NCBI RefSeq assembly: GCF_013415885.1
Contig: NZ_CP058910.1
Coordinates: 2,294,001-2,358,000 of the forward strand
From: Halosimplex rubrum
GTDB lineage: Archaea; Halobacteriota; Halobacteria; Halobacteriales; Haloarculaceae
Direction: 5' to 3'
DNA length: 64,000 nt
Below, one piece after another: positions 1 through 64,000 of this stretch; positions within the stretch are counted from its first letter, which is position 1, and the number at the start of each line of letters is the position of its first letter. Both the position numbers and the translations under genes were made by a program. The notes beneath the pieces are model-generated. The model searched no databases. It saw only the letters and a list, made by a program, of their open reading frames with translations, and was not told where the DNA came from.

Positions 1-135
1 CCGATGGCGACCGACGTGGAGTCGAACCTCCAGTCGGTCGCGCTGGTCGAGGCGGCCATCGAGAGCAGCGAGCGCGACGAGGCCGTCGACCCGCAGGCGT
101 TGCTCGCCGAGACACGCGAGTCCGTCGAGCTGTAA
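1..135 (+). CDS. C-terminal end of a probable Gfo/Idh/MocA oxidoreductase (partial)
   Basis: Only the last 44 codons are present; the gene starts before the window and ends at a TAA at 133-135. The visible tail contains an NLQSVALVEAAIESSERDE stretch followed by an acidic end. This resembles the C-terminal helix of Gfo/Idh/MocA-type sugar or inositol dehydrogenases, which usually ends with an S-L-A-L-V-x-A-x-x-x-S pattern. The Rossmann NAD(P)-binding part lies outside the window, so the family call rests on the tail alone and no substrate can be proposed. Confidence 0.45.
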   Translation, partial: PMATDVESNLQSVALVEAAIESSERDEAVDPQALLAETRESVEL

Positions 136-230
136 GCGGGCGCGGCCCCGCGTTTCGGTCGACCCGGACGACGACCGTCGGACGACGCACTCGCCGTGAG
201 CCTTAGGTGTGCCCGCGACCTGCACGGGGT

Positions 231-782
231 ATGGGACTGACGCAACTGGCCCGCAACCACGTCCCGGCCGCGGCGGTGCTGGCGCTCGCGTTCGCCGCGC
301 TGTCGACCGTCTCGGTCGCCGGCGCGACCGGGTGGCTGGTCCTCGCCGCGCTGGAGGTCGGCGCGGCGTCGACGCTCGCGACTCTCCTCCCGCTGTTCGC
401 GCTCGGAACCGTCCTCGGCGTCCCGCTGACCGTCGCCGCCGCGGTCGTCGCGGCGGTCGGTACGGCCGCGCGCGTCTCGGCCGCCGCGGCGGCGAAGCGC
501 CGCGCCGCGAGCACGCGACTCGGACTGGCCGCCTCCCGAGTCGAGCGCCATCCACTCGCGCGACTGCTGGGGATCGCCACCCTCGTCGAAGATCTGGACA
601 GCCGCTCGCCCGAACGCCGCGCCGACGACCGCATCGAGCGCCTGAAAGCGCGCTACGTCGACGGCGCGTTCTCGGAGTGGGAACTCGAAGAGCGGACGCG
701 GATCGTCCTCGACGAGGAGGGCGTCCCGCGCGAGCGCGCCTCCACGATCGACGACGAACTCCGCGCGGCCGAACGGAACTGA
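231..782 (+). CDS. Membrane protein with C-terminal SHOCT-like segment
   Basis: A 183-residue protein starting at ATG 231. Residues about 12-90 form two or three hydrophobic Ala/Leu/Val-rich segments that should span the membrane. A basic linker (around 85-100) follows, and then a charged cytoplasmic tail. The tail pattern RIERLKARYVDGAFSEWELE (about 140-160) matches the short C-terminal SHOCT-type motif found in many prokaryotic membrane proteins of unknown role, where it probably mediates oligomerisation. No enzymatic motif is seen. The start is preceded by a weak TATA-like CCTTAGG about 30 nt upstream. Its function is unknown. Confidence 0.75.
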   Translation: MGLTQLARNHVPAAAVLALAFAALSTVSVAGATGWLVLAALEVGAASTLATLLPLFALGTVLGVPLTVAAAVVAAVGTAARVSAAAAAKRRAASTRLGLAASRVERHPLARLLGIATLVEDLDSRSPERRADDRIERLKARYVDGAFSEWELEERTRIVLDEEGVPRERASTIDDELRAAERN

Positions 783-868
783 CTCCGGTGGGGGTGACCC
801 GCGTCGGCAGCGCGTCGGGCCCGCGTCGTGAGTCGACCGCCTCGAACTAGCTTCGACCGCTCGCGGAG

Positions 869-1846
869 TCACCCGACACGGGTCTCCGCAGGCACCTGCG
901 GGACCCGCGGGAGATCGACCGACCGCGGTTCGAATCGATACGTGAACCCGTATCTCCGCTCGTTCCCGTCGACCCGAGAGACGACGCGCTCCGTGGCCGA
1001 GCGGATCAGTCCGTCGGTCGTGATCCGAACGGTCGCGTCGTACGACGCGACGTTCTCGGCGTCGTACAGCTGCCCGCCCGCGTACCGGTCGGCCCGCAGC
1101 GTCACGACCGTGGCGTCGTCCCGTTCGTCGACATCGGCGACGGAGAAGTTGCCCCGACGGAGCGTCCCCCGGAGCGGGTTCGCGGCCGTCGAGAGGCCGC
1201 GGAGCGCCCGGTCGAACAGCTCGGTCCGGTTCCGCGTGTTGTCGAGCGAGACGTTCCCACCGGCGACGGTGTACTGCCTGACGGCGGTCCCGTTGGCGGC
1301 GATGACCGACGTTCTGTTCCGCCGCTCGCCGTCGACGACACGGTGCGAGCGGGACACGTACCGAACCCGCGTGAGATTCGGCTCGGCCGCCGCTCGCACC
1401 GTCGCGACGAGCGCGCCGTCGCGGAGTGTCGAGTTCGTCGTATGAGTCACGACACCCGCCGTCTCGATCACGTTCGCCTGATGCGTGTGGACCAGCCGCG
1501 TGACGTTACGGACGCCGCTGTCGGCCAACCCTGCCGGAAGCCGGTCGGGCGAAGGCGACGCGGTCGGTGTCGGAGTTGTCGTCGACATCGGTGAGGGCGA
1601 CGCGGTCGGTGCCGGTGTCGGAGTCGAGGTCGCCGTCGGCGAGGGTGAAGGGGACGCTGTCGGCGTCGCCGTCGGCGAGGGTGACGCGGTCGGAGTCTGT
1701 GTCGCTGGCTGCGTCGGGACCGGGGATTCGGTCACCGAGGGGGTCGGCGATCCGGTCCCGGATAGATTCCCGCAACCGGACAGCGCGACGAGCAGGAGCA
1801 GTCCAACCGCTACGACCGTTCGTTGCAGCCGTCTGGTGGAGGGCAT
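869..1846 (-). CDS. Secreted lipoprotein with P/T/S-rich linker, haloarchaeal family
   Basis: A 325-residue protein. It begins with a basic N-terminus, a hydrophobic segment (about 8-24) and a lipobox LSGC that places the lipid-bearing Cys near residue 25. Residues about 28-105 are low-complexity Pro/Thr/Ser/Ala repeats, a spacer expected to lift the domain off the membrane through the S-layer. The folded part (about 110-325) contains many N-x-S/T sequons and resembles a widespread haloarchaeal lipoprotein family of unknown function. It probably sits on the outer face of the cytoplasmic membrane. A ligand is not predictable from sequence. Confidence 0.8.
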   Translation of the reverse strand: MPSTRRLQRTVVAVGLLLLVALSGCGNLSGTGSPTPSVTESPVPTQPATQTPTASPSPTATPTASPSPSPTATSTPTPAPTASPSPMSTTTPTPTASPSPDRLPAGLADSGVRNVTRLVHTHQANVIETAGVVTHTTNSTLRDGALVATVRAAAEPNLTRVRYVSRSHRVVDGERRNRTSVIAANGTAVRQYTVAGGNVSLDNTRNRTELFDRALRGLSTAANPLRGTLRRGNFSVADVDERDDATVVTLRADRYAGGQLYDAENVASYDATVRITTDGLIRSATERVVSRVDGNERRYGFTYRFEPRSVDLPRVPQVPAETRVG

Positions 1847-2027
1847 GCGGCGTGTGATATCGAGGTCGGAAACAAAAACCCCGCGGTCCGGCGTTTTCGA
1901 CGGCGCGGACGGTGTCCCGGGCGTCCGGTGGCGCCGGTATCCGTTCGTCGAACTCCCCGGTGCCCGGAGGCGGCCCCGAGCAGGGAGATGGCTCAGTTAT
2001 TTCCGGGGGCTGGCCCAACGGGAAGGT

Positions 2028-2966
2028 ATGGGACGAACGCTGCTGGGGATCGACCTCGACGAGTCGCCCGTCGGTGGGCTCATCGAGGGGCTCCTCTCCG
2101 ACGAGGACCTGGAGAAGCTCACCGACGGCGGCCGGGACGTGGACGACGAGCGAGCGGCCGACGGCGGCGACGAACCGCCTCGCGAGGCCGACGACGACGA
2201 TCCGGCCGGTGACGCGACCGACGACGCGACGGCGGTCGGCACCGACCTGGTCGACGACGCGGTGGGCGCCGAGGACACCGACGAGTCCGACGCCGGCGAG
2301 TCCGCCGCCTCGTCGGACGCCGAGTCGATCCCCGTGGGGACGAGCGCGACCGGCGAGAGCGACGGGTGGGACACGCCGAACCCCGACGGGCCGGCCCCGG
2401 TCCCCTCGCCCGGCGAGGAGAACGTCGACGACGAGGACGGGGGCTGGAAGGCCAAGCTCCGCCCGATCCTGCTGAAGGCGACCGCGGCGCTGCTCGTCCT
2501 CGCGGTGGTCGGGTTCCTCGCCTATCGCTACCTCGGGAAGGCCACGTCCGTCGCGAGCGACACACTCGGGAGCGACGAGGACGAGCCCGACTCGCCGCCG
2601 ACGACCGACGCGGCCGACGGCGACGCCCCCGAGGCGCGCCGCCGGGCGAAGGCCCCGGAGCGCGACGACCGCGAGGAGTTCGCCGACCGCCCCGTCGACG
2701 AGACGGTCGGCCACGCCGAGCGCGCGGAGGCGGCAGGCGAGTCCGGAGCGGCCGACGACGACGGAACGGACGGAACGGACGGCGAGGCCGACGACGGCGA
2801 TGCGGCGCCCGAGACCGTCGGGCGTCCGACGGCCGATTCGGACGTGGGCGCGCTGGTCGGGCTGGCCGCGCTCGCGCTGGTCGCCGCGGTCGTCCGGAAG
2901 TTCGGCGAGGACCGCGAGTACGACCCGCTCGTGGACGGGCCGACCGGCGACGGCGACGATGAGTGA
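2028..2966 (+). CDS. Acidic membrane protein with two helices, unknown function
   Basis: A 312-residue protein. The ATG at 2028 is chosen because a TATA-like AGTTATTT lies about 30 nt upstream and the N-terminus MGRTLLGIDLDESP is compact. Residues about 30-140 are a highly acidic disordered region. A transmembrane helix follows at about 145-168, then a second acidic stretch, and a second hydrophobic helix (about 272-290) near the C-terminus. No catalytic motif is visible. The stop overlaps the start of the next gene by 8 nt, so the two are translated from one transcript. The long Asp/Glu linkers are typical of haloarchaea rather than informative about function. Confidence 0.75.
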   Translation: MGRTLLGIDLDESPVGGLIEGLLSDEDLEKLTDGGRDVDDERAADGGDEPPREADDDDPAGDATDDATAVGTDLVDDAVGAEDTDESDAGESAASSDAESIPVGTSATGESDGWDTPNPDGPAPVPSPGEENVDDEDGGWKAKLRPILLKATAALLVLAVVGFLAYRYLGKATSVASDTLGSDEDEPDSPPTTDAADGDAPEARRRAKAPERDDREEFADRPVDETVGHAERAEAAGESGAADDDGTDGTDGEADDGDAAPETVGRPTADSDVGALVGLAALALVAAVVRKFGEDREYDPLVDGPTGDGDDE

Positions 2967-3315
2967 GGGCGGCGAGAGCGACCGCGGTTCGGACGACGAC
3001 GGCGGCCGGGACGACGGCGACCGGGACGACGGCGCGGAGGGCGGCGACGCCCTCGCCGGCCTGGCCGACCGCGAGGGCTGGCGCGTCGAGGGGACGGCCG
3101 CCCGCGTCCACTACGAGGGCGAGGGCGACCGCTACAGCGTCGAATACTACGCCCCGAGCGACTGCGTGGTCTACTGGAAGGTCCCCCCGGAGTCGGGCGG
3201 CGAGACGGCGGTTCCGGTGGGCCGCGAGACGGTGCCGACGCCGCTGCGCGAGCGCATCCGGATGGACCTCGACGCCGCGGGGGTCGACCCCGAGGTCGAG
3301 CGGCGATCGCTGTAG
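2959..3315 (+). CDS. Small conserved haloarchaeal protein, unknown function
   Basis: A 118-residue soluble protein. Its ATG at 2959 lies inside the end of the upstream membrane-protein gene, which indicates translational coupling. The first 30 residues are an acidic Gly/Asp tail. The remainder (about 35-118) is a compact domain with an aromatic core (YSVEYYAPSDCVVYWKVPPE) and a charged helical end. I do not recognise a named fold. The overlap with the upstream gene suggests a functional partnership between this soluble protein and the membrane protein. Confidence 0.7.
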   Translation: MSEGGESDRGSDDDGGRDDGDRDDGAEGGDALAGLADREGWRVEGTAARVHYEGEGDRYSVEYYAPSDCVVYWKVPPESGGETAVPVGRETVPTPLRERIRMDLDAAGVDPEVERRSL

Positions 3316-3439
3316 CGGGCCGACCCGCGGCGGTCGGAGCCCGGCCGGTCGGCGTTCCGTGACGACCGTGTCGTCGGTCGCGACCCAGTGGTTGGGGACT
3401 CCGACAGGCCTAAGCGCGCCCATCCGGAATCGCACGTGC

Positions 3440-5995
3440 ATGGAGTTTCACGAGGCGGCGGACTTTCTCTTCGATCTGCGACGGTTCGCGCCGCGGCCGG
3501 GGCTGGACCCGACGCGGGAGTTGCTCGACCACGTCGGCGACCCCCACGAGCGACTCGCCTGCGTCCAGGTCGCGGGGTCGAACGGCAAGGGCAGCACTGC
3601 CCGCATGGTCGAGCGGGCGCTGCGCGAGGCCGGCCTCTCGGTCGGACTGTACACCTCGCCCCATCTCGACGACGTGCGCGAGCGGGTCCGCGTCGACGGC
3701 CGGCCGATGACCGAGTCGGCGGTGACCGACTTCGTCGGATCGTTCCGCGAGTACGCGACCGAGCGGGCGACCGACGGCGACTCGCCGACCTTCTTCGAGA
3801 CGCTGACGGCGATGGCGCTGTGGGAGTTCGATCGGCAGGACGTGGACGTGGCCGTCCTCGAAGTCGGCATCGGCGGGACGCTGGACGCCACGAGCGTCGT
3901 CGACCCGATCGCCAGCGCCGTCACCGCGGTCACGCTCGAACACACGGACCTGCTCGGCGACACCGTCGGGGAGATCGCTCGCGACAAATCGGGCGTCGCG
4001 CCCGACGACGCGCCGCTCGTGACCGCGACGACCGGCGACGCGCTCGCGGCCATCCGCGAGGAGGTCGACGACGTGCTCACGGTCGCCGACGCCGACTGGA
4101 GCGAGCCCGAGGACCCGGACGTGACCGTCGCGTACGGCGGTCGCGAGGGACTGGAGGGGGCCGTCTCGGTCGAGGGGACCGGCTCGCTCGACGGCGGGGA
4201 CGAGGAGGGCGGCGACGGCGGGTGGGCCGTCGACACGCGCCTCCCGCTGCTGGGCGCTCACCAGGCGCGCAACGCGGGCGTCGCGGCGGCGCTCGTCGGG
4301 CAGGTGGCCGGCCGCCTGGGTGTCGACGCGGCGACGGCGGCCGTCGAGCGCGGCTTCCGCAACGCCCACTGGCCGGGGCGGTTCGAGGTGATGGACCGCG
4401 AGCCGCTGGTCGTCCTCGACGGCGCGCACAACCCCGGCGGCTGCGAGACGACCGCCGAGGTGCTTTCCACCTTCGACTACGGCGAGGCCCACCTCGTCGT
4501 CGGCGCGATGACCGACAAGGACCACCGCGGGGTCGCAGCGGCGTTCGCCGACGCGGATCTGGGCCGCGTCGTCGCCTGCCGCCCCGACCACGACCGCGCC
4601 GAGTCCGCCGAGGTGGTCGCCCGCGCGTTCGCGACCGAGACCGACGCCGACGTGTCGACACACGAGCCGGTCGCCGGCGCACTCGCCCGGGCGCTCGACG
4701 CCGCCGGACCCGACGACGCCGTCGTCGTCTCGGGCTCGCTGTACGCCGTCGCCGAGGCGCGCACCCGCTGGTCGCGGCCCACCGTCCCGCTCGACGTGGA
4801 CTCGGTGACCGACGCCGAGGCGGCGCTGGACCGGGCGCACGTCGGCGAGGCGAACGCGGCGGCAGCAGCCGGCGACGCCGTCCACCGCGTCTTGCGGATG
4901 CGGCTCCGTCCGCGCCGCGCTCGCCGCCTGCAGTCCGAGTTGCGAGCGCTGGGCGGGGAGGTCGCCCTCTCGGCGCTGGCCGACCAGGACGAGGAGCGCG
5001 TCGACGCCGTAGCGATGGCGACCCGGGCGCAGTTCGACCGCCTCGCCGACGCGCTCGCCGACCGCGAGGACGACCTCGCGCCGCTGGCCGACGAGATCCG
5101 GGCCGGCCTCGGCGCGTCGCCGACCCCGAACGCGGCGACGCCGACGCCCGACGCCGAGCGGAGCGCGACCGATCGGGACTACCCGTGGGCCGACGGCACG
5201 GCGGTGATGGGCATCCTCAACATCACGCCCGACAGCTTCCACGACGGCGGCGAGTACAACACCGTCGCCGACGCCCGCGAGCGCGCCGAGCGGATGGTCG
5301 ACGCCGGCGTCGAGATCCTCGACATCGGCGGCGAATCGACCCGGCCCGGCGGCGAGGTCGTCCCCGCCGAGGAGGAGAGAGCGCGCGTCGTCCCCGTGAT
5401 CGAGGAAATTTCGGACCTCGACGCGATGATTTCGATCGACACGCGCAAGGCCGAAGTAGCCCGCGCCGCCCTGGACGCCGGGGCGGACCTGTTAAACGAC
5501 GTGTCCGGGCTGGAAGACCCGGAGATGCGGCTCGTCGCCGCCGAGTACGACGTGCCTGTGGTCGTCATGCACAGTATCGAGGCACCGGTCGACCCGACCA
5601 CGAGCGTCGAGTACGACGACGTGGTCGACGACGTGATCGACTACCTCGCCGAGCGCGTCCTCCTCGCCGAGAAGGCCGGGCTCGACCGCTCGCAGATCCT
5701 CGTCGACCCCGGGCTCGGGTTCGGCAAATCGGCCGCCGAGAGCTTCGAACTCCTGGGTCGGCTGGACGAACTCGCGGCGCTGGGCTGCCCGGTTCTGGTC
5801 GGCCACTCCCGCAAGTCCATGTTCGAACTCACCGAGGGCGGCCGCGAGGGCGCGCTGGACGAGACGGTCGCGGGCACGGCGCTGGCGGCCGAGCGCGGCG
5901 CCGACGTGATCAGAGTCCACGACGCCGACGAGAACGTCGCCGCCGTCCGCGTCGCCCGGGCCGCGGCCGACCCCGACCGCTTCGACGAGGAGTGA
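3440..5995 (+). CDS. folCP: Bifunctional folylpolyglutamate synthase / dihydropteroate synthase (FolC-FolP fusion)
   Basis: An 851-residue two-domain enzyme of folate biosynthesis. Residues 1 to about 440 are a Mur-ligase-type folylpolyglutamate or dihydrofolate synthase: ATP loop GSNGKGST at 46-53, LEVGIGG near 140, and DGAHNPGG at 327-334. A Pro/Thr/Asp-rich linker lies near 555-580. Residues about 588-851 are dihydropteroate synthase, with MGILNITPDSF at 590, DIGGESTRPGGE, SIDTRKAEVA, DPGLGFGKS at 756 and GHSRKS near 788. The domain joins pterin diphosphate to p-aminobenzoate. The fusion is known from haloarchaea such as Haloferax volcanii. All hallmark motifs of both domains are intact, so both activities are expected. 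About 130 residues between the domains (roughly 450-580) match neither motif set. Confidence 0.95.
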   Translation: MEFHEAADFLFDLRRFAPRPGLDPTRELLDHVGDPHERLACVQVAGSNGKGSTARMVERALREAGLSVGLYTSPHLDDVRERVRVDGRPMTESAVTDFVGSFREYATERATDGDSPTFFETLTAMALWEFDRQDVDVAVLEVGIGGTLDATSVVDPIASAVTAVTLEHTDLLGDTVGEIARDKSGVAPDDAPLVTATTGDALAAIREEVDDVLTVADADWSEPEDPDVTVAYGGREGLEGAVSVEGTGSLDGGDEEGGDGGWAVDTRLPLLGAHQARNAGVAAALVGQVAGRLGVDAATAAVERGFRNAHWPGRFEVMDREPLVVLDGAHNPGGCETTAEVLSTFDYGEAHLVVGAMTDKDHRGVAAAFADADLGRVVACRPDHDRAESAEVVARAFATETDADVSTHEPVAGALARALDAAGPDDAVVVSGSLYAVAEARTRWSRPTVPLDVDSVTDAEAALDRAHVGEANAAAAAGDAVHRVLRMRLRPRRARRLQSELRALGGEVALSALADQDEERVDAVAMATRAQFDRLADALADREDDLAPLADEIRAGLGASPTPNAATPTPDAERSATDRDYPWADGTAVMGILNITPDSFHDGGEYNTVADARERAERMVDAGVEILDIGGESTRPGGEVVPAEEERARVVPVIEEISDLDAMISIDTRKAEVARAALDAGADLLNDVSGLEDPEMRLVAAEYDVPVVVMHSIEAPVDPTTSVEYDDVVDDVIDYLAERVLLAEKAGLDRSQILVDPGLGFGKSAAESFELLGRLDELAALGCPVLVGHSRKSMFELTEGGREGALDETVAGTALAAERGADVIRVHDADENVAAVRVARAAADPDRFDEE

Positions 5996-6042
5996 ACGCG
6001 GCGGTCGCCGATCCGCGACTCGCGAGACGGCGCGACCCTCGG

Positions 6043-6195
6043 TCAGTTCAGCGTCGACCGGTCGACGACCCGGAATCGGTGGCCGCAACGCGGACACGCG
6101 ACGCGGTGCTCCCCGTTGGTGTCGACCGTCTCGAACGAGCGAGCGAGGCCGGTCTTCCCGCAGTCGGGACAGCGCCGGAGGAACGGGGGGATCAT
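6043..6195 (-). CDS. 50-aa zinc-ribbon protein
   Basis: A short protein of 50 residues with two CxxC knuckles, CPDC (9-12) and CPRC (34-37), separated by 21 residues. This is the classic zinc-ribbon geometry. The rest is basic and aromatic (GHRFRVVDRS). It lies 59 nt downstream of the glycosyltransferase gene on the same strand, so it is probably co-transcribed with it. Small zinc ribbons of this kind are common in haloarchaea and may bind nucleic acid or proteins. No specific partner can be named. Confidence 0.75.
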   Translation of the reverse strand: MIPPFLRRCPDCGKTGLARSFETVDTNGEHRVACPRCGHRFRVVDRSTLN

Positions 6196-6254
6196 CGGCG
6201 GTCGCCGATCGGTAGGCGCCCGAGTGGCAAGGGTTCGTCCCCGCGCGACGCGAC

Positions 6255-7313
6255 TCACAGCAGCCCGTGGTCGGCCTGCAAGTCCCGATACGTCTGCAGA
6301 TAGCGTTCGAGGACGGCGTCGTGGTCGTAGTCCGCGTAGTCCTCGTCGACGGTCAACCGCTCGAACTCGCCGGCGTCGACGATGGCGTCGGCGATCTGCT
6401 GGGGGTCGGTCGCGCGGAAGCTGCGCTCTTCCTCCTCGATGAGCTCGTGGGCGCTGGACTCGGCCTGGTACTCGACGATGCCGACGCAGCCGCAGGCCAG
6501 CGCCCACAGCAGTTCGCTCGCGAAGTACTCCCGGTGGGCCGTCTGGACGAACGCGTGAGCGCCCTTGTAGTAGGCCACCCGCTCGGCTCGGTCGCAGGCG
6601 CCGGCGAAGGTGACCCGATCCTCGATCCGGAGGTCCCGGACCTGCCGTTCGTAGCCCTCGCGTTCGGGGCCGTCGCCGACGATCGTCGCCGACCAGTCGC
6701 GGTCGCGCAGCTCGGCGAGGCCCAGCAGGAAGCTCTCCAGGTTGGCGCTCTCGTCGAGCGGGTGGGCGTAAACGACATCGATCGCCTCGGCGGGCTCGGT
6801 CTCCCTGACCGTCTCCATGTCGACGCTCTCGGGGACGACCTGGGTGGTGTCGGCGGTCGCGCCGCGCTCGCGGACGCGCGTGCGAACCATCTCGGAGGGC
6901 GTGTCGACCATGTCGGGGAGCGTGGCGGCGCGGTCGGCGAACCGCGAGTCGTCGACCGACTCGTCGCCGAACCACTCGATCACCAGCGGCGCGCGGGCGA
7001 CCGTTCCGCCGAGGCTGGCGGCGACGACGCCGACGGGCGGGTCGGGCCGGGCGTGGACGATATCGGGGTCGAACAGGGCGAGCAGCGCGGGGAGGCGGAC
7101 GGAAAAGGAGGTGAGGGCGGGGGAGATGGTGACCCCGCGGTAGGTGACGCCGTCGCGCTCGACGGTCTCGTCGGTCCCCTCCCAGAACTGGGTGCAGAAG
7201 ACGGTCACGTCGTGGCCGCGGGCGGCGAGGTGGCGTGCGACGCGTTCGAACCGGCGGGCGCCTTCGGTGTCGCGATAGTGAGTCGTCTCCATCGAGACGA
7301 ACGCGACGCGCAT
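6255..7313 (-). CDS. Family 4 (GT-B) glycosyltransferase
   Basis: A 352-residue GT-B enzyme. The N-terminal Rossmann half begins MRVAFVSMETTHYRD and shows the RHLAARGHDVTVF pattern of acceptor-side domains. The C-terminal half contains the donor-binding region ATIVGDGPEREGYERQVRDL, followed by FAGACDRAERVAYYKGAHAFV and an Ala/Cys-rich GC-x-GIVEY stretch ending in SSAHELI. These are hallmarks of retaining GT4 transferases that use nucleotide sugars, acting in the cytoplasm on lipid- or protein-linked glycans. ATG 7313 is preferred over an upstream in-frame Met because an AT-rich GATTTTTGA lies about 25 nt before it. It shares a transcript with the downstream zinc-ribbon gene. Confidence 0.85.
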   Translation of the reverse strand: MRVAFVSMETTHYRDTEGARRFERVARHLAARGHDVTVFCTQFWEGTDETVERDGVTYRGVTISPALTSFSVRLPALLALFDPDIVHARPDPPVGVVAASLGGTVARAPLVIEWFGDESVDDSRFADRAATLPDMVDTPSEMVRTRVRERGATADTTQVVPESVDMETVRETEPAEAIDVVYAHPLDESANLESFLLGLAELRDRDWSATIVGDGPEREGYERQVRDLRIEDRVTFAGACDRAERVAYYKGAHAFVQTAHREYFASELLWALACGCVGIVEYQAESSAHELIEEEERSFRATDPQQIADAIVDAGEFERLTVDEDYADYDHDAVLERYLQTYRDLQADHGLL

Positions 7314-7437
7314 ACGCCGGAGGACGGGGTGGGATGTCAAAAATCCCCGCCATCCCGGCGGCGGCCGGTAAGGCGACCGTACCGCGGTGGTCCGGCGGAG
7401 TCGTCGCCGAAGTAAGTCGCACCTACCACGCAGGAAC

Positions 7438-7447
7438 GTTTATTACC
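7438..7447 (+). promoter_or_regulatory. TATA-box promoter for the metzincin-like gene
   Basis: The sequence GTTTATTACC matches the haloarchaeal TATA consensus and is centred about 27 nt before the GTG at 7470. This predicts a leaderless transcript that begins at or within a few bases of the start codon, and supports that GTG as the true start. Confidence 0.6.
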
Positions 7448-7469
7448 GGCTACAGGGATCGGGGCGGTA

Positions 7470-8201
7470 GTGAATCGACGGGCGTTCCTCGGGGGCGCCG
7501 GTGTGGCGCTGTCGCTGGGAGTCGCCGGGCGCCGCGCCGCGAGCCCGCCGGACCCGGTCGTCGTCCGCGTCTGGTTCAGCGAGTCCGCGGCCACGCACGA
7601 CGCGCTCGCCGGCAGGGTCGAAGGCTACCTCGGCGCGGCCCTCGGCGAGGCGGTCGGCGCCGTCGAGGTCGAGTTCGCGCCGTCGTCGGTCCCGCTGGCC
7701 CACGAGGGCGGGAAGACGTCGCTCGGGTTCGACTGGCCGACGACGGTCGTCGAGGGGCTGGTCGGGCTCGACGAGATCGACCCCGTCGGGGACGTGAACC
7801 TGCTCGTCACCGACGGCGACCCGCGGCGCCAGCCCGCCGGGTACGCTCGTCCGCGGATCGCCGCCACCACCGGCGGGGCCTACATCGCCAGGATGGCGCC
7901 CGCCGAGAGGACGCCGCCGGTCGTCCCCTACTCGCTCCCGGCCGCGGCGACGCAGCTGCTGCTCCACGAGGTCGGCCACGCGCTCGGAGCTACCCACGGG
8001 CACGGGGCGGCGCGCCGCGAGGGCGACGCCCTCGTCGCGAGTCCGATGGTCGGGAGCTACCTCTGGGCGTCCGAGCGCGTCCGCGAGCGACACCTCGACG
8101 ACGCGAGCGCCTGCGGCGGCGCGTACCCGAACGCCGACGACGCGACGGAGCGGCGGCTCGGACTACGGTACACCGACTGCGCCGCTCGCGCGCTGCGGTG
8201 A
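7470..8201 (+). CDS. Tat-exported metzincin-like zinc metalloprotease
   Basis: A 243-residue protein starting at GTG 7470. The N-terminus NRRAFLGGAGVALSLGVAG is a twin-arginine signal (RR at 3-4). The zinc motif HEVGHALGATH at 166-176 has the extended HExxHxxGxxH form of metzincins: H166, H170 and H176 as ligands and E167 as catalytic base. A Met-turn candidate, SPMVGSY with M193, follows 17 residues later as in that clan. Two C-terminal Cys (C204, C227) could form a disulfide. It should fold in the cytoplasm and act outside the cell or at the cell surface. The substrate is unknown. The family is not one I can name more precisely than archaeal metzincin-like. Confidence 0.8.
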   Translation: MNRRAFLGGAGVALSLGVAGRRAASPPDPVVVRVWFSESAATHDALAGRVEGYLGAALGEAVGAVEVEFAPSSVPLAHEGGKTSLGFDWPTTVVEGLVGLDEIDPVGDVNLLVTDGDPRRQPAGYARPRIAATTGGAYIARMAPAERTPPVVPYSLPAAATQLLLHEVGHALGATHGHGAARREGDALVASPMVGSYLWASERVRERHLDDASACGGAYPNADDATERRLGLRYTDCAARALR

Positions 8202-8238
8202 CGGCGAAAAATGTCCGAACGGTCGTCGACCGGAAGCG

Positions 8239-8616
8239 TCAGCTCGCGGCGTCCGTCTCGGTGTCCGTCTCGGTATCACCGATGACACCGCCCTCGTCCG
8301 TCTCGGTCTCGGTACCCATGCCGTCATCGGTGGCCGTCTCCGTCTCGGTACCCATCGTATCGTCTCCCTCTGTCTCCGTCGTGTCGTCCCCTTCGGTTTC
8401 GGTCGCGGGTTCCATCACGTCGTCCCCTTCGGTTTCGGTCGCGGGTTCCATCACGTCGTCACCTTCCGTCTCGGTTTCGTCGCCGACGGCGGGCGAGGTG
8501 TCTTCCCCGTCTTCGCCGATGGCTGCTGTGTCGGTTCCGGCGCCCGGGCCGGGACCGCCGCAGCCGGCGAGGGCGACCAGAGCGACGATACAGACTGTCG
8601 CGAGTGCGCGGTACAT
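8239..8616 (-). CDS. Acidic lipoprotein with Thr/Glu/Asp repeats
   Basis: A 125-residue protein from ATG 8616, or 140 residues if the upstream ATG 8661 is used. The later start gives a clean lipoprotein signal: MYRALATVCIVALVALAGC with the lipidated Cys at 19. Everything after the lipobox is low-complexity and acidic. It includes exact 12-residue repeats of ETEGDDVMEPAT and then TETET-rich sequence, with no folded domain visible. It is likely an extended, anionic, membrane-anchored surface protein. The repeated Thr residues could be O-glycosylated, though the sequence does not prove this. Confidence 0.65.
   Translation of the reverse strand: MYRALATVCIVALVALAGCGGPGPGAGTDTAAIGEDGEDTSPAVGDETETEGDDVMEPATETEGDDVMEPATETEGDDTTETEGDDTMGTETETATDDGMGTETETDEGGVIGDTETDTETDAAS
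8383..8454 (-). repeat. Two exact 36-bp tandem repeats in the lipoprotein gene
   Basis: Two identical 36-bp units lie head to tail and encode the 12-residue unit ETEGDDVMEPAT. A degraded third copy follows from 8455. Unit length is a multiple of three, so copy-number change by slippage would keep the frame. Confidence 0.85.
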
Positions 8617-8842
8617 GCGTTTCCCCACAGGAGCGTCAGCGGTTTCGTTATTGGCGGGCATTCGGGGGAGGGACGCAACGTTTTCCCCGTTGTGCCCGTC
8701 CCACCGGCGTCAAACGTCCACTTACTGCCGAAGTCTGTCACGCCTACCGCCGCGGCCGTCCGTCACGCTCGTCGGGGGGTCGCGAGTCCGCCCGGCTCGC
8801 ACGCCCGGAAGGACTTTCTCCGCCCCGCCGCTTGCCCGGAGT

Positions 8843-10672
8843 ATGTACGACCTCGACCGATATCTCAACGTGCGGAGCGCCTACGGCGCTTCGTTCGGTC
8901 CCGACGGAACGCTGTCCCTTCTGCTCGACGCCACGGGCACCCCTCAGCTCTGGACGCTCGACGAACCCCGAACGTGGCCCGTCCAGCGCACCTTCTTCGA
9001 GGACCGGGTCACCTTCGCCTCGTGGTCGCCCGAGCGACGGGAACTCGCCTTCGGCATGGACGAGGGCGGCAACGAGCGCGCCCAGCTCTACCGCCTCGAC
9101 GCCGACGACGGGACGATCGCGAACCTCACCGCGCGTCCCGACGCCAAACACCGCTGGGGCGGGTGGTCACACGACGGCGACCGCTTCGCGTTCGCCTCCA
9201 ACCGCCGCGACGAGTCCGTCTTCGACGTGTACGTCCAGGGACGAGCGGAGACCGGCGAGGACGCGACGCTCGTCCACGAGGGCGACGGCTGGCTCTCCGT
9301 CGGCGGCTGGGCGCCCGCCGACGACCGCCTGCTCGTCTCGCAGGCTCACTGGAACTTCGACCAGGATCTCTTCGTCCTCGACGCCGAGTCGGGCGAACGG
9401 CGCCACCTCACGCCCCACGACGGCGACGTGCGCTTCACGAGCGCCCAGTGGAGCCCCGACGGCGACGCCCTCTACCTGACCACCGACTACGAGTCCGACA
9501 CGAAGTTCCTCGCCCGGCTCGATCTGACGGCGATCGGCGACGACCCCGACGAGGCCGACCTCGCGGCGGCGCTCGACACCGTGGCCGACGGGGGCGAGTG
9601 GAACGTGGGGGGCGTGGCCGTCGACGACGAGACCGGCCGGCTCGTCTACTCCCGGAACGTCGACGGCTACACCGACCTGACCGTCGGCGAACTCGCCGGC
9701 CCAACCGAGATCGACGAGTTCCCAGCGCCGGACCTGCCGGGCGGGATCGCCGGCGGCGTCGCCTTCGACGAGCGCGCCGAGCGGTTCGCACTCTCGGCGA
9801 CCGGCCGGACCGAGAACACGAACGTCTACGTCGTCGACGTGGAGTCGGGCGAGTTCGAGCGCTGGACCGACGCCTCCACGGCGGGGATCCCGAAGTCCTC
9901 GTTCGTCGAGCCCGAACTCGTCCGCTACCCGACCTTCGACGACCGGTCGATCCCGGGCTACTTCTCGCTGCCCGACGACCCGGAAGCGGGCGAGACGCCC
10001 GTGATCGTCGACATCCACGGCGGGCCCGAGAGCCAGCGCCGGCCCTCCTTCGCGGGACTCACCCAGTACTTCCTGTCGCGGGGGTACGCCGTCTTCGAAC
10101 CCAACGTCCGCGGGTCGACCGGCTACGGCCGCGAGTACACCCACCTCGACGACGTGGAGAAGCGGATGGACTCGGTGGCCGATATCGAGGCCGCGGTCGA
10201 GTGGCTGACCGACCGCGAGGCGGTCGACCCCGACCGCGTGGTGGCGATGGGCGGCTCCTACGGCGGGTTCATGGTGCTGGCGGCGCTGACGGAGTACCCC
10301 GACCTGTGGGCCGCCGGCGTCGATATCGTGGGGATCGCCAACTTCGTCACGTTTCTGGAGAACACCGGCTCGTGGCGCCGCGAGCTGCGCGAGGCCGAGT
10401 ACGGTTCGCTGGACGACGACCGCGAGTTCCTCGAATCGGTCTCGCCGATCAACAACGTCGAGTCGATCGCGGCGCCGCTGTTCGTCCTCCACGGCGCCAA
10501 CGACCCCCGCGTCCCGCTCGGCGAGGCCGAGCAGATCGCCGAGCGGGCGGCCGAGCAGGGCGTCCCCGTCGAGAAGCTCGTCTTCGACGACGAGGGCCAC
10601 GGGATCACCAAGCGCGAGAACCGGATCGAGGCCTACACGGCCGTCGTCGACTTCCTCGACGAGCACGTCTGA
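8843..10672 (+). CDS. S9 family peptidase (prolyl oligopeptidase / acylaminoacyl-peptidase type)
   Basis: A 609-residue soluble serine peptidase. Residues about 1-340 form a beta-propeller of TolB/WD40-like blades (repeated WSPDG- and SWSPERRE-type motifs) that gates access. Residues about 350-609 form the alpha/beta-hydrolase domain. The catalytic triad is visible: nucleophile S472 in GGSYGG, D554 in HGANDPR and H586 in DEGHGI. The oxyanion region HGGPESQRRPSF lies near 395. It probably trims small peptides in the cytoplasm. It ends 3 nt before the Nudix gene, which is likely co-transcribed. All active-site residues are intact. Confidence 0.92.
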   Translation: MYDLDRYLNVRSAYGASFGPDGTLSLLLDATGTPQLWTLDEPRTWPVQRTFFEDRVTFASWSPERRELAFGMDEGGNERAQLYRLDADDGTIANLTARPDAKHRWGGWSHDGDRFAFASNRRDESVFDVYVQGRAETGEDATLVHEGDGWLSVGGWAPADDRLLVSQAHWNFDQDLFVLDAESGERRHLTPHDGDVRFTSAQWSPDGDALYLTTDYESDTKFLARLDLTAIGDDPDEADLAAALDTVADGGEWNVGGVAVDDETGRLVYSRNVDGYTDLTVGELAGPTEIDEFPAPDLPGGIAGGVAFDERAERFALSATGRTENTNVYVVDVESGEFERWTDASTAGIPKSSFVEPELVRYPTFDDRSIPGYFSLPDDPEAGETPVIVDIHGGPESQRRPSFAGLTQYFLSRGYAVFEPNVRGSTGYGREYTHLDDVEKRMDSVADIEAAVEWLTDREAVDPDRVVAMGGSYGGFMVLAALTEYPDLWAAGVDIVGIANFVTFLENTGSWRRELREAEYGSLDDDREFLESVSPINNVESIAAPLFVLHGANDPRVPLGEAEQIAERAAEQGVPVEKLVFDDEGHGITKRENRIEAYTAVVDFLDEHV

Positions 10673-10675
10673 CCG

Positions 10676-11224
10676 ATGGTCGACGACGACCTCGCGACCC
10701 GCTCACGCGAGCGCGTCGCCGACTGGCTGGCCGACCTGCGCCGGCGGTACGACGACTTCGAGCGCGTCGAGAAGCGGTGGGAACTGTCGCCCGAGGCCTA
10801 CGAGCGCGACCGCGAGCGGATCGCGGCCGGTGCGAACGGCGGCGCGGGCGTCTGGATCACCGACGACGCGGGCCGAGTCCTGCTCGTCCGCAACGAGGGC
10901 GACGACGGCTGGGCCGACCCCGGCGGCAAGCGCGAGGCCGACGAGTCCTTCGAGGCGGCCGCGCGCCGCGAGGTCCGTGAGGAGGCGGCCGTCGAGGCGA
11001 CGATCACGGGCCTCCGTGAGGCGCACGTCCTCGAACTCGTCGACGAGAGCGACCCCGACCGGCCCGCGCTGGCCAGCCTCATCGCGGTCTTCGACGGCGA
11101 GTACGCGAGCGGCGACCTGCGTCCGCGGGAGGGGGAGATCGCCGCGGCGGAGTGGTTCGCGTCGCGACCGGCGACCGTACTGTACCCCGAAGTTGCCGAC
11201 CGACCGTATCCGGCCAGCGAGTGA
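10676..11224 (+). CDS. NUDIX hydrolase
   Basis: A 182-residue protein with a near-canonical Nudix box GKREADESFEAAARREVREE (G, E at +6, RE at +14/15, EE at +18/19). The only change is Ala for the last conserved Gly. The box coordinates divalent metal for hydrolysis of a nucleoside diphosphate linked to another moiety. The N-terminal 50 residues are a charged helical region containing YDDFERVEKRWELSPEAYERD, shared in degraded form with the next gene. It starts 3 nt after the S9 peptidase stop. The substrate cannot be told from sequence. Confidence 0.85.
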   Translation: MVDDDLATRSRERVADWLADLRRRYDDFERVEKRWELSPEAYERDRERIAAGANGGAGVWITDDAGRVLLVRNEGDDGWADPGGKREADESFEAAARREVREEAAVEATITGLREAHVLELVDESDPDRPALASLIAVFDGEYASGDLRPREGEIAAAEWFASRPATVLYPEVADRPYPASE

Positions 11225-11347
11225 CCGCGAGCGGTCGGCGACCCGCTCGCAAGTGCGAACGTCCGGGGTCCGACCCCGGGGCGAGCGGTCCGTCCGTGGC
11301 CTGAACGAAGGGACGGGTTTATGCCGATCCCGACGCAGATGCGGACG

Positions 11348-11944
11348 ATGTCCGTGGCCGAGGTCTCCCGCGACAGGGTGGAGGAGCGGCTGGTCGCGCT
11401 GGAGGACGAGTACAGCGGGTTCCCGATCAACCAGACGACGCTCACCGTGCCCAGCGACGCCTACGAGCGGGCCGGGGGGCGCTGCGAGCGCGGTATCGTC
11501 GACGCGTACGTCCAGCTGTACAACGACAGCGAGGACGTGCTGCTGGTCGAACGCGACGGCGAGTGGGTCGTCCCCCACGGCGAACCGGCGACCGACGAGC
11601 GCGTCGTCCCCGGGACCGAGGCCGCGATCCGGGAGACCACCGGCGTCGACTGCTCGCTGACCGACCTCATCCGCGTGACGATCCTCGGCGTCCGCGACGA
11701 GGACGACCCCGACCGCCCGCCGGTCTACCGGCTGATCGCCGTCTTCGTCGCCGAGACCGACGGGTCGGACGCGACCGTCGCCGCGCCGGTGTCCGGTGGC
11801 GGCCGGGCGGCCGACGCGGCGGGCGACGGCGACGCGGCCGAAGCGACCGACGACGGCGACGCGACGGGCGACACCGACGACCAGACACCGGCGGGCGTGC
11901 GCTGGCACCCGACGCTCCCGGAGTCGGCGGTGCCCTCGCACTGA
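11348..11944 (+). CDS. Degenerate Nudix-fold protein, paralogue of the upstream gene
   Basis: A 198-residue protein aligned without gaps to its upstream neighbour across the Nudix box. Here the box reads GEPATDERVVPGTEAAIRET. The RE pair is replaced by Ala-Ala and the second Glu of the EE pair by Thr, so metal-binding residues are missing and pyrophosphohydrolase activity is unlikely. The flanking core (DPDRPPVYRLIAVF) is conserved. A low-complexity Ala/Asp/Gly tail follows about residue 140. ATG 11348 is chosen because a TATA-like GGGTTTAT lies about 30 nt upstream; ATG 11321 and 11339 are in-frame alternatives. It may be a ligand-binding or structural relic. Confidence 0.65.
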   Translation: MSVAEVSRDRVEERLVALEDEYSGFPINQTTLTVPSDAYERAGGRCERGIVDAYVQLYNDSEDVLLVERDGEWVVPHGEPATDERVVPGTEAAIRETTGVDCSLTDLIRVTILGVRDEDDPDRPPVYRLIAVFVAETDGSDATVAAPVSGGGRAADAAGDGDAAEATDDGDATGDTDDQTPAGVRWHPTLPESAVPSH

Positions 11945-12015
11945 CGCCGTCCGCTCGGGACGAGACCCCTGATCCACCGGAACACTTACCGCGGCGCTGT
12001 CCCCTACACCCGGCA

Positions 12016-12765
12016 GTGGCAGCCATCGAGACCGACGGGCTCACGAAGCGCTACGGGTCGGTCGCCGCCGTCGAGGGGCTGGACCTGACCGTCGAGAGCG
12101 GGACCATCTACGGCTTTCTCGGCCCCAACGGCGCCGGCAAGACGACCACCATGCGGCTGCTGACCGGACTCACCCGTCCCAGCGACGGGTCGGCGACCGT
12201 CGCCGGCGTCGACGTGCGCGACCGCGACCGGCTGGGCGAGCGGATCGGCTACGTCCCCGACACGCCGCCGCTGTACGAGAAGCTCACCGCCCGCGAGCAG
12301 CTGTCGGCGGTCGCCGACGTGCGCGGGCTCGACCCGGAGCGCGCCCGCGAGCGGGTCGGTGCCCTGCTCGACCGGTTCGGCCTGGCGGCCGCCGACGACC
12401 GCATCGAGAGCTACTCGAAGGGCATGAAACAGAAGACCAGCGTGATCCAGGCCATCGTCCACGAGCCCGCGGTGCTGTTCCTCGACGAACCGACCAGCGG
12501 GCTCGACCCTAACGCCGCGCGGACGCTCAAGGAGGTCCTCACGGAGCTGCGCGACGCGGGCACCGCCGTCTTCCTCTCGACGCACGTGCTCTCGGTGGTC
12601 GACGAGCTGGCCGACACCGTCGGGCTGCTCTCGGACGGGCGACTGCTGGCCGAGGACGACCCCGAGCGGCTGGTCGCCGACCGCGACGGCGACACGCTGG
12701 AGGACGCCTTCGTCGAGCTGACGAGCGACACCGACCTCTCGGCGCGGCTGCGCGAGTCGCCATGA
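12016..12765 (+). CDS. ABC transporter ATP-binding protein
   Basis: A 249-residue ATPase starting at GTG 12016. Walker A is GPNGAGKTT (near 38-46), the signature is YSKGMKQK, Walker B is VLFLDEPTSGLDP, and the switch His is in FLSTHVL. The signature variant (SKGMKQK) and domain size match ABC-2 type exporters of the DRI/CcmA-like group, which export drugs, polysaccharides or peptides. The next gene overlaps it by 4 nt (ATGA) and encodes the membrane partner, so the two form one transporter. Confidence 0.93.
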   Translation: MAAIETDGLTKRYGSVAAVEGLDLTVESGTIYGFLGPNGAGKTTTMRLLTGLTRPSDGSATVAGVDVRDRDRLGERIGYVPDTPPLYEKLTAREQLSAVADVRGLDPERARERVGALLDRFGLAAADDRIESYSKGMKQKTSVIQAIVHEPAVLFLDEPTSGLDPNAARTLKEVLTELRDAGTAVFLSTHVLSVVDELADTVGLLSDGRLLAEDDPERLVADRDGDTLEDAFVELTSDTDLSARLRESP

Positions 12766-14351
12766 CGAGCCCGGCCGTCGTCGTCACGCGGACCGCCCTC
12801 CGCCAGACCTACCGGCGAGTCCGCGAGTCCAAGCGGATGACCGCCTTCTTCCTGTTGATACCCGGCTTCTTCGCGCTGCAGGTCTCCGGCCTGGTCGGAC
12901 CGGGCGCCTACGACCTGGGCCGGCGATTCGCCGCCGGCGAGGTCGCGCCGGTCGTCGCCCGCGTCCGCGGGACGGTGCTGTCGGGCGTCGTCCTGCTCGC
13001 CCTGATGGGGACGCTCGGCGCCGCGGGGGGCAACAGCGAGTTCAAGGACCGCTACGTGACCTTCCTGACGGCGACGAGCACCCGCGCGGTCGCCGTCGGG
13101 AGCGTCGCCCGCCAGACGGCCGTCTGGACGGCGCTGTTCTGGCCGGTCGCGCTCGCCGGCGCGGTCGCGTTCGCCGTCGGCGCCGAGGCGCCGGTCGCCG
13201 CGGTCTCGCTGGTCGCGGGCAGCCTCTGGCTGTTCGTCGTCGCCGGCGTCGCGACGGCCCCGATCGGCTTCGGCGCCCGCTGGCTGCTCGACGGCTACGG
13301 GCTCTCGAAGAACGCCCGGTTCGGCCTCGGGGTCGGGATGCTCGGGCTGTTCTACCTCGTCCTGTTCACCCGCCGGACCGTCGGCGCCGCGCTGGGCGCG
13401 ACGCCGCTGTCGTGGGCCGGCGACCTGCTGTTGTTGACCGTCCGGGACGCCGGCGCTTCGCCCGCCCGCGCGGGCGGGTTCCTCCTCGCCACGGTCGGGC
13501 TCGTGCTCGGCTCGCTCGCCGCGTCGGTCCGGCTCGCCGAGGCCGTCTGGTACGACGACCGCGCGCTCGGCGACGACGACGAGGAGGCCGGCGACGACCC
13601 GGCGACGGCGACGCCCGTCAGGGACGTGCTCGCGTCGGTCGTCCCGCGGCCGACCGCCGCGCTCGTCGAGACGACCTGGCGCCGCACCAAGCGCACGCCG
13701 AAGACGCTGTGGTACGTCTACCCCGCCGTCTTCGTCGGCCTCGTCATGGCCGAACAGCTCGTCTACAGCGGCCCGTTCGACGCGGCGATGTACGCGCCGG
13801 TCGTCGCCTTCACCGGCGCGCTGGCCGCCGGGAGCGGCTTCACGCTCAATCCGCTGGGCACCGAGGGCGACGCGCTGCCCGCCCTGCTCACCGCCGGCGT
13901 CTCGAGCGAGACGTTCGTCCGCGCGAAGGCCTACGCCGTCGTCCTCCCGGTGATGCCGCTGCTGGTCGGCGCCGCGCTGGGCACCGCTATCGGCGTCGGC
14001 GTCTCCTCGCCGCTGGTCGTCGCCGCCATCGGCGTCTTCGCGGTCGCCCTCGCGGTGGTCGCGCCGCTGTGTTCGCTGGCGCTCGGCGTCCACTACCCGC
14101 CCGGCGACGAGGGGCTGCTCGGCGAGGACGTGCAGATCCCGAACAAGTCCGCCTCCGCGGCCTACACCCTCGGCATGGTCACCGTCGGCGCACCGGGGCT
14201 CGGGGCGCTCGGCGCCTACGCCCGGCCGAGTCCGGTCGACCCGGCGACCGTCGCGGTCGGCGTCGGCGCGACGGCCATCCTCGCCGCCCTCGTCGCCTGG
14301 GGAGGCTACCGCCACGCGGTCGCGAAGCTGGACGCGTACTCCGTCGAGTGA
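12762..14351 (+). CDS. ABC transporter permease (ABC-2-like, about 12 helices)
   Basis: A 529-residue integral membrane protein that overlaps the ATPase gene by 4 nt. Hydrophobic segments occur through both halves, with an acidic cytoplasmic loop (DDDEEAGDDPATATP) near 270-285. The two-half layout suggests a fused permease of two six-helix units. A helical cytoplasmic stretch at the N-terminus (TALRQTYRRVRESKRM) likely contacts the ATPase. Haloarchaea carry several such exporters of unknown substrate, and nothing local identifies this one. Confidence 0.85.
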   Translation: MTSPAVVVTRTALRQTYRRVRESKRMTAFFLLIPGFFALQVSGLVGPGAYDLGRRFAAGEVAPVVARVRGTVLSGVVLLALMGTLGAAGGNSEFKDRYVTFLTATSTRAVAVGSVARQTAVWTALFWPVALAGAVAFAVGAEAPVAAVSLVAGSLWLFVVAGVATAPIGFGARWLLDGYGLSKNARFGLGVGMLGLFYLVLFTRRTVGAALGATPLSWAGDLLLLTVRDAGASPARAGGFLLATVGLVLGSLAASVRLAEAVWYDDRALGDDDEEAGDDPATATPVRDVLASVVPRPTAALVETTWRRTKRTPKTLWYVYPAVFVGLVMAEQLVYSGPFDAAMYAPVVAFTGALAAGSGFTLNPLGTEGDALPALLTAGVSSETFVRAKAYAVVLPVMPLLVGAALGTAIGVGVSSPLVVAAIGVFAVALAVVAPLCSLALGVHYPPGDEGLLGEDVQIPNKSASAAYTLGMVTVGAPGLGALGAYARPSPVDPATVAVGVGATAILAALVAWGGYRHAVAKLDAYSVE

Positions 14352-14410
14352 CGGGCGACCGCTGGACGCGAATCGAAACCGACTCCCGTCGAGCACGGGC
14401 TCTTGGAACC

Positions 14411-15178
14411 ATGACGGACAACGCAGACGGAATCAGCGTCGAGGGACAGACCGCGGTCGTCATCGGCGGCACGAGCGGCATCGGGCTGGAGATCGCCCGG
14501 GCGTTCGCCCGCGACGGCGCCGACGTGGTCGCGACCAGCCGCTCGGAGGACTCCGTCGCCGAGGCCGCCGCGGAACTGCGCGATCTCGGCGCCGAGACGG
14601 TCGAGGTCACCTGCAACGTTCGCGACCCCGACTCCGTCCGGAACCTCCGGGAGACCACCGAGGCGGCCCTGGGCACCGTCGACACGCTCGTCACCTCCCA
14701 GGGCTCGGTCGCGACGACGCCGGTCACGGAGATGACCGAGGAGGAGTGGGGCCAGGACATCGACGTGCTGCTGACCGGCGCCTTCCGCGCGATCAAGGAG
14801 TTCGGCGCCGCCATGGACGAGGGGTCCATTATCAACGTCTCCTCGATGTCCGCCGAGCAGTCCCGCGAGGCGCGCCCGAGCTACGTCTCGGCGAAGGCCG
14901 GCCTCAACGGTCTCACCCGCGCGACCGCGGCGGATCTGGGGCCCGAGGTCCGGGTCAACGCCGTCGCGCCCGGCTTCGTCAAGACCGAGCTCGCCGGTCC
15001 GAAACTGGAGGACGGCTCGGAGTTCCGCGAAGGCGTCGACGAGCGCACGCCGATGGAGCGGGTCGCCACGCCCGACGAGATCAGCGGCGCCGCGCTGTAC
15101 CTCGCCAGCGACGCCGCCTCCTTCACCACCGGCGAGATCATCACCATCGACGGCGGCTACGACCGAAGTTCGGTCTGA
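14411..15178 (+). CDS. Short-chain dehydrogenase/reductase (SDR, FabG-like)
   Basis: A 255-residue classical SDR. The cofactor motif GGTSGIG is at 19-25, the structural N-V-S-S segment at 142-145 supplies the catalytic Ser, and Y158 and K162 complete the YxxxK site. The C-terminal IDGGY end is typical of the FabG group. It reduces or oxidises a carbonyl or hydroxyl using NAD(P)H. It has its own short intergenic region and no pathway neighbour, so its substrate is open. Confidence 0.92.
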   Translation: MTDNADGISVEGQTAVVIGGTSGIGLEIARAFARDGADVVATSRSEDSVAEAAAELRDLGAETVEVTCNVRDPDSVRNLRETTEAALGTVDTLVTSQGSVATTPVTEMTEEEWGQDIDVLLTGAFRAIKEFGAAMDEGSIINVSSMSAEQSREARPSYVSAKAGLNGLTRATAADLGPEVRVNAVAPGFVKTELAGPKLEDGSEFREGVDERTPMERVATPDEISGAALYLASDAASFTTGEIITIDGGYDRSSV

Positions 15179-15311
15179 TTCGCCGTCCGGCCCGAATCGA
15201 CGGTCGGTCCGAGCCGGCTCCCGACGCTCCGATCCGAGCGGTCGGAGCCCGCGACCCGCCGCGCGTATTCAGGCACCGCCGTCAAGCCCGTCGTTCCCCT
15301 CCCGGTAGACG

Positions 15312-15593
15312 ATGCTTCTCCCGCCCAGCGGCGAACTCCGAGAACGCGGCGACCACGAGGGCCACGTCGCCGAACGGAGCCTCTACACCCGCGCCGCGAC
15401 GAGCGGGGCCCGCGGAAAGGCGCTCGTCGCACTCGGTGTCGCCGCCCTCGGCTACGGTGTCTATCGGGCGATGCGCGGGAACGGGGCGGACGTGGAGGCC
15501 GTCTCCAGCGCGGAACTCGACGGCGCCGACCGCTCGCTTCTCGCCGGAACCGTGCGTGGTGCGTATCAGGTGCGTTCGACGCTATCTGTTTAG
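15312..15593 (+). CDS. Small protein with one hydrophobic segment, unknown
   Basis: A 93-residue reading frame from ATG 15312. It has a charged N-terminus, a Gly/Ala/Leu hydrophobic stretch (KALVALGVAALGYGVYRAM, about 37-55) that could be one membrane helix, and an acidic middle. No family is recognised. Codon composition resembles neighbours, but no strong promoter is seen, so its reality is uncertain. Confidence 0.45.
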   Translation: MLLPPSGELRERGDHEGHVAERSLYTRAATSGARGKALVALGVAALGYGVYRAMRGNGADVEAVSSAELDGADRSLLAGTVRGAYQVRSTLSV

Positions 15594-15631
15594 GCGTAGC
15601 CCCTATACTCGGACGTGGCCGAGGGGGTGGT

Positions 15632-15967
15632 ATGAGTCCCATGGACGGGAAGGCACGGTACGGCAACAGATCGCTCGTGTACGACGCGCTGGCCGACGAA
15701 CGACGGCGACACGCCGTCCGGCTGCTGGACGACGCCGACGCGGCGCTGACCATCGAGAAACTCGCCGAACGGATGGTCGAGAGCGACGGCGGGAGGACGG
15801 ACGGCTCCGCGGACGAGGCGGCGATCACCCGCCTCCGCACGTCGCTGTATCACGTCCACGTTCCGAAACTCTCCGACGCCGGCATCGTCAGGTTCTCCCC
15901 CGAGCGACGGCGCGTCCGACTCACCGACTCCGTCTCGCTCGACGCCCTCGACGCCATCGGGTCGTAG
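15632..15967 (+). CDS. Winged-helix DNA-binding protein, haloarchaeal DUF7344-like
   Basis: A 111-residue regulator-sized protein. The opening YDALADERRRHAVRLLDDAD, the middle LTIEKLAERM and the pattern LYHVHVPKLSDAGIVRF followed by a basic wing (SPERRRVRL) form the winged-helix layout seen in many short haloarchaeal proteins. These are thought to be ArsR-like transcription regulators. There is no ligand or sensing domain. It lies just upstream of, and convergent with, proS, but there is no evidence that proS is its target. Confidence 0.75.
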   Translation: MSPMDGKARYGNRSLVYDALADERRRHAVRLLDDADAALTIEKLAERMVESDGGRTDGSADEAAITRLRTSLYHVHVPKLSDAGIVRFSPERRRVRLTDSVSLDALDAIGS

Positions 15968-16013
15968 GCGGGCTCCGAGCGGTTCGGCGCACTGGGGACC
16001 GGAAAACAGGGCC

Positions 16014-17468
16014 TCAGTAGCTCTTCGCCCAGTAAGCGGTCACCCGGGCGTCCTCGCCGCAGATGGCGCAGTCGTCGTGGACGGGGTCCTCGTCGCGGTC
16101 GAGGGGGACCATCACGATCTCGGCTGCGAGGGCGTCCTTGATCGGCTCCTCGCAATCCTCGTCGCCGCACCAGCCGGTCTTGACGTAGCCGCCGTGCTGG
16201 CCGATCGTGCCGAGGATCTCCTCGCGGGAGTCGGCCTCGCGGATCTCCCCCTCCAGCGTCTCTTCGGCGCTGGCGTACAGTTTGGCGTAGACCGTGTCGA
16301 GGTGGTCCTCGACGGTGTCGCCGATGTCGGCGCGGTCTTCGACGCTGTTCTCACCGTCGGGGCGGTGGACGAGCGTGAGCTCGTCGTCGTCGACCTCGTT
16401 GGGGCCGACCTCGATGCGGAGGGGGACCCCTTTCAGCTCCCACTCGTTGTACTTGAACCCGGGGTTGCGGTTGTCGCGGTCGTCGAGGTTCACGCGGATA
16501 CCGGCCTCGTCGAGTTCCGCTGCGGCGTCGGCGGCGTACTCGACGACTTCCTCCTTGTTGTCCTCCTGCCAGATCGGGACGATGACGACCTGGGTAGGGG
16601 CGAGCGTGGGCGGGAGCACGAGCCCCTGGTCGTCCGAATGGAGCATGATGAGCGCGCCCATCGAGCGCCACGAGAGCCCCCACGAGGTAGTGTGGGCGGT
16701 CTGGTCCTCCTCGTCCTCGTCGGCGTAGGTGATGTCGAACGCCTCGGCGAAAGAGGTGCCCAGATAGTGGGAGGTGGCGGCCTGGACGGACTTGCCGTCG
16801 GGCATCAGCGTCTCGATGGTCGTCGTCGTGTGGGCGCCGGGGAACTTGTCGTGTTCGGGCTTGCGGCCCTTCAGCGCGGGCATGGCCATCACGTCCTCGT
16901 AGAGGCGCTCGTACTGGTCGAGGCGGGTCATCGTCTCGTCCCAGGCGCCGTCCTCGTCGCGGTGGGCGGTGTGGCCCTCCTGCCAGAGGAACTCCTTGGT
17001 GCGGAAGAACGGCTTGGTCTCGGTGGCCTCCCAGCGCACGACGGAACACCACTGGTTGAGCCGCATGGGCAGGTCGCGATGGCTGCGCACCCAGTCGGCG
17101 ATGAAGGGGGTGATGATCGACTCGCTGGTCGGGCGGACGGCGAGGCGCTCCTCGAGTTCGTCGTAGCCGCCGTGGGTCACCCACGCGACCTCGGGGTCGA
17201 AGCCCTCGACGACGTCCTTCTCCCGTTCGAGGTAGCTCTCGGGGATGAACATCGGGAAGTAGGCGTTGTCGACGCCGGTCTCTTTGAACCAGCCGTCGAG
17301 GTGGTCCTGGATGCGCTCCCAGATCGCGTAGCCGCGGGGGCGGGTGACGATGAACCCGCCCATCGGCGCGTAGTCGGCCAGTTCGGCCTTCTGGACGACT
17401 TCCGCGTACCACTCGCCCGTCGAATGCTCCTTGCTCTCGGTGATGCCGAGTTCCTGCTCGCCACTCAT
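16014..17468 (-). CDS. proS: Proline--tRNA ligase, archaeal/eukaryotic type
   Basis: A 484-residue class II aminoacyl-tRNA synthetase. It shows the class II motif 1 region (GYAIWERIQDHLDGWF), motif 2 (WCSVVRWEATETKPFFRTKEFLWQEGHTAH) and motif 3 near GLVLPP. The anticodon-binding domain lies at about 290-390. The C-terminal zinc-like region carries CGDEDCEE and CAIC, and the protein ends YWAKSY, the conserved terminal Tyr of archaeal-type ProRS. ATG 17468 gives the family start MSGEQELGITESKEHSTGEWY; longer in-frame starts would add a basic, unrelated extension. It charges tRNA-Pro and has its own promoter region. Confidence 0.96.
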   Translation of the reverse strand: MSGEQELGITESKEHSTGEWYAEVVQKAELADYAPMGGFIVTRPRGYAIWERIQDHLDGWFKETGVDNAYFPMFIPESYLEREKDVVEGFDPEVAWVTHGGYDELEERLAVRPTSESIITPFIADWVRSHRDLPMRLNQWCSVVRWEATETKPFFRTKEFLWQEGHTAHRDEDGAWDETMTRLDQYERLYEDVMAMPALKGRKPEHDKFPGAHTTTTIETLMPDGKSVQAATSHYLGTSFAEAFDITYADEDEEDQTAHTTSWGLSWRSMGALIMLHSDDQGLVLPPTLAPTQVVIVPIWQEDNKEEVVEYAADAAAELDEAGIRVNLDDRDNRNPGFKYNEWELKGVPLRIEVGPNEVDDDELTLVHRPDGENSVEDRADIGDTVEDHLDTVYAKLYASAEETLEGEIREADSREEILGTIGQHGGYVKTGWCGDEDCEEPIKDALAAEIVMVPLDRDEDPVHDDCAICGEDARVTAYWAKSY

Positions 17469-17681
17469 TACAGGAGCGTCGCCGAGCGCGTTCTTGAACC
17501 TGACGAAGCCCCGGTTCTCACTCGCACGCCACCGACGCGGCCGACCGGTCCCGACGACGAGCGATCGGATCCGTCGCTCCACGTGCGGATCCGCCGATAC
17601 CCGGCCGCTACCGGCGCCACCCGATCGGACCTGTCGACTCGGGGGCCGGCCGAAGACGGTCGAGTATCCGGACGTTCGTAC

Positions 17682-17726
17682 GGTATGGTGCGATATACCA
17701 CACAATGATTAAGTATAAATCGCACC
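17682..17726. promoter_or_regulatory. Palindromic, AT-rich promoter/operator between proS and the E1-alpha gene
   Basis: The arms GGTGCGAT (17687-17694) and ATCGCACC (17719-17726) form a perfect 8-bp inverted repeat. It surrounds the most AT-rich patch of this 473-bp divergent intergenic region, which includes AAGTATAAAT (17711-17720), a strong TATA candidate readable on both strands. A smaller inverted repeat GGTAT/ATACC (17682-17699) overlaps the left arm. The layout suggests a dimeric regulator covering a promoter. The rest of 17469-17941 shows no other gene apart from the small ORF below. Confidence 0.5.
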
Positions 17727-17737
17727 TTCCTCCACGT

Positions 17738-17848
17738 ATGTCCTCCGCCAGCCCGGTGCGGACGGCGTCCCTTTCGCTGGGTGATCGACGCGACGCGGTA
17801 GCCCGACGCATCCCGACACCGCTGGCGGAGCCTTTCGCGACAGGCTAG
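17738..17848 (+). CDS. Candidate 36-aa small ORF upstream of the E1-alpha gene
   Basis: This ORF starts with ATG 17738, about 23 nt after the centre of the TATA box at 17711-17720, exactly where a leaderless transcript would begin. It encodes 36 residues beginning MSSASPVRTASLSLG and ends 93 nt before the E1-alpha start. The product has no recognisable motif and a basic middle. Placement is the only support, so it may be a regulatory leader ORF or chance. Confidence 0.3.
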   Translation: MSSASPVRTASLSLGDRRDAVARRIPTPLAEPFATG

Positions 17849-17941
17849 TTCGATCCGACGGCGTCCCCAGCGGCGTCGTCGCCGGTCACCGCCGCACAAC
17901 TTCGACAGCACGCACTGCGGACGACTGCGGCCCACACACCC

Positions 17942-19078
17942 ATGAGCACGATACGAGGCACGGATCTGGTACGGACGAACGACTACGCCGACGACAGCGG
18001 GGAGGTACGGGTCCTCGACCCCGAGGGCCGGCTCCTCCCGGGCGCGACCGAGCCCGACCTGTCGGACGAGGCGCTGGTGACGATGTACGAGGCGATGGTG
18101 ACGGCCCGCCGGTTCGACGAGCGGGCGGTCAGCTGGCAGCGCCAGGGCCGGCTGGCCACCTACGCGCCGATGAGCGGGCAGGAGGCCGGCCAGGTCGCGA
18201 GCACGCTCGCGCTCGCCGACGACGACTGGGTGTTCCCGACCTACCGCGAGCACGCCGTCCGACTCGTGGCGGGGTTCGATCTCCCGGCGATCCTCCGCGG
18301 GCTGATGGGCGCGGAGCTGCCCGTCGGTTCGGCGGGCGGGCCGACGGTCGCGCCCGAAGCGATCCCCATCGCGACCCAGCTCCCCCACGCGACGGGCGCG
18401 GCGATGGCCGCCCGCCACCGCGGCGACGAGTCGGTCGCGCTGACCCACTTCGGCGACGGCGCCACCAGCGAGGGGGACTTCCACGAGGCGCTGAACTTCG
18501 CCGGCGTCTTCGACGCGCCGGCCGTCTACCTCTGTCACAACAACCAGTGGGCCATCTCCGTGCCGCGCCACCGTCAGACCGCCAGCGCCACGCTGGCGCA
18601 GAAGGCCGACGCCTACGGGTTCGAGGGGATCCGCGTCGACGGGATGGACCCGCTGGCGGTGTATTCGGTCGTCCGCTACGCCCGCGAGAAGGCGCTGGAC
18701 CCGGACGCCGCGGACCTACGGCCGACGCTGATCGAGTCCGTCGAGTACCGGTACGGCGCCCACACCACCGCCGACGACCCCGACGTGTATCGCGACGGCG
18801 AGGAGGTGGAGTACTGGCGCGACCGCGACCCCATCGACCGCCTGGAGACGTTCCTCGTCGAGACCGGGCGACTCGACGAGGCCGAAGTCGAGACCGTCGA
18901 GTCCCGGGTCGACGAGCGCGTCGGGGCGGCCATCGAGGCGGCGGAATCGCGGGCCGCGCCCGACCCCGAAGACCTGTTCGAGGACGTGTACGACGAGGTT
19001 CCGGACCACCTCGCCCGCCAGCGCGGGGACCTCCGACGATTGCGCGAGCGCCACGGCGACGCGCTCCTGCGGGACTGA
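17942..19078 (+). CDS. Thiamine-dependent 2-oxoacid dehydrogenase E1 alpha subunit
   Basis: A 378-residue protein of the pyruvate / branched-chain 2-oxoacid dehydrogenase E1 alpha family. The thiamine diphosphate motif begins GDGATSEGDFHEALNFAG at 171 and ends with NNQ at 200-202. Conserved elements such as YAPMSGQEAGQVAS and YRYGAHTTADDP are present. E1 alpha normally pairs with E1 beta, E2 and E3, yet no such gene lies next to it here. It is therefore an orphan copy that must pair with a subunit encoded elsewhere, or act alone in a different reaction. The substrate acid is undetermined. Confidence 0.9.
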   Translation: MSTIRGTDLVRTNDYADDSGEVRVLDPEGRLLPGATEPDLSDEALVTMYEAMVTARRFDERAVSWQRQGRLATYAPMSGQEAGQVASTLALADDDWVFPTYREHAVRLVAGFDLPAILRGLMGAELPVGSAGGPTVAPEAIPIATQLPHATGAAMAARHRGDESVALTHFGDGATSEGDFHEALNFAGVFDAPAVYLCHNNQWAISVPRHRQTASATLAQKADAYGFEGIRVDGMDPLAVYSVVRYAREKALDPDAADLRPTLIESVEYRYGAHTTADDPDVYRDGEEVEYWRDRDPIDRLETFLVETGRLDEAEVETVESRVDERVGAAIEAAESRAAPDPEDLFEDVYDEVPDHLARQRGDLRRLRERHGDALLRD

Positions 19079-19089
19079 GCCGGAGCCGA

Positions 19090-19608
19090 TCACCCGGAGT
19101 CACCGGTCCCGACCGCGAACGGGCTCTCCCTCTCGCGCCACTCCCACCCCGGGAGACGAGTCTGGAAGCCGGCCGCGAGCGCCGCGTCGAGGTCGTCGAG
19201 GCCGGCGGGGTCGTCGCCGCCGACACCGGCGGACCCCTCCGCGTCCTCGATCGCCACGTCCGCGTAGTGGAAGGTGGCTTCGCCGAGCAGTCGCAGGGGC
19301 TGGTCTCCTGCGACCGTCCCCGCGAGCTCGCGGCCGAGGAGTTCGTCGACGACGAAGCCCGGGTAGTCGCCCTGCACGTCGAGGTCGCGGAGGATCCGGA
19401 CCAGCGCGGCGACGTTGACGGCGCGGTCGCCGTCGGCGAACACCGCGTCGACCGCGCGGCGATACTGTTCGGCGGTCACCTCGTCGACGCGCTCGTCGAA
19501 CCGCTCGCTCAGGTCGGCGCGCGTCTCGTTTATCAGCGCGACGACGACGGGCGCCCGCTCGCGGACCCACTCGCGCTCCTCGGCGACGACCGCTGGCGTG
19601 ACTCGCAT
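19090..19608 (-). CDS. Conserved hypothetical soluble protein
   Basis: A 172-residue mainly helical acidic protein beginning MRVTPAVVAEEREW. A regular pattern of heptad-like helices runs to about residue 110, followed by a Gly/Asp linker and a Trp-containing end (LPGWEWRERESPFA). A TATA-like TTATAAAAG on the minus strand near 19649-19657 sits about 40 nt upstream of ATG 19608; GTG 19617 is an alternative start. No known family is recognised. It converges with the E1-alpha gene (11-nt gap). Confidence 0.65.
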   Translation of the reverse strand: MRVTPAVVAEEREWVRERAPVVVALINETRADLSERFDERVDEVTAEQYRRAVDAVFADGDRAVNVAALVRILRDLDVQGDYPGFVVDELLGRELAGTVAGDQPLRLLGEATFHYADVAIEDAEGSAGVGGDDPAGLDDLDAALAAGFQTRLPGWEWRERESPFAVGTGDSG

Positions 19609-19683
19609 ACCGGCCACTCACGTCGGACCGCCTACTGTTTTGCGAAGGCTTTTATAACGCCGGGAGGTTAGGAGCAAGTAAGC

Positions 19684-19741
19684 CGGTTTTCCGGACACTT
19701 CCGTCTAGGGTCCGGAGTGGATTCCGCCAGTAGGAAAACCG
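19684..19741 (+). promoter_or_regulatory. Structured 5' leader (stem-loop) upstream of fttA
   Basis: The leader between the promoter (TTTTATAACG near 19650) and the gene contains a perfect 9-bp inverted repeat, CGGTTTTCC (19684-19692) with GGAAAACCG (19733-19741). Inside it is a second hairpin, CCGGAC (19691-19696) with GTCCGG (19710-19715). Such a nested structure in an mRNA leader could control expression of a termination/processing nuclease by feedback, but this is inference. Confidence 0.45.
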
Positions 19742-19745
19742 ACCT

Positions 19746-19859
19746 ATGAATATTGCTTCCAGACTCCGGCAGGCACGCCGCGACGTGCGGGACGGCGAGC
19801 GGACAGACGCTCCCGACATCCGGCGACCGGCCGGCCCGACCCTGTTTTCGCAGCTATGA
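19746..19859 (+). CDS. Candidate 37-aa small ORF overlapping the fttA start
   Basis: It starts with ATG 19746 right after the leader hairpin and ends in the ATGA overlap with the next gene. The product is 37 residues, beginning MNIASRLRQARRDVRDGERT, arginine-rich and basic with a short C-terminal hydrophobic end. The four-base overlap is the usual sign of translational coupling, so it may tune FttA translation. No homologous family is known to me. Confidence 0.35.
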   Translation: MNIASRLRQARRDVRDGERTDAPDIRRPAGPTLFSQL

Positions 19860-21775
19860 GTCAAGTAGACAAGCAACTCGACGATATCAGAGCAGAGATC
19901 GAACAGGAAGTTCCGAACGAGATCTCCATCACGGAGGTCGCCTACGAGGGGCCCGAACTGGTCGTGTACACCCGCGACCCGAAGACATTCGCGAGCAACG
20001 GCGACCTGATCCGCAAGCTCGCCTCGAAGCTCCGCAAGCGCATCACCGTCCGGCCCGACCCCTCGGAGCTCTCCGAACCCAGCGACGCGAGGGCGACCAT
20101 CGAGAGCATCATCCCCGAGGACGCCGGCGTCACCGACCTCGACTTCCACCACGACACCGGCGAGGTCGTCGTCGAGGCGCAGAAACCCGGGATGGTCATC
20201 GGCCGCCACGGCTCGACGCTCCGGGAGATCACCCAGGAGGTCGGCTGGACCCCCGAGGTCGTCCGCACGCCGCCCATCGAGTCCTCGACGGTCAAGAACG
20301 TCCGCAACTTCCTCAAGCAGGAACGCGACGACCGCCGGGACATCCTCGAACGGATCGGCCGCCAGATCCACCGCGAGGAGATGTCCGACGACGAGTGGGT
20401 CCGCATCACCACGCTGGGCTGTTGCCGCGAGGTCGGGCGGGCGGCTTTCATCCTCTCGACGCCGGAGACCCGCGTCCTGATCGACTGCGGCGACAAGCCC
20501 GGTGCCGAGGACGAGGTCCCCTATCTGCAGGTGCCCGAGGCGCTCGGGTCGGGTCCGAGTTCGCTCGACGCCGTCGTGCTCACCCACGCCCACCTCGACC
20601 ACTCGGCGCTCATCCCCCTCCTCTTCAAGTACGGCTACGACGGCCCCATCTACTGCACGGAGCCGACGCGGGACCTGATGGGCCTGCTCACGCTGGACTA
20701 CCTCGACGTGGCCTCGAAGGAGGGGCGGACGCCGCCCTACGAGTCCGAGATGGTCCGCGAGGCGATCAAACACACCATCCCCCTCGAATACGGCGACGTG
20801 ACCGACATCGCGCCGGACATCAAGCTCACGCTGCACAACTCCGGGCACATCCTCGGGTCGGCCATCTCTCACTTCCACATCGGCGACGGTCTCTACAACG
20901 TCGCCTTCTCGGGTGACATCCACTACGACGACACGCGCCTGTTCAACGGCGCCGTCAACGAGTTCCCCCGCGTGGAGACCCTGGTACTGGAGTCGACCTA
21001 CGGCGGGCGCAACGACTACCAGACCGACCAGGCCGACTCCGAGCGCAAGCTCAAGGAGGTCATCCGGAACACCATCGAGCGCGACGGCAAGGTGCTCATC
21101 CCCGCCTTCGCCGTCGGGCGCTCTCAGGAGATCATGCTCGTCCTCGAGGAGGCGATGCGGGAGGGCGACATCCCCGAGGTGCCGGTCCACCTCGACGGGA
21201 TGATCTGGGAGGCGACGGCCATCCACACGACCTATCCCGAGTACCTCCGGGACGACCTGCGCGACCGGATCTTCCACGAGGACCAGAACCCCTTCCTCGC
21301 CGACCAGTTCAACCACATCGACGGCGGCGAGGAGGAACGCCAGGAGGTGGCCGACGGCGGCCCCTGCATCGTCCTCTCGACCTCCGGGATGGTCGAGGGC
21401 GGCCCCATCATGTCCTGGCTGCGCCACGTCGGCGGCCAGGACGACGGCACGATGATCTTCGTCGGCTACCAGGCCCAGGGGACGCTCGGCCGCCGCATTC
21501 AGAACGGCTGGGACGAGATCCCGATCAACGACGGCGGCGGCCGCGCCGACACCCTCTCGCTGAACATGGACGTCGAGACCGTCGACGGCTTCTCCGGCCA
21601 CGCCGACCGGCAGGGCCTGGAGAACTTCGTCCGCACGATGAACCCTCGCCCCGAGAAGGTCCTCTGCGTCCACGGCGACGAGTCCTCCACTCAGGACCTC
21701 TCGTCGGCGCTGTACCACGAGTTCAACATGCGCACCTTCGCGCCGAAGAACCTCGAGACGTTCCGCTTCGTCTGA
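19856..21775 (+). CDS. fttA: Archaeal CPSF ribonuclease / transcription termination factor FttA (aCPSF1)
   Basis: A 639-residue metallo-beta-lactamase/beta-CASP nuclease. Residues about 1-180 are an N-terminal archaea-specific part with KH-type folds, including the GxxG loop VIGRHGSTLREI. The metal site HAHLDH is at 244-249, and the later conserved parts (SGHILGSAI, FSGDIHYDD, STYGGRNDY, VEGGPIMSWL, SGHADRQGL, VHGDESS) are all present. This is the widely conserved archaeal aCPSF1, shown to trigger transcription termination by 3' cleavage of nascent RNA and related to eukaryotic CPSF73. It appears complete and active. Confidence 0.96.
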   Translation: MSQVDKQLDDIRAEIEQEVPNEISITEVAYEGPELVVYTRDPKTFASNGDLIRKLASKLRKRITVRPDPSELSEPSDARATIESIIPEDAGVTDLDFHHDTGEVVVEAQKPGMVIGRHGSTLREITQEVGWTPEVVRTPPIESSTVKNVRNFLKQERDDRRDILERIGRQIHREEMSDDEWVRITTLGCCREVGRAAFILSTPETRVLIDCGDKPGAEDEVPYLQVPEALGSGPSSLDAVVLTHAHLDHSALIPLLFKYGYDGPIYCTEPTRDLMGLLTLDYLDVASKEGRTPPYESEMVREAIKHTIPLEYGDVTDIAPDIKLTLHNSGHILGSAISHFHIGDGLYNVAFSGDIHYDDTRLFNGAVNEFPRVETLVLESTYGGRNDYQTDQADSERKLKEVIRNTIERDGKVLIPAFAVGRSQEIMLVLEEAMREGDIPEVPVHLDGMIWEATAIHTTYPEYLRDDLRDRIFHEDQNPFLADQFNHIDGGEEERQEVADGGPCIVLSTSGMVEGGPIMSWLRHVGGQDDGTMIFVGYQAQGTLGRRIQNGWDEIPINDGGGRADTLSLNMDVETVDGFSGHADRQGLENFVRTMNPRPEKVLCVHGDESSTQDLSSALYHEFNMRTFAPKNLETFRFV

Positions 21776-21854
21776 GACCGCCGCCTCGGCGACCGACGCC
21801 GCCGCACCCGCCGAACCGAACCGCATTTTGCGCTGCCACGCACACCCGTCCACC

Positions 21855-22268
21855 GTGAGCGCACGCCTCGACCGTCTCGACGCCAGGTTCCCGCTCGCCG
21901 CCGGCGCCCTCGTCGCCCTCGTCGCGACCGCGGGGAGCCTCTACTTCTCCGAGGGGATGGGACTGGTCCCCTGCGAGCTGTGCTGGGTCCAGCGGGTTCT
22001 GATGTACCCGCTGGTCGTCGTCTTCGGCGTCGCGCTGGTCGAGCGCCGTCCCGGCGTCTACCGCACCGTCCTCCCGCTGTCGACGCTCGGGGCGACCGCG
22101 GCGGCGTACCACTCCTGGCTGCAGATCTCGGCGGGCGGCCGCTGCGCGTTCGGCGGCTGTGCGGCGGTGCAACTGCGCGTGGCCGGGTTGACGATCCCGA
22201 ACCTCTCGCTGGTCGCGTTCGTTCTGATCACGACGACGGCCGCCGCGCTTTTCGTCGGCAACCGGTGA
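21855..22268 (+). CDS. DsbB-like disulfide bond formation protein
   Basis: A 137-residue four-helix membrane protein from GTG 21855. The first loop carries the redox pair CELC (C40, C43) followed by WVQR, the classic DsbB quinone-proximal motif. The second extracellular loop holds C97 and C102. The arrangement of two Cys pairs in alternate loops between four hydrophobic segments matches DsbB, which re-oxidises an extracytoplasmic thiol oxidase and passes electrons to quinone. No DsbA-like partner lies nearby. It is expected to support disulfides in exported proteins. Confidence 0.88.
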   Translation: MSARLDRLDARFPLAAGALVALVATAGSLYFSEGMGLVPCELCWVQRVLMYPLVVVFGVALVERRPGVYRTVLPLSTLGATAAAYHSWLQISAGGRCAFGGCAAVQLRVAGLTIPNLSLVAFVLITTTAAALFVGNR

Positions 22269-22279
22269 CGGTCAACCGG

Positions 22280-22294
22280 GACCCCCGGGGGGTC
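22280..22294. terminator. Palindromic hairpin between convergent genes
   Basis: The arms GACCCCC and GGGGGGTC form a near-perfect palindrome in the 24-bp gap between the DsbB-like gene and the convergent response regulator, overlapping the end of the latter. It could fold in both transcripts and help 3' end formation or protection. It lacks a downstream T-run, so this is a weak call. Confidence 0.3.
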
Positions 22295-22889
22295 AGCTCG
22301 GGTCCTCGTAACCGAGTTGCTCGTCGAACTCCGATTCGAGCTCGTCGAGTTCGGCCTCCAGTTCGTCGATCCGGTTCTGGAGGCGGCGGAACTCGACGCT
22401 GTCTTCGAGCGCCGAGGGGTGTTTCTCGACCTCGAGGACGTTGCGTTTGACCCGGAGCGTGCTGAGTTCGCGCCGGGCCTCGTCGTACTCGTCGAGCAGT
22501 TCGAGGCGCTCGACGGTCTCGACCAGGTCGTCGCGGTCGACCGGCTTGACGAGGTAGTCGTCGCAGTCGATCGTGACGATGTCGAAGTCGGGGTCGACCG
22601 CCGTGACCAGGGCGATCTGACAGTCGACGTTTCGGCCGCGGATCTCCTCCAGCACTTCGTCGCCGGAGCGGTCGGGCATCCGACGGTCCAGCAGGACGAC
22701 GTCGACATCGTCGTCGACGGCCGCCAGCGCGGCCTCGCCGCTGCCGACCGTCCGGACCGCGTAGCCGAGCGGTTCGAGGTACAGCGCGAACGACTCGCGG
22801 ACCACCTCCTCGTCGTCGACGACGAGGATCGTGGTTCGGTCGCCGTCCGAGGACCCGTCGACTGACTCCGTCTCCCCACCGTTCGCCAT
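22293..22889 (-). CDS. HalX-type response regulator
   Basis: A 198-residue protein with a receiver domain at about 20-125. The acidic pair D25/D26, phospho-acceptor D68 (VVLLDRRMPD), T96 and K115 are all present. The C-terminal part (about 126-190) is a charged coiled coil (RRLQNRIDELEAELDELE) typical of the HalX domain of haloarchaeal regulators. There is no DNA-binding domain and no histidine kinase adjacent, so it is an orphan regulator whose output is likely protein contact through the coiled coil. Confidence 0.9.
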   Translation of the reverse strand: MANGGETESVDGSSDGDRTTILVVDDEEVVRESFALYLEPLGYAVRTVGSGEAALAAVDDDVDVVLLDRRMPDRSGDEVLEEIRGRNVDCQIALVTAVDPDFDIVTIDCDDYLVKPVDRDDLVETVERLELLDEYDEARRELSTLRVKRNVLEVEKHPSALEDSVEFRRLQNRIDELEAELDELESEFDEQLGYEDPS

Positions 22890-23050
22890 TGGCCGTCGGT
22901 ACGCCGCTGTGATAGAAAAATGTATTCGTCTCGGGATCCCGTCCCGGCGTCGCCCCGGGGGCGTCGAGACACCCTCGTCTCCGGGCGCGTCCGCCGGAAG
23001 CCGCTTCCGGTACCCGACTCGTTAACCGGTGACCGTCCGTTCGGACGCAC

Positions 23051-24028
23051 ATGGAGTACGTCCGACTCGGCTCGACGGGACTGCAAGTATCGCCCATCTG
23101 CCTCGGAACCTGGCGGTTCGGCCTGGAACACGAGGACAGCGGCGTGATGGAGACCGACCGCGAGGAGGCACACGAACTGCTCGACGCGCTCGAGGAGCGC
23201 GGCGGCAACTTCATCGACACCGCCAACGGCTACGGCGGGGGCCGCTCCGAGAAGTGGATCGGCGAGTGGCTCGACGACCGCGACCGCGAGGACTACGTCG
23301 TCGCCTCGAAGTGCTACTGGTCCGACCGCTCGCGCTTTCAGGAGAACCTCTCGAAGAAGAACGTCAAAGCGGAGGTCGAGGGCTCGCTGGAGAAGCTCGG
23401 CACGGACTACCTCGACCTGCTCTACCTCCACCGCTTCGACGACGACACGCCCATCGAGCGCACGCTCCGGGCGGTCGACGACCTCGTTTCGGAGGGCAAG
23501 GTCCACTACGTCGGCATCTCGACCTGTGACGCCTGGAAGCTCACGAAGGGACTCTGGAAAGCCGACGTGAACAACTACGAGGCCTTCAGCGTCACCCAGC
23601 CACAGTACTCGGCGACGTACCGCGATCCGGTCTCGGAGTATCTGGATGTCTGTGCCGACCAGGACATCGCGGTGTGTCCGTACTCGCCGCTGCACGGGGG
23701 CTTCCTCACCGGCAAGTACGAACGGGTCGGCGACGACGAGGTGGAGACGCCGGACGGCTCGCGGGGGGACCTCGACGAGCACTTCACCGACTGGTACCTC
23801 GACGACCAGGCCTGGGCGGTGTTAGACGAGATCCGCGCGGTCGCCGACGAGGTCGACGCCACGCCCGCGCAGGTGTCGCTGCGCTGGCTCATGGACCACG
23901 AGCGGTTCACCTGCGTCCCGATCGTCGGCGCCCGAACCGTCGACCAGCTCGACGAGAACCTCGACGCCATCGAAGTCTCACTCTCGGACGACCAGTGGGC
24001 GCGCATCGACGACGCGACCGAGGCCTGA
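23051..24028 (+). CDS. Aldo/keto reductase
   Basis: A 325-residue TIM-barrel oxidoreductase. The catalytic tetrad is intact: D56 and Y61 in NFIDTANGYG, K87 in VVASKCYW and H127 in LLYLHRFD. The NADPH-binding end (CVPIVGARTVDQLDEN) follows near 285. The sequence is closest in pattern to the YajO/AKR11-like group, which reduces aldehydes or ketones. It stands alone with its own promoter region and has no clear pathway partner. Confidence 0.9.
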   Translation: MEYVRLGSTGLQVSPICLGTWRFGLEHEDSGVMETDREEAHELLDALEERGGNFIDTANGYGGGRSEKWIGEWLDDRDREDYVVASKCYWSDRSRFQENLSKKNVKAEVEGSLEKLGTDYLDLLYLHRFDDDTPIERTLRAVDDLVSEGKVHYVGISTCDAWKLTKGLWKADVNNYEAFSVTQPQYSATYRDPVSEYLDVCADQDIAVCPYSPLHGGFLTGKYERVGDDEVETPDGSRGDLDEHFTDWYLDDQAWAVLDEIRAVADEVDATPAQVSLRWLMDHERFTCVPIVGARTVDQLDENLDAIEVSLSDDQWARIDDATEA

Positions 24029-24130
24029 GGCGGGCGCTCCGTGGCAAGGGCGGACGACAGCGGTCGGCACTCGGCGCGGTCCGGGCCCGCCGTTCGGCGG
24101 CGTTAAGCACCCATTTCTCGCCGTCCGGCG

Positions 24131-25360
24131 GTGAATACTAACGGGACGGTGCGGCCAACGGACTGGCAGATGAGCATCGACCCAGCCGACGAGCCCGCCG
24201 CGGTCGTCGTCCCGGCGATCGACGCACCGAGCAGCACCGCCTGCGTCCGTTCGCTCGGGAAGCGCGGGATCCACACCGTCGTCGTCTCCGAAGACGAGGA
24301 CGCCGCCGCCTTCCGGTCGCGCTACGCCGGCGAGACGGTCGTCGTCCCCGACCCTCACGAGGATCTGGTCGCCTACAAGGACGCCCTCCTGTCGCTCGCG
24401 ATGCGGCCGGACGTACTGACGATACTGCCCGTCCGCGAGGAGGACGTGTACGTCCTCGCGCAGTACCGCGAGGCGTTCGAGCCCCACGTCGAGACGCTCT
24501 GGCCGACCGCCGAGGGCCTGCGTCGGGCCCAGGACCGCGTCGAGCTGTTCGACGCGGCCGAACGGGCCGGCGTCGCCGTGCCCGACACCAACCTGCTCGA
24601 CGAGGTCGCCGACTGGGACCGCGAGTGGATCGTCAAGGGTCGGTACACCCTGCTCGCCGACGCCTACGTCGACGACCTGTCGCCCGAGCAGTCCCGCGAC
24701 CCGCCCTCGACGCAGTACCTCAACGGCGACAGGCCCGACGTGGAGACGATCCGCAGCCGGAACGGCCACACGCCGATCGTCCAGGAGTTCCTCCCCTCCA
24801 CCGACGAGTACGCCTTCTTCGCCCTGTACGACGAGGGCGAGGCCGTCAGGACCTTCCAGCACCGGCAAGTCCGCGCGTACAACTACGCCGGCGGACCCAG
24901 CTCCTTCCGCGAGTCCGTCTCGATCCCCCAACTGGACGAGGCCGGCCGGGCGCTGCTGGACGAACTGGAGTGGCACGGGGTGGCGATGGTGGAGTTCCTG
25001 CGCGACGACGAGACCGGCGAGTTCGAGCTGATGGAGATCAACCCGCGGCTGTGGTCGTCGCTCCCCTTCTCGGTCCGCGCGGGCGCGGACTTCCCTCACG
25101 ACTACTGGCTGCTCGCCCGCGGCGAGCGCGACCGGGTTGTCGACGACTACGAGGTCGGCACCGCCGGCCACCTCATCCGCGGCGAGATCTCCTATCTCCA
25201 CAGCGTCCTGTTCGACGCGGAGGAGCTGGTCGAGCGGCCGGTCCGTCGGGAGGCGTTCTCGGCGGTCGCCGAGTCGCTCCGGGAGTACCCCCGCTTCGAC
25301 TACCTTCGTCTGGACGACCCGCGACCGTTCGTCCGCGACGCGCTGAACGCGCTTCGGTGA
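24131..25360 (+). CDS. ATP-grasp carboxylate-amine ligase-like protein
   Basis: A 409-residue ATP-grasp protein. Start GTG 24131 is used; ATG 24170 (MSIDPADEP) is an alternative. The N-terminal preATP domain begins near VVPAIDAPSSTACVRSLG. The ATP-grasp core includes REWIVKGRYT, TPIVQEFLPSTDEYAFF and the metal-binding ELMEINPRLW. It resembles the COG3919-like ATP-dependent ligase group that joins a carboxylate to an amine through an acyl phosphate. It converges with the aldolase gene (33-nt gap) and opens the glycan region. The acid and amine are unknown, but context points to a glycan or lipid modification. Confidence 0.82.
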   Translation: MNTNGTVRPTDWQMSIDPADEPAAVVVPAIDAPSSTACVRSLGKRGIHTVVVSEDEDAAAFRSRYAGETVVVPDPHEDLVAYKDALLSLAMRPDVLTILPVREEDVYVLAQYREAFEPHVETLWPTAEGLRRAQDRVELFDAAERAGVAVPDTNLLDEVADWDREWIVKGRYTLLADAYVDDLSPEQSRDPPSTQYLNGDRPDVETIRSRNGHTPIVQEFLPSTDEYAFFALYDEGEAVRTFQHRQVRAYNYAGGPSSFRESVSIPQLDEAGRALLDELEWHGVAMVEFLRDDETGEFELMEINPRLWSSLPFSVRAGADFPHDYWLLARGERDRVVDDYEVGTAGHLIRGEISYLHSVLFDAEELVERPVRREAFSAVAESLREYPRFDYLRLDDPRPFVRDALNALR

Positions 25361-25393
25361 GGAACGTCTACGCCGGTCGGCCGACCGGCGCGG

Positions 25394-26419
25394 TCAGTTG
25401 CGCCGTCTCTCCGGGCGGTCGGTCGCGGGCTTCGTCGGCTCGGCGGTGGCTTCGTACGTGCTCCGCACGTCGTCGACGGTGGCGCAGTCGTGCTCGGCGG
25501 CGAAGACGAGGAGGTCGACGAACGACGCGTCGTACTCCGCGGCGAGCGCTCGCAGCTGGTCGGAGAACGACGAGTGGAAATCGGCGAGGCCGTAGAGCAC
25601 GTCGTCGACGGCGACGCCCGAGGCGTCGGGGTAGACGTCCTCCAGAAGCCCCTCGATCTCCCGGAGTCGCCGCCAGTCGGCACGGGACACGTCCGAGAGA
25701 TAGCGGCCGGCGAGCAGTTCGGTCTGGGTGTTGCCGGCGCTGCGACCGAGCCCCTGGAGCGACACGTCGACGTAGCTGGCCCCGCAGTCGATGGCGCGCT
25801 GGGCGTTGGCGAGGCCGAAGCCGATGTTGTCGTGGCCGTGATAGCCGACGGCGGCGTCCACGTCGGCCATCGCGCCCACGTAGGACTCCACGTCAGCGGG
25901 GGTGAACCCGCCGGCGGAGTCGACAACGTAGACGGTATCGGCCCCGTGTTCGATCCCGACGCGGGCGGCGTCGGCCGCCTCCGTCGGGGAGACGAGATAC
26001 GTCTTCAGCAGGTTGAGGCTCACCCGCACGTCCAGGTCGGCCAGCTCGCGGAGCAGCGGGCGCGCGGCGAGGGGGTCGTCAGCGTCGACGCCGACCCGAA
26101 CGAGGTCGAACGACGACTCGTAGGCGGCGACGAGGTCGACCTCCCCGGGACCGGCGACACCGGGGAGCATCAGCGTCGTCAGCCCGGTGTCCGAGACGGC
26201 CTTCGAGACGATACGGAGATGCTCGCCGTCGGGGGGGTGGGGGTCCGGGTTCGTCGTCCCGAACCCCGTGCCCGGTCCGACGTCGAGGAGGTCGACGAAC
26301 GACAGGTCGTCGATCCGGTCGACCAGCGCGGCCAGTTTCGGGGGGTCGAACTGGAAATCGCTGACGTAGGACCCGTCACGGACGACCTCCTCGACGACGG
26401 TGGCGCCGGCGAGCGTCAT
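25394..26419 (-). CDS. HMGL-like aldolase (4-hydroxy-2-oxovalerate aldolase / isopropylmalate synthase superfamily)
   Basis: A 341-residue TIM-barrel protein. The start of the barrel VVEEVVRDGSYVSDFQF carries the RD pair used for catalysis. The metal site YHGHDNIGFGLAN matches the HxH motif of DmpG and HMGL-type aldolases. GLGRSAGNTQTE near 245 is the loop typical of this superfamily. It likely cleaves or forms a C-C bond of a hydroxy-keto acid. ATG 26419 is the compact start. GTG 26515 would add 32 residues and fits a TATA-like box near 26540, so the start is uncertain. It may feed the neighbouring ligase. Confidence 0.82.
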   Translation of the reverse strand: MTLAGATVVEEVVRDGSYVSDFQFDPPKLAALVDRIDDLSFVDLLDVGPGTGFGTTNPDPHPPDGEHLRIVSKAVSDTGLTTLMLPGVAGPGEVDLVAAYESSFDLVRVGVDADDPLAARPLLRELADLDVRVSLNLLKTYLVSPTEAADAARVGIEHGADTVYVVDSAGGFTPADVESYVGAMADVDAAVGYHGHDNIGFGLANAQRAIDCGASYVDVSLQGLGRSAGNTQTELLAGRYLSDVSRADWRRLREIEGLLEDVYPDASGVAVDDVLYGLADFHSSFSDQLRALAAEYDASFVDLLVFAAEHDCATVDDVRSTYEATAEPTKPATDRPERRRN

Positions 26420-26682
26420 CGTCCCTCCGTCGGTCGTTCGGTGGGACGCGGGGCCGCGGTCCCGCAAGGCGACGGGGCGGAATGGTTCGCGAGCGACAGC
26501 CCGTGAGGGCAACACAGTCGGTTACGAGTTGGGACACTCATTGTAGTGAGGACGCCGCCCGCGACGGGCGGCAGTTCGACAACGTCTACCACGGACAGCC
26601 CGATTGTTATGGCCCGCTTTTACGCCGGTACAGACTATCTACGGACCGATCTTCTGGAGTCGAGAATTCGGCTCATCGGCCG
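26420..26682. other. Intergenic region with hairpin and promoter of the aldolase gene
   Basis: No gene is seen in these 263 bases. A perfect hairpin GCCGCCCG/CGGGCGGC (26554-26561 and 26565-26572, loop CGA) could mark the 3' end of the QueC-like transcript. Minus-strand CACTACAATG near 26540 is a plausible TATA box for the aldolase gene. Confidence 0.4.
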
Positions 26683-28101
26683 TCAACGCAGCCGTTCCCG
26701 AACGGAGCCGTACAGCGGGGACACGCGCTCGTAGACCGGGTAGGGCGTGTGTCGGGCCGCCGTCCGGAGCAGTCGGTCGCGGGCGGGGCGCCCGGCCATG
26801 GACTCGAAGTCGGCCTGGCGGAGCCACGCGAGAAAATCGTCGGCCCCATCCATCGGCAGGGCGGCGTCGTCGGGGATCCGCTTCTGGAAGGTCTGCCAGT
26901 GGTAGGGGGCGTGCTGGTCGTTCAGCCACGCGCCGGCCTCGAAGCGCTCGACGGCGTGTTCGAAGGACGCGCGGTCGACGTGGAAGCCGTGGTCGCTGGG
27001 GTCGAGCCCCGCGAGCGCCAGCCCCAGCGCCGTTCGGACGCACTTCTCGCAGCGGTTGCAGTTGTCGGCGACTTCCGAGGCCGAACAGGAGTACACCGGT
27101 AGGTCCGCGTCGTGGGTCTCGACGTAGTCGACGAGGGTCTCGATGCGCTCCTGGCGCTCGAGTTCGAACAGGTCGTGGACGCCCTGGGTCCCGGCCCAGG
27201 CGACCCGGTCGTCGATGTCGGGATGGGACCCCCACGGCATCGCGCGGCCGTCCCAGTCGTCCACGACCGGCGGCGTCTCCATGCCCTGCCAGACGGAGGC
27301 GGCGACGTATATCTCGCCCATCCCGTCGGCGACGGCCAGCGGCGCGCAGAGTCCGAGCAAGCCGAGCCCGCAGCCGACCGCGCTGTACCACGCGCCGTCG
27401 TGGTCGGTCTGGTAGCGGGCGTCGAGCATCGCCGTGTCGAGGAACTCCAGCGCGTTCGACCGGACGAACCGCGCGTCGACGCCGAAGCGGTCGGCGAACG
27501 ACTCCGTGCGGGCGCGCAACCGCCGCCACCGCTCTGGCTCGTCGACGCTCACGACCCAGCCCTGGATCGTGATCAGCGTCGGCGTCTCCTCGCGGTGACG
27601 GACGTACGTCGCCAGCGAGTCCACGCCGCCCGTGAACAACAGTCCGGTCCCGTCGGCCGTCCCGGTGCCGTACGGCGGCGCCACGTCGTCCCACTCGGGG
27701 GCTCGCTCGACGACGACCCGACCGCCCTGGATGAACGGGTACATCTCGTAGAGCGCGCTCCCGACGGTCTCGAGCGCGTCGAGGAAGCGGCGGTCGACGG
27801 CCGGCGCTCGCACGTCGGCGCCGACGGCCCAGGCCACCGGACAGACCTGTGCGAGGACCGGGATCGTCAGGATCGATTCGGGGAGGGCGGACACGTCGAC
27901 GTCGTACTCGGCGTAGAACGGCGAGTCGTCGAAGAACCGGCGCAGGTCGTCGCTGTAGGAGACCGTCGACTCGACGCGGCGGCCGTCGGCGCTGACCGAC
28001 TCGACGGTGACGACTGGCGAACCGCCGTCGGGACCGCCGCCCGCCGTTTCGCCGGCCTCGCCCACCGCGGCGAGGATACGGGATGCAGCAGTTCGGAACA
28101 C
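26683..28101 (-). CDS. QueC-like PP-loop ATPase, copy 1
   Basis: A 472-residue protein from GTG 28101, with a TATA-like GTATACTTTAC 25 nt upstream. Residues about 1-145 form an N-terminal domain of unknown fold, containing SILTIPVLAQVCPVAWAVGA. The PP-loop FTGGVDS is at 156-162, as in ATP pyrophosphatases that adenylate carboxyl or carbonyl groups. Cys 339, 348, 351 and 354 form C-x8-C-x2-C-x2-C, the zinc signature of QueC (7-cyano-7-deazaguanine synthase). QueC is only about 230 residues, so this is an enlarged relative. Its reaction could be amide or nitrile formation on an acid. The paralogue lies immediately upstream. Confidence 0.85.
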   Translation of the reverse strand: MFRTAASRILAAVGEAGETAGGGPDGGSPVVTVESVSADGRRVESTVSYSDDLRRFFDDSPFYAEYDVDVSALPESILTIPVLAQVCPVAWAVGADVRAPAVDRRFLDALETVGSALYEMYPFIQGGRVVVERAPEWDDVAPPYGTGTADGTGLLFTGGVDSLATYVRHREETPTLITIQGWVVSVDEPERWRRLRARTESFADRFGVDARFVRSNALEFLDTAMLDARYQTDHDGAWYSAVGCGLGLLGLCAPLAVADGMGEIYVAASVWQGMETPPVVDDWDGRAMPWGSHPDIDDRVAWAGTQGVHDLFELERQERIETLVDYVETHDADLPVYSCSASEVADNCNRCEKCVRTALGLALAGLDPSDHGFHVDRASFEHAVERFEAGAWLNDQHAPYHWQTFQKRIPDDAALPMDGADDFLAWLRQADFESMAGRPARDRLLRTAARHTPYPVYERVSPLYGSVRERLR

Positions 28102-28125
28102 GCACCCGACCAGTGGCGCAGCGAT

Positions 28126-28136
28126 GTAAAGTATAC
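28126..28136 (-). promoter_or_regulatory. TATA box of QueC-like copy 1
   Basis: On the minus strand this reads GTATACTTTAC, centred about 30 nt before the GTG at 28101. This fits a leaderless transcript and supports that start codon. A similar AT-rich element (ACTTTAT region at 29713-29723) precedes copy 2. Confidence 0.55.
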
Positions 28137-28224
28137 GTCCGTTACGGCCGTTCTCGGTGGGTAAGCGACCGTTCCCGGGGTCGGGCTCGGCGCGTCGCGG
28201 TCTCGGTCGGCGGGACCGACCGCG

Positions 28225-29706
28225 TCAGGGTCGGGGCGCGCGTTCGCGCACGGCGTCGTAGGCCGGCGACAGGCGGGCGTACACCGAGGCGGGCACCGAG
28301 CGAGCGGCGGCTCGGACGACGCGGTGTGAGACCGGCGGACCGGACCTGGCCGCTACCGCGCGGAGGTCGGCCGTCCGGAGCCAGTCGGCGAACGCGTCGA
28401 CGCCCGCGACCGGGTACGACGCGTCGGGGTCGACCGACGCCTGCAGGTCGAGCCAGTAGGCGAGGATGTGGAAGTCGACCAGCCAGTTGCCGGCCTCGAT
28501 CTCCCGGCGGGCGCGCTCGAAGGTCGCCGCGCTCACGTCGAAGCCGTGGTCGTTCGGGTCGCGACCGGCGAGCGCGAGTCCCAGCGCCGTCCGCGCGCAC
28601 TTCTCGCAGCGGTCGCAGTTGCTCCCGGTCGCCGAGGCCTCGCAGGCCCGGATCGGCAGGTCGATCGGCCGCTCGCGGAGGAACTCGGCGATGGTCTCGA
28701 CGCGCTCCTGGCGGGTGATCTCGAAGGCGTCGTGGGCGACTTCCGTCCCGGCCCAGGCGATCTCGTCGTCGATGGCCGGGTCGGACCCCCAGGGGATCGC
28801 CCCGCCGTCCCAGCTCTCGAACCGGTCCGCCGTCGGGAACCCCGCCCAGTGGGTCGCCGCGAGGTACAGGCGGTCCATCCCCTCCGCGACGGCCAGCGGC
28901 GCGCAGAGCCCGGTCAGCCCGAGACCGCAGCCGACTGCGCTGTACCACGCCCCGTCGTGGCGGGGCTTGTAGTGGGCGTCGAGCATCGCGGTGTCGAGGA
29001 ACTCCAGCATGTTCGACTCGACGAACTGCGCGTCGGTACCGAAGCGGTCGGCGTAGTCGGCGATCCGTCTCCTGGTGTGGGCCCACCGCTCGTCGTCGTC
29101 GACACCCACGAGCCACCCCCTGACGTTGATCAGCGTCGGCTCGGCCTCGTGGTGGCGGACGTACGTCGCCAGCGAGTCCACCCCGCCCGTGAACAGCATC
29201 ACGGTGTCGCCGGTGCCGCCCGCGCCAGCGGGGTCGCCCACCGCGACGGAGTCGTCCGCACCGTCGGTCCCGGACTGCCCCGGTTCGTTCCACTCGGGCG
29301 CGCGTTCGACGAGGACGCGCCCGCCCTCGACGAAGGGATACATCGCGCAGAGGGTGTTGCCGACGGTCTCGAGGGAGTCGAGGAAGCGGCGGTCGGCGAC
29401 GGGGACGCGGACGTCGGCGCCGGCGGCCCACGCGACCGGGCAGACGTGGGCCAGTACCGGGATCGTCAGGATCGACTCGGGGAGGTCGGACACGTCGACG
29501 CCGTACTCGACGTAGAAGGGCGATTCGTCGAAGAACGGTCGCAGGGCGTCGCTGTAGGAGACGGTCGCCTCGACGCGACAGCCGTCGACGGTGACGCTGT
29601 CGACCGAGACAACCGGGGACCGACCGCCGTCGGACCCGCTCGCGCTTCGACCGACCACAGACAGGAAGGGATTGCCACTCGGTATCACGGACGAACCCAC
29701 TCGCAC
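28225..29706 (-). CDS. QueC-like PP-loop ATPase, copy 2
   Basis: A 493-residue paralogue of the downstream gene, alike along the whole length. The PP-loop FTGGVDS is at 172-178. The zinc signature uses C355, C364, C367 and C370 with the same C-x8-C-x2-C-x2-C spacing. The shared motif YSAVGCGLGL lies between them. A 15-20-residue Gly/Asp/Ala insertion sits just before the PP-loop relative to copy 1. GTG 29706 is used; GTG 29700 and 29688 are close in-frame alternatives, because the TATA element lies only about 15 nt from 29706. Both copies keep all motif residues, so both may be active, possibly on different substrates or as a heterodimer. Confidence 0.85.
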   Translation of the reverse strand: MRVGSSVIPSGNPFLSVVGRSASGSDGGRSPVVSVDSVTVDGCRVEATVSYSDALRPFFDESPFYVEYGVDVSDLPESILTIPVLAHVCPVAWAAGADVRVPVADRRFLDSLETVGNTLCAMYPFVEGGRVLVERAPEWNEPGQSGTDGADDSVAVGDPAGAGGTGDTVMLFTGGVDSLATYVRHHEAEPTLINVRGWLVGVDDDERWAHTRRRIADYADRFGTDAQFVESNMLEFLDTAMLDAHYKPRHDGAWYSAVGCGLGLTGLCAPLAVAEGMDRLYLAATHWAGFPTADRFESWDGGAIPWGSDPAIDDEIAWAGTEVAHDAFEITRQERVETIAEFLRERPIDLPIRACEASATGSNCDRCEKCARTALGLALAGRDPNDHGFDVSAATFERARREIEAGNWLVDFHILAYWLDLQASVDPDASYPVAGVDAFADWLRTADLRAVAARSGPPVSHRVVRAAARSVPASVYARLSPAYDAVRERAPRP

Positions 29707-29801
29707 TACCCGATAAAGTATTTATGTGATATCAGATATACCGGTCGACCTACGCTCGGGTGCCGAACGATAACCTGGACTACCAGACGAGTTGGGGTGA
29801 C

Positions 29802-31043
29802 TTACGCCGGGACCGGCGCCGAGCGCGGGCGCCGAACGGTCCGGTCGAACAGCACCGTCTCGTGTTCGGCGACGACCGCGTCCCAGTCGTGGGCCTCCGC
29901 GGTGGTGCGGGCCGCTCGTCCGAGTACACGGGCGTCGGCCTCGCCGTCGATCACGCCGTCGAGCGTGTCGACGAGTCCCTCGGCGGTCCCGTCGTACAAC
30001 AGGCCGTTCTCACCGTCGTCGATCAGCCGGCGGTGCGCGGGGATGTCGGTGGCGACCACCGGGGTCCCGGAGGCCATGTACTCCAGGAGCTTCGCGGGGA
30101 AGCTGATCCGGTAGGACTCGATGTCGGCCAGCGAGGAGACGGCGACGTCGGAGTCGGCGAGCACGTCCGGGATCTCCTCGTGGGGGACGATCCCGAGCCA
30201 GGTGACCCGGTCGTCGATCCCGAGCTCGCGGGCCCGCTCGCGCAGGGAGGCCATGTAGTCGTCGTCGCCGCCGCCGGCGACGCGGAACTCGACGTCGCGG
30301 TCGGTCGCCGCGACGGCGTCGAGGACGTGTTCGAGCCCCCGCGGCGGCCCGATCGAGCCGACGTAGGTGACCACCCACGTGTCGTCGGGGCCGCGGGCGG
30401 GCTCGCGGGTCGAGTCGACCGCGAAGCGGTCGGTGTCGACGCCCATCCCGATGACGGCGGCCTCCGAGAGGTCGACGCCGTACTCCAGTTCCGTCGTCTC
30501 GCGGATCCCGTCGGTCAGGCAGACCACCTCCGTCGTCCGGTCGAGCAGCCGGCCCACCGCCCAGGCGTAGTTGGCCTTGACCGCGATCCGGGCCCGCTTG
30601 CGGATCGACAGCCGCTCGTGGGCGGCGTTCGAGAGGTCCCGTTTCTGCCGGACGGGGACCGACTGGAGGCCGACGACGAACCGCGAGCCGCCGGCGCGGG
30701 CCGCCAGCCACCCCTGGATGATCGTCTGCTGGAAGGCGTAGACGGCGTCGAAGCGGTAGCGGGCGCCCAGCGCGACGGCGTACAGCGTCGACGCGACGAG
30801 GAAGAGCAGCCCCGAGATGATGGGCACCTCGCCGGTCGAGAGCTCGTGGTGGGCCACGTCGTCGGGGAACTCCCCGTCCTCGTCGCGGTCCGAGAAGCGC
30901 CGGCTGAGGACGTGGACGGTGTGGGACGCCGAGAGCTTCCGCGAGAGGTAGTGGGGAACGGTCGCGCTGTAGGGGGAGGAGATCTCGCGGTGGTGGACGA
31001 GCAACACGGAGTCGCGGTCGCCGCCCCCTCCTGACCGGCTCAT
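29802..31043 (-). CDS. GT-B glycosyltransferase, family 4
   Basis: A 413-residue enzyme. The N-terminal acceptor domain begins LLVHHREISSPYSATVPHYLSRKL. The C-terminal donor domain shows VVTYVGSIGPPRGLEHVLDAV, FRVAGGGDDDYM, VTWLGIVPHEEIPDVLADSDV and KLLEYMASGTPVVATDIPAHRRLI, all typical of GT4. A central stretch (VPIISGLLFLVASTLYAVAL, about 75-95) is hydrophobic and could tether it to the membrane, as in enzymes that act on dolichol-linked glycans. Its ATG 31043 overlaps the stop of an upstream 50-aa ORF (ATGA). It lies in the glycan region upstream of the QueC-like pair. Confidence 0.88.
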   Translation of the reverse strand: MSRSGGGGDRDSVLLVHHREISSPYSATVPHYLSRKLSASHTVHVLSRRFSDRDEDGEFPDDVAHHELSTGEVPIISGLLFLVASTLYAVALGARYRFDAVYAFQQTIIQGWLAARAGGSRFVVGLQSVPVRQKRDLSNAAHERLSIRKRARIAVKANYAWAVGRLLDRTTEVVCLTDGIRETTELEYGVDLSEAAVIGMGVDTDRFAVDSTREPARGPDDTWVVTYVGSIGPPRGLEHVLDAVAATDRDVEFRVAGGGDDDYMASLRERARELGIDDRVTWLGIVPHEEIPDVLADSDVAVSSLADIESYRISFPAKLLEYMASGTPVVATDIPAHRRLIDDGENGLLYDGTAEGLVDTLDGVIDGEADARVLGRAARTTAEAHDWDAVVAEHETVLFDRTVRRPRSAPVPA

Positions 31044-31192
31044 GGCCGCGCCCCGGGCGGTTCGCGGTACGGTCGAGGCGGTTCGCGATACGGTCGACTG
31101 ACTGTCCGGCGGGCACCGCCGGCGGCCGCCGCGAGCGACGGGCCGGCCGCGGACGACCGCCCGGCGGCGACGCGAGTCGCGATACCTGTCAT
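31040..31192 (-). CDS. Candidate 50-aa small ORF coupled to the glycosyltransferase
   Basis: It begins with ATG 31192, about 28 nt downstream of a minus-strand TATA box (CTTACTTATTG, 31217-31227), and ends with a TGA that overlaps the glycosyltransferase start by 4 nt. It encodes 50 residues beginning MTGIATRVAAGRSS, then an Ala-rich stretch and two PYREPPR repeats. There is no known family. The arrangement suggests a leader peptide that couples translation to the GT gene, or an N-terminal frame alternative. Confidence 0.35.
   Translation of the reverse strand: MTGIATRVAAGRSSAAGPSLAAAAGGARRTVSRPYREPPRPYREPPGARP
31056..31097. repeat. Two 21-bp tandem repeats
   Basis: Two 21-bp units differing at one base lie head to tail inside the small ORF and encode PYREPPR twice. 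Period 21 keeps the reading frame, which mildly supports translation of this ORF. Confidence 0.7.
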
Positions 31193-31475
31193 CGAGCGAC
31201 TCGACCGACCGACGCCCAATAAGTAAGAGCCGGATAACCGCCGTCGTCGCCCGCCACTCGCCCGCGACCACCGACCGGAGCGACCGGAAATCGGCCGCCC
31301 AGGCCGCGACTGCGCCGCGAGCGGCTCCGCCTGCGGTTCGTTCGCACGCGGAGCCAGCCCGCCGAGCGCGGCCGCGACGCTAGAGGCGCTATACCGCTCC
31401 GCTCCGATCAGTCGACGCCGCGTAATCGTCCGTAAGCTGATAATAACATTCCCGACCGGTCCGGTGGGGTGGCGT
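31193..31475. promoter_or_regulatory. Divergent promoter region between the GT and wecC-like genes
   Basis: This stretch carries no gene. It has two back-to-back TATA elements: AATAAGTAAG (31218-31227) for the leftward transcript and GATAATAACATT (31439-31450) for the rightward one, about 30 nt before ATG 31476. Between them is a stem-loop, GGCTCCGC (31323-31330) with GCGGAGCC (31348-31355). Confidence 0.5.
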
Positions 31476-32732
31476 ATGAGCATCGGCATCTACGGCGTCG
31501 GATTCGTCGGCAAGGAGGTCGCGGAACTGGCCGTCGAACGCGGGCGCTCGGTCGCCTGCGTCGACGTGGACCCCGAGGTCGTCGAGCGGATCGAGGCCGA
31601 GGAGTACCTGGCGGTCGACGACCACGACCGCGTCTCGGCGACCACGGACGGCGCGGCGGTCGCGGCCGCGGCCGACACCTGTCTGGTCACGGTCCCGACA
31701 CCGGTCGACGGGGCCGAACGGGTCGACCTCGGGCCGCTCCGGGCGGCCAGCGAGACCATCGGCGAGGGCCTGCGGAGCCGCGACGCCGCCGAGCCCTGTC
31801 TCGTCGTCGTCGAGTCGACCATCCCGCCGGGGACCGCCCGCCGGGAGATCGCCGAGGTCTTCGACACCTACGGCCTGGAGCTGGGCACCGACTACTACCT
31901 CGCGGCCGTGCCCGAGCGGGTCGACCCCGGCAACGAGGCGTGGCCGCTCGAAGCCATCCCCCGGGTCGTCGGCGCCCTCTCGGACGACGGGCTGGAGCGG
32001 GCGACCGCCTTCTACGACCGCCTGCTTGACGCCGAGGCCCACCCGGTCGACAGCGTCGAGATCGCCGAGGTCTCGAAGATCGTCGAGAACGCCTTCCGCG
32101 ACATCAACATCGCCTTCGCCAACGAGATCGCCGTCTCGCTGGACTCGCTGGACGTGGACGCCCGCTCGGCCATCGAGGCCGCGGGGACCAAACCGTTCGG
32201 ATTCATGGGGTTCGAGCCGGGCGCCGGCGTTGGCGGCCACTGCATCCCGGTCGACCCGCACCTGCTCATCGGCGAGGCCGAGGACGCCGGGTTCACCCAC
32301 GAGCTGCTGAGCGTCGCCCGCACGATCAACAATCAGATGCCCGAGTACGTGGCCGACATGACCGTCGACGCGCTCACGCGCGAGCGGGTCCTCCCGCAGG
32401 ACGCCACGGCGCTGTTGCTCGGCCGCGCGTTCAAACCCGACCTCGCGGACGACCGCAACAGCCCGTACTTCGAAGTTCGGGAGGGGCTGACCGAGTACGA
32501 CGTGACCGTCGAGACCTACGACCCCGTCCTCGCCGCGGAGTCGTCGGTCGACTCGCCGTACCAGCCGGTCGACGCGGTCGTCGTCGTCACCGACCACGAG
32601 GCGTTCGCGGACCTGGACCCCGAACGGTTCGCCGACCTGGGCGTCTCGACGGTCGTCGACGGCCGCGACGTCTTCGACGCCGAGGCCGTCGAGGCCGCTG
32701 GACTCCGCTACGACGCAGTCGGGGAGGTCTGA
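31476..32732 (+). CDS. Nucleotide-sugar dehydrogenase, UDP-ManNAc dehydrogenase (WecC) type
   Basis: A 418-residue UDP-sugar dehydrogenase. The Rossmann motif GVGFVGKE follows the start MSIGIYG. The middle part carries PERVDPGN and EVSKIVENAFRDINIAFANE with the conserved Lys. The catalytic Cys is C256 in GGHCIPVDPH. The C-terminal domain has GRAFKPDLADDRNSP and ends in a Rossmann-like UDP-binding fold. The GGHCIPVDPHL and FRDINIAFANE variants are typical of WecC-type enzymes that make UDP-N-acetylmannosaminuronate, rather than UDP-glucose dehydrogenase. The gene supplies a uronic acid for surface glycan. The next gene starts 4 nt after its stop. Confidence 0.9.
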   Translation: MSIGIYGVGFVGKEVAELAVERGRSVACVDVDPEVVERIEAEEYLAVDDHDRVSATTDGAAVAAAADTCLVTVPTPVDGAERVDLGPLRAASETIGEGLRSRDAAEPCLVVVESTIPPGTARREIAEVFDTYGLELGTDYYLAAVPERVDPGNEAWPLEAIPRVVGALSDDGLERATAFYDRLLDAEAHPVDSVEIAEVSKIVENAFRDINIAFANEIAVSLDSLDVDARSAIEAAGTKPFGFMGFEPGAGVGGHCIPVDPHLLIGEAEDAGFTHELLSVARTINNQMPEYVADMTVDALTRERVLPQDATALLLGRAFKPDLADDRNSPYFEVREGLTEYDVTVETYDPVLAAESSVDSPYQPVDAVVVVTDHEAFADLDPERFADLGVSTVVDGRDVFDAEAVEAAGLRYDAVGEV

Positions 32733-32736
32733 GCCG

Positions 32737-33816
32737 ATGCGGGTCTTCGTGACCATCCAGCACCCGGCCCACGTCCACTTCTTCCGCGAGGCCATCGCGG
32801 AGCTGGAGGCCGCGGGCCACGAGGTCTCCGTGTTCATGCGCGACGTGGAGATCGCCGCCGACCTGCTGGAGAGCTACGGCATCGACTACGAGGTGCTCGC
32901 GCCGACCAGCGACTCGCTGCCCTCGCTGGCGCGCTCGCAGGCGCGCTACGAGCTCGCCCTGCTCCGGCGGGCCCGCCGGGAGGAGCCGGACGTGCTCACC
33001 GCGATCGCCGAGCCGGCGGTCGCGCACCTCTCGACGCTGCTTTCCTGCCGGTCGGTCGTGTTCACCGACACCGAGCACGCGACCCTGGGGAACGCCCTCA
33101 CCTTCCCGTTCGCCGACCGGGTCTGTACCCCCGAGGCGTACATGGACGACCTGGGCGACAAGCAGGTCACCTACCCCGGGTTCCACGAGCTCGCCTACCT
33201 CCACCCCGACCGGTTCGAACCGGACCCCTCGGTCGTCGCCGAGGCCGGTGTCGACCCCGACGAGCGGCTCGTCGTCCTGCGGCTGATCGCCTGGGAGGCG
33301 CTGCACGACGTGGGCGGCGGCGGCTTCGCCGACGCGCGCGAGGTCGTCGACGAACTCGAGCGCCACGGCGCGCGAGTGGTGATCACCGCCGAGGCCGACC
33401 TCCCGCCGGATCTCGCCGACCGGCGGGCGACCGTCGCGCCGGAGGACATGCACCACCTGCTGGCCCACGCGGATCTCTTCGTCGGCGAGAGCGCGACGAT
33501 GGCCGCCGAGTCGGCGGTGTTGGGCACGCCCGCAGTGTACGCCTCGACGCTCGAACTCGGGTATCTGGAGGCGCTGGAGTCGGAGTACGGCCTCGTGGTC
33601 AACACGACCGGCGAGGACCGCCAGGCCGAGGCGCTCCACCGCGCCAGCTCGATCCTCGCGAGCCACGAGGAGACCGACTGGGCGGGTCGGCGCGAGCGGT
33701 TGCTCGCCGACTGCGTCGACACGACCGACGTGATCCTGTCGCAGGTGGCCGACGGCCTCGCTCGACGGCCGACCGCCGAGATCGACGCCCCCCGGCCGGT
33801 CGCCGAGCGGCGATGA
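32737..33816 (+). CDS. DUF354 family GT-B-like protein
   Basis: A 359-residue protein starting 4 nt after the UDP-sugar dehydrogenase. The opening IQHPAHVHFFREAIAELEAAGHEV and the DTEHATLGNALTFPFADRV segment match DUF354. This archaeal family resembles GT-B enzymes and UDP-GlcNAc 2-epimerases in fold. The later part ADLFVGESATMAAESAVLGTPAVY is the nucleotide-binding end of such folds. It is likely a glycosyltransferase or epimerase acting on the sugar made by the upstream gene. The exact reaction is unproved. Confidence 0.85.
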   Translation: MRVFVTIQHPAHVHFFREAIAELEAAGHEVSVFMRDVEIAADLLESYGIDYEVLAPTSDSLPSLARSQARYELALLRRARREEPDVLTAIAEPAVAHLSTLLSCRSVVFTDTEHATLGNALTFPFADRVCTPEAYMDDLGDKQVTYPGFHELAYLHPDRFEPDPSVVAEAGVDPDERLVVLRLIAWEALHDVGGGGFADAREVVDELERHGARVVITAEADLPPDLADRRATVAPEDMHHLLAHADLFVGESATMAAESAVLGTPAVYASTLELGYLEALESEYGLVVNTTGEDRQAEALHRASSILASHEETDWAGRRERLLADCVDTTDVILSQVADGLARRPTAEIDAPRPVAERR

Positions 33817-33896
33817 CGGCGAGGTACCGCTTCCGACGGTCGGCGCCGATGTCGGCGAGTAAAGGGCTCCTACGGAAATTATAGCCGACATAACAA

Positions 33897-35435
33897 ATGC
33901 GTCGAAGTGCAACCAACAAGCAAATGGCGCCCGATCGGTTGTCACGACGGAGATTCCTCAAAGGGACAGTAGCGGCCGCGCTGGGGGTCGGCGCGGCGGG
34001 GTGCGGGTCGAACGAGAGCGACCCGACCGACCGGGAGGACGCGGGGACGCTGGTCGACCCGACCACGCCCACCGGCACGCCGACCGCGACGGCCGAGCCG
34101 ACGCCGACCGGCACGCCCACCGGCACGCCGATCCCGGAGGTCGTCGCCGAGTACGGCGACCAGTTCGACTCGATCGTCAACGTGGTCGACGCCGGCGCCG
34201 ACCCCGAGGGGTCCGAGCCGATCAACGACGTGCTCACCGACGCGATCGCCGAGGACACGCTCGTGTACTTCCCCGCCGGCCGCTACGCGCTCGACTACAT
34301 GGAGATCGAGGACGTCTCCGGCTTCGGGCTCGTCTCGATCCCCCACGAGCGGACGCTCCTCGTCCCGAACGGGACGGTCGAGGAGGTCGGCAACCACTTC
34401 ATCGACTTCAGGCGCGTGGGGGACATCCTCCTCGACGGCCTGGAGTTCGACTTCACCGAGTCCGGCGTCGGCGGCGCCGTCAGGACAATCTCCGAGGGGA
34501 ACGTCGTCGCCCGGAACCTCCGGACCCACGGGAAGCTACCCGACCGGAACAAGGAGCGCAAACACGTCGCCTACCGGTTCGAGGTGCAAGACCCCGAGGG
34601 CAAAGGGCTCGTCGAGCGGGTCGTCGCCCGCGGCGGCGGCCACGAGGGCGGCAACGGCGTCGGCATCTACGTCGGCAAGGACCACGCGGGTTCGCTGACG
34701 TTCCGCGACTGCGAGATTGCGAACTTCCCGAACAACGGCCTGTACGCCTCGGCGCCGGGCCAGACCCTCGACGGCTACACCGGGAACAACGGCGACATCC
34801 ACGTCCGGGGCGGCCGCTACGAGAACAACAACATCGCCAACGTCCGGATCGGCTCGACCGGCTCGACCGTCAAGGACGTGACGGTCGTCGTGGACAAGGT
34901 CCCGCCGAGCCCCTCGCGGAGCCACCTGAACGTCCGCGGGATCAGACTCCGGGCCCGCAGCGACCAGCTGGTCGAGAACTGCGAGGTCCGGATCGGCGCG
35001 GACGCGGGCCGCGGGTTCGGCGCCATCTCCTACCACCCCGAACACGAGAGTTCGACGGTCCGGAACACGACGGTCAAGGTCGACCGCGACGACTTCAGCG
35101 CGATCGACGCGACCGACTCCAGCAACGGGGGGTCCGAGGCGCCGCTGACCTTCGAGAACGTGACCGTCACCGGGAACGCCGGCGGCGGGGCGGCCGTCGA
35201 CATCGCCGACCGCCCCGAGACGACGCTACGGAACTGCCGGATCGAACAGTCCGGCGCCGACCGACGGGGGATCGTGTTCACCGACTCCGAGAACTGCGCC
35301 GTCATCGACTCGACGATCCGGGTGACCGGCCTCCCGATCGAGACCGAGAACGCCTCGGTCGACCGTCGGAACCTCTCCATCGAGAACCTGCGACCCGGAC
35401 AGGCCACCGTGACACCCGTCGCCGACGACGGGTGA
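33897..35435 (+). CDS. Tat-exported lipoprotein with right-handed parallel beta-helix
   Basis: A 512-residue exported protein. The signal SRRRFLKGTVAAALGVGAAGC joins a twin-arginine motif to a lipobox, so it should be Tat-translocated and lipid-anchored. A Pro/Thr linker (about 50-75) follows. The rest is a beta-helix with repeated short strands and turns (VRNTTVKV, FRDCEIANFPNNG, LRNCRIEQSG), the fold of polygalacturonases and pectate lyases. ATG 33897 is used, with TATA-like AAATTATAG about 20 nt upstream; ATG 33924 is possible. It may cleave or bind a surface polysaccharide. Catalytic residues are not evident. Confidence 0.83.
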   Translation: MRRSATNKQMAPDRLSRRRFLKGTVAAALGVGAAGCGSNESDPTDREDAGTLVDPTTPTGTPTATAEPTPTGTPTGTPIPEVVAEYGDQFDSIVNVVDAGADPEGSEPINDVLTDAIAEDTLVYFPAGRYALDYMEIEDVSGFGLVSIPHERTLLVPNGTVEEVGNHFIDFRRVGDILLDGLEFDFTESGVGGAVRTISEGNVVARNLRTHGKLPDRNKERKHVAYRFEVQDPEGKGLVERVVARGGGHEGGNGVGIYVGKDHAGSLTFRDCEIANFPNNGLYASAPGQTLDGYTGNNGDIHVRGGRYENNNIANVRIGSTGSTVKDVTVVVDKVPPSPSRSHLNVRGIRLRARSDQLVENCEVRIGADAGRGFGAISYHPEHESSTVRNTTVKVDRDDFSAIDATDSSNGGSEAPLTFENVTVTGNAGGGAAVDIADRPETTLRNCRIEQSGADRRGIVFTDSENCAVIDSTIRVTGLPIETENASVDRRNLSIENLRPGQATVTPVADDG

Positions 35436-35615
35436 CGGCACGCCGACGACCGACGCCGCGCCGGTGGCCGCCGGATCGTCGGTAGCCGGTCGGTAACGAC
35501 CGCTTACTCCGTCGGCGACGCCTCGAAACAGCACCTTACCGCTCATCACCGCCCCGTCGAGTCGGGGGGCACGAGCGCGTCGCGGTTCGTTCCTGAGCCG
35601 CGTTCGGAGGTACGT

Positions 35616-35738
35616 ATGCCTCGCGATCCGGTACGTACCTCGCAATCGATCGGTACGGAACCGAACGCAACGGTCGAAGATCCGGCCGTATCGGGTAGTT
35701 TACCCGCAGGTACCCTTTTCTCGGTAGATAGGGCTTAA
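35616..35738 (+). CDS. Candidate 40-aa small ORF upstream of beta-helix gene
   Basis: ATG 35616 follows a good Shine-Dalgarno GGAGG by 5 nt, rare in this window, and the ORF ends 7 nt before the next gene. It encodes 40 residues beginning MPRDPVRTSQSIG with no motif. It may be a leader peptide. Otherwise the 310-bp intergenic stretch 35436-35745 shows nothing but the promoter area. Confidence 0.3.
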   Translation: MPRDPVRTSQSIGTEPNATVEDPAVSGSLPAGTLFSVDRA

Positions 35739-35745
35739 CCGCGAT

Positions 35746-38052
35746 ATGGTGAACGGTAACCAGAACGAACCGGATAGTACGAGTGAGCAAACTCGTCGCA
35801 ATCGGCTACCACCGGGCGACGAGTTCGGACGGCGCTCCTTCCTGAAGCTCGGCGCCGGGGCCGCGGCCGCCGGCGCGCTGTTCGCCGGCGAGGCCGCCGC
35901 CGCGCCGACGACGCGCCACCTCGAGATCGTCTCGACGGGCGAGACGACCGAGACGGGCGACCTCGCGGTCGACTACGAGTTCACGGCCACCGGCGAGATC
36001 GCTCCCGACACCGACAACGGCCGCAACTCCGCGGAGGGCAACGACTCGATCGTCCAGAACGACGACGGCACCTGGACCGCTACGGGCACGACCGGCAACG
36101 GCTTCGGCGACGCCTACGCCGTCACGGGCCGCGTCGTCGCGTTCTCCGCGACGGGCGCGTACGACCTCTACCTCGACGGCGAGGCCGTCACCGTCGACGA
36201 CCTCGTCGCCGAGTACGAGCACACGATCGAGGTGTTGACGACCGAGGACCCCTCGGAACTGGACTACACCTTCACGACCACCGGCGAGATCGAACCGAAC
36301 TACGACAACGGCGACAACTCCGCCAGCGGCAACGACTCCGTGACGGAGAACGACGACGGCACGTGGACCGCCGACGGCTACACCGGCAACGGCTACGGCG
36401 ACGCCTACTACTTCGACGGCGACCTCACCGGTTTCGGCCCCGTCGAGGAGTTCGTCGAGGTCCGGGTCGACGGCAGCGCCGTCGACCTGAGCCGGTTCGA
36501 GTCCGAATCCGAGGCCGAGTCCGAGCGACACACGATCGAGGTGCTGACGACCGAGGACCCCTCGGAGCTGGACTACGCCTTCACGACCACCGGCGAGATC
36601 CAGAAGGTCACCGACGTCGCGGAGAACGCCGCCAGCGGCAACGACTCCGTGACGGAGAACGACGACGGCACGTGGACCGCCGACGGCTACACCGGCAACG
36701 GCTACGGCGACACCTACACCTTCGAAGGGGAGCTGACGGACTTCGGCCCCGTCGAGGAGTTCGTCGAGGTCCGGGTCGACGGCACCGCCGTCGATCTGGC
36801 CCGGTTCCGCCCGAAAGAACACACGATCGAGGTACTGACGACCGAGGACCCCTCGGAGCTGGACTACGCCTTCACGACCACCGGCGAAATCCAGAAGGTC
36901 ACCGACGTCGCGGAGAACGCCGCCAGCGGCAACGACTCCGTGACGGAGACCGACGACGGCATCTGGCGCGCCGACGGCTACACCGGCAACGGCTACGGCG
37001 ACACCTACACGTTCCGCGGCGAGCTGCTGACGTTCGGACCGGACGTCGACCACGCCGAGGTGCGGATCGACGGGACCGCCGTCGACCTGAGCGGGTACGA
37101 GGCCCCCCCGGACCCGGCCGTGGTCGTGGGCGGCGGCGACGGCTACTCGGGTACCGTGCCCGAATCCGAGGCCGACGTGGTCGTCTCCACCCGCGGCGAG
37201 CTCGAGCAGGCGCTGAACGGCGCGTCGAGCGGCGACGTGGTGTACGTCGACCCCGACGCGAGCATCAACGTCCCGGACCGCGAGCTGACGATCCCCTCGG
37301 GCGTGACGCTCGCCTCGAACCGCGGCATCGACGGCTCCGACGGCGGGGAGATCCGCGCCGACGAGGTCTACGGCGAGGGGCCGCTCCAGACCGGCGACGA
37401 CGTGCGCGTCACGGGCCTGCGTATCACCGGCTCGATCGACGAGTACGTCGACTTCAACCGTCCGGTCCACAGCGGTGTGGCCGTCAAGGGAACCGGCTGC
37501 GAGATCGACAACGTCGAGATCTCCGGGTTCAGCTACGGCGGCGTCAAGCTCCAGGAGCCCGCCTACGTCCACCACTCGTACATCCACACCAACGCGATGG
37601 ACGGTCTGGGCTACGGGATCGTCTGCAACCAGGAGGGCGGTGACACCCTGATCGAGTACAACGAGTTCAACCTCAACCGCCACTCCGTCGCCAGCCGCGG
37701 CTACGCGGGCTACGAGGTCCGCTACAACCACTTCGGCGAGGACGCGATCGCCTACCAGGTCGGGACCCACCGGCCGGGCGGTACGACGCTCGAGGTCCAC
37801 CACAACACGTTCGTCCCCACCCTGCACCTCAACTCCGGGGAGGACCCCGAGTCGCACGTCAGCATCCGCGGCGTCCCGGACGACGTCGCGGACATCCACC
37901 ACAACTGGTTCCACAACCCGAGACAGCCCGCCCCCGGGCGGGGAAGGGAATCGATCATCCAGCCCCACGTCGAGGAGTTCACGAACCTCGACTACCGGAA
38001 CAACCACTACGGGGCCGACGAGCCGACCGACGACGACATCGGCTGTCCCTGA
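35746..38052 (+). CDS. Tat-exported pectate-lyase-like protein with four N-terminal repeats
   Basis: A 768-residue exported protein. The Tat signal has GRRSFLKLGAGAAAAG near 27-42. Residues about 60-450 are four repeats of about 97 residues with the pattern D-Y-x-F-T-x-T-G-E-I and then GNDSVTENDDGTW and DGYTGNGYGD, probably beta-rich adhesion modules. Residues about 460-768 are a right-handed beta-helix with the pectate-lyase-like signature IDGSDGGEIR, VHHSYIHTNAMDG, DIHHNWFHNPRQPAPGRG and RNNHYG. It is likely secreted to act on or attach to polysaccharide. A shorter paralogue with one repeat follows. Confidence 0.85.
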   Translation: MVNGNQNEPDSTSEQTRRNRLPPGDEFGRRSFLKLGAGAAAAGALFAGEAAAAPTTRHLEIVSTGETTETGDLAVDYEFTATGEIAPDTDNGRNSAEGNDSIVQNDDGTWTATGTTGNGFGDAYAVTGRVVAFSATGAYDLYLDGEAVTVDDLVAEYEHTIEVLTTEDPSELDYTFTTTGEIEPNYDNGDNSASGNDSVTENDDGTWTADGYTGNGYGDAYYFDGDLTGFGPVEEFVEVRVDGSAVDLSRFESESEAESERHTIEVLTTEDPSELDYAFTTTGEIQKVTDVAENAASGNDSVTENDDGTWTADGYTGNGYGDTYTFEGELTDFGPVEEFVEVRVDGTAVDLARFRPKEHTIEVLTTEDPSELDYAFTTTGEIQKVTDVAENAASGNDSVTETDDGIWRADGYTGNGYGDTYTFRGELLTFGPDVDHAEVRIDGTAVDLSGYEAPPDPAVVVGGGDGYSGTVPESEADVVVSTRGELEQALNGASSGDVVYVDPDASINVPDRELTIPSGVTLASNRGIDGSDGGEIRADEVYGEGPLQTGDDVRVTGLRITGSIDEYVDFNRPVHSGVAVKGTGCEIDNVEISGFSYGGVKLQEPAYVHHSYIHTNAMDGLGYGIVCNQEGGDTLIEYNEFNLNRHSVASRGYAGYEVRYNHFGEDAIAYQVGTHRPGGTTLEVHHNTFVPTLHLNSGEDPESHVSIRGVPDDVADIHHNWFHNPRQPAPGRGRESIIQPHVEEFTNLDYRNNHYGADEPTDDDIGCP
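36220..37110 (+). repeat. Three in-frame repeats of about 291-309 bp encoding surface modules
   Basis: Units begin at 36220, 36529 and 36820 with the codons for HTIEV, and a more diverged copy precedes them from about 35920. Copies starting at 36529 and 36820 are nearly identical in DNA sequence, pointing to recent duplication or gene conversion. Confidence 0.8.
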
Positions 38053-38065
38053 CCGCCGGACTCTT

Positions 38066-38078
38066 CTCGGCTTTTTCG
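38066..38078 (+). terminator. T-rich terminator candidate
   Basis: A CTTTTTCG run lies 20 nt after the stop of the large beta-helix gene. Oligo-T tracts are the usual archaeal termination signal. Confidence 0.4.
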
Positions 38079-38333
38079 TCTCGCGCGCACGCGAGAGCGG
38101 CCCGTCTCGCGGGGGTAATCGCACGTTTCTCCCGACGCATCGCGAGCCCGAGCGAGCCGGCCGGAGGTGCGCGCTCCCCGCTCGCCGGCCGTCTCGGGTA
38201 AGCCGCTCCTACGCAAAGACTCGGGAAGCCGCAACCAACCACACGGATCCGGTACGGAAGCGGCGCGCAAGCGCGGGTGCCTCGCACCGCTACTGCAGGT
38301 AGCCTTATCCCAGAAGCGGTGACTTACCGCGAT

Positions 38334-39749
38334 ATGGTGTTCGGAAACCAGAGCGAAACGATGGGCGACGAAACACGAGACGATCGTAACGCGGGCTTAC
38401 CGGGCGGTTCGGGCGGGTTCGGGCGACGGTCGTTTCTGACGGCGGCGGCCGCGGCGGCGGCCGCTCCGCTGGTCACGGGGGGCGGACGGGCCGCGCAGGG
38501 GTCGGGCGGTCGGCGACGGATCGAGATCGACAGCACCGGTTCGAAGGCGGTGAACTACGAGTTCACGGCGACGGGCGCGGTCGAACCCGTCCGCGGCGAC
38601 GCCGAGGGCAACGACTCCGTCACGGAGAACGGCGACGGCACCCGGACCGCGACCGGGTCGGTCGGCTCGTGGGGCCGCGATACCTACACGTTCGAGGGAC
38701 GCATCACCGCCTTCTCGCCGACGAAGGGCGACTTCGAGCTCCGCGTCGACGGGACGCGCGTCGACCCCTCGGCGGTCGCGAACGAGAAGACGCTGAACTC
38801 GCTGCCGGCGGCCAGCGGCGTGCTCGGCGGCGGGAAGGGCTACCCGGACGCGGTCCCGAAGTCGGCGGCCACCACGGTCGTCTCGACGATCGACGGGCTC
38901 GAGCAGGCGCTGAACGGGGCCTCCAGCGGCGACGTGGTCTACGTCGACGGCTCGGCGACGATCCAGGCCGGTAAGCGCGAGCTGACCGTCCCCTCGGGCG
39001 TGACGCTCGCCTCGAACCGCGGCATCGACGGCGCGAAGGGCGGGGAGATCCACGCCGGCGAGGTCCACGGCGAGGGCCCCATCCACACCGAGAACCAGGT
39101 CCGGATCACGGGCGTGCGGATCACCGCGCCGAACGACGAGTACATGGAGTACACCCGCCCGGTCCACAGCGGCGTGGTCGTCGGGGGCAGGGGCTGTGAG
39201 ATCGACAACGTCGAGATCGCCGGGTTCACCTACTCGGGCGTGAAGCTGCTGCGCTCGGCGCGGATCCACCACTCGCACATCCACTCCAACCCGATGGACG
39301 GCCTCGGCTACGGGATCGTCTGCATCGGCGGCGGCAGCACCCTGATCGAGTACAACCGCTTCAACTACAACCGCCACTCCGTCGCGAACCAGGGCACCGC
39401 CGGCTACGAGGTCCGCTACAACCACTTCGGCGACAAGGCCGTCGCCTATCAGGTCGGGACCCACCGGCCGGGCGCGACCACGCTGAAGATCCACCACAAC
39501 ACGTTCGTCCCGACCAAACACATCAACTCCGGGGAGGACCCCGAGTCGCACGTCAGCATCCGCGGCGTCCCGGACGACGTCGCGGACATCCACCACAACT
39601 GGTTCCACAACCCGAAGCAGCCGGCGCCGGGCCGCGGCACGGAGTCGATCATCCAGCCCCACTCGAACCAGTTCCGGAACGTGAACTTCGACGCCAACCA
39701 CTACGGCGCGAAGAAGCCGTCCGACCCGACGATCGGCTGCCCGCGGTAA
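38334..39749 (+). CDS. Tat-exported pectate-lyase-like protein, shorter paralogue
   Basis: A 471-residue paralogue of the upstream gene. The Tat signal is GRRSFLTAAAAAAAAPLV. Only one copy of the N-terminal beta module is present (about 60-160). It carries the recognisable GNDSVTENGDGT motif, then a beta-helix of about 300 residues. A 91-bp DNA stretch (39525-39615) is identical to 37831-37921 in the paralogue, and both genes share a CCGCGATATGGTG start context. It keeps VHHSHIHSNPMDG- and DIHHNWFHNPKQPAPGRG-type motifs. The pair likely acts on the same polysaccharide but with different reach or binding. Confidence 0.82.
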   Translation: MVFGNQSETMGDETRDDRNAGLPGGSGGFGRRSFLTAAAAAAAAPLVTGGGRAAQGSGGRRRIEIDSTGSKAVNYEFTATGAVEPVRGDAEGNDSVTENGDGTRTATGSVGSWGRDTYTFEGRITAFSPTKGDFELRVDGTRVDPSAVANEKTLNSLPAASGVLGGGKGYPDAVPKSAATTVVSTIDGLEQALNGASSGDVVYVDGSATIQAGKRELTVPSGVTLASNRGIDGAKGGEIHAGEVHGEGPIHTENQVRITGVRITAPNDEYMEYTRPVHSGVVVGGRGCEIDNVEIAGFTYSGVKLLRSARIHHSHIHSNPMDGLGYGIVCIGGGSTLIEYNRFNYNRHSVANQGTAGYEVRYNHFGDKAVAYQVGTHRPGATTLKIHHNTFVPTKHINSGEDPESHVSIRGVPDDVADIHHNWFHNPKQPAPGRGTESIIQPHSNQFRNVNFDANHYGAKKPSDPTIGCPR

Positions 39750-39904
39750 CCGCCCGGAACGCCCGGGTCACGCTGTCGGAGACGCCACCGCTGGGCTCGT
39801 CTCGGCCCTCCGCGGATCCATCCCCCTTCGTCGAGGATCCTGCTCCCCGCCACCGGGACGCACCGGTTCGACGCGACCCGACCGGACGACCGCGGCGCCG
39901 CCCG

Positions 39905-41221
39905 CTACAGGTATCCCAGGTCTTCGAGTCGGCTGGTCATCCGCTGTTCGGCGCCCTCGGAGACCGAGGCCGTCTCGAGCTGGCGCTCGCGGGCGACGTG
40001 TTCGTCGACGATCCCGCGGAGCCGTTCGACCACCGCCGGGTTGTCGTCGGCGACGTTCTCCAGCTCCTTCGGGTCAGATTCGAGGTCGAACAGCTGGCAC
40101 AGCTCCCGGTCGCGGCCCTGGACGTACTTCCAGCCCTCGTAGCGGACGCCGTCGAGCCACCGCTCGCGCTCGCCGGAGGCGCCCACGGCGCGGACGTGGG
40201 CCGGTCGGTGGTCGATCGCGCCCGAGAGGACGTCCTGACCGGACACCTCGTCGGGCCGGTCGACCCCGGCCGCGTCGAGCAGCGTCGGGAAGACGTCGAC
40301 CGACCGGACCTGGTCGGTCACGCGGCCGCCGCTCGGGACGCCCGGACCGGCGACGGCGAACGGGACTCTGGTGAGGAAGTCGTAGACGTGGTAGCCGTGG
40401 CCGATGCGGTGGAAGGCGTTGGGGAACTCGGTGGCGCTGGCCCGCCGCAGGGAGTTGTACCACTCCTCGGTCTCGATGCCCCGCGGCCGGAGGTACTGGT
40501 CGTACACGTCGCTGCGGACGTTGCGCGTGCGCTTGTCGGTGAACGGGATGGGGACCTGGTTGAACCCGATGATCGACGCGCGGTGGCGCCAGGTGCCGTC
40601 GCGGAACGCCTCGCCGTGGTCGCCCGTGACCGCGACGATCGTCTCCGAGAGGTCGACGACCTCCAGGAGGCGCTGGAGCTTCTCGAAGACGCCGCGGACG
40701 GCGGCGTCGTAGTCGATCTCCTCGTCGTCGGCGTCCGGCGGGAGGTCCTTGTGGACGTGGGCCTCCCAGAGGTGGAGGTAGTTGAACCACGGCCCCTCGG
40801 CCTCGTCGAGTTCCGCCCGGTATTCGTCGAACCAGTCGGTGTAGACGGTGGTGTCGCGCTCGCGGTAGTCGTAGCGGTCGAAGCCGGCGTCGAGGTCGGT
40901 GTCCTCGGTGATCGGCCCGGTGACCGACGCCGAGGTGTCGTAGCCGGCGGCGCCGAACGCCTCGGCGAGCGTCGTCGCGTCGTCGGCGAGCGAGAAGTCC
41001 CGCAGCGAGAGGACGCCGTGGTCGGGCGGGTAGGTACCGGTCATGTAGCTGGCGACGCAGGGCGTCGTCGACGACGCCGCGGCGACCATCGTGTCGAAGG
41101 CCGTGCCCTCGCGTTCGAGGAACTCGAAGAGGGGTTTGTCCGCCCCGTAGTCCCCGAACGCGAAGTCACTCCGCAGCGCGTCGACACAGACGAACAGCAC
41201 GTTGGGGCGCGCTCGATCCAT
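39905..41221 (-). CDS. Sulfatase/alkaline-phosphatase superfamily protein with Thr nucleophile position
   Basis: A 438-residue protein. It has the superfamily opening PNVLFVCVDALRSDF with metal-binding D14. At the position of the C-x-P-x-R formylglycine signature it reads T-T-P-C-V (52-56), so Cys is replaced by T52 and Arg by V56. Later elements AVTGDHGEAF (metal DH pair) and PFAVAGPGVPSGG are present. A Thr nucleophile at this site is typical of phosphoethanolamine and phosphoglycerol transferases rather than sulfatases. It could decorate or hydrolyse a phospho- or sulfo-group on the surface glycan. No membrane domain is seen, unlike EptA. Confidence 0.85.
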   Translation of the reverse strand: MDRARPNVLFVCVDALRSDFAFGDYGADKPLFEFLEREGTAFDTMVAAASSTTPCVASYMTGTYPPDHGVLSLRDFSLADDATTLAEAFGAAGYDTSASVTGPITEDTDLDAGFDRYDYRERDTTVYTDWFDEYRAELDEAEGPWFNYLHLWEAHVHKDLPPDADDEEIDYDAAVRGVFEKLQRLLEVVDLSETIVAVTGDHGEAFRDGTWRHRASIIGFNQVPIPFTDKRTRNVRSDVYDQYLRPRGIETEEWYNSLRRASATEFPNAFHRIGHGYHVYDFLTRVPFAVAGPGVPSGGRVTDQVRSVDVFPTLLDAAGVDRPDEVSGQDVLSGAIDHRPAHVRAVGASGERERWLDGVRYEGWKYVQGRDRELCQLFDLESDPKELENVADDNPAVVERLRGIVDEHVARERQLETASVSEGAEQRMTSRLEDLGYL

Positions 41222-41544
41222 ACGCGGTCCGACCGGGCTCTCGCCATTAGCTATGATGGCCGTAACGCCCCGATACGGAGCGCTTACTCGCGGGTAACGA
41301 CCGTTTAACAAGGGGGAGCGCTCGCGGACGGGCGAGACGAATGACCTGCATCCGCGCGAGTCGGCCGGCGCCCTCCCGTCGGCTCGGTCCCGTCGGTCGG
41401 CCGTCCGGTGAGGACGGTCGACGCGCACGCGAGTTCGGTCGGAGAGCGTCGAGCGGACCCCCCGCCCGTCGGACGGCGCCGAGGGACGGCCACCGAGTGT
41501 ACGGAACGGGCCGACGGCCCGGCGCGGCGGCCGGATCGTAGCCC
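41222..41544. other. Divergent intergenic region before the flippase gene
   Basis: These 323 bases hold no convincing gene. A TATA-like GTTTAACAAGG lies near 41309. A reading frame at 41341-41541 is Arg-rich, unlike the acidic neighbours, and is probably a shadow. It looks like a long untranslated leader. Confidence 0.4.
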
Positions 41545-42969
41545 ATGGACCTGCGAGACTCCATCCTGAAGCTGTTCTCCGGCAGTATCGTCCTCGCGCT
41601 GGTCGAGTTCGCCGCGATCGCCTGGTTCACCCAGACGCTCGGCACCGGCCCCATGGGGTCGTTTTTCGTCTTCCAGGCGGTCGTCGGGATGCTCGGTATC
41701 CCGATCGACCTGGGCATCTCCAAGGCCGCGGAGAAGCAGCTCTCCTCGACGGGGGCGACCGGCGAGATCCTCACGACCGGCGCCCTCACGAAAGGCGTGC
41801 TGATGCTGCCGTGGATCGGCGCGCTCGTGCTGTTGACGCCCCGCGTCGAGTCGTACGTCGGCGTGGCCGGCGTCGTGCCGCTGGTGGTCCTCGGACTGGT
41901 GGCGGCCCAGAGCCGCGGGCTGACCCTGCGGCTGCTCGCCGGGCAGATGCGCGTCGACAAGAACGCCGCGCTGAAGGTCGTCGGCAAGCTCACGTGGGTG
42001 GCCGTCGGCGTCGCGCTGGTCGAGTACGGGTGGGGCGCGAAGGCGCTCATCGTCGCCTACATCGCCGGGCGGTTCGCGACGGCGCTGGGCGCGCTCGTCC
42101 GGATGGACCTCTCGGTCGGGCTGCCGAGCCTCTCGCGGGCGCGGAGCCTCGTCGACTTCGGCCGGTACGTGTTCATCGGGAACGTCGGCGGGTTCGTCTA
42201 CCAGTGGATGGACGTGGCGATCCTCCGGCTGTTCGTCGGGGTCGACCTCGTCGGCGCCTACGAGATCGCCTGGCGCGTCGCCAGCGTCGCGATGATGCTC
42301 ACCGAGGCGATCCGCACGTCCCTGTTCCCGCAGATCTCCCAGTGGCACGCCGAGGACCGCATCGACCGGATCGAGTCGGCCTTCGAGCAGTGGCTGCAGA
42401 TCCCGCTGTACCTGACGATCCCGGCGTTCGCCGGCGCGGTCGTCCTCGGCCGGGAGGTGCTGGGAACGCTGTTCGGCGCCGAGACCGTCGTCGCCTATCC
42501 GGTCCTGATCGTCTTCATGACCGAGAAGATCCTGCGGTCGGTCCAGCTGGTGTTGGGCCCGTCGCTGTTCGCGATGGACAAGCCCAGCCTGGGCTACCGG
42601 GGGAGCATGGCGGCCATCGTGACGAACCTCGTCCTCAACCTCGCGCTGGTGCCCCAGTTCGGCATCCTCGGTGCGGCCGTCGCGACGACGTGCTCGGCGG
42701 CGACCGCCGCGGTCGTCTCGGTCACCTACGTCACCCGCTTCGTCGACGTGGTCGTCCCGTGGGGGCGGATCGCCTGGAGTGTCGCGGCGGCGGCGATCAT
42801 GGGGCTGTCCGTCTACGCGCTCCGACCGTATCTCCCGACCGGCTGGCAGCGCGTCGCCCTCGGCGTCGCGGCGGGCGTCGCCGTCTACGCGCTCCTGTTG
42901 CTCGCCCACGAGGGGATCCGCCTGGAGATGCGCACCGCGATCGAAGACGTGACCGGCTCGTGGTCCTGA
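41545..42969 (+). CDS. Oligosaccharide flippase, Wzx type (MATE/MOP superfamily)
   Basis: A 474-residue integral membrane protein with about 12-14 hydrophobic helices spread over its length. N-terminal features are FSGSIVLALVEFAAIAWFTQTLG and DLGISKAAEKQLSS, typical of polysaccharide biosynthesis flippases (RfbX family). Similar archaeal proteins (AglR type) take part in moving dolichol-linked glycans across the membrane. It sits between the sulfatase-like gene and a glycosyltransferase, which supports a role in exporting the glycan made by this region. Confidence 0.88.
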   Translation: MDLRDSILKLFSGSIVLALVEFAAIAWFTQTLGTGPMGSFFVFQAVVGMLGIPIDLGISKAAEKQLSSTGATGEILTTGALTKGVLMLPWIGALVLLTPRVESYVGVAGVVPLVVLGLVAAQSRGLTLRLLAGQMRVDKNAALKVVGKLTWVAVGVALVEYGWGAKALIVAYIAGRFATALGALVRMDLSVGLPSLSRARSLVDFGRYVFIGNVGGFVYQWMDVAILRLFVGVDLVGAYEIAWRVASVAMMLTEAIRTSLFPQISQWHAEDRIDRIESAFEQWLQIPLYLTIPAFAGAVVLGREVLGTLFGAETVVAYPVLIVFMTEKILRSVQLVLGPSLFAMDKPSLGYRGSMAAIVTNLVLNLALVPQFGILGAAVATTCSAATAAVVSVTYVTRFVDVVVPWGRIAWSVAAAAIMGLSVYALRPYLPTGWQRVALGVAAGVAVYALLLLAHEGIRLEMRTAIEDVTGSWS

Positions 42970-43134
42970 CCGCGTCGTCGCCCGTCGCTCCGCGAGGTCG
43001 CCGGTGAAGTCGGCGTTATACGCTCTATTCGACGCCGTCGGGAACGCCTGCGAGCGCACGCGTACGGTGTTAGTCCCGACGATCGGGGGCGTAGTCTCAT
43101 CATTACAATGGACGAACCGTAGAACGATAGGGGT

Positions 43135-43263
43135 GTGAACGGGCTCGACAGCACAGTACAGCCGAGGGGTTCGAACCAGCCGGCCGACCGGGACGACGCC
43201 GTCCGGTCGCCGGCCGCATCGGCATCCGCGTCGCGAGGGTCGCGACGGACGGTGGTCCGATAG
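43135..43263 (+). CDS. Candidate 42-aa small ORF abutting a glycosyltransferase gene
   Basis: GTG 43135 lies about 29 nt after the centre of a TATA-like CATTACAATG (43101-43110), where a leaderless transcript would begin. The ORF ends with TAG directly against the ATG of the glycosyltransferase at 43264. It encodes 42 residues beginning VNGLDSTVQPRGSN, with no motif. It resembles the coupled small ORFs at 31040-31192 and 19746-19859. It could be a leader peptide. Confidence 0.35.
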   Translation: MNGLDSTVQPRGSNQPADRDDAVRSPAASASASRGSRRTVVR

Positions 43264-44196
43264 ATGGTCCGAACGCTTCAGCTGGTCACGTCGCGCAGAC
43301 CGTTTTTCGAACAGCAGGTCGAGGTACTGGAGCGAAACGGCGTCACCTGTACCGTCGTCCCGGTCCCCGGCGGGTCCCGCGAGCGGTCGCTGGCGGAGTA
43401 CGCTCGCTTCTACGCCCGCGTGCTCGGGGCCGCCCGCGGCTCGGACATCGACCTGGTCCACGCCAACTACGGCCTGACCGCACCGGCGGCGCTGGCCCAG
43501 CCGGTGCGGCCGGTCGTCCTCTCGCTGTGGGGGTCGGACCTGCTCGGCCGCTACGGGACCGTCAGCGAGCAGTGCGCCCGCTTCGCCGACGAAGTGGTCG
43601 TCATGTCCGCGGAGATGGCGGCCGCGTTAGACCGCGACTCGACGGTCGTCCCCCACGGGATCGACACCGACCGGTTCGCCCCCGAACCCCACGAGGCGGC
43701 CCTCGACGCCGTCGGCTGGGACGGCGACGCCACGCACGTCCTCTTTCCGTACGACACCGGGCGAGCCGAGAAGAACTACCCCCGCGCCGAGCGGGTCGTC
43801 GAGCGAGCGCGGGACGCGGTCGAGGGGGCGCTCGAACTCCACGCGGTCTCGGGCGTCCCCCACGAGGAGGTGCCGACGTACATGAACGCGGCGGACGCCA
43901 TGCTGTTGACCTCCGACCGCGAGGGGTCGCCCAACGCCGTCAAGGAGGCCCTGTCGTGTAACCTGCCGGTCGTCGCGACGCCGGTCGGCGACGTGCCCGA
44001 CCTGCTCGACGGCGTCGACTGCTCGGCCGTCGCCGACACCGACGCGGCGCTGGCCGAGGCGCTGGCCGCGGCGCTCGCGCCGACGACCGAGCCGAACGGT
44101 CGCCAGCGAGCCCGCGAGTTCGGCCTCGAACGCATGGGCGAGGGCCTGCTCGGCGTCTACGAGCGGGCCCTCGACGGGGAGGTGAGCGCCGCGTGA
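43264..44196 (+). CDS. GT-B glycosyltransferase, family 4
   Basis: A 310-residue enzyme, shorter than most GT4 members. It begins TLQLVTSRRPFFEQQVEVLERNG and continues with LVHANYGLTAPAAL. The donor part contains VLFPYDTGRAEKNYPRAERV, LHAVSGVPHEEVPTYMNAADAML and DREGSPNAVKEALSCNLPVVATPVGDV, the E-x7-E-like region of the family. It likely transfers a sugar from a nucleotide donor onto a lipid-linked glycan in the cytoplasm. The next gene overlaps it by 4 nt (GTGA). Confidence 0.88.
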   Translation: MVRTLQLVTSRRPFFEQQVEVLERNGVTCTVVPVPGGSRERSLAEYARFYARVLGAARGSDIDLVHANYGLTAPAALAQPVRPVVLSLWGSDLLGRYGTVSEQCARFADEVVVMSAEMAAALDRDSTVVPHGIDTDRFAPEPHEAALDAVGWDGDATHVLFPYDTGRAEKNYPRAERVVERARDAVEGALELHAVSGVPHEEVPTYMNAADAMLLTSDREGSPNAVKEALSCNLPVVATPVGDVPDLLDGVDCSAVADTDAALAEALAAALAPTTEPNGRQRAREFGLERMGEGLLGVYERALDGEVSAA

Positions 44197-46214
44197 ACCG
44201 ACATCCGACGACCTGGCTGCCGGACACCCGCTTCGACGTCGCGGTCGCCGCCGTCGGCCTCGTCCTCGCGTTGGGCCTGCTCCCGCTGGCCGTGCTGACC
44301 TCGTCGCTGTACGTCCGGACGGTGCCGGTCGTCATCGGCGCGGCCTGCGGTCTCTATCTGTTCTCGGTGCGGCGGGAAGGCTCCGCCGAGCGGCGACAGC
44401 CGACGCTCGACGCCAGCGGCGTCGCGGCGGCCGAACTGACCGGGATCGCGCTGATCGGGATCGCGACCTGGGCCGCGCTGGCCGGGACGCGAACGCTCGG
44501 TATCCTGGTCGCGAGCGGCGCCGTCGGCGCGTTCGTCCTGCTGCAGACCGTCTTCCTGGCGGACGACGCGCTCGACCGGCGACTCGTGCTCGCGCAGGTG
44601 CTGGCCCACGCGTTCGTCGTCAGGTTCACCGGCCTGTTCACGACGCCGGGCTTCGTCGGCGTCGACAGCTGGGAACACGTCACCCAGTACGCCGCGGCCG
44701 TCCAGGCCGCCGACTCGCTCGGCCCGCTGGCCGGTGCGAAGTACCTCTTCGCCCCGTTCCACCACCTGATCACGGTCGTCGGGTCGGATCTGCTGGGCGT
44801 CTCGCTGCGGCTCTCGCTGTATCTCGTCGTCGGGAGCACGGTCGCCCTCTCGGTGTTGCTCGTCTACGGGACCGCCCGTTACTTCGTGGACGCCCGCTGG
44901 GCGCTGTTCGCGACCGGCGCGTTCGCGATGACCGACCAGGCGATCCGCTGGGGGATGCACATCATCCCGACGAGCCTCGGGCTCGTCTTCTTCCTCGGCG
45001 TCGTCTTCGCGGTCGCGCGCCTGCTCCACGCCGAGACCGGCGCAGCCGACTGGGCGCTCCTGGCCGGGTCGATCGTCGCGGTCACGCTCACCCACCAGGT
45101 GTCGGCGTTCGTCTCGCTGGTGTTCGTCGGGTCGGCCGTGGTCGCCCAGATCGTCGTCGGCCACGTCGGCTGGGCGACCCCCGCCGGCGGGCTCACGGGC
45201 TCGGTGAGCCTCGGCGCCGAGTCGGGCGACCCGATCACCGACGGCGCCTCGCGGACCTCGCCGGGGGTCGTCGGCCTCCACTGGGCGTTCGCCTTCCACC
45301 TCCTGTTCACGGGGGCGGTCTGGGCGATCACGCCCTGGGGCGGCGAACCGTTCCTCACGCGGATGGTCGGACTGCTCGCGCTGACGCTGCGGACCTCCGC
45401 CGGGTTCCTGAACCTCGCCGGGAGCGGGGGCGGCGACGCCGCCGCCACGGCAGCGACCGCCGGCAGCGCGACGGCCTCGCCGCTGATGACTCGTCTGGCG
45501 ACCTACGTCGACGCCGTCGGCTTCCTCGTGTTGCTGTTCGCGGCGGTGCTGGGCGGGCTCGTGTTGGTCCGACGCCACCGCTCGCCGCAGGCTTCGCACA
45601 CGCTCGTCGTGGCCATCGGCGCGATGCTCTTTTTCTCGCTGGGCCTGCCGCTGTTCGGGATCCGCACCTTCCTCCCCGGCCGGTGGTTCGCGTTCGCCTA
45701 CGTGCTGATGGCCGTCGTCGGCGCCGCCGGCCTGCGTTACCTCGGGACGCAGTTCTCGGCCCGCGCGGCGGCCGCCGCCCTGGTCGTGCTCCTGCTGGTC
45801 TTCCCGTTCGCGATGGTCGCCGGCGAGAAGGCGACGCTCGACGACCCGACCTTCGACGAGCAGTGGTCCCAGTACGCCTACTCCGAGTCGGAGATCGCCG
45901 CCATGGGGACCATCGGCGAGACGACGCCCGCCAGCGTCGACGCGGTCTTCACCGACCACCCCTGGCGGACCGCGTTCAAGAGCAGCGGCGCGCACTTCAG
46001 CGACACGATCAACCTCACCCGCGTCGACGGGACCGACCCACCCTACGACAGGGTGGTGTACCGCGACTACCAGTCGACGGGCGCACCGATGTTCACCGCC
46101 GCCGGCGGCGCCGTGGTGACCCGTCAGGTCGACCACGACCAGATCTGCCCCGCCGGGAGCAACCGGGTCTACGAGAACCAGGACGCGGAGCTGTGTACCC
46201 GACCGGGGGCCTGA
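44193..46214 (+). CDS. Large multi-spanning membrane protein, GT-C-like
   Basis: A 673-residue protein starting at GTG 44193, overlapping the previous glycosyltransferase by 4 nt. It has about 12 hydrophobic helices. A first extracytoplasmic loop has GVDSWEHVTQYAAAVQ with an acidic D-x-W-E motif, reminiscent of the catalytic loop Asp of GT-C enzymes. The central helices show RWALFATGAFAMTDQAIRWGMHIIPTSLGLVFF. The C-terminal 200 residues form a soluble domain outside the membrane. It may transfer a lipid-linked sugar or polymerise glycan. A definite family name is not possible. Confidence 0.75.
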   Translation: MNRHPTTWLPDTRFDVAVAAVGLVLALGLLPLAVLTSSLYVRTVPVVIGAACGLYLFSVRREGSAERRQPTLDASGVAAAELTGIALIGIATWAALAGTRTLGILVASGAVGAFVLLQTVFLADDALDRRLVLAQVLAHAFVVRFTGLFTTPGFVGVDSWEHVTQYAAAVQAADSLGPLAGAKYLFAPFHHLITVVGSDLLGVSLRLSLYLVVGSTVALSVLLVYGTARYFVDARWALFATGAFAMTDQAIRWGMHIIPTSLGLVFFLGVVFAVARLLHAETGAADWALLAGSIVAVTLTHQVSAFVSLVFVGSAVVAQIVVGHVGWATPAGGLTGSVSLGAESGDPITDGASRTSPGVVGLHWAFAFHLLFTGAVWAITPWGGEPFLTRMVGLLALTLRTSAGFLNLAGSGGGDAAATAATAGSATASPLMTRLATYVDAVGFLVLLFAAVLGGLVLVRRHRSPQASHTLVVAIGAMLFFSLGLPLFGIRTFLPGRWFAFAYVLMAVVGAAGLRYLGTQFSARAAAAALVVLLLVFPFAMVAGEKATLDDPTFDEQWSQYAYSESEIAAMGTIGETTPASVDAVFTDHPWRTAFKSSGAHFSDTINLTRVDGTDPPYDRVVYRDYQSTGAPMFTAAGGAVVTRQVDHDQICPAGSNRVYENQDAELCTRPGA

Positions 46215-46218
46215 CACC

Positions 46219-47313
46219 ATGAGCTACGAGTCATCACCACGTCTCGGCGGGTTCGCCGACCTCGCGCTGGTCGTCGTCCTCGTCGCCGTCTTCGACGCCG
46301 TCGTCGCGCTGTCGATCGATATCGCCGCCCTGCGCGTCGCGCTGGGGCTCCCCGTCGTCCTGCTGGCGCCGGGGTACGCGGTCGTCACCGCGCTGTACCC
46401 CCGCGGCGAGGGCCGGACAGATCCCCAGCGCCCGCGGGCGACCGCCTCGCCCGCGGGCGACACGTCCGTCGACGCGATCAGTCCCTTCGTCCGCGCCGGT
46501 CTGACGGTCGCCGCGAGCGTCGCCGTCGTCGCGACCGTCGCGCTGGCCGTCAACGCGGGCCCGTGGGCCATCCGACCGCTTCCGACCCTCGCGGCGCTCA
46601 CCGTCGCGACGCTGGCCGCCGTCGCCGCCGCGGCCTCCCGGCGGAGTCGGGTTCCCGCGCACCTGCGCTACGCCCCGTCGACGGGGCTGGGGTCGGCCGC
46701 TCGGGTCTTCCGCCCGCGCCTCTCGGCTACCTTTGTGCTCGCGCTCCTGCTGGTCGCCAGCGCCGTCGGCGCGACGGCCGTCCTCGCGACGACCGACACG
46801 AACGCCGCCGGCACCGACGAGCAGTTCACCGAGTTCGCCGCGCTGACCCAGAACGCAACCGGCGAGTACGTCACCGCCAACTACACCGGCGCCGTCGCCG
46901 CCGACCGCCCGATCTACGTCGAGGTCATCAACGGCGAGGGCGAACGCACCGACTACACCGTCGTCCTCGTCCGCGAGACGGTCGACCGCGAGAACAACGT
47001 GACCGTCGTCCGCTCGGCCACCGAGCGGGTCCGCGAGGACCTCTCACTGCGCGACGGCGGGATCCGCTACCTGGAGTTCGACCCCGAACCGACCGCCGGC
47101 GACGCGCCGAATCGCCTGCGCGCGTACCTCTACCGCGGCGACGCGCCCGACGTGCCCTCCCGCGCGTCGGCCTACCGCTCGCTGCAGGTCTGGTACACCG
47201 ACGACCCGATCGCCGAAGCGACCGCCGCCGCCAACGCCACCGCGGCGGGTAACGCCACCGCCGGCAACGCGACCGCTGGCAACGCAACCGCCGCACTCGC
47301 CGCCGGCGGCTGA
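46219..47313 (+). CDS. DUF1616 membrane protein
   Basis: A 364-residue protein starting 4 nt after the previous gene. Four hydrophobic helices lie in the first 200 residues, including ALRVALGLPVVLLAPGYAVVTALYP, the DUF1616 signature. The rest (about 205-345) is an exposed beta-rich domain with many N-x-T/S sequons. A terminal run of NATAAGNAT-type repeats (from about 47234) adds four or more potential N-glycosylation sites. DUF1616 genes recur in archaeal glycan clusters and are thought to be membrane anchors of unknown role. Confidence 0.85.
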   Translation: MSYESSPRLGGFADLALVVVLVAVFDAVVALSIDIAALRVALGLPVVLLAPGYAVVTALYPRGEGRTDPQRPRATASPAGDTSVDAISPFVRAGLTVAASVAVVATVALAVNAGPWAIRPLPTLAALTVATLAAVAAAASRRSRVPAHLRYAPSTGLGSAARVFRPRLSATFVLALLLVASAVGATAVLATTDTNAAGTDEQFTEFAALTQNATGEYVTANYTGAVAADRPIYVEVINGEGERTDYTVVLVRETVDRENNVTVVRSATERVREDLSLRDGGIRYLEFDPEPTAGDAPNRLRAYLYRGDAPDVPSRASAYRSLQVWYTDDPIAEATAAANATAAGNATAGNATAGNATAALAAGG

Positions 47314-47395
47314 CCCGCCGTTCGCCCCAGTCACACACCCGCCCTCGGACCCCGCTGACTGGTTCCGTTCTGTTTCCGACGACCGATCCCGTTCC

Positions 47396-48253
47396 TCAGT
47401 CCCCGGCGGCTTCGGCCGGGTCGACCACCTCGCCCGTCGCCGGCGAGACGCCCACCTGGTCGCACAGGTCCGCGAGCGGGCAGGCCTCGGGGTCGTCGAG
47501 ACACGCCGGCTTGCGGGCCGAGCAGTACTCGCGGCCGAACTGGATCGTCGCGGTATGGCCGAAGCCGCACTTCTCGTCGGAGACCGCGGCCTCCAGCGCC
47601 TCGCGGACGCCCTCGTGGTCGGCGCCGGCGGGCGCGAGCCCCATCCGCCGGGCGATCCGGTGGACGTGCGTGTCCACGGGAAAGACGCCGCCGCGACCGC
47701 CGGAGAACAGCAGGACGCAGTCGGCGGTCTTCGGGCCGACGCCGTTCATGTCCAGCAGCGTCTCGCGGACGTCGCTCGGGTCGCCCGTCTCGACGAACTC
47801 GTCGAAGCCGTCGCTCCCGCCGTACTCCTCGCACACCCGCTCGGCGAGCGCGATTATCCGCTCGGACTTCTGGTTGTAGAGCCCCGCCGAAGAGATGGTC
47901 TTGGCCAGTCGCTGCTGGTCGGCCGCGGCGAGCGACTCGGCGAGGTCGGCGCCGCCGGCTTCACCGTCCCTGCCATATCGATCCATCAAGGCGTCGTGGG
48001 CCGGTTGACTCGCCACGTCGGAGGTGTTCTGACTCAGGACCGTGCGGACGAGACACTCGAAGCCGTCGCGGCCGCCGTAGGCCTTCTGCCAGTAGATATC
48101 GCCGAGGCGGTCGACGACGGCCTCGGCGCGGGTGTCGGCGTCGCCGGGCTCGAAGGCCGCGGCCTCGCCCCCGCCGGCCGCGCCGCCGCTGATGTTCTCC
48201 GCGGGTTCCGGGTCGCGGTCCGTCCCGTCCGCGTCCGCCGCTCCGTCGCTCAT
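47396..48253 (-). CDS. nth: Endonuclease III (HhH-GPD DNA glycosylase)
   Basis: A 285-residue base-excision repair enzyme. The helix-hairpin-helix MNGVGPKTADC contains the catalytic Lys K175, and the general acid/base D194 lies in FPVDTHVHRI. The iron-sulfur cluster ligands are C244, C251, C258 and C264, with a 6-residue second spacing instead of the usual 2. LSQNTSD near 73-79 is the DNA-contact motif. An acidic Gly/Ala extension of about 40 residues precedes the domain. It removes oxidised pyrimidines. It lies at the end of a minus-strand group with the DUF371 gene and a Cys-rich small gene, each 60 nt apart. Confidence 0.93.
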   Translation of the reverse strand: MSDGAADADGTDRDPEPAENISGGAAGGGEAAAFEPGDADTRAEAVVDRLGDIYWQKAYGGRDGFECLVRTVLSQNTSDVASQPAHDALMDRYGRDGEAGGADLAESLAAADQQRLAKTISSAGLYNQKSERIIALAERVCEEYGGSDGFDEFVETGDPSDVRETLLDMNGVGPKTADCVLLFSGGRGGVFPVDTHVHRIARRMGLAPAGADHEGVREALEAAVSDEKCGFGHTATIQFGREYCSARKPACLDDPEACPLADLCDQVGVSPATGEVVDPAEAAGD

Positions 48254-48313
48254 GGGGGTATCTCGGGACTCGACCCCCATAACCGCCCCGCGTCCCGCGT
48301 TCGGTCGAACCGG

Positions 48314-48793
48314 TCAGGCCGGCTCGACTTCGAGGGTGAGCGTCGCGTCGGCGCCGTCGGCCAGCGCGGCGACCAGTTCGCGGTCCACGTCGGCCGCGGC
48401 GCCAGAGGCGCCGACTATCACCGTGCGGTCGTCGACGTAGTCGCTCGTCCGGATCACGTGGCTGCGCTCGTTCTCGAAGGAGAAGTCGGGGTGGCCCCGA
48501 CCCGTCACCTCGTGGGTGTGGCCCGCCGCTTCGATCGTCGCCGTGATCGTCGCGCCGTGGGCCCGGCAGGCGTCGACGAACGCGTCGTCGAAGTCGGCGG
48601 GGACGCGGTCGGCCTCGATCGCGAGGATGCAGTCACCGGCGGGGGTGAGGAAGTCGTCGCTGGTGAACTCCAGCGTGCTGACGTGTTCGGCGGAGACGTT
48701 CTCGTGCCCGCGGGCGCGGACGACCTCGACGAGTTCCGCGCCGTCGGTGGATCCCTCGGTCGTGGGCGCGTCGGTCGCGGCGTCGTCGCTCAT
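48314..48793 (-). CDS. DUF371 family protein
   Basis: A 159-residue protein. After an acidic tail (about 1-20) it follows the DUF371 pattern RARGHENVSAEHVSTLEFTSDD, LTPAGDCILAI, GHPDFSFENERSHVIRTSDY and VGASGAAADVDRELV. This archaeal family is small and conserved, but its biochemical role is unknown. It lies 60 nt from both nth and the small Cys-rich gene, suggesting one transcript. Confidence 0.88.
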   Translation of the reverse strand: MSDDAATDAPTTEGSTDGAELVEVVRARGHENVSAEHVSTLEFTSDDFLTPAGDCILAIEADRVPADFDDAFVDACRAHGATITATIEAAGHTHEVTGRGHPDFSFENERSHVIRTSDYVDDRTVIVGASGAAADVDRELVAALADGADATLTLEVEPA

Positions 48794-48853
48794 GTGGGTG
48801 GGTTCGGACGCCGCTACTTCAGGGAGTCGAAGTCGCTCCGCTCGGGAGACGGC

Positions 48854-49015
48854 TCACTCGCTGAGCGCGGCGACCGTGACCGTGACGTGGCCGCACGCGC
48901 ACTCGTAGGCGCGGCGCTCGCCGCCCTCGGTCCGGAAGACGAGCATGCAGTCGCCGTCGGTGAGCTTCCGCGAGCAGTTCGCCGCCTCGCACCGGCAGGC
49001 TATCTCGCTCAACAT
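48854..49015 (-). CDS. 53-aa Cys-rich protein
   Basis: A 53-residue protein from ATG 49015. It has Cys residues in ACRCEAANCSRK, DCM and ECACGH, enough for one or two zinc sites. The pattern is regular and rich in conserved-type turns. It lies 60 nt upstream of the DUF371 gene on the same strand. A longer in-frame start at 49045 is possible. No family name is certain. Confidence 0.65.
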   Translation of the reverse strand: MLSEIACRCEAANCSRKLTDGDCMLVFRTEGGERRAYECACGHVTVTVAALSE

Positions 49016-49234
49016 ATCCCGAGGTAGGACCCGGGGACATATCAACCCGAGCCGTACCCTGAGTGAAAGTGTAATCGACAGACTGCGGAGGGGTACCCCG
49101 TCCCGTACGGCGGTCGTGAGAGCGAAAGTGAAGCGGGCCGGCGCGGCGGCGGCGGGGGCGTCGCAGGCGCGACCGCGGCGACGGCTCGTCCGTCCGACGT
49201 AACTGATATACCACCGGGGGACGCGGACGTTGGT

Positions 49235-51109
49235 ATGCCGAGCAAGTGGAGCGGTGCGGCGGTCGACCCCGGCGGCGGCAAGCCGACGCCCGGGGCGTGG
49301 CAGTCGGTCGAGGTCCCCGGCCGCCCGGCCGCGTTCGCCGGCGAGGACCGGGTCGCCTACCGGACCGTCTTCGACGACCCGCGCGACCCCGACGACGACC
49401 TGGGGCTGCTGGAGCTACGCGGGTGCTACGCCGCCGCCGAGGTGTGGCTCAACGACGAGCTGGTCGCCGAGTCCGACGCCGTCTTCGAGCCCGTCCGCGT
49501 GCCTTTCGAGCCCGACGCCGAGAACGAACTCGTCGTCGAGTGCCGGGCGCCCGAGGGTCGGTTCGGCGGGATCCACGACACCGACCGGGTCCCCGCCGAG
49601 CGGTCCGTGCCGGGGATCTGGTGGGGCGTCGACGTGACCGGGCAACCCGACCCGTTCGTCGTTGACGTGGACCTGCAGCCGCGGCGGACCGACGATGGAG
49701 CGGCCATCGACGCCGCCGTCGAGGTGTACGCCGGCGAACCGCTGGACGACCGGCTGACGCTCACTACGAAGCCCGCCGGCGACCGTCGCGGGCGCGGGAT
49801 GATGGACCGCGCGAGCGTCTCGGCGGCGGCCGGCGAGCGCGCTGTCGTCGAGAAGTCGATCGATGTCCGGGACCCGTCGCTGTGGTGGCCCCGCGGGATG
49901 GGGCGCCAGCACCGCTACGAGGTTCGCGCGAAGCTCGACGACGCCGCCCGGACGAGTGCGACCGGCATCGCGACCGTCGAGGGGACCGACGAGGGCGGGC
50001 TGCGCGTCAACGGCGAGGACGTGCCCGTCCGCGGCGTCGCGCTGGCGGACGCGGCGGTCGCGGACGCCGAACGGGCGGTCGAGGTGAACGCGAACCTCGT
50101 CCGGGCGCACGCCCACGCGTTGCCCGAGGCGGTCTACGACGCCTGCGACGAGGCGGGCCTGCTCGTCTGGCAGGACCTGCCGCTGACCGGCCCCGGCGTG
50201 TTCGACATCGCGCGCGGCAAAGAGGTGGCGGGGCGGCTCGTCGACACGTACGCCCACCACCCGAGCCTCGCGGCGGTGGGCGTCCACGACGAGCCCACCG
50301 ACACGTTCGCCGAGCGCGTCGGCTCCGGGCTGGTCGACCGGCTGCGCTTCCGCTATCGCGTCTGGCGGAGCGACTACGACCGCGGCGCCGCCGAGGAAGT
50401 CGCCGAGGCCGTCCCCGACGGCGTCGCGGTGTATCCGGTGGTCGGCGAGCCCGGTACCGGCCCCGACGCGGCGGCACTCTATCCGGGGTGGGACTACGGC
50501 GGCGTCGACGACCTCGACTGGGTGCGCGAGCGCTACGACCTCGGCGGCGCGGTCGGTGAGTTCGGCGCGGGGTCGCTCCCCGAGGGCGTCGACCCGGCCG
50601 AGGCGGACGACGACGGCGGTCCCGACCTCGCGGGCTTCGACCGGGCGAAACACGACGCCGTCGTCGGCAGCGACGACCCAGCGGCCTCGCAGGCCTACCA
50701 GGCCGAACTGGTCCGGGGGATCGCCGAGCGGCTACGGACCGACGGTGCGCCGGTCGTCGTCGCGAACGCGCTCCGGGACGCCGGCGACGCCGGGATGGGC
50801 GTCTACGCCCGCGACGGGACGCCGAAGGAAGCGGTCGACAGCCTCGCGGCGGCGTTCGAGCCGGTCCGGGCGTTCCTCGTGGGCGCCTCGGCCGGCGAGT
50901 GCGACGTGGTCGTCGCCAACGACGCCCCAGAGGCCATCTCGGGGACGGTCCGCTGGACGGCCGGCGAGGAGACCGGCGAGGTCGAAGCCACCGTCGACGC
51001 GGGCGCACGGTCCGTCGTCGAGACCGTCTCCGTCCCGAAGTCCGCCTCGTCGGTCGACCTCGCGCTCCGGGTCGGCGACGCCAGCGTCGAAAACATCTAT
51101 CGTTTCTGA
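49235..51109 (+). CDS. Glycoside hydrolase family 2, beta-mannosidase-like
   Basis: A 624-residue enzyme. The N-terminal galactose-binding domain (AAVDPGGGKPTPG, WLNDELVAES) and the immunoglobulin-like region (LWWPRGMGRQHRYEV) resemble GH2. The TIM barrel includes NANLVRAHAHALPEAVYDACDEAGLLVWQDLPL, typical of GH2. E353 in GVHDEPT fits the acid/base and E442 in VGEFGAGSLPE fits the nucleophile; the spacing of 89 residues matches beta-mannosidases. It is shorter than the usual 800-900 residues and has no signal peptide, so it should act in the cytoplasm. It may recycle mannosides. It stands alone. Confidence 0.85.
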   Translation: MPSKWSGAAVDPGGGKPTPGAWQSVEVPGRPAAFAGEDRVAYRTVFDDPRDPDDDLGLLELRGCYAAAEVWLNDELVAESDAVFEPVRVPFEPDAENELVVECRAPEGRFGGIHDTDRVPAERSVPGIWWGVDVTGQPDPFVVDVDLQPRRTDDGAAIDAAVEVYAGEPLDDRLTLTTKPAGDRRGRGMMDRASVSAAAGERAVVEKSIDVRDPSLWWPRGMGRQHRYEVRAKLDDAARTSATGIATVEGTDEGGLRVNGEDVPVRGVALADAAVADAERAVEVNANLVRAHAHALPEAVYDACDEAGLLVWQDLPLTGPGVFDIARGKEVAGRLVDTYAHHPSLAAVGVHDEPTDTFAERVGSGLVDRLRFRYRVWRSDYDRGAAEEVAEAVPDGVAVYPVVGEPGTGPDAAALYPGWDYGGVDDLDWVRERYDLGGAVGEFGAGSLPEGVDPAEADDDGGPDLAGFDRAKHDAVVGSDDPAASQAYQAELVRGIAERLRTDGAPVVVANALRDAGDAGMGVYARDGTPKEAVDSLAAAFEPVRAFLVGASAGECDVVVANDAPEAISGTVRWTAGEETGEVEATVDAGARSVVETVSVPKSASSVDLALRVGDASVENIYRF

Positions 51110-51121
51110 GGCCCTCCTCGA

Positions 51122-51220
51122 TCTTTATAAGTCCCGGCTACCGCGTGGTAAGCCCTGACGTGGAGATATCGGGGCCGTGGGAGTGTGAAACAGGAACACG
51201 GCCCACCGGAATATTTAAAT
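51122..51220 (+). promoter_or_regulatory. Two promoter elements and a hairpin upstream of the coiled-coil gene
   Basis: TATA candidates TCTTTATAAG (51122-51131) and ATATTTAAAT (51211-51220) lie 247 and 158 nt before ATG 51378. Between them GGGCCGTG (51172-51179) pairs perfectly with CACGGCCC (51197-51204). The second promoter implies a leader of about 130 nt, unusually long for this organism. No gene is seen in 51110-51377. Confidence 0.5.
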
Positions 51221-51377
51221 CAGGGGAGACGCAACAACAAAGTACCAGAACGTCTCCGGCGTTCCGGCTGTATCGCACTTCGACCAGCATGACAGGACAC
51301 CCTTGTTGTCGGCGTCAGCCACTTCGTAGCGGTGGCCCTGTCTCTCGCCGGAGCGGGTATGGCATAGAGGTACAATT

Positions 51378-52268
51378 ATGGCAGACTCGATAGACGAATC
51401 CAAGAACGTATCGGTGACAGACGACGACCTCGAGAACAAATCCAAGGGCGAGCTCATCAAGCTCGCCGGGCAGCTTCGGGATCGACGCAACGATCTCAAC
51501 CAGATGGCCTCCGAGCGCGCCTCCGACCGCGACGACCTGAACGCGAAGACTCGCGAGAAGGTCGACGAGGCTCAGGAGCACCGCGAGCAGCGCGACGAGC
51601 TCAACCAGCAGGTCCAAGAGCACAAGGAGAAGCGCAACGAGCTCAACGCCGAGGCCAACGAGCTGTTCGACGAGGTCGAGGACCAGCGCGACGAGCTCGA
51701 GCTCGACGAGGGCAAGGACATCGAGCAGCTCGAAGACGAGATCGAGGACCTCGAGTTCAAACAGCAGACGGAGGTCCTCTCGGCCGAGGACGAGCGCGAA
51801 CTCATCGAGAAGATCGAGGAGAAGCGCGAGAAGCTCGCCGAGAAGAAGGAGAAGCTCAACCAGGGGGGCGACCTCGAGGAGATCAAGGAGGAAGCCGAGG
51901 AGATCCGCTCTGAGGCCTCCAAGCACCACCAGAAGGTGACCGAGCTGGCCGACGAGGCTCAGGAGCACCACAACCAGATGATCGAGGCCTACCGCGAGGC
52001 CGACGACATCCGCGACGAGGCCGACGAGATGCACGAGAAGTTCGTGGAGGCCCAGGAAGCGGCCGACCAGCACCACGAGGACTTCGTGCGCGTCCAGAAG
52101 CGCCTACGCGAGCTCGACAAGAAAGAAGAGGAAGAGGAGCGCGAGGCCCGCCAGGAGAAAGAGGAGGCCGCCCGCGAGGAGGCCGAGGAGATCTACCAGA
52201 AGTTCAAGGAAGGCGAGACTCTCGACACCGAGGACCTGATGAAGCTCCAGAAGACGGGGCTGCTCTAA
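51378..52268 (+). CDS. Archaeal coiled-coil protein, COG1340 type
   Basis: A 296-residue protein made almost entirely of charged heptads: Glu, Lys, Arg and Asp with Leu, Ile or Ala at core positions, from about residue 20 to 280 (for example DDLENKSKGELIKLAGQLRD and EEIYQKFKEGETLDTEDLMK). It has no signal and no membrane helix. The pattern and length match the COG1340 family of archaeal coiled coils, whose role is unknown but which may be structural or involved in chromatin or ribosome assembly. The long leader upstream suggests it is regulated. Confidence 0.85.
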   Translation: MADSIDESKNVSVTDDDLENKSKGELIKLAGQLRDRRNDLNQMASERASDRDDLNAKTREKVDEAQEHREQRDELNQQVQEHKEKRNELNAEANELFDEVEDQRDELELDEGKDIEQLEDEIEDLEFKQQTEVLSAEDERELIEKIEEKREKLAEKKEKLNQGGDLEEIKEEAEEIRSEASKHHQKVTELADEAQEHHNQMIEAYREADDIRDEADEMHEKFVEAQEAADQHHEDFVRVQKRLRELDKKEEEEEREARQEKEEAAREEAEEIYQKFKEGETLDTEDLMKLQKTGLL

Positions 52269-52421
52269 CGCCGCGACGCGATCTTTCTGCGGTTTTCGCC
52301 GCCGCGTAGCCGCCGCTCCGCACGGGGACGGTCGGCGTCGCGCCGGTGCGGCGCGCCCGGCGGCGGCCGAGCCCGTACTGCGCCCCGCGACTTTTTCCCC
52401 GCGGCCCGCGAGAACGTCCAC

Positions 52422-53831
52422 ATGGTTCGGGGTGCGGACGACGACGGGGGCGGTCCCGAGCGGTCGCGCCGGCGAGTGCTCCGACAGGGGCTCGCGGTCG
52501 GTGCGGGCGCGCTGAGCGGCTGTTCCCTCTTCGGAGACGCGCCCGACGACGGGGCGAGCGTCACGCCCGCTCCGGCCGACGACGCGGCGACCGACGCTCC
52601 CGTCGAGACGACAACGGGGCGAAGCGGTCCGCGGGACGCGACCGAGCGGACACCGACGGGGGCGACGCCGACGGAGACGCGAACGGTGACGCCCGCGCCG
52701 GCGGGCGGGTGGCCGGTGGTCCAGGCCGACGACGCACACACGGGATGGCTGCCCGACGGGGCAGGCACCGACTTCGGAGTGGGAACGCCGGTCGAGCCCG
52801 CGTGGTCGGCCGATCTCGACGGCGCGGTCCGGGGGTCGGTCACGGTGGTCGGGGCGAGCGTGTACGTCGGGAGCGAAGCGGGGACGGTGACCGCGCTGTC
52901 CGTATCGGGGCCCGGATCGTCGGGGGGCGGCGACCCGCGCTCACCGGCCGAGGGGACCGCGGTGCGCTGGACCCACGAGGCCGGGGCCGCGGTGCGCGCG
53001 ACCCCGACGGTCGCCGACGGCGTCGTCTACTGCGGCGACGAGAGCGGGGCGCTGACGGCGCTGGAGGCGAGCGACGGGCGCGAGCGGTGGTCGTTCGCGG
53101 TCGCGGGCGACCGCGCCGGCCCCTCGGCGGTGCGGAGCGGGCCGGTCGTCGCGGACGGGGTCGCCTACGTCGGCGCGACGGACGGCCGGGTCTACGCCGT
53201 CGACGCCGCCGACGGGAGCGAGCGCTGGCGGTACGACGCGGGCGGCTTCCTCGGCGTCGTCGCGCCGGTCGCGCTGGCGGACGGACGGGTGTTCGCCGGG
53301 AGTTACGCCGGGCGTCTCCACGCCGTGGACGCCGACACCGGGCGGGAGGCGTGGCACTACGTCGGACCGGAGGGGATCCGGACGTGGTCCGGGCCGACCG
53401 TCGCCCGCGGCGTCGTCTACGCGGGGGCCAGCCCGGGCGGTATCGCCGCCGTCGACGCGTTCGACGGAACCGAGCGCTGGTACCGGGAGACCGACGGCCC
53501 CGTCTTCTCCTCGCCCGCCGTCGCGGACGGCCGCGTCTACGTCGGGTCCGACGGTGGATCGGTGCTGGCGCTCGACACCGCCGACGGGAGCGAGCGCTGG
53601 CGTCACGAAGCCGACGGCCCCGTGAAGTCCTCGCCGGTGGTCGTCGACGGCCGCGTCCACGTCGGGTCCGACGGTGGATCGGTGCTGGCACTCGACGCGG
53701 ACGACGGGAGCGAGCGCTGGCGAGTCGCCCTCGACGGTCGCGTGACGTGCTCGCCGGCGGTCGTCGACGGCCGCGTCTTCGTCGGCGACGCGGCGGGGAC
53801 CGTCTACGCCCTCGGCGCGGCCGAGCGCTGA
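52422..53831 (+). CDS. Tat-exported lipoprotein with PQQ-like beta-propeller
   Basis: A 469-residue exported protein. The signal SRRRVLRQGLAVGAGALSGC has a twin-arginine motif and lipobox. A Pro/Thr-rich linker (about 40-105) follows, then seven or eight propeller blades of about 40 residues. Most contain the pattern V-Y-V-G-S-D-G-G-S-V-L-A-L-D and GSERWR, as in PQQ- and BamB-like propellers. Two blades (53519-53700) are almost identical in DNA. There is no visible PQQ-dependent dehydrogenase catalytic site. It may be a scaffold or a binding protein at the surface. Confidence 0.88.
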   Translation: MVRGADDDGGGPERSRRRVLRQGLAVGAGALSGCSLFGDAPDDGASVTPAPADDAATDAPVETTTGRSGPRDATERTPTGATPTETRTVTPAPAGGWPVVQADDAHTGWLPDGAGTDFGVGTPVEPAWSADLDGAVRGSVTVVGASVYVGSEAGTVTALSVSGPGSSGGGDPRSPAEGTAVRWTHEAGAAVRATPTVADGVVYCGDESGALTALEASDGRERWSFAVAGDRAGPSAVRSGPVVADGVAYVGATDGRVYAVDAADGSERWRYDAGGFLGVVAPVALADGRVFAGSYAGRLHAVDADTGREAWHYVGPEGIRTWSGPTVARGVVYAGASPGGIAAVDAFDGTERWYRETDGPVFSSPAVADGRVYVGSDGGSVLALDTADGSERWRHEADGPVKSSPVVVDGRVHVGSDGGSVLALDADDGSERWRVALDGRVTCSPAVVDGRVFVGDAAGTVYALGAAER

Positions 53832-53878
53832 GGTGTCCCGAGCACGACCGACCAGCGAGGTGTCCCGAGCACGACCGG
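53831..53878. repeat. Direct repeat in a convergent intergenic region
   Basis: A 20-bp unit AGGTGTCCCGAGCACGACCG occurs at 53831 and again at 53858, period 27, filling the space between the convergent propeller and cyclo-ligase genes. Confidence 0.7.
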
Positions 53879-54589
53879 CTAACCGGGTCGGAACCGTTCC
53901 AGCACCGGAATCTCGTTGACCCGGTCGTCGTCGAGCGCCGTCCAGTCGATGCCGTCCGGCCGCTCGAACGGCGAATCGGTCCGGATCGTCCGCTCGGGGG
54001 TGACGACGACGTCGACGGGCACGTCGTGGGCGTCGGGGTCGATCCCCTCGCGGACCTGCGACTCGTGGACGGTCGTGACGACGGTGGTCTCGGCGTCGAC
54101 GAGGCCCAGTTCGGAGAGGACGGCGAACTCGAGGTCGCTGTAGCCCTCCCCCTTGCCGACGCGGGCGCCCGACGGCGAGACGGCGACGCTCCCGACGAGG
54201 ACGAGGTCGATCCGTCCGACTGCGTCGGGCCCGACCTGCTGGGCGTGGTCGGCGACGCCGGAGACGGTGGCGGCGGCGTCCGGCTCGGCGAGTTCGGCGG
54301 GGTCGAGGCGATAGAAACAGCGTTCGTCGCGCAGGCGCGGGACCGCCATGAAGACGGTCTTGCCGGCGGCGAGGGCGGCCCGGCGGGCCGGCAGCTGGGG
54401 AGCGTCGGGGTTGGCCTTGAGCCGCGCGGCCTCGGTCCACTCGGGCAGGCCGGCCAGTCGTTCGGCGGCCCGGTCGGCGCCGGCGAAGTTGGGGATGCGG
54501 CCGTGGGGCGGGAAGGGGAAGCGGGCTTCGCCGCTGTCTTCGAGGTGGTCCCAGACGGTCCGGCGGAGCGACTCCTTGTCGGGGCTCAT
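53879..54589 (-). CDS. 5-formyltetrahydrofolate cyclo-ligase
   Basis: A 236-residue folate enzyme that converts 5-formyl-THF to 5,10-methenyl-THF with ATP. The nucleotide-binding signature GARVGKGEGYSDLEFAVL is at about 155-172, and the N-terminal DKESLRRTVWDHLEDSGEARFPFPPHGRIPNF matches the family. Its start is 9 nt after the stop of the cheC gene, so the two share a transcript. Together with folCP it supports a folate C1 pathway in this organism. Confidence 0.9.
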   Translation of the reverse strand: MSPDKESLRRTVWDHLEDSGEARFPFPPHGRIPNFAGADRAAERLAGLPEWTEAARLKANPDAPQLPARRAALAAGKTVFMAVPRLRDERCFYRLDPAELAEPDAAATVSGVADHAQQVGPDAVGRIDLVLVGSVAVSPSGARVGKGEGYSDLEFAVLSELGLVDAETTVVTTVHESQVREGIDPDAHDVPVDVVVTPERTIRTDSPFERPDGIDWTALDDDRVNEIPVLERFRPG

Positions 54590-54598
54590 GCTTCTCGG

Positions 54599-55243
54599 TC
54601 AGAGCACGTCGGACGCGGCGGTGTCGGTGTCGACATCGGTGGACACGTCGATGCGCTGGATCAGCCGGACCAGGTCGGCCAGCTGCGGGAACGTGTAGAC
54701 GGTGACCTCCACGTCGGCGTCGCTGGCGACGATGTGCGAATCGACGACGAAGGCGATCTCCTCGTCGGGCCAGCCGCCCATCTCGTCGACGATGTCGCTG
54801 GCGGGACCGAAGATGAAGGAGGGCGTCGACATGTCGATGGTCGTGTCGAGGACGTTCGCCCAGCCGTCGATGAACCCGCTCGTCATGATGTTGCCGATCT
54901 CCTGCATCGCCGACCGTTCGAGGTCGGTGAACAGGCCGTCGGTGGCCTCGCCGCCGCCCATGTCGCCGACCATCCCCTGGGCGAGGCGCTTGCTTCCCTC
55001 GGGTTCGAGCATGAACAGGATGTAGCCGTAGGGCGCTTCGGTGAGTTCGACGTAGATCCCGACCTGCTCGCGTTCGCCGAGATGAGTGCGCACGTCGGCC
55101 ATGTCGAGGAAGTTGATCTTCGAGACCTCGATCTCGGTGTGGAGGCCCGAAAGCTGGTTGAGGTGCTCGGAGACGGTCGTGGCTCCCTCCTTGGCCATAT
55201 CGTTGAAAAGCTCCAGTTTCCGCACGTCGACCTCGTAATCCAT
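54599..55243 (-). CDS. cheC: Chemotaxis protein CheC
   Basis: A 214-residue CheC-type phosphatase. It shows one clear CheC motif, the E-x2-N catalytic pair in LERSAMQEIGNIMTSGFIDG (about 109-128), and a likely second weaker repeat near the start in ELFNDMAKEGATTVSEHL. CheC dephosphorylates CheY-P and binds CheD in archaeal and bacterial chemotaxis. No other che or archaellum gene is in the window, so it is an orphan copy. It shares a transcript with the downstream cyclo-ligase. Confidence 0.9.
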   Translation of the reverse strand: MDYEVDVRKLELFNDMAKEGATTVSEHLNQLSGLHTEIEVSKINFLDMADVRTHLGEREQVGIYVELTEAPYGYILFMLEPEGSKRLAQGMVGDMGGGEATDGLFTDLERSAMQEIGNIMTSGFIDGWANVLDTTIDMSTPSFIFGPASDIVDEMGGWPDEEIAFVVDSHIVASDADVEVTVYTFPQLADLVRLIQRIDVSTDVDTDTAASDVL

Positions 55244-55528
55244 ACGCCCCGGTTGGACTGGACCACCGTAAACGTGCTGGCGGCCGGACCGCCCGACGAG
55301 CGGCGTTCGGGGGTTTCCGTCGGGATTCGGAGGCTACCGGTGGGGTTCCGGGCGAACCCTGCCGGGGTTGGGACGGGGCAGGTGCTTCGGGGCCCGACGG
55401 ACCGCTTCGGCGGCGGTTTCGATACGGTAGTTCCTCGGTACCGGGAGACGGGGCGCATAAGCGACGTATACTCTTGGGCGTGTCGGCCGCGGTAGCAAAC
55501 GGCGGGTGGGAGGTTCGATCCGCCCCCG

Positions 55529-55930
55529 GTGACCGACCAACCCGTCGCAACTCCACACATGCCGCTCGTCACGACCGATCCGACCGCCATCGACTCGTCG
55601 GCCCTCGACGAGTACCTCGGCACCGTCCCGGGTTCCGTGTCCGACCTGGAACTGCTGCTGTGGGTACTCGTCTGCTGGGCGCTGGTGCTCGATATCGTCC
55701 TCACCGCGTACGGCCTCTCGATCGGTCTCGTCGAGCGCAACCCGCTCATGCGACAGGCGCTCGAGACGTTCGGCCTGGCGGCGCTCGGTTTCGCGAAGGC
55801 CGGCGCCGTCGCCGTCGCGCTCGTCTTCCGCTTTCTCTGGCCCGAATACGCCATCGTCGCGCCGCTGGGCCTCGCCGTTCCCTGGGTGCTCGCCGTGCTC
55901 GCCAACGCCGCGCTCCTGGCGTCGCTGTGA
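55529..55930 (+). CDS. DUF5658-like membrane protein, copy 1
   Basis: A 133-residue protein from GTG 55529, preceded by GGAGG about 16 nt upstream; ATG 55559 would give 123 residues. Three hydrophobic helices carry the pattern DIVLTAYGLSIGLVERNPLMR, in which a polar D-x-x-T and E-x-NP sit at the membrane edge. The pattern is shared with the next gene and is of unknown role. Confidence 0.7.
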   Translation: MTDQPVATPHMPLVTTDPTAIDSSALDEYLGTVPGSVSDLELLLWVLVCWALVLDIVLTAYGLSIGLVERNPLMRQALETFGLAALGFAKAGAVAVALVFRFLWPEYAIVAPLGLAVPWVLAVLANAALLASL

Positions 55931-56095
55931 CGCCGTCACGACCGCGCCGGTGCCGTCACCGCGGCCGCCGGCGCTGTCGCGACCGTCATCGCCGATACGA
56001 GTGTCGTCCGAAACGATCCTTTTTTGACAGCCTGCGACGACGTGGCGAACGCACGATCCACCCCTCTGGGTGGGGGGTGGCGTGCGGTGGGTACG

Positions 56096-56461
56096 ATGCG
56101 CGGCACACCACTGACGAGTGTAGACAGATCGCGGGGGATCGGCGACCGGCTCGGCCTCGCGGCCGACGACCGGGTCGTCGAGGGAGCGCTGTGGGCAGTC
56201 GTCGTCGCGTCGGTGACACTCGACGTGTACACCACGTGGCTTGGGCTGTCGATCGGGCTCTCCGAGGGCAACCCGGTGATGCGCTGGGCCATCGGCGGCC
56301 TGGGGATCGCCGCGCTCGGCGCGGCGAAGCTCCTGGTCGTCTGCGGCGCCGGCGCGCTCCGGACGCTCCGCCCCCGATACGGGACGACCATCGCACTGGG
56401 GCTCGCGCTCCCGTGGACGGTGACCGTCCTCGTCAACGCGGTCGCACTCGCGACCGTCTGA
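56096..56461 (+). CDS. DUF5658-like membrane protein, copy 2
   Basis: A 121-residue paralogue of the previous gene, with the same signature DVYTTWLGLSIGLSEGNPVMR and three helices. ATG 56096 is chosen conservatively; upstream GTG 56042 and TTG 56024 are in frame, and an AT-rich ATCCTTTTTT near 56017 could be a promoter. Tandem duplication of these two genes is clear. Their role is unknown. Confidence 0.68.
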   Translation: MRGTPLTSVDRSRGIGDRLGLAADDRVVEGALWAVVVASVTLDVYTTWLGLSIGLSEGNPVMRWAIGGLGIAALGAAKLLVVCGAGALRTLRPRYGTTIALGLALPWTVTVLVNAVALATV

Positions 56462-56563
56462 CCGCCGGCGAGCGTGTCCGAACGCCCGGGACGGCCGTGG
56501 GATCCGTCCCGGCGGCTCCCCCAACTCTCCACAGAGGGGCACGCTCCTCGTACGGTCGTCGTG

Positions 56564-57025
56564 TCACTCCCCGGGTCGCTTCTCCGCCAGCACCGTCCGG
56601 TCGAACGCACAGACCAGCGTGTCCGCGCCGTCCTCGACGCGGTAGGCCTCGACGTGCATCGTCACGACGCCGCGCTCGCCGTCGCTCGTCTCGCGCTTGT
56701 CGGTCACCGTCGATTCGGCCCGGATCGTGTCCCCGTGGAACACCGGCGCCGGGTGCTCCACGTCGTCGTACGAGAGGTTCGCGACGACGGTCCCGTCGGT
56801 CGTCTCCGGGATCGACAGCCCGACCGCGAGGCTCATCGTGTAGAGGCCGTTGACGACGCGCTCGCCGAACTGCGTGTCCGCGGCGAACGCGGCGTCTAGG
56901 TGCAGCGGCTGCTGGTTCATCGTCAGGTCGCAAAAGCGCTGGTTGTCCGCCTCCGATATCGTGCGGCGCTTGTCGTGGCCGATCGTCTCGCCCACGTCGA
57001 ACGCCTCGTAGTAGCGCCCGGGCAT
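56564..57025 (-). CDS. MaoC family dehydratase
   Basis: A 153-residue hotdog-fold protein beginning MPGRYYEAFDVG. The hydratase motif DLTMNQQPLHLD and the following PVFHGDTIRAES segment match MaoC-type enoyl-CoA hydratases. It is divergent from the citE gene (96-nt gap). In haloarchaea this trio of MaoC, CitE and glutamate dehydrogenase belongs with the methylaspartate cycle. There a MaoC-type enzyme hydrates mesaconyl-CoA, although the usual mesaconyl-CoA hydratase is about 350 residues and doubled. The single-domain form could be a partner. Confidence 0.85.
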   Translation of the reverse strand: MPGRYYEAFDVGETIGHDKRRTISEADNQRFCDLTMNQQPLHLDAAFAADTQFGERVVNGLYTMSLAVGLSIPETTDGTVVANLSYDDVEHPAPVFHGDTIRAESTVTDKRETSDGERGVVTMHVEAYRVEDGADTLVCAFDRTVLAEKRPGE

Positions 57026-57121
57026 GCCTCGACGGTCGGTTCGGCCGCGGTTAACGGTTGGGTGCGCGGCGGCCGCGCCGTCCGGCCGTGGTTTCAAGCG
57101 TCCGCCGCCCGGAGCCGGAGT

Positions 57122-58042
57122 ATGGCACGCCGGAGCGTCCTGTTCGCACCGGGCGACCGCCCCGAGCTGCTACGCAAGGCACCGACGACCGGCGCCGACA
57201 CCGCCGTCTTCGACCTCGAAGACGCGGTCGCGCCGGAACGGAAGACGGAGGCCGGCGCGGCCGTGAGGGAGGCCCTCGCGGACCTCGACGCCGACTGCGA
57301 GGTGTGCGTTCGCGTCCGACCCCCGGGGCGGGGCGCGGCCGCCGACCTCGATGCGGTACTCGACAGCGGGGGACGGAGTCCCCCGAGCAGTGCGGCGAAG
57401 CCGCACGACGGGGACGCGCGGACCGGGCTCGACGGGCTCGTCCTCCCGAAGGCCGAGTCGGCCGACGACGTGACCGATCTGGCCGACCTGGCGGCCGAGC
57501 GCGACGCCGACCTGCCGGTCCTGGCGCTGGTCGAGACGGCCGCCGGAGTCCTGCACGCCGAGGCGATCGCTGCGGCCGAGCCGACGGCCGCGCTGATATT
57601 CGGCGCCGAGGACCTGGCGGCCGACATCGGGGCGACCCGGACCGAGGAGGGGACGGAAGTCCTTCACGCGCGCGAGCACGTCGTCCTCGCGGCGGCCGCC
57701 GCGGGCGTCGACGCCGTCGACACGCTCTACACCGACTTCGAGGACGAGGCCGGCCTGCGCGCGGACACCGAGTTCGCGCTCGAACTCGGCTACGACGGGA
57801 AGCTGGCGATCCACCCCTCGCAGGTCGGGCCGATCAACGAGACGTTCACGCCGGACCCCGACCGGGTCGAGTGGGCCGAGCGGGTACTGGCGGCCCGCGA
57901 CGAGGGCGGCGCGGAGGGGCGGGGCGTGTTCGCCGTCGACGGCGAGATGGTCGACGCGCCGCTGGTCGCGCAGGCCGAACGGGTGATGGAACGGGCGCGA
58001 GCGGCCGGGAGCGCCGAGGACGCGGTCGATCGGGACGGGTGA
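57122..58042 (+). CDS. CoA ester lyase, CitE/beta-methylmalyl-CoA lyase type
   Basis: A 306-residue TIM barrel. Conserved parts are [62 protein letters not shown] and KLAIHPSQV, as in HpcH/HpaI and CitE-type lyases. In haloarchaea the enzyme of this kind splits beta-methylmalyl-CoA to glyoxylate and propionyl-CoA. Residues about 82-100 ([19 protein letters not shown]) look like an in-frame insertion carrying two perfect stem-loops in DNA. The gene precedes gdhA and should work in the same pathway. Confidence 0.88.
57368..57406 (+). repeat. Two perfect stem-loops inserted in citE
   Basis: GGGGGAC/GTCCCCC (57368-57374 and 57378-57384, loop GGA) and GTGCGGC/GCCGCAC (57390-57396 and 57400-57406, loop GAA) lie side by side. 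The surrounding 57 or so bases encode the low-complexity insertion. Confidence 0.85.
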
Positions 58043-58086
58043 CCGTCGGCCGAATCCTTATCCCCGCGCTGACCTATATCCGACAC

Positions 58087-59340
58087 ATGTCAGAGGATAT
58101 CAATCCCTTCGAGAGCCTTCGGGAGCAGGTCGACGACGCGGCCGCACACCTCGACGTCGACGCCGGCACGCTCGAACGGATCAAGCGCCCCGAGCGGGTC
58201 CTGGAGACGAACCTCGCCGTCGAGCTGGGCGACGGCTCGACCGAGGTGTTCCGCGCCTACCGCTCGCAGTTCAACGGCGCCCGCGGTCCCTACAAGGGCG
58301 GCATCCGCTATCACCCGGAAGTCTCCCGCGCCGAGGTCAAGGCGCTGTCGGGCTGGATGGCCTACAAGTGCGCCGTCGTCGACATCCCCTACGGCGGCGG
58401 CAAGGGCGGGATCGTCGTCGACCCCGACGACTACTCCGAGGCCGAACTCGAACGGCTCACGCGTGCGTTCGCTACCGAACTGCGCCCGATCGTCGGCGAG
58501 GACAGGGACATCCCCGCACCGGACGTGAACACGGGCCAGCGCGAGATGAACTGGATCAAGGACACCTACGAGACCCTGGAGAACACGACCGAGCCGGGCG
58601 TCGTCACCGGCAAGGCTCCCGACAGCGGTGGGTCGGCGGGCCGCGTCGAGGCGACCGGCCGGTCGGTGATGCTCACGGCGCGGGAGGCGTTCGACTACCT
58701 CGACAGAGATGTCGATGGCGCGACCGTCGCCGTCCAGGGCTACGGCAACGCGGGGTCGGTGGCGGCGAAACTGCTGGCTGATCTGGGCGCGAGCGTCGTC
58801 GCCGTCTCGGACTCCTCCGGTGCGGCGTACGACCCCGACGGCCTCGACACGCGGGCGGTCAAAGAGCGCAAGGACGAGACCGGCGACATGGTCGACTACG
58901 ACGCCCCCGAGATCATCACCAACGAGGAGCTGCTGACGCTGGACGTGGACCTGCTCGTGCCGGCGGCCCTGGAGAACGCCGTCGACGGCGACCTGGCCGC
59001 GGACGTGCAGGCCGACGTGATCGTCGAGGCCGCCAACGGGCCGCTGACGCCCGACGCCGACGACGTGCTGACCGAGCGTGACGTACACGTCTTCCCCGAC
59101 ATCCTCGCCAACGCCGGCGGCGTCACGGTCTCGTATTTCGAGTGGGTGCAGAACCGCCAGCGGTTCTACTGGTCGGAACAGCGCGTCAACGACGAACTGG
59201 AGACGGTGATCGTCGACGCCTTCGACCGGCTCGCGTCGACCTACGAGGACCGCGAACTGCCGAACTTCCGCACGGCCGCCTACGTCGTCGCCATCGAGCG
59301 CGTGCTGCGCGCCAGCGAACAGGGCGGTATCTGGCCCTGA
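58087..59340 (+). CDS. gdhA: Glutamate dehydrogenase
   Basis: A 417-residue Glu/Leu/Phe/Val dehydrogenase. The catalytic region [33 protein letters not shown] (substrate Lys) and PAPDVNTG are intact. The NAD(P) motif [10 protein letters not shown] is near 220. It interconverts glutamate and 2-oxoglutarate plus ammonia. Downstream of citE and maoC it can supply the glutamate that enters the methylaspartate cycle, though ordinary ammonium assimilation is equally possible. Confidence 0.93.
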
Positions 59341-59423
59341 ATCCGCGGTCGGCCCCTCGGTCGCCCGGCGGACCACACTCGTTGGACACGCCGGTTTTAC
59401 GGCCCGAGACCCAACCGGAGTGT

Positions 59424-59948
59424 ATGCCGGTCTACGAGCGCGAAGTCGTCGTCGACGCGCCGTTCGACGAGGTATGGGAGTTTCACTCGGGGGCGTCGGG
59501 ACTCGAAGCGTTGACCCCCGACTGGATGAACCTCCGGATCGAGTCGTCGGTCGGTCCCGACGGCGAGCCCGACCCGGACGTGCTGGAAGCGGGGTCGAGA
59601 GTCGAGTCGACGGTCGCCCCGTTCGGCGTCGCGCCGCGCCAGCGGTGGGTCTCGGCCATCGTCGCCCGCGCGGAGGGCGACGGGGAGGCATTCTTCCGCG
59701 ACGAGATGCGACAGGGACCGTTCCCGGAGTGGGTCCACACCCACTCCTTCGAGGCGGTCGACGGCGGTCCCGAGAGCGAAACGAGCGGGACCTCGTCGGA
59801 GCGGCGCTCCGACGGCGGCACCCGCGTCCACGACCACGTCGAGTACGAACTCCCCGTCGTCCGCGGGCTGTTCGGCCCGCTCGGGTGGGTCGGCTTCGAG
59901 CCGATGTTCCGGTATCGCCACCGGAAGACGAAGGAACTGCTCGAATAG
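59424..59948 (+). CDS. SRPBCC family protein
   Basis: A 174-residue START/Bet v1-like fold. Features are EREVVVDAPFDEVWEFH, LTPDWMNLRI, FRDEMRQGPFPEWVHTHSF and DHVEYELP. The fold binds hydrophobic ligands such as lipids or polyketides and can act as a cyclase. Residues about 121-132 form a Ser/Thr/Gly-rich insertion that coincides with a perfect stem-loop in DNA. No ligand is known. Confidence 0.85.
   Translation: MPVYEREVVVDAPFDEVWEFHSGASGLEALTPDWMNLRIESSVGPDGEPDPDVLEAGSRVESTVAPFGVAPRQRWVSAIVARAEGDGEAFFRDEMRQGPFPEWVHTHSFEAVDGGPESETSGTSSERRSDGGTRVHDHVEYELPVVRGLFGPLGWVGFEPMFRYRHRKTKELLE
59795..59813 (+). repeat. Stem-loop inserted in the SRPBCC gene
   Basis: GTCGGAGC (59795-59802) and GCTCCGAC (59806-59813) form a perfect stem with loop GGC, in a region encoding a low-complexity in-frame insertion. 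The design matches the stem-loops in citE. Confidence 0.8.
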
Positions 59949-60033
59949 CCGCCGGCCTCACCGCGAGCGGGACTCCCGGAAATCGATCCGGGGGAGGCCA
60001 ACGACTTTCACGCTGCCCGTACAGTGTTCACGC

Positions 60034-60591
60034 ATGACAGATGTAGCTGTCGTCGGCGGCGGTCCCGCCGGCCTGAGCGCCGCACTGTTCACCGCGAAGA
60101 ACGGCCTCGACACCGTCGTCTTCGACACGGACAAGACGTGGATGCACAAGGCCCACCTGTTCAACTACCTCGGTATCGAGAGCGAGGACGGGACGGCGTT
60201 CCTCGAAGACGCCCGCGATCAGGTCGATAGCTTCGGCGTCGACCGCCGGCAGGGCGAGGAGGTCGAAACCGTCGAGCAGGACGGCGACGGCTTCCGCGTC
60301 GTCACCGGCGAGGACGACCTGACCGCCGACTACCTCGTCCTCGCCACGGGCGCGAACCGCGGCCTGGCCGAGGGTCTGGGCTGCGAGTTCACCGACGAGG
60401 ACGTCGTCGACGTGGGCGTCGCGATGGAGACGTCGATCGAGGACGCCTACGCTACCGGCGCGATGGTCCGCGCCGAGGAGTGGCAGGCCGTCATCTCGGC
60501 CGGCGACGGCGCCGCCGCAGCGCTGAACATCCTCAGCAAGGAGAAAGGCGAACACTTCCACGACTTCGACGTGCCCGCCGACGCGGAGTAG
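60034..60591 (+). CDS. Short TrxB-like FAD-dependent oxidoreductase
   Basis: A 185-residue flavoprotein. It opens with the FAD-binding motif VVGGGPAGLSAALFTAKNG and continues with a second typical stretch (DYLVLATGANRGLAEG and AYATGAMV). It lacks the NADPH-binding domain and the redox CxxC of thioredoxin reductases, which are about 310 residues. It keeps only the FAD fold. It may bind FAD and accept electrons from a partner or serve a different reaction. The C-terminal extension (KEKGEHFHDF) is unusual. Confidence 0.8.
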   Translation: MTDVAVVGGGPAGLSAALFTAKNGLDTVVFDTDKTWMHKAHLFNYLGIESEDGTAFLEDARDQVDSFGVDRRQGEEVETVEQDGDGFRVVTGEDDLTADYLVLATGANRGLAEGLGCEFTDEDVVDVGVAMETSIEDAYATGAMVRAEEWQAVISAGDGAAAALNILSKEKGEHFHDFDVPADAE

Positions 60592-60630
60592 TTCCGCTGT
60601 CGAGGCAGCCCGCGGCGACGGTGCCGTCGG

Positions 60631-60855
60631 TCAGTGAGACGGTTCGGTCGTCGGTCGGCCGAGCCGAGCCCTGAGCGCGACCGCGACGGACAGGAGCGTG
60701 ACCGCGACCGTGGTGAGCGCGAGCACCGGCGCTACGGTGGGATCCGGGCTGGGAGTGACGTGAGACAGCGCCCAGAGAGTGAGCGCTCCCGCCGCCGCGC
60801 CGACCAGCAGACACCAGTACATCGCGAACTCCGCGATCGATCGCCGCGTGCCCAT
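60631..60855 (-). CDS. Small two-helix membrane protein
   Basis: A 74-residue protein with two hydrophobic segments: MYWCLLVGAAAGALTLWAL (about 12-30) and VAPVLALTTVAVTLLSVAVAL (about 41-61). Its ends are charged. No family is recognised. It converges with the flavoprotein gene and is supported mainly by its hydrophobic layout and codon use. Confidence 0.55.
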   Translation of the reverse strand: MGTRRSIAEFAMYWCLLVGAAAGALTLWALSHVTPSPDPTVAPVLALTTVAVTLLSVAVALRARLGRPTTEPSH

Positions 60856-60978
60856 ATCGTCGGCGAGTGCGCACTGCCACGAGTGTCTTTTCGGTGACTT
60901 CTATCGCAGTCGGTGGCGAAGTCGCGGCGGCGCATGGTCACCGCAACAGGAAAGGGGTCGCTGCCGAAAGAGTCGCCA

Positions 60979-61887
60979 ATGGCCGGCGAGACGCTGTCGC
61001 GGCGGCTCGAAGCGCGCGTCCCGCCGGCGGCGGCGCTGGCCGTCGCCATCCTCGCGGTGTCGACCAGCGCCATCCTGATCCGCTGGAGTTCGGCGCCGTC
61101 GACGGTGGCCGCGTTCTACCGGGTGCTCTTTACCGCCGGGTTGCTGGCGCCGCTGGCCGCCTCCCGCCACGGCGAGACCCTGCGGTCGCTGGGGCGAGGG
61201 GACGCGCTGGCGGCGGGGGCGACGGGCGTCGCGCTGGCGGTCCACTTCGCGGCGTGGTTCCAGTCGGTCGAGTGGACCAGCGTCGCCGCGTCGGTGACGC
61301 TCGTGCAGGCCCAGCCGCTGTTCGTCGCCGTCGGCGCCGCCCTCCTGCTCGACGAGCGGCTGACGCTCCCGAAGGTCGCGGGGATGGCGGTCGCGGTCGC
61401 CGGCGCGGCGGTCATGTCGGTCGGGGAGTTCCTCGCGGGGACCGCGGTCGGCCCGCACCCGCTGGCGGGCAACGCGCTGGCCCTCGTCGGCGCGGTGATG
61501 ATGGCCGTCTACGTCCTCGCGGGCCGGTCGTTGCGCGCGCGGGTCGCACTCGTCCCGTACGTCACCGTCGTCTACGCCGTCTGCGCGGCTGTCCTCGGCG
61601 CCATCGTCGTCGCGCAGGGCGACCCGCTGGCGGGCTACGCCGCGGAGGAGTGGCTGCTGTTCCTCGCGATGGCCGTCGGGCCCGGTATCTTCGGCCACAC
61701 GGTGATCAACTGGGCGCTCGAACACGTCGAGTCGTCGGTGGTGAGCGTCTCGCTGCTGGGCGAGCCGGTCGGGAGCACCGTGCTCGCGATGCTCCTGTTG
61801 ACCGAGATCCCCGGGTCGTGGACGGTCGCCGGCGGCCTGGTGGTGCTCGCCGGCATCTCCGTGACGGCGCGAGCACGGGAGGAGTGA
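60979..61887 (+). CDS. EamA family transporter (DMT superfamily)
   Basis: A 302-residue membrane protein with ten hydrophobic helices in two five-helix halves, each half showing the EamA pattern (for example AAFYRVLFTAGLLAPLAA and GHTVINWALEHVESSVVSVSLLGEPVGS). DMT transporters export small metabolites or amino acids. ATG 60979 is used; an in-frame ATG 60934 would give a longer basic N-terminus. The substrate is unknown. A second EamA gene starts at 63334. Confidence 0.88.
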   Translation: MAGETLSRRLEARVPPAAALAVAILAVSTSAILIRWSSAPSTVAAFYRVLFTAGLLAPLAASRHGETLRSLGRGDALAAGATGVALAVHFAAWFQSVEWTSVAASVTLVQAQPLFVAVGAALLLDERLTLPKVAGMAVAVAGAAVMSVGEFLAGTAVGPHPLAGNALALVGAVMMAVYVLAGRSLRARVALVPYVTVVYAVCAAVLGAIVVAQGDPLAGYAAEEWLLFLAMAVGPGIFGHTVINWALEHVESSVVSVSLLGEPVGSTVLAMLLLTEIPGSWTVAGGLVVLAGISVTARAREE

Positions 61888-61891
61888 GCGC

Positions 61892-62689
61892 TCACGCGGC
61901 GTGTTTCTCGATCTCGCCTTTGACGGCGGCCCCGTCGAAGTCGTGCTCGGGGCGGATGTTGACGAAGTCGAGGAACTCGCGGGCGGCCATCAGTTCGCCC
62001 GGGTCGTGGACCTCCAGCGCGGCGGCGACGGCGTCGCGGCCGCCGATCAGCGGTTCGAGCGCGCCGAGCGCGCAGGCGGTGTCGTAGGCGCGGGCGTCCT
62101 CGATGGCCTCTTCGTCGACCTTCGTCGCGTCGATGAAGTACAGCTCGCCGCCGGAGACGAGGACGTTCTCCCGCTGGAGGTCGCCGTGGGCGAGGTTGTT
62201 GTCGTGCATCCGCTCTAGGTTCCTGAACAGGTCGACGGCGTGGCTCCGCACCTCTTCGGGCGGCAACTCGTCGAGCGCCCGGAAGTCGGGAAGGTATTCG
62301 AGGACCATCACCGCCACGTCGTCGTACTCGAAGGCCTCCTTGGGTTCGGGCGCGTTGACCCCGATCTCGCGCATCCGCTCGTTGGCCTCCAGTTCGTGCT
62401 CGGCCATCTCGATGGGCGCGTCGAAGCGCTCGAAAAAGCCCTCCGTCCCCGACGAGAAGGCGCCGAGGTTGCGCCCCGCCGTCAGCAGCGCGTGGACCAG
62501 CGAGTTCTGCTCGGTGACGACCTTGACGAACAGCTCGTCGTTGACGACGCAGGGCGTCGACAGCCAGTTGTCCGCGTCGAGGAAGACGACTCTGGCCGTC
62601 TCCAGGTCGTAGCGGTCCATCACCTCCCGGACCGCTCCTTCGAGCGTCGGCCAGGGGACCGTCCCCCTGAGAAATCGCCGGAACGCCAT
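61892..62689 (-). CDS. RIO-type serine/threonine kinase
   Basis: A 265-residue atypical kinase. Key residues are Lys in NDELFVKVVTEQN, the catalytic loop HGDLQRENVL with its Asp, and the metal-binding FIDATKVDE. An N-terminal region RRFLRGTVPWPTLEGAVREV precedes the lobe. It most resembles the RIO1/Bud32 group and lacks a large domain. Archaeal RIO-like kinases help ribosome maturation or modify tRNA-related proteins. The substrate here is unknown. Confidence 0.85.
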   Translation of the reverse strand: MAFRRFLRGTVPWPTLEGAVREVMDRYDLETARVVFLDADNWLSTPCVVNDELFVKVVTEQNSLVHALLTAGRNLGAFSSGTEGFFERFDAPIEMAEHELEANERMREIGVNAPEPKEAFEYDDVAVMVLEYLPDFRALDELPPEEVRSHAVDLFRNLERMHDNNLAHGDLQRENVLVSGGELYFIDATKVDEEAIEDARAYDTACALGALEPLIGGRDAVAAALEVHDPGELMAAREFLDFVNIRPEHDFDGAAVKGEIEKHAA

Positions 62690-62868
62690 CTGTTCGCCGA
62701 GTCGCGTCCCACGGGTTTATTGGTTCGGTCCCGTTCCCGAACCGCGGTCGGTCGATGTGGAATCGAGGGCCCGCGCGATTCCGTCGCGCCGCCGCAACCG
62801 CCCGCCGACCCCCGCGCCCGTTCCTCTCGACGCCCACCTTTTTCAGCGAGCGGATCGTGACCTCGCGT

Positions 62869-63228
62869 ATGGGACTCGTCACGGGGCTGATCACGTTCGT
62901 CGTCGGTGTACTGGTCGGCGGAATCGGCATCTACGTCGGCGCCGAACTGGTCGGCGGCGGCAGCAGCTACGAGAAGGCCGTCACGACGGCGATCTTCGGC
63001 TCGCTCGTCTGGGCGCTCGTGGGGACGTTCTTCGGATGGGTCCCGCTGCTGGGGCCGATTCTGACGTTCGTCGCCTACCTTGGCGTCCTGAACGTGATGT
63101 ACGACGGCGGCTGGGTCGAGGCCGCGGCCATCGCGGTGGTCGCCTGGCTGACGCTCGTCGTCGTGTTCACGGTGCTCGGGCCGCTCGGACTCGGGGTCTT
63201 CTCCGGCGTCGGCGTCCCCGGCGTGTAG
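62869..63228 (+). CDS. Small multi-helix membrane protein, unknown
   Basis: A 119-residue protein from ATG 62869 with four hydrophobic helices: LITFVVGVLVGGIGIYVGAE, then AIFGSLVWALVGTFFG, PILTFVAYLGVLNV and AIAVVAWLTLVVVFTVLG. No family is recognised. It lies divergent from the RIO kinase gene. Confidence 0.7.
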   Translation: MGLVTGLITFVVGVLVGGIGIYVGAELVGGGSSYEKAVTTAIFGSLVWALVGTFFGWVPLLGPILTFVAYLGVLNVMYDGGWVEAAAIAVVAWLTLVVVFTVLGPLGLGVFSGVGVPGV

Positions 63229-63333
63229 CTGTCGGCGTCCCCGGCCCGTCGGGGCCTCCGAGGAAGTTTCGGCTCGCTATCACGACCGAGGACGGACGGG
63301 AACGCTCTTTAGCGGCTGGACGAATCGTCGGCC

Positions 63334-64000
63334 GTGTTCGGGCTCGAACCGGGACTGGCCTACGCGGTCGCGGCCTCGCTGATCCTCGGCGTCTACCTGT
63401 TCTGCATCAAACGCTACTTCGACGACTACCCCTCGACGGTGTACGTCACGGTCACGTTCGCCGCGTCGCTGCTGTGGTACCTGCCGATCGCGGCGGTCGC
63501 GAGCGACGGCAGCCTCCTCCCCGCGGGCTTCGGTGCCCCGGGCGTCGGGATGTTCGTCCTCACGGTCGGCGGGTCGATACTCGCGTTCCTGGCGTCGTTC
63601 CGGGCGATCGCTGTCGGCGACGTGTCCTACGTCGCGCCGATCAGCAAGATCGTCGCGGTGTTCGTCCTCCCCATCGAACTCGTCTTCCTGAACGAGCGGC
63701 TGTCGGCGGTTCAGGCCGCCGGCGTCGTCGTCGCGACGGCGGCCGTGTACGTCGCCAACTACGAACCCGGAAAACTGCTGGACCCGTTCGTCCGGGCGGT
63801 CCACTCTCGGCCGGCCCAGTTGGCGCTGGCCAGTGCGGCGATATTCGGCGTCGTCGACGTGGGCAAGCGCGTGTTGACCCAGGAGCTCCGAGTGCCCCCG
63901 GAGACGTACAACCTCGTCATGTTCGCGGCGGTGCCGCTGGCGCTGGCGCCGCTGGCGGCGCGGCGCTGGCCCGCGTGGGAAGACGGCGGGGTGCGCTCGG
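63334..64000 (+). CDS. EamA family transporter, partial (cut by window end)
   Basis: The first 222 codons of an EamA/DMT transporter from GTG 63334. A TATA-like CTCTTTAGC lies about 26 nt upstream, which fits a leaderless start. Helices include SLILGVYLFCIKRYFDDYPS, VTFAASLLWYLPIAAVAS and SYVAPISKIVAVFVLPIELVFLNE, the typical EamA half. It is a different subgroup from the gene at 60979. The C-terminus lies beyond the window. Confidence 0.8.
   Translation, partial: MFGLEPGLAYAVAASLILGVYLFCIKRYFDDYPSTVYVTVTFAASLLWYLPIAAVASDGSLLPAGFGAPGVGMFVLTVGGSILAFLASFRAIAVGDVSYVAPISKIVAVFVLPIELVFLNERLSAVQAAGVVVATAAVYVANYEPGKLLDPFVRAVHSRPAQLALASAAIFGVVDVGKRVLTQELRVPPETYNLVMFAAVPLALAPLAARRWPAWEDGGVRS

Follow-up and report, generated by a model that had tools for sequence, protein, structure and literature searches.

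The surface-glycan region of the Halosimplex rubrum genome begins with genes for an ATP-grasp ligase, an HMGL-like aldolase and two PP-loop proteins, which raises the question of whether these four enzymes jointly modify a surface polysaccharide, as suggested in the initial annotation. The genes lie in a 64,000-nucleotide stretch of contig NZ_CP058910.1, referred to here as the window (Table 1). All four are real, and their coding statistics are those of haloarchaeal genes (GC3 0.91-0.94, with a surplus of acidic residues). Further along the region, the WecC-type dehydrogenase is a possible source of uronic acid, and in the trio of beta-helix proteins a TAT signal match was found in one and a pectate-lyase/epimerase-like match in one.

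Table 1. Genes of the Halosimplex rubrum surface-glycan region, numbered from the first base of the window.
Feature	Position	Strand	Remarks
ATP-grasp ligase (carboxylate-amine ligase type)	24131-25360	+	tail to tail with PP-loop/aldolase genes
DRE-TIM (HMGL-like) aldolase	25394-26419	-	start placed at the frame's first ATG
PP-loop protein 1 (472 aa), QueC-superfamily enzyme with QatC-like extensions	26683-28101	-	
PP-loop protein 2 (493 aa), tandem paralog of PP-loop 1	28225-29706	-	
GT4 glycosyltransferase	29802-31271	-	same strand as PP-loop 2 and upstream of it, 95-base gap
UDP-glucose/GDP-mannose (WecC-type) dehydrogenase	31464-32732	+	
DUF354/glycosyltransferase-like protein	32737-33816	+	
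Right-handed beta-helix proteins (three)	33897-35435, 35746-38052, 38277-39749	+	
Sulfatase-family protein	39905-41428	-	
Wzx-type polysaccharide flippase	41545-42969	+	
Glycosyltransferase	43264-44196	+	relatives in 26 of 55 PP-loop loci
673-aa protein, no Pfam match, few charged residues, probably membrane	44193-46214	+	
DUF1616 protein	46219-47313	+	

PP-loop 1 and PP-loop 2 are ~60% identical, and both include LFTGGVDS and an exact C-x8-C-x2-C-x2-C pattern (CSASEVADNCNRCEKC and CEASATGSNCDRCEKC). Neither has an above-cut-off match in Pfam, NCBIfam or PADLOC, and an assignment to QueC therefore cannot be read from the model libraries. The QueC model PF06508 gave no match to either window copy, and its matches to 4 of the 53 family members (best E 0.0027) fell short of the curated cut-off. 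No relative of the family turned up when the PDB was searched by sequence. The nearest Pfam name is DUF6395 (PF19932), matched weakly and below the cut-off by seven of the 53. A DUF6395 member from Priestia shares the PP-loop and the Cys4 site and aligns in part with the N-terminal domain of the window protein (probability 82%); it is encoded on the same polysaccharide plasmid as the Priestia locus of the PP-loop family.

Profile comparison and predicted fold agree on the QueC kinship that had been proposed for the two proteins. The family profile aligned by hhalign with haloarchaeal QueC over the PP-loop and Cys4 core (probability 95, E 3.7e-8) and with haloarchaeal QatC-like proteins (95.9, E 5.8e-9). 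The closest fold to the predicted model of PP-loop 2 (pLDDT 87.5) was QatC (9y01_B; VIA-align Z 14.1 over 316 residues, model positions 29-454), and QueC (2pg3) gave Z 13.4 over 189 residues, aligning only to positions 165-426. The PP-loop proteins are thus almost certainly members of the QueC superfamily. A PP-loop of the form [ST]GGxD[SG] (TGGVDS in the window copies) and the Cys4 pattern are each present in 51/53 members, and a WGSxP-type pattern in 45/53. Tandem duplication of the kind seen in the window has recurred in at least six lineages.

The core fold, PP-loop and C-x8-C-x2-C-x2-C site are shared with canonical QueC (PF06508, 7-cyano-7-deazaguanine synthase), which is half as long as the PP-loop proteins. 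However, the motifs YxQxHxxE, VPxRN and YPDC, given as QueC substrate/ATP motifs in a PF06508 survey (PMC13329287), were found, using loosened patterns, in only 1, 0 and 4 of the 53 members, as compared with 7/8 each for haloarchaeal QueC under the same patterns. A canonical queC is present elsewhere in the window genome. Within the QueC superfamily, the PP-loop proteins form a branch that has no name and no Pfam or NCBIfam model above cut-off, and it is not named in the available part of the survey.

QatC of the qatABCD anti-phage system (9y01; PMC13279940) resembles the PP-loop proteins in length, in its Zn Cys4 site and in the order of an N-terminal domain, a QueC core and a C-terminal helical extension. 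However, identity to the PP-loop protein is just 13%, and the Thr-x-Thr/HP motif of the QatC substrate site, found in none of the 53 members, is replaced by WGSxP. The QueC-like fold common to QatC, Cap9 and the PP-loop proteins is what a defence system related to Qat or type IV CBASS would share, an alternative also raised in the initial annotation. The searches were uniformly negative: PADLOC gave no match, the QatC model NF041925 (E 0.01) detected none of the PP-loop loci of the window genome and only its canonical QueC, and no KAP ATPase, TatD (qatA/qatD neighbours) or CD-NTase was encoded among the 26 window genes scanned with Pfam. qatB, which has no Pfam model, likewise appears to be absent near the PP-loop genes. 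Cap9 of type IV CBASS is a minimal protein of near 185 aa with a CD-NTase neighbour, as compared with 472 and 493 aa here. Given also the glycan context described below, a defence function is most improbable.

The same structural match bears on a second alternative, in which the PP-loop enzyme would attach a small molecule to a partner protein's N-terminus, the reaction that Cap9 carries out and that has been proposed for QatC, and would thereby control or anchor a surface protein or glycan enzyme. QatC, with both extensions, is the best structural match, and the recurrent tandem copies could form heteromers. A conserved QatB-like partner was not found, however, the sole small conserved neighbour being a domain of exported beta-helix proteins; a QatB-like candidate substrate next to the Natronorubrum PP-loop gene proved to be such a domain. 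With the Thr-x-Thr of QatC missing from all 53 members, we regard protein conjugation as very unlikely.

The PP-loop family was found in 103 of 391 Halobacteria genomes and in scattered bacteria. The context of 55 haloarchaeal PP-loop loci, which are mostly from Natrialbaceae and not independent of one another, was compared with that of 20 stretches of 20 kb chosen at random. Of the 55 loci, 43 encoded a probable membrane protein of 616 aa, 40 a PF01663 phosphodiesterase, 35 a polysaccharide deacetylase and 26 a glycosyltransferase, all absent from the random stretches (0/20); Gfo/Idh/MocA and epimerase genes were each found at 28 loci and in one random stretch. Polysaccharide genes are thus strongly enriched around the family. 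The glycan setting recurs in distant bacteria: the Priestia plasmid carries UDP-glucose dehydrogenase, GalU and pyruvyl transferase genes, the Pseudobutyrivibrio locus is a polysaccharide operon, and pyruvyl transferase, sulfotransferase and GNAT genes neighbour the family in Omnitrophota, Devosia and Dehalococcoidia, respectively. Counting against a glycan role, the Paenibacillus and Bathyarchaeota L134 loci are not clearly polysaccharide loci, and at the second PP-loop locus of the window genome the neighbours are FkbM methyltransferase, DHH and NAD-synthase genes, with glycosyltransferase and epimerase genes only farther off. The surface-glycan setting is nevertheless borne out by the neighbourhoods as a whole, and we consider a glycan role for the family likely. 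A literature search found no paper tying a QueC-like family to polysaccharide loci, WbpG-type enzymes excepted.

PP-loop enzymes acting on surface sugars are represented by the WbpS/AsnB-like uronamide and WbpG/PseA sugar amidotransferases, which have a different Cys pattern and are likely functional analogues of the family. These amidotransferases use a glutaminase domain or partner; the PP-loop family has no glutaminase domain, which counts against an amide-forming model. Alternatively, the enzyme's product on the sugar could be an amidine or thio derivative, as with the WbpG/PseA-type N-acetyl sugar amidotransferases. The superfamily members known from O-antigen loci are WbpG-type PP-loop enzymes (cluster 5, PMC13329287), and the genomic setting is the same. 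However, none of the 53 members matched a sugar amidotransferase family in NCBIfam, and the Cys4 site follows the QueC pattern, with CxxCxxC placed C-terminally in the core, and not the CxxC-x6-CxC of cluster 5. Amidine or thio chemistry is accordingly quite unlikely.

The ATP-grasp protein gave weak Pfam ATP-grasp and PylC-like matches below the curated cut-offs and reached no curated subfamily cut-off. Its fold is clear (Z 23.5 to 2pn1; 22.3-22.7 to the L-amino acid ligases 3wo1 and 3vot, 22.7 for the latter), and falls at Z 22-23.5 with the carboxylate-amine ligases YwfE/BacD, 3vot and RizA and with 2pn1. The conserved KxRYT and EINPR are kept, with the Mg-binding E302 and N304 of EINPR invariant. 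As the match ties with those to biotin carboxylase and PurK, the substrate is not fixed by the fold. The gene lies near a PP-loop gene in 7/7 Halosimplex genomes with the family, and the two are convergent, tail to tail, at 11 of the 13 loci having both; this order recurs in Halosimplex, Halorientalis and Natronorubrum/Natronolimnohabitans. Against this pairing, an ATP-grasp gene was found at only 9 of the 55 PP-loop loci (p 0.051 versus the random-stretch controls).

The aldolase matches the Pfam HMGL-like model (60.8 bits, cut-off 29) and keeps the DRE-TIM metal site, with RDG at 15 and HGH (HxH) at 195 of the translated stretch. These motifs are shared, at ~30% identity, with DmpG (4-hydroxy-2-oxovalerate aldolase) and the putative aldolase 3dxi. 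The score for the 4-hydroxy-2-oxovalerate aldolase equivalog was 126 bits, as compared with the 286 required, and no acetaldehyde dehydrogenase partner was encoded among the scanned window genes. RDGSY stands where DmpG has RDGSH, so that Tyr replaces the usual catalytic His, and resembles the RDGGY of 3dxi. The gene is present in three of the seven Halosimplex genomes with the PP-loop family and absent from four, occurs at 2 of the 55 haloarchaeal PP-loop loci, and has no ortholog in the other sampled Halobacteria genomes. The aldolase is accessory, lineage-restricted and dispensable. Hence, the four-gene pathway envisaged in the initial annotation is not supported as a conserved unit and shrinks to a recurrent PP-loop/ATP-grasp pair with an optional aldolase: the ATP-grasp gene held up as a recurrent tail-to-tail neighbour, and the aldolase did not. 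A strict coupling of the aldolase to the PP-loop 1 clade, suggested by a first tree, was broken by a genome (G392) that lacks the aldolase and has a PP-loop 1 of 73% identity. An aldolase and ATP-grasp cluster in Pseudoroseomonas, considered as a parallel, was set aside, its ATP-grasp protein having no BLAST similarity to that of the window.

The patchy occurrence of the aldolase and the ATP-grasp gene would also be expected if the PP-loop, ATP-grasp and aldolase genes were interchangeable decoration cassettes of glycan islands, modifying different sugars in no common pathway and adjacent only through shuffling. Haloferax and Halorussus glycan loci indeed carry ATP-grasp relatives with no PP-loop gene in the stretch examined. 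However, the tail-to-tail order recurs across the genera named above, and shuffling of independent cassettes, though deserving some weight, is unlikely.

Since the PP-loop family lies in surface-sugar clusters, often beside an ATP-grasp gene, it probably makes amide-type sugar decorations. The most likely function, to which we give about an even chance, is that the family amidates, or couples amines to, the carboxylates of surface-polysaccharide precursors; amide-type chemistry as such is about evenly poised. Each PP-loop enzyme would adenylate a carboxylate at its TGGVDS loop, the substrate most likely being a uronic-acid-type sugar nucleotide or a lipid-linked sugar. The adenylated carboxylate would be passed to ammonia or an amine to give an amide, and a second round, as in QueC, could yield a nitrile. 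A further carboxyl-amine bond, for instance to an amino acid, would be formed by the ATP-grasp ligase via an acyl phosphate, and the aldolase, where present, might supply or trim an unusual oxo-acid as an optional step. There is precedent in the uronamide sugar made by the Porphyromonas amidotransferase WbpS (AsnB-like) and in VimA, inferred to add Ser/Gly after deacetylation by VimE (PMC7468200). More tentatively, a widespread QueC branch may have been recruited to surface glycans to form amides or nitriles on sugar acids without a glutaminase, with repeated tandem duplication giving two or three specialised copies that act on the same polymer and, in haloarchaea, coupled to an ATP-grasp enzyme adding a second amide; this fuller scheme is possible rather than likely.

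Known roles of the QueC fold are in tRNA modification and, in recent work, in the modification of proteins for anti-phage defence. If the proposed function is true, the fold would gain a further role in this branch, which occupies surface-polysaccharide loci in about a quarter of the haloarchaeal genomes sampled and in scattered bacteria. QatC-like architecture alone would then be no sign of defence, which bears on genome annotation. The family also makes it possible to test archaeal glycans, whose chemistry is poorly known, directly for amide or nitrile groups.

The four genes singled out by the initial annotation, which encode an ATP-grasp ligase, an HMGL-like aldolase and two PP-loop proteins, are real, have haloarchaeal coding statistics and were confirmed at this locus of the Halosimplex genome (4.48 Mb, single contig), whose closest relatives with a species name are H. 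pelagicum and H. carlsbadense. Minus-strand transcription runs from a GT4 glycosyltransferase gene through PP-loop 2 and PP-loop 1 to the aldolase gene, with gaps of 95, 123 and 263 bases, respectively, and the ATP-grasp gene, opposing this series, lies 33 bases from the aldolase stop. With the set downstream (see table), this region is a surface-glycan locus. Two adjacent beta-helix proteins of the window have long similar stretches in common and look like tandem duplicates; one beta-helix protein (bh3) showed a 62% match over ~410 residues to another (bh2) of the sister species.

Features of the window and of compared loci (window positions unless prefixed by a locus or genome)
Feature	Position	Strand	Remark
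ATP-grasp ligase	24131-25360	+	
HMGL-like aldolase	25394-26419	-	
PP-loop 1	26683-28101	-	
PP-loop 2	28225-29706	-	
Adjacent beta-helix proteins	35746-39749		
UDP-sugar dehydrogenase			downstream of four-gene group
DUF354 glycosyltransferase-like protein			downstream of four-gene group
Beta-helix proteins (n=3)			downstream of four-gene group
Sulfatase-family protein			downstream of four-gene group
Wzx flippase			downstream of four-gene group
Additional glycosyltransferase			downstream of four-gene group
DUF1616 protein			downstream of four-gene group
Second PP-loop and ATP-grasp (L033)	G000:C1:1693202-1694491 and 1700987-1702147		window's genome
Conserved domain (LPHVLEVEGRGTPTSYEITVDGTIEL...)	L136:15471-15800		
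DUF6395 protein	L138:20555-21871		Priestia plasmid
Aldolase, amidohydrolase and ATP-grasp	L185:4915-9764		Pseudoroseomonas plasmid

Against Pfam, NCBIfam and PADLOC, neither PP-loop copy scored above cut-off for any family, and scanning 53 family members gave only a few weak matches (E 8e-4 or worse) spread across unrelated families, of which DUF6395 (7 members) and QueC (4 members) recurred. The proposed kinship to QueC was nevertheless borne out by profile comparison over the PP-loop-to-Cys4 core, both with haloarchaeal QueC (probability 95, E 3.7e-8) and with haloarchaeal QatC-like proteins (95.9, E 5.8e-9). The AlphaFold2 model built from the 53 sequences was good (pLDDT 87.5) and had QatC 9y01 as its top PDB match (Foldseek E 2.2e-6; VIA-align Z 14.1 over 316 residues, 29 to 454), and QueC 2pg3 aligned with Z 13.4 over 189 residues (165-426); nitrile synthetase ArtA (Z 10.9) and Cap9 (Z 10.4) followed, tied with other PP-loop enzymes. 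As the 127 aligned residues past the QueC match must lie largely in the extensions around the QueC core, these are of the QatC type. Within the QueC superfamily, the family forms a new variant. In the DUF6395 protein of a Priestia plasmid, a Cys4 motif likewise accompanies a PP-loop (YSGGVDS), and DUF6395 looks like another branch of the superfamily within a polysaccharide region.

The SGGxDS and C(x)8CxxCxxC-type motifs are each retained in 51 of the 53 members, whereas YxQxHxxE, VPxRN and YPDC, the other motifs given for canonical QueC in a recent PF06508 survey (PMC13329287), occur in only 1, 0 and 4, respectively; a WGSxP-type pattern (45/53) and TRQ (40/53) are common instead. With this combination, the family probably still uses ATP to activate a carboxylate or similar group, and 7-carboxy-7-deazaguanine is an unlikely substrate. 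In the window's genome, canonical queC sits at a separate place. QatC, from the qatABCD anti-phage system, has Thr-x-Thr in place of the substrate-site Tyr/Asp (PMC13279940), and its Thr-x-Thr-HP was found in none of the 53 members. A defence role for the window's gene group, an alternative first offered, is unlikely. Separately, haloarchaeal proteins of mostly ~488 aa (L186-L194; 9 of 242 genomes) matched the QatC model under cut-off (E 1e-25 to 1e-45) and possibly represent archaeal Qat-like systems.

When 55 haloarchaeal PP-loop loci (at least 18 kb) were compared with 20 arbitrary 20-kb haloarchaeal stretches, a 616-aa probable membrane protein (43/55 versus 0/20), PF01663 phosphodiesterase (40 versus 0), polysaccharide deacetylase (35 versus 0), Gfo/Idh/MocA and epimerase (each 28 versus 1), glycosyltransferase (26 versus 0) and DUF354 (22 versus 0) were enriched, with p-values that overstate the case because the loci share common descent. 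A better argument is the recurrence of the polysaccharide theme in unrelated hosts, namely a Priestia plasmid (UDP-glucose dehydrogenase, GalU, pyruvyl transferase, DUF6395 protein), Pseudobutyrivibrio (a polysaccharide operon) and Omnitrophota (pyruvyl transferase). Exceptions are the second locus of the window's genome, Paenibacillus and one Bathyarchaeota locus. A conserved ~70-residue domain (LPHVLEVEGRGTPTSYEITVDGTIEL...) recurs in many PP-loop loci as part of larger proteins, overlaps the beta-helix family in places and is free-standing beside the PP-loop gene in Natronorubrum.

ATP-grasp and PP-loop genes lie tail to tail within 1.5 kb in 11 of the 13 loci holding both (Halosimplex, Halorientalis, Natronorubrum, Natronolimnohabitans), the other two being second Halosimplex loci with a paralog ~6 kb off, and all seven Halosimplex genomes with a PP-loop gene have ATP-grasp alongside. 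Since Haloferax and Halorussus glycan loci include ATP-grasp relatives with no PP-loop gene in the stretch shown, the partner is frequent, not obligate. Its fold is predicted as ATP-grasp, tied among L-amino acid ligases, biotin carboxylase and PurK (pLDDT 73.6). In L033, the second locus of the window's genome, PP-loop (50%) and ATP-grasp (49%) paralogs lie ~6.5 kb apart, and genes for an FkbM methyltransferase, a DHH protein and NAD synthase are close by.

Of the four-gene glycan- or acid-modification pathway originally proposed, what stands is the PP-loop/ATP-grasp pair that recurs in surface-glycan loci; the aldolase, with orthologs in three Halosimplex genomes only, is accessory and lineage-specific. 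It retains RDG and HxH and has RDGSY where DmpG has RDGSH, the His of which is catalytic. The putative aldolase 3dxi also has Tyr here. The window's protein is no canonical hydroxy-oxovalerate aldolase. A Pseudoroseomonas plasmid has, beside a dTDP-sugar transaminase, a cluster in which an HMGL-like aldolase and an amidohydrolase are joined by an ATP-grasp protein unrelated to that of the window.

In the best-supported model, the PP-loop enzyme would introduce an amide-type modification of carboxylates on surface-polysaccharide precursors, and the ATP-grasp ligase would add a second carboxyl-amine bond, with substrate, nucleophile and product all inferred. A close functional precedent is the Porphyromonas linking sugar, whose uronamide is made by asparagine-synthase-like WbpS, as shown by deletion; attachment of Ser or Gly, following deacetylation by VimE, is attributed by inference to VimA (PMC7468200). 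In one Natronorubrum locus, the PP-loop and ATP-grasp genes adjoin those for a polysaccharide deacetylase, a formyltransferase and a GNAT protein. Among archaea, Methanococcus has glycans that bear acetamidino groups (a title cited in PMC4336324).

The family is present in 103 of 391 Halobacteria genomes (30 of 86 genera). A scan of named genomes gave 78 loci, chiefly in Natrialbaceae and Haloarculaceae, with others in Bathyarchaeota, Paenibacillus, Dehalococcoidia, Devosia, Dependentiae and Omnitrophota; Priestia and Pseudobutyrivibrio plasmids are further hosts. Tandem pairs or triplets were seen in at least six unrelated lineages (L125, L128, L129, L135, L138 and the window), including three 429-aa ORFs spaced by 57 bases in Dehalococcoidia (L125). 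In a maximum-likelihood tree, the copies of Devosia (2), Omnitrophota (3), Priestia (2), Dehalococcoidia (3) and Dependentiae (3) form fully supported groups, and those of Halosimplex form their own clade with one unclassified Halobacteriales sequence. As each lineage's copies group together, duplication occurred at least six times, or the copies were homogenised. Having several specialised copies thus seems to be of use; they may serve, for example, two acidic sugars of a single repeat unit or two successive steps.
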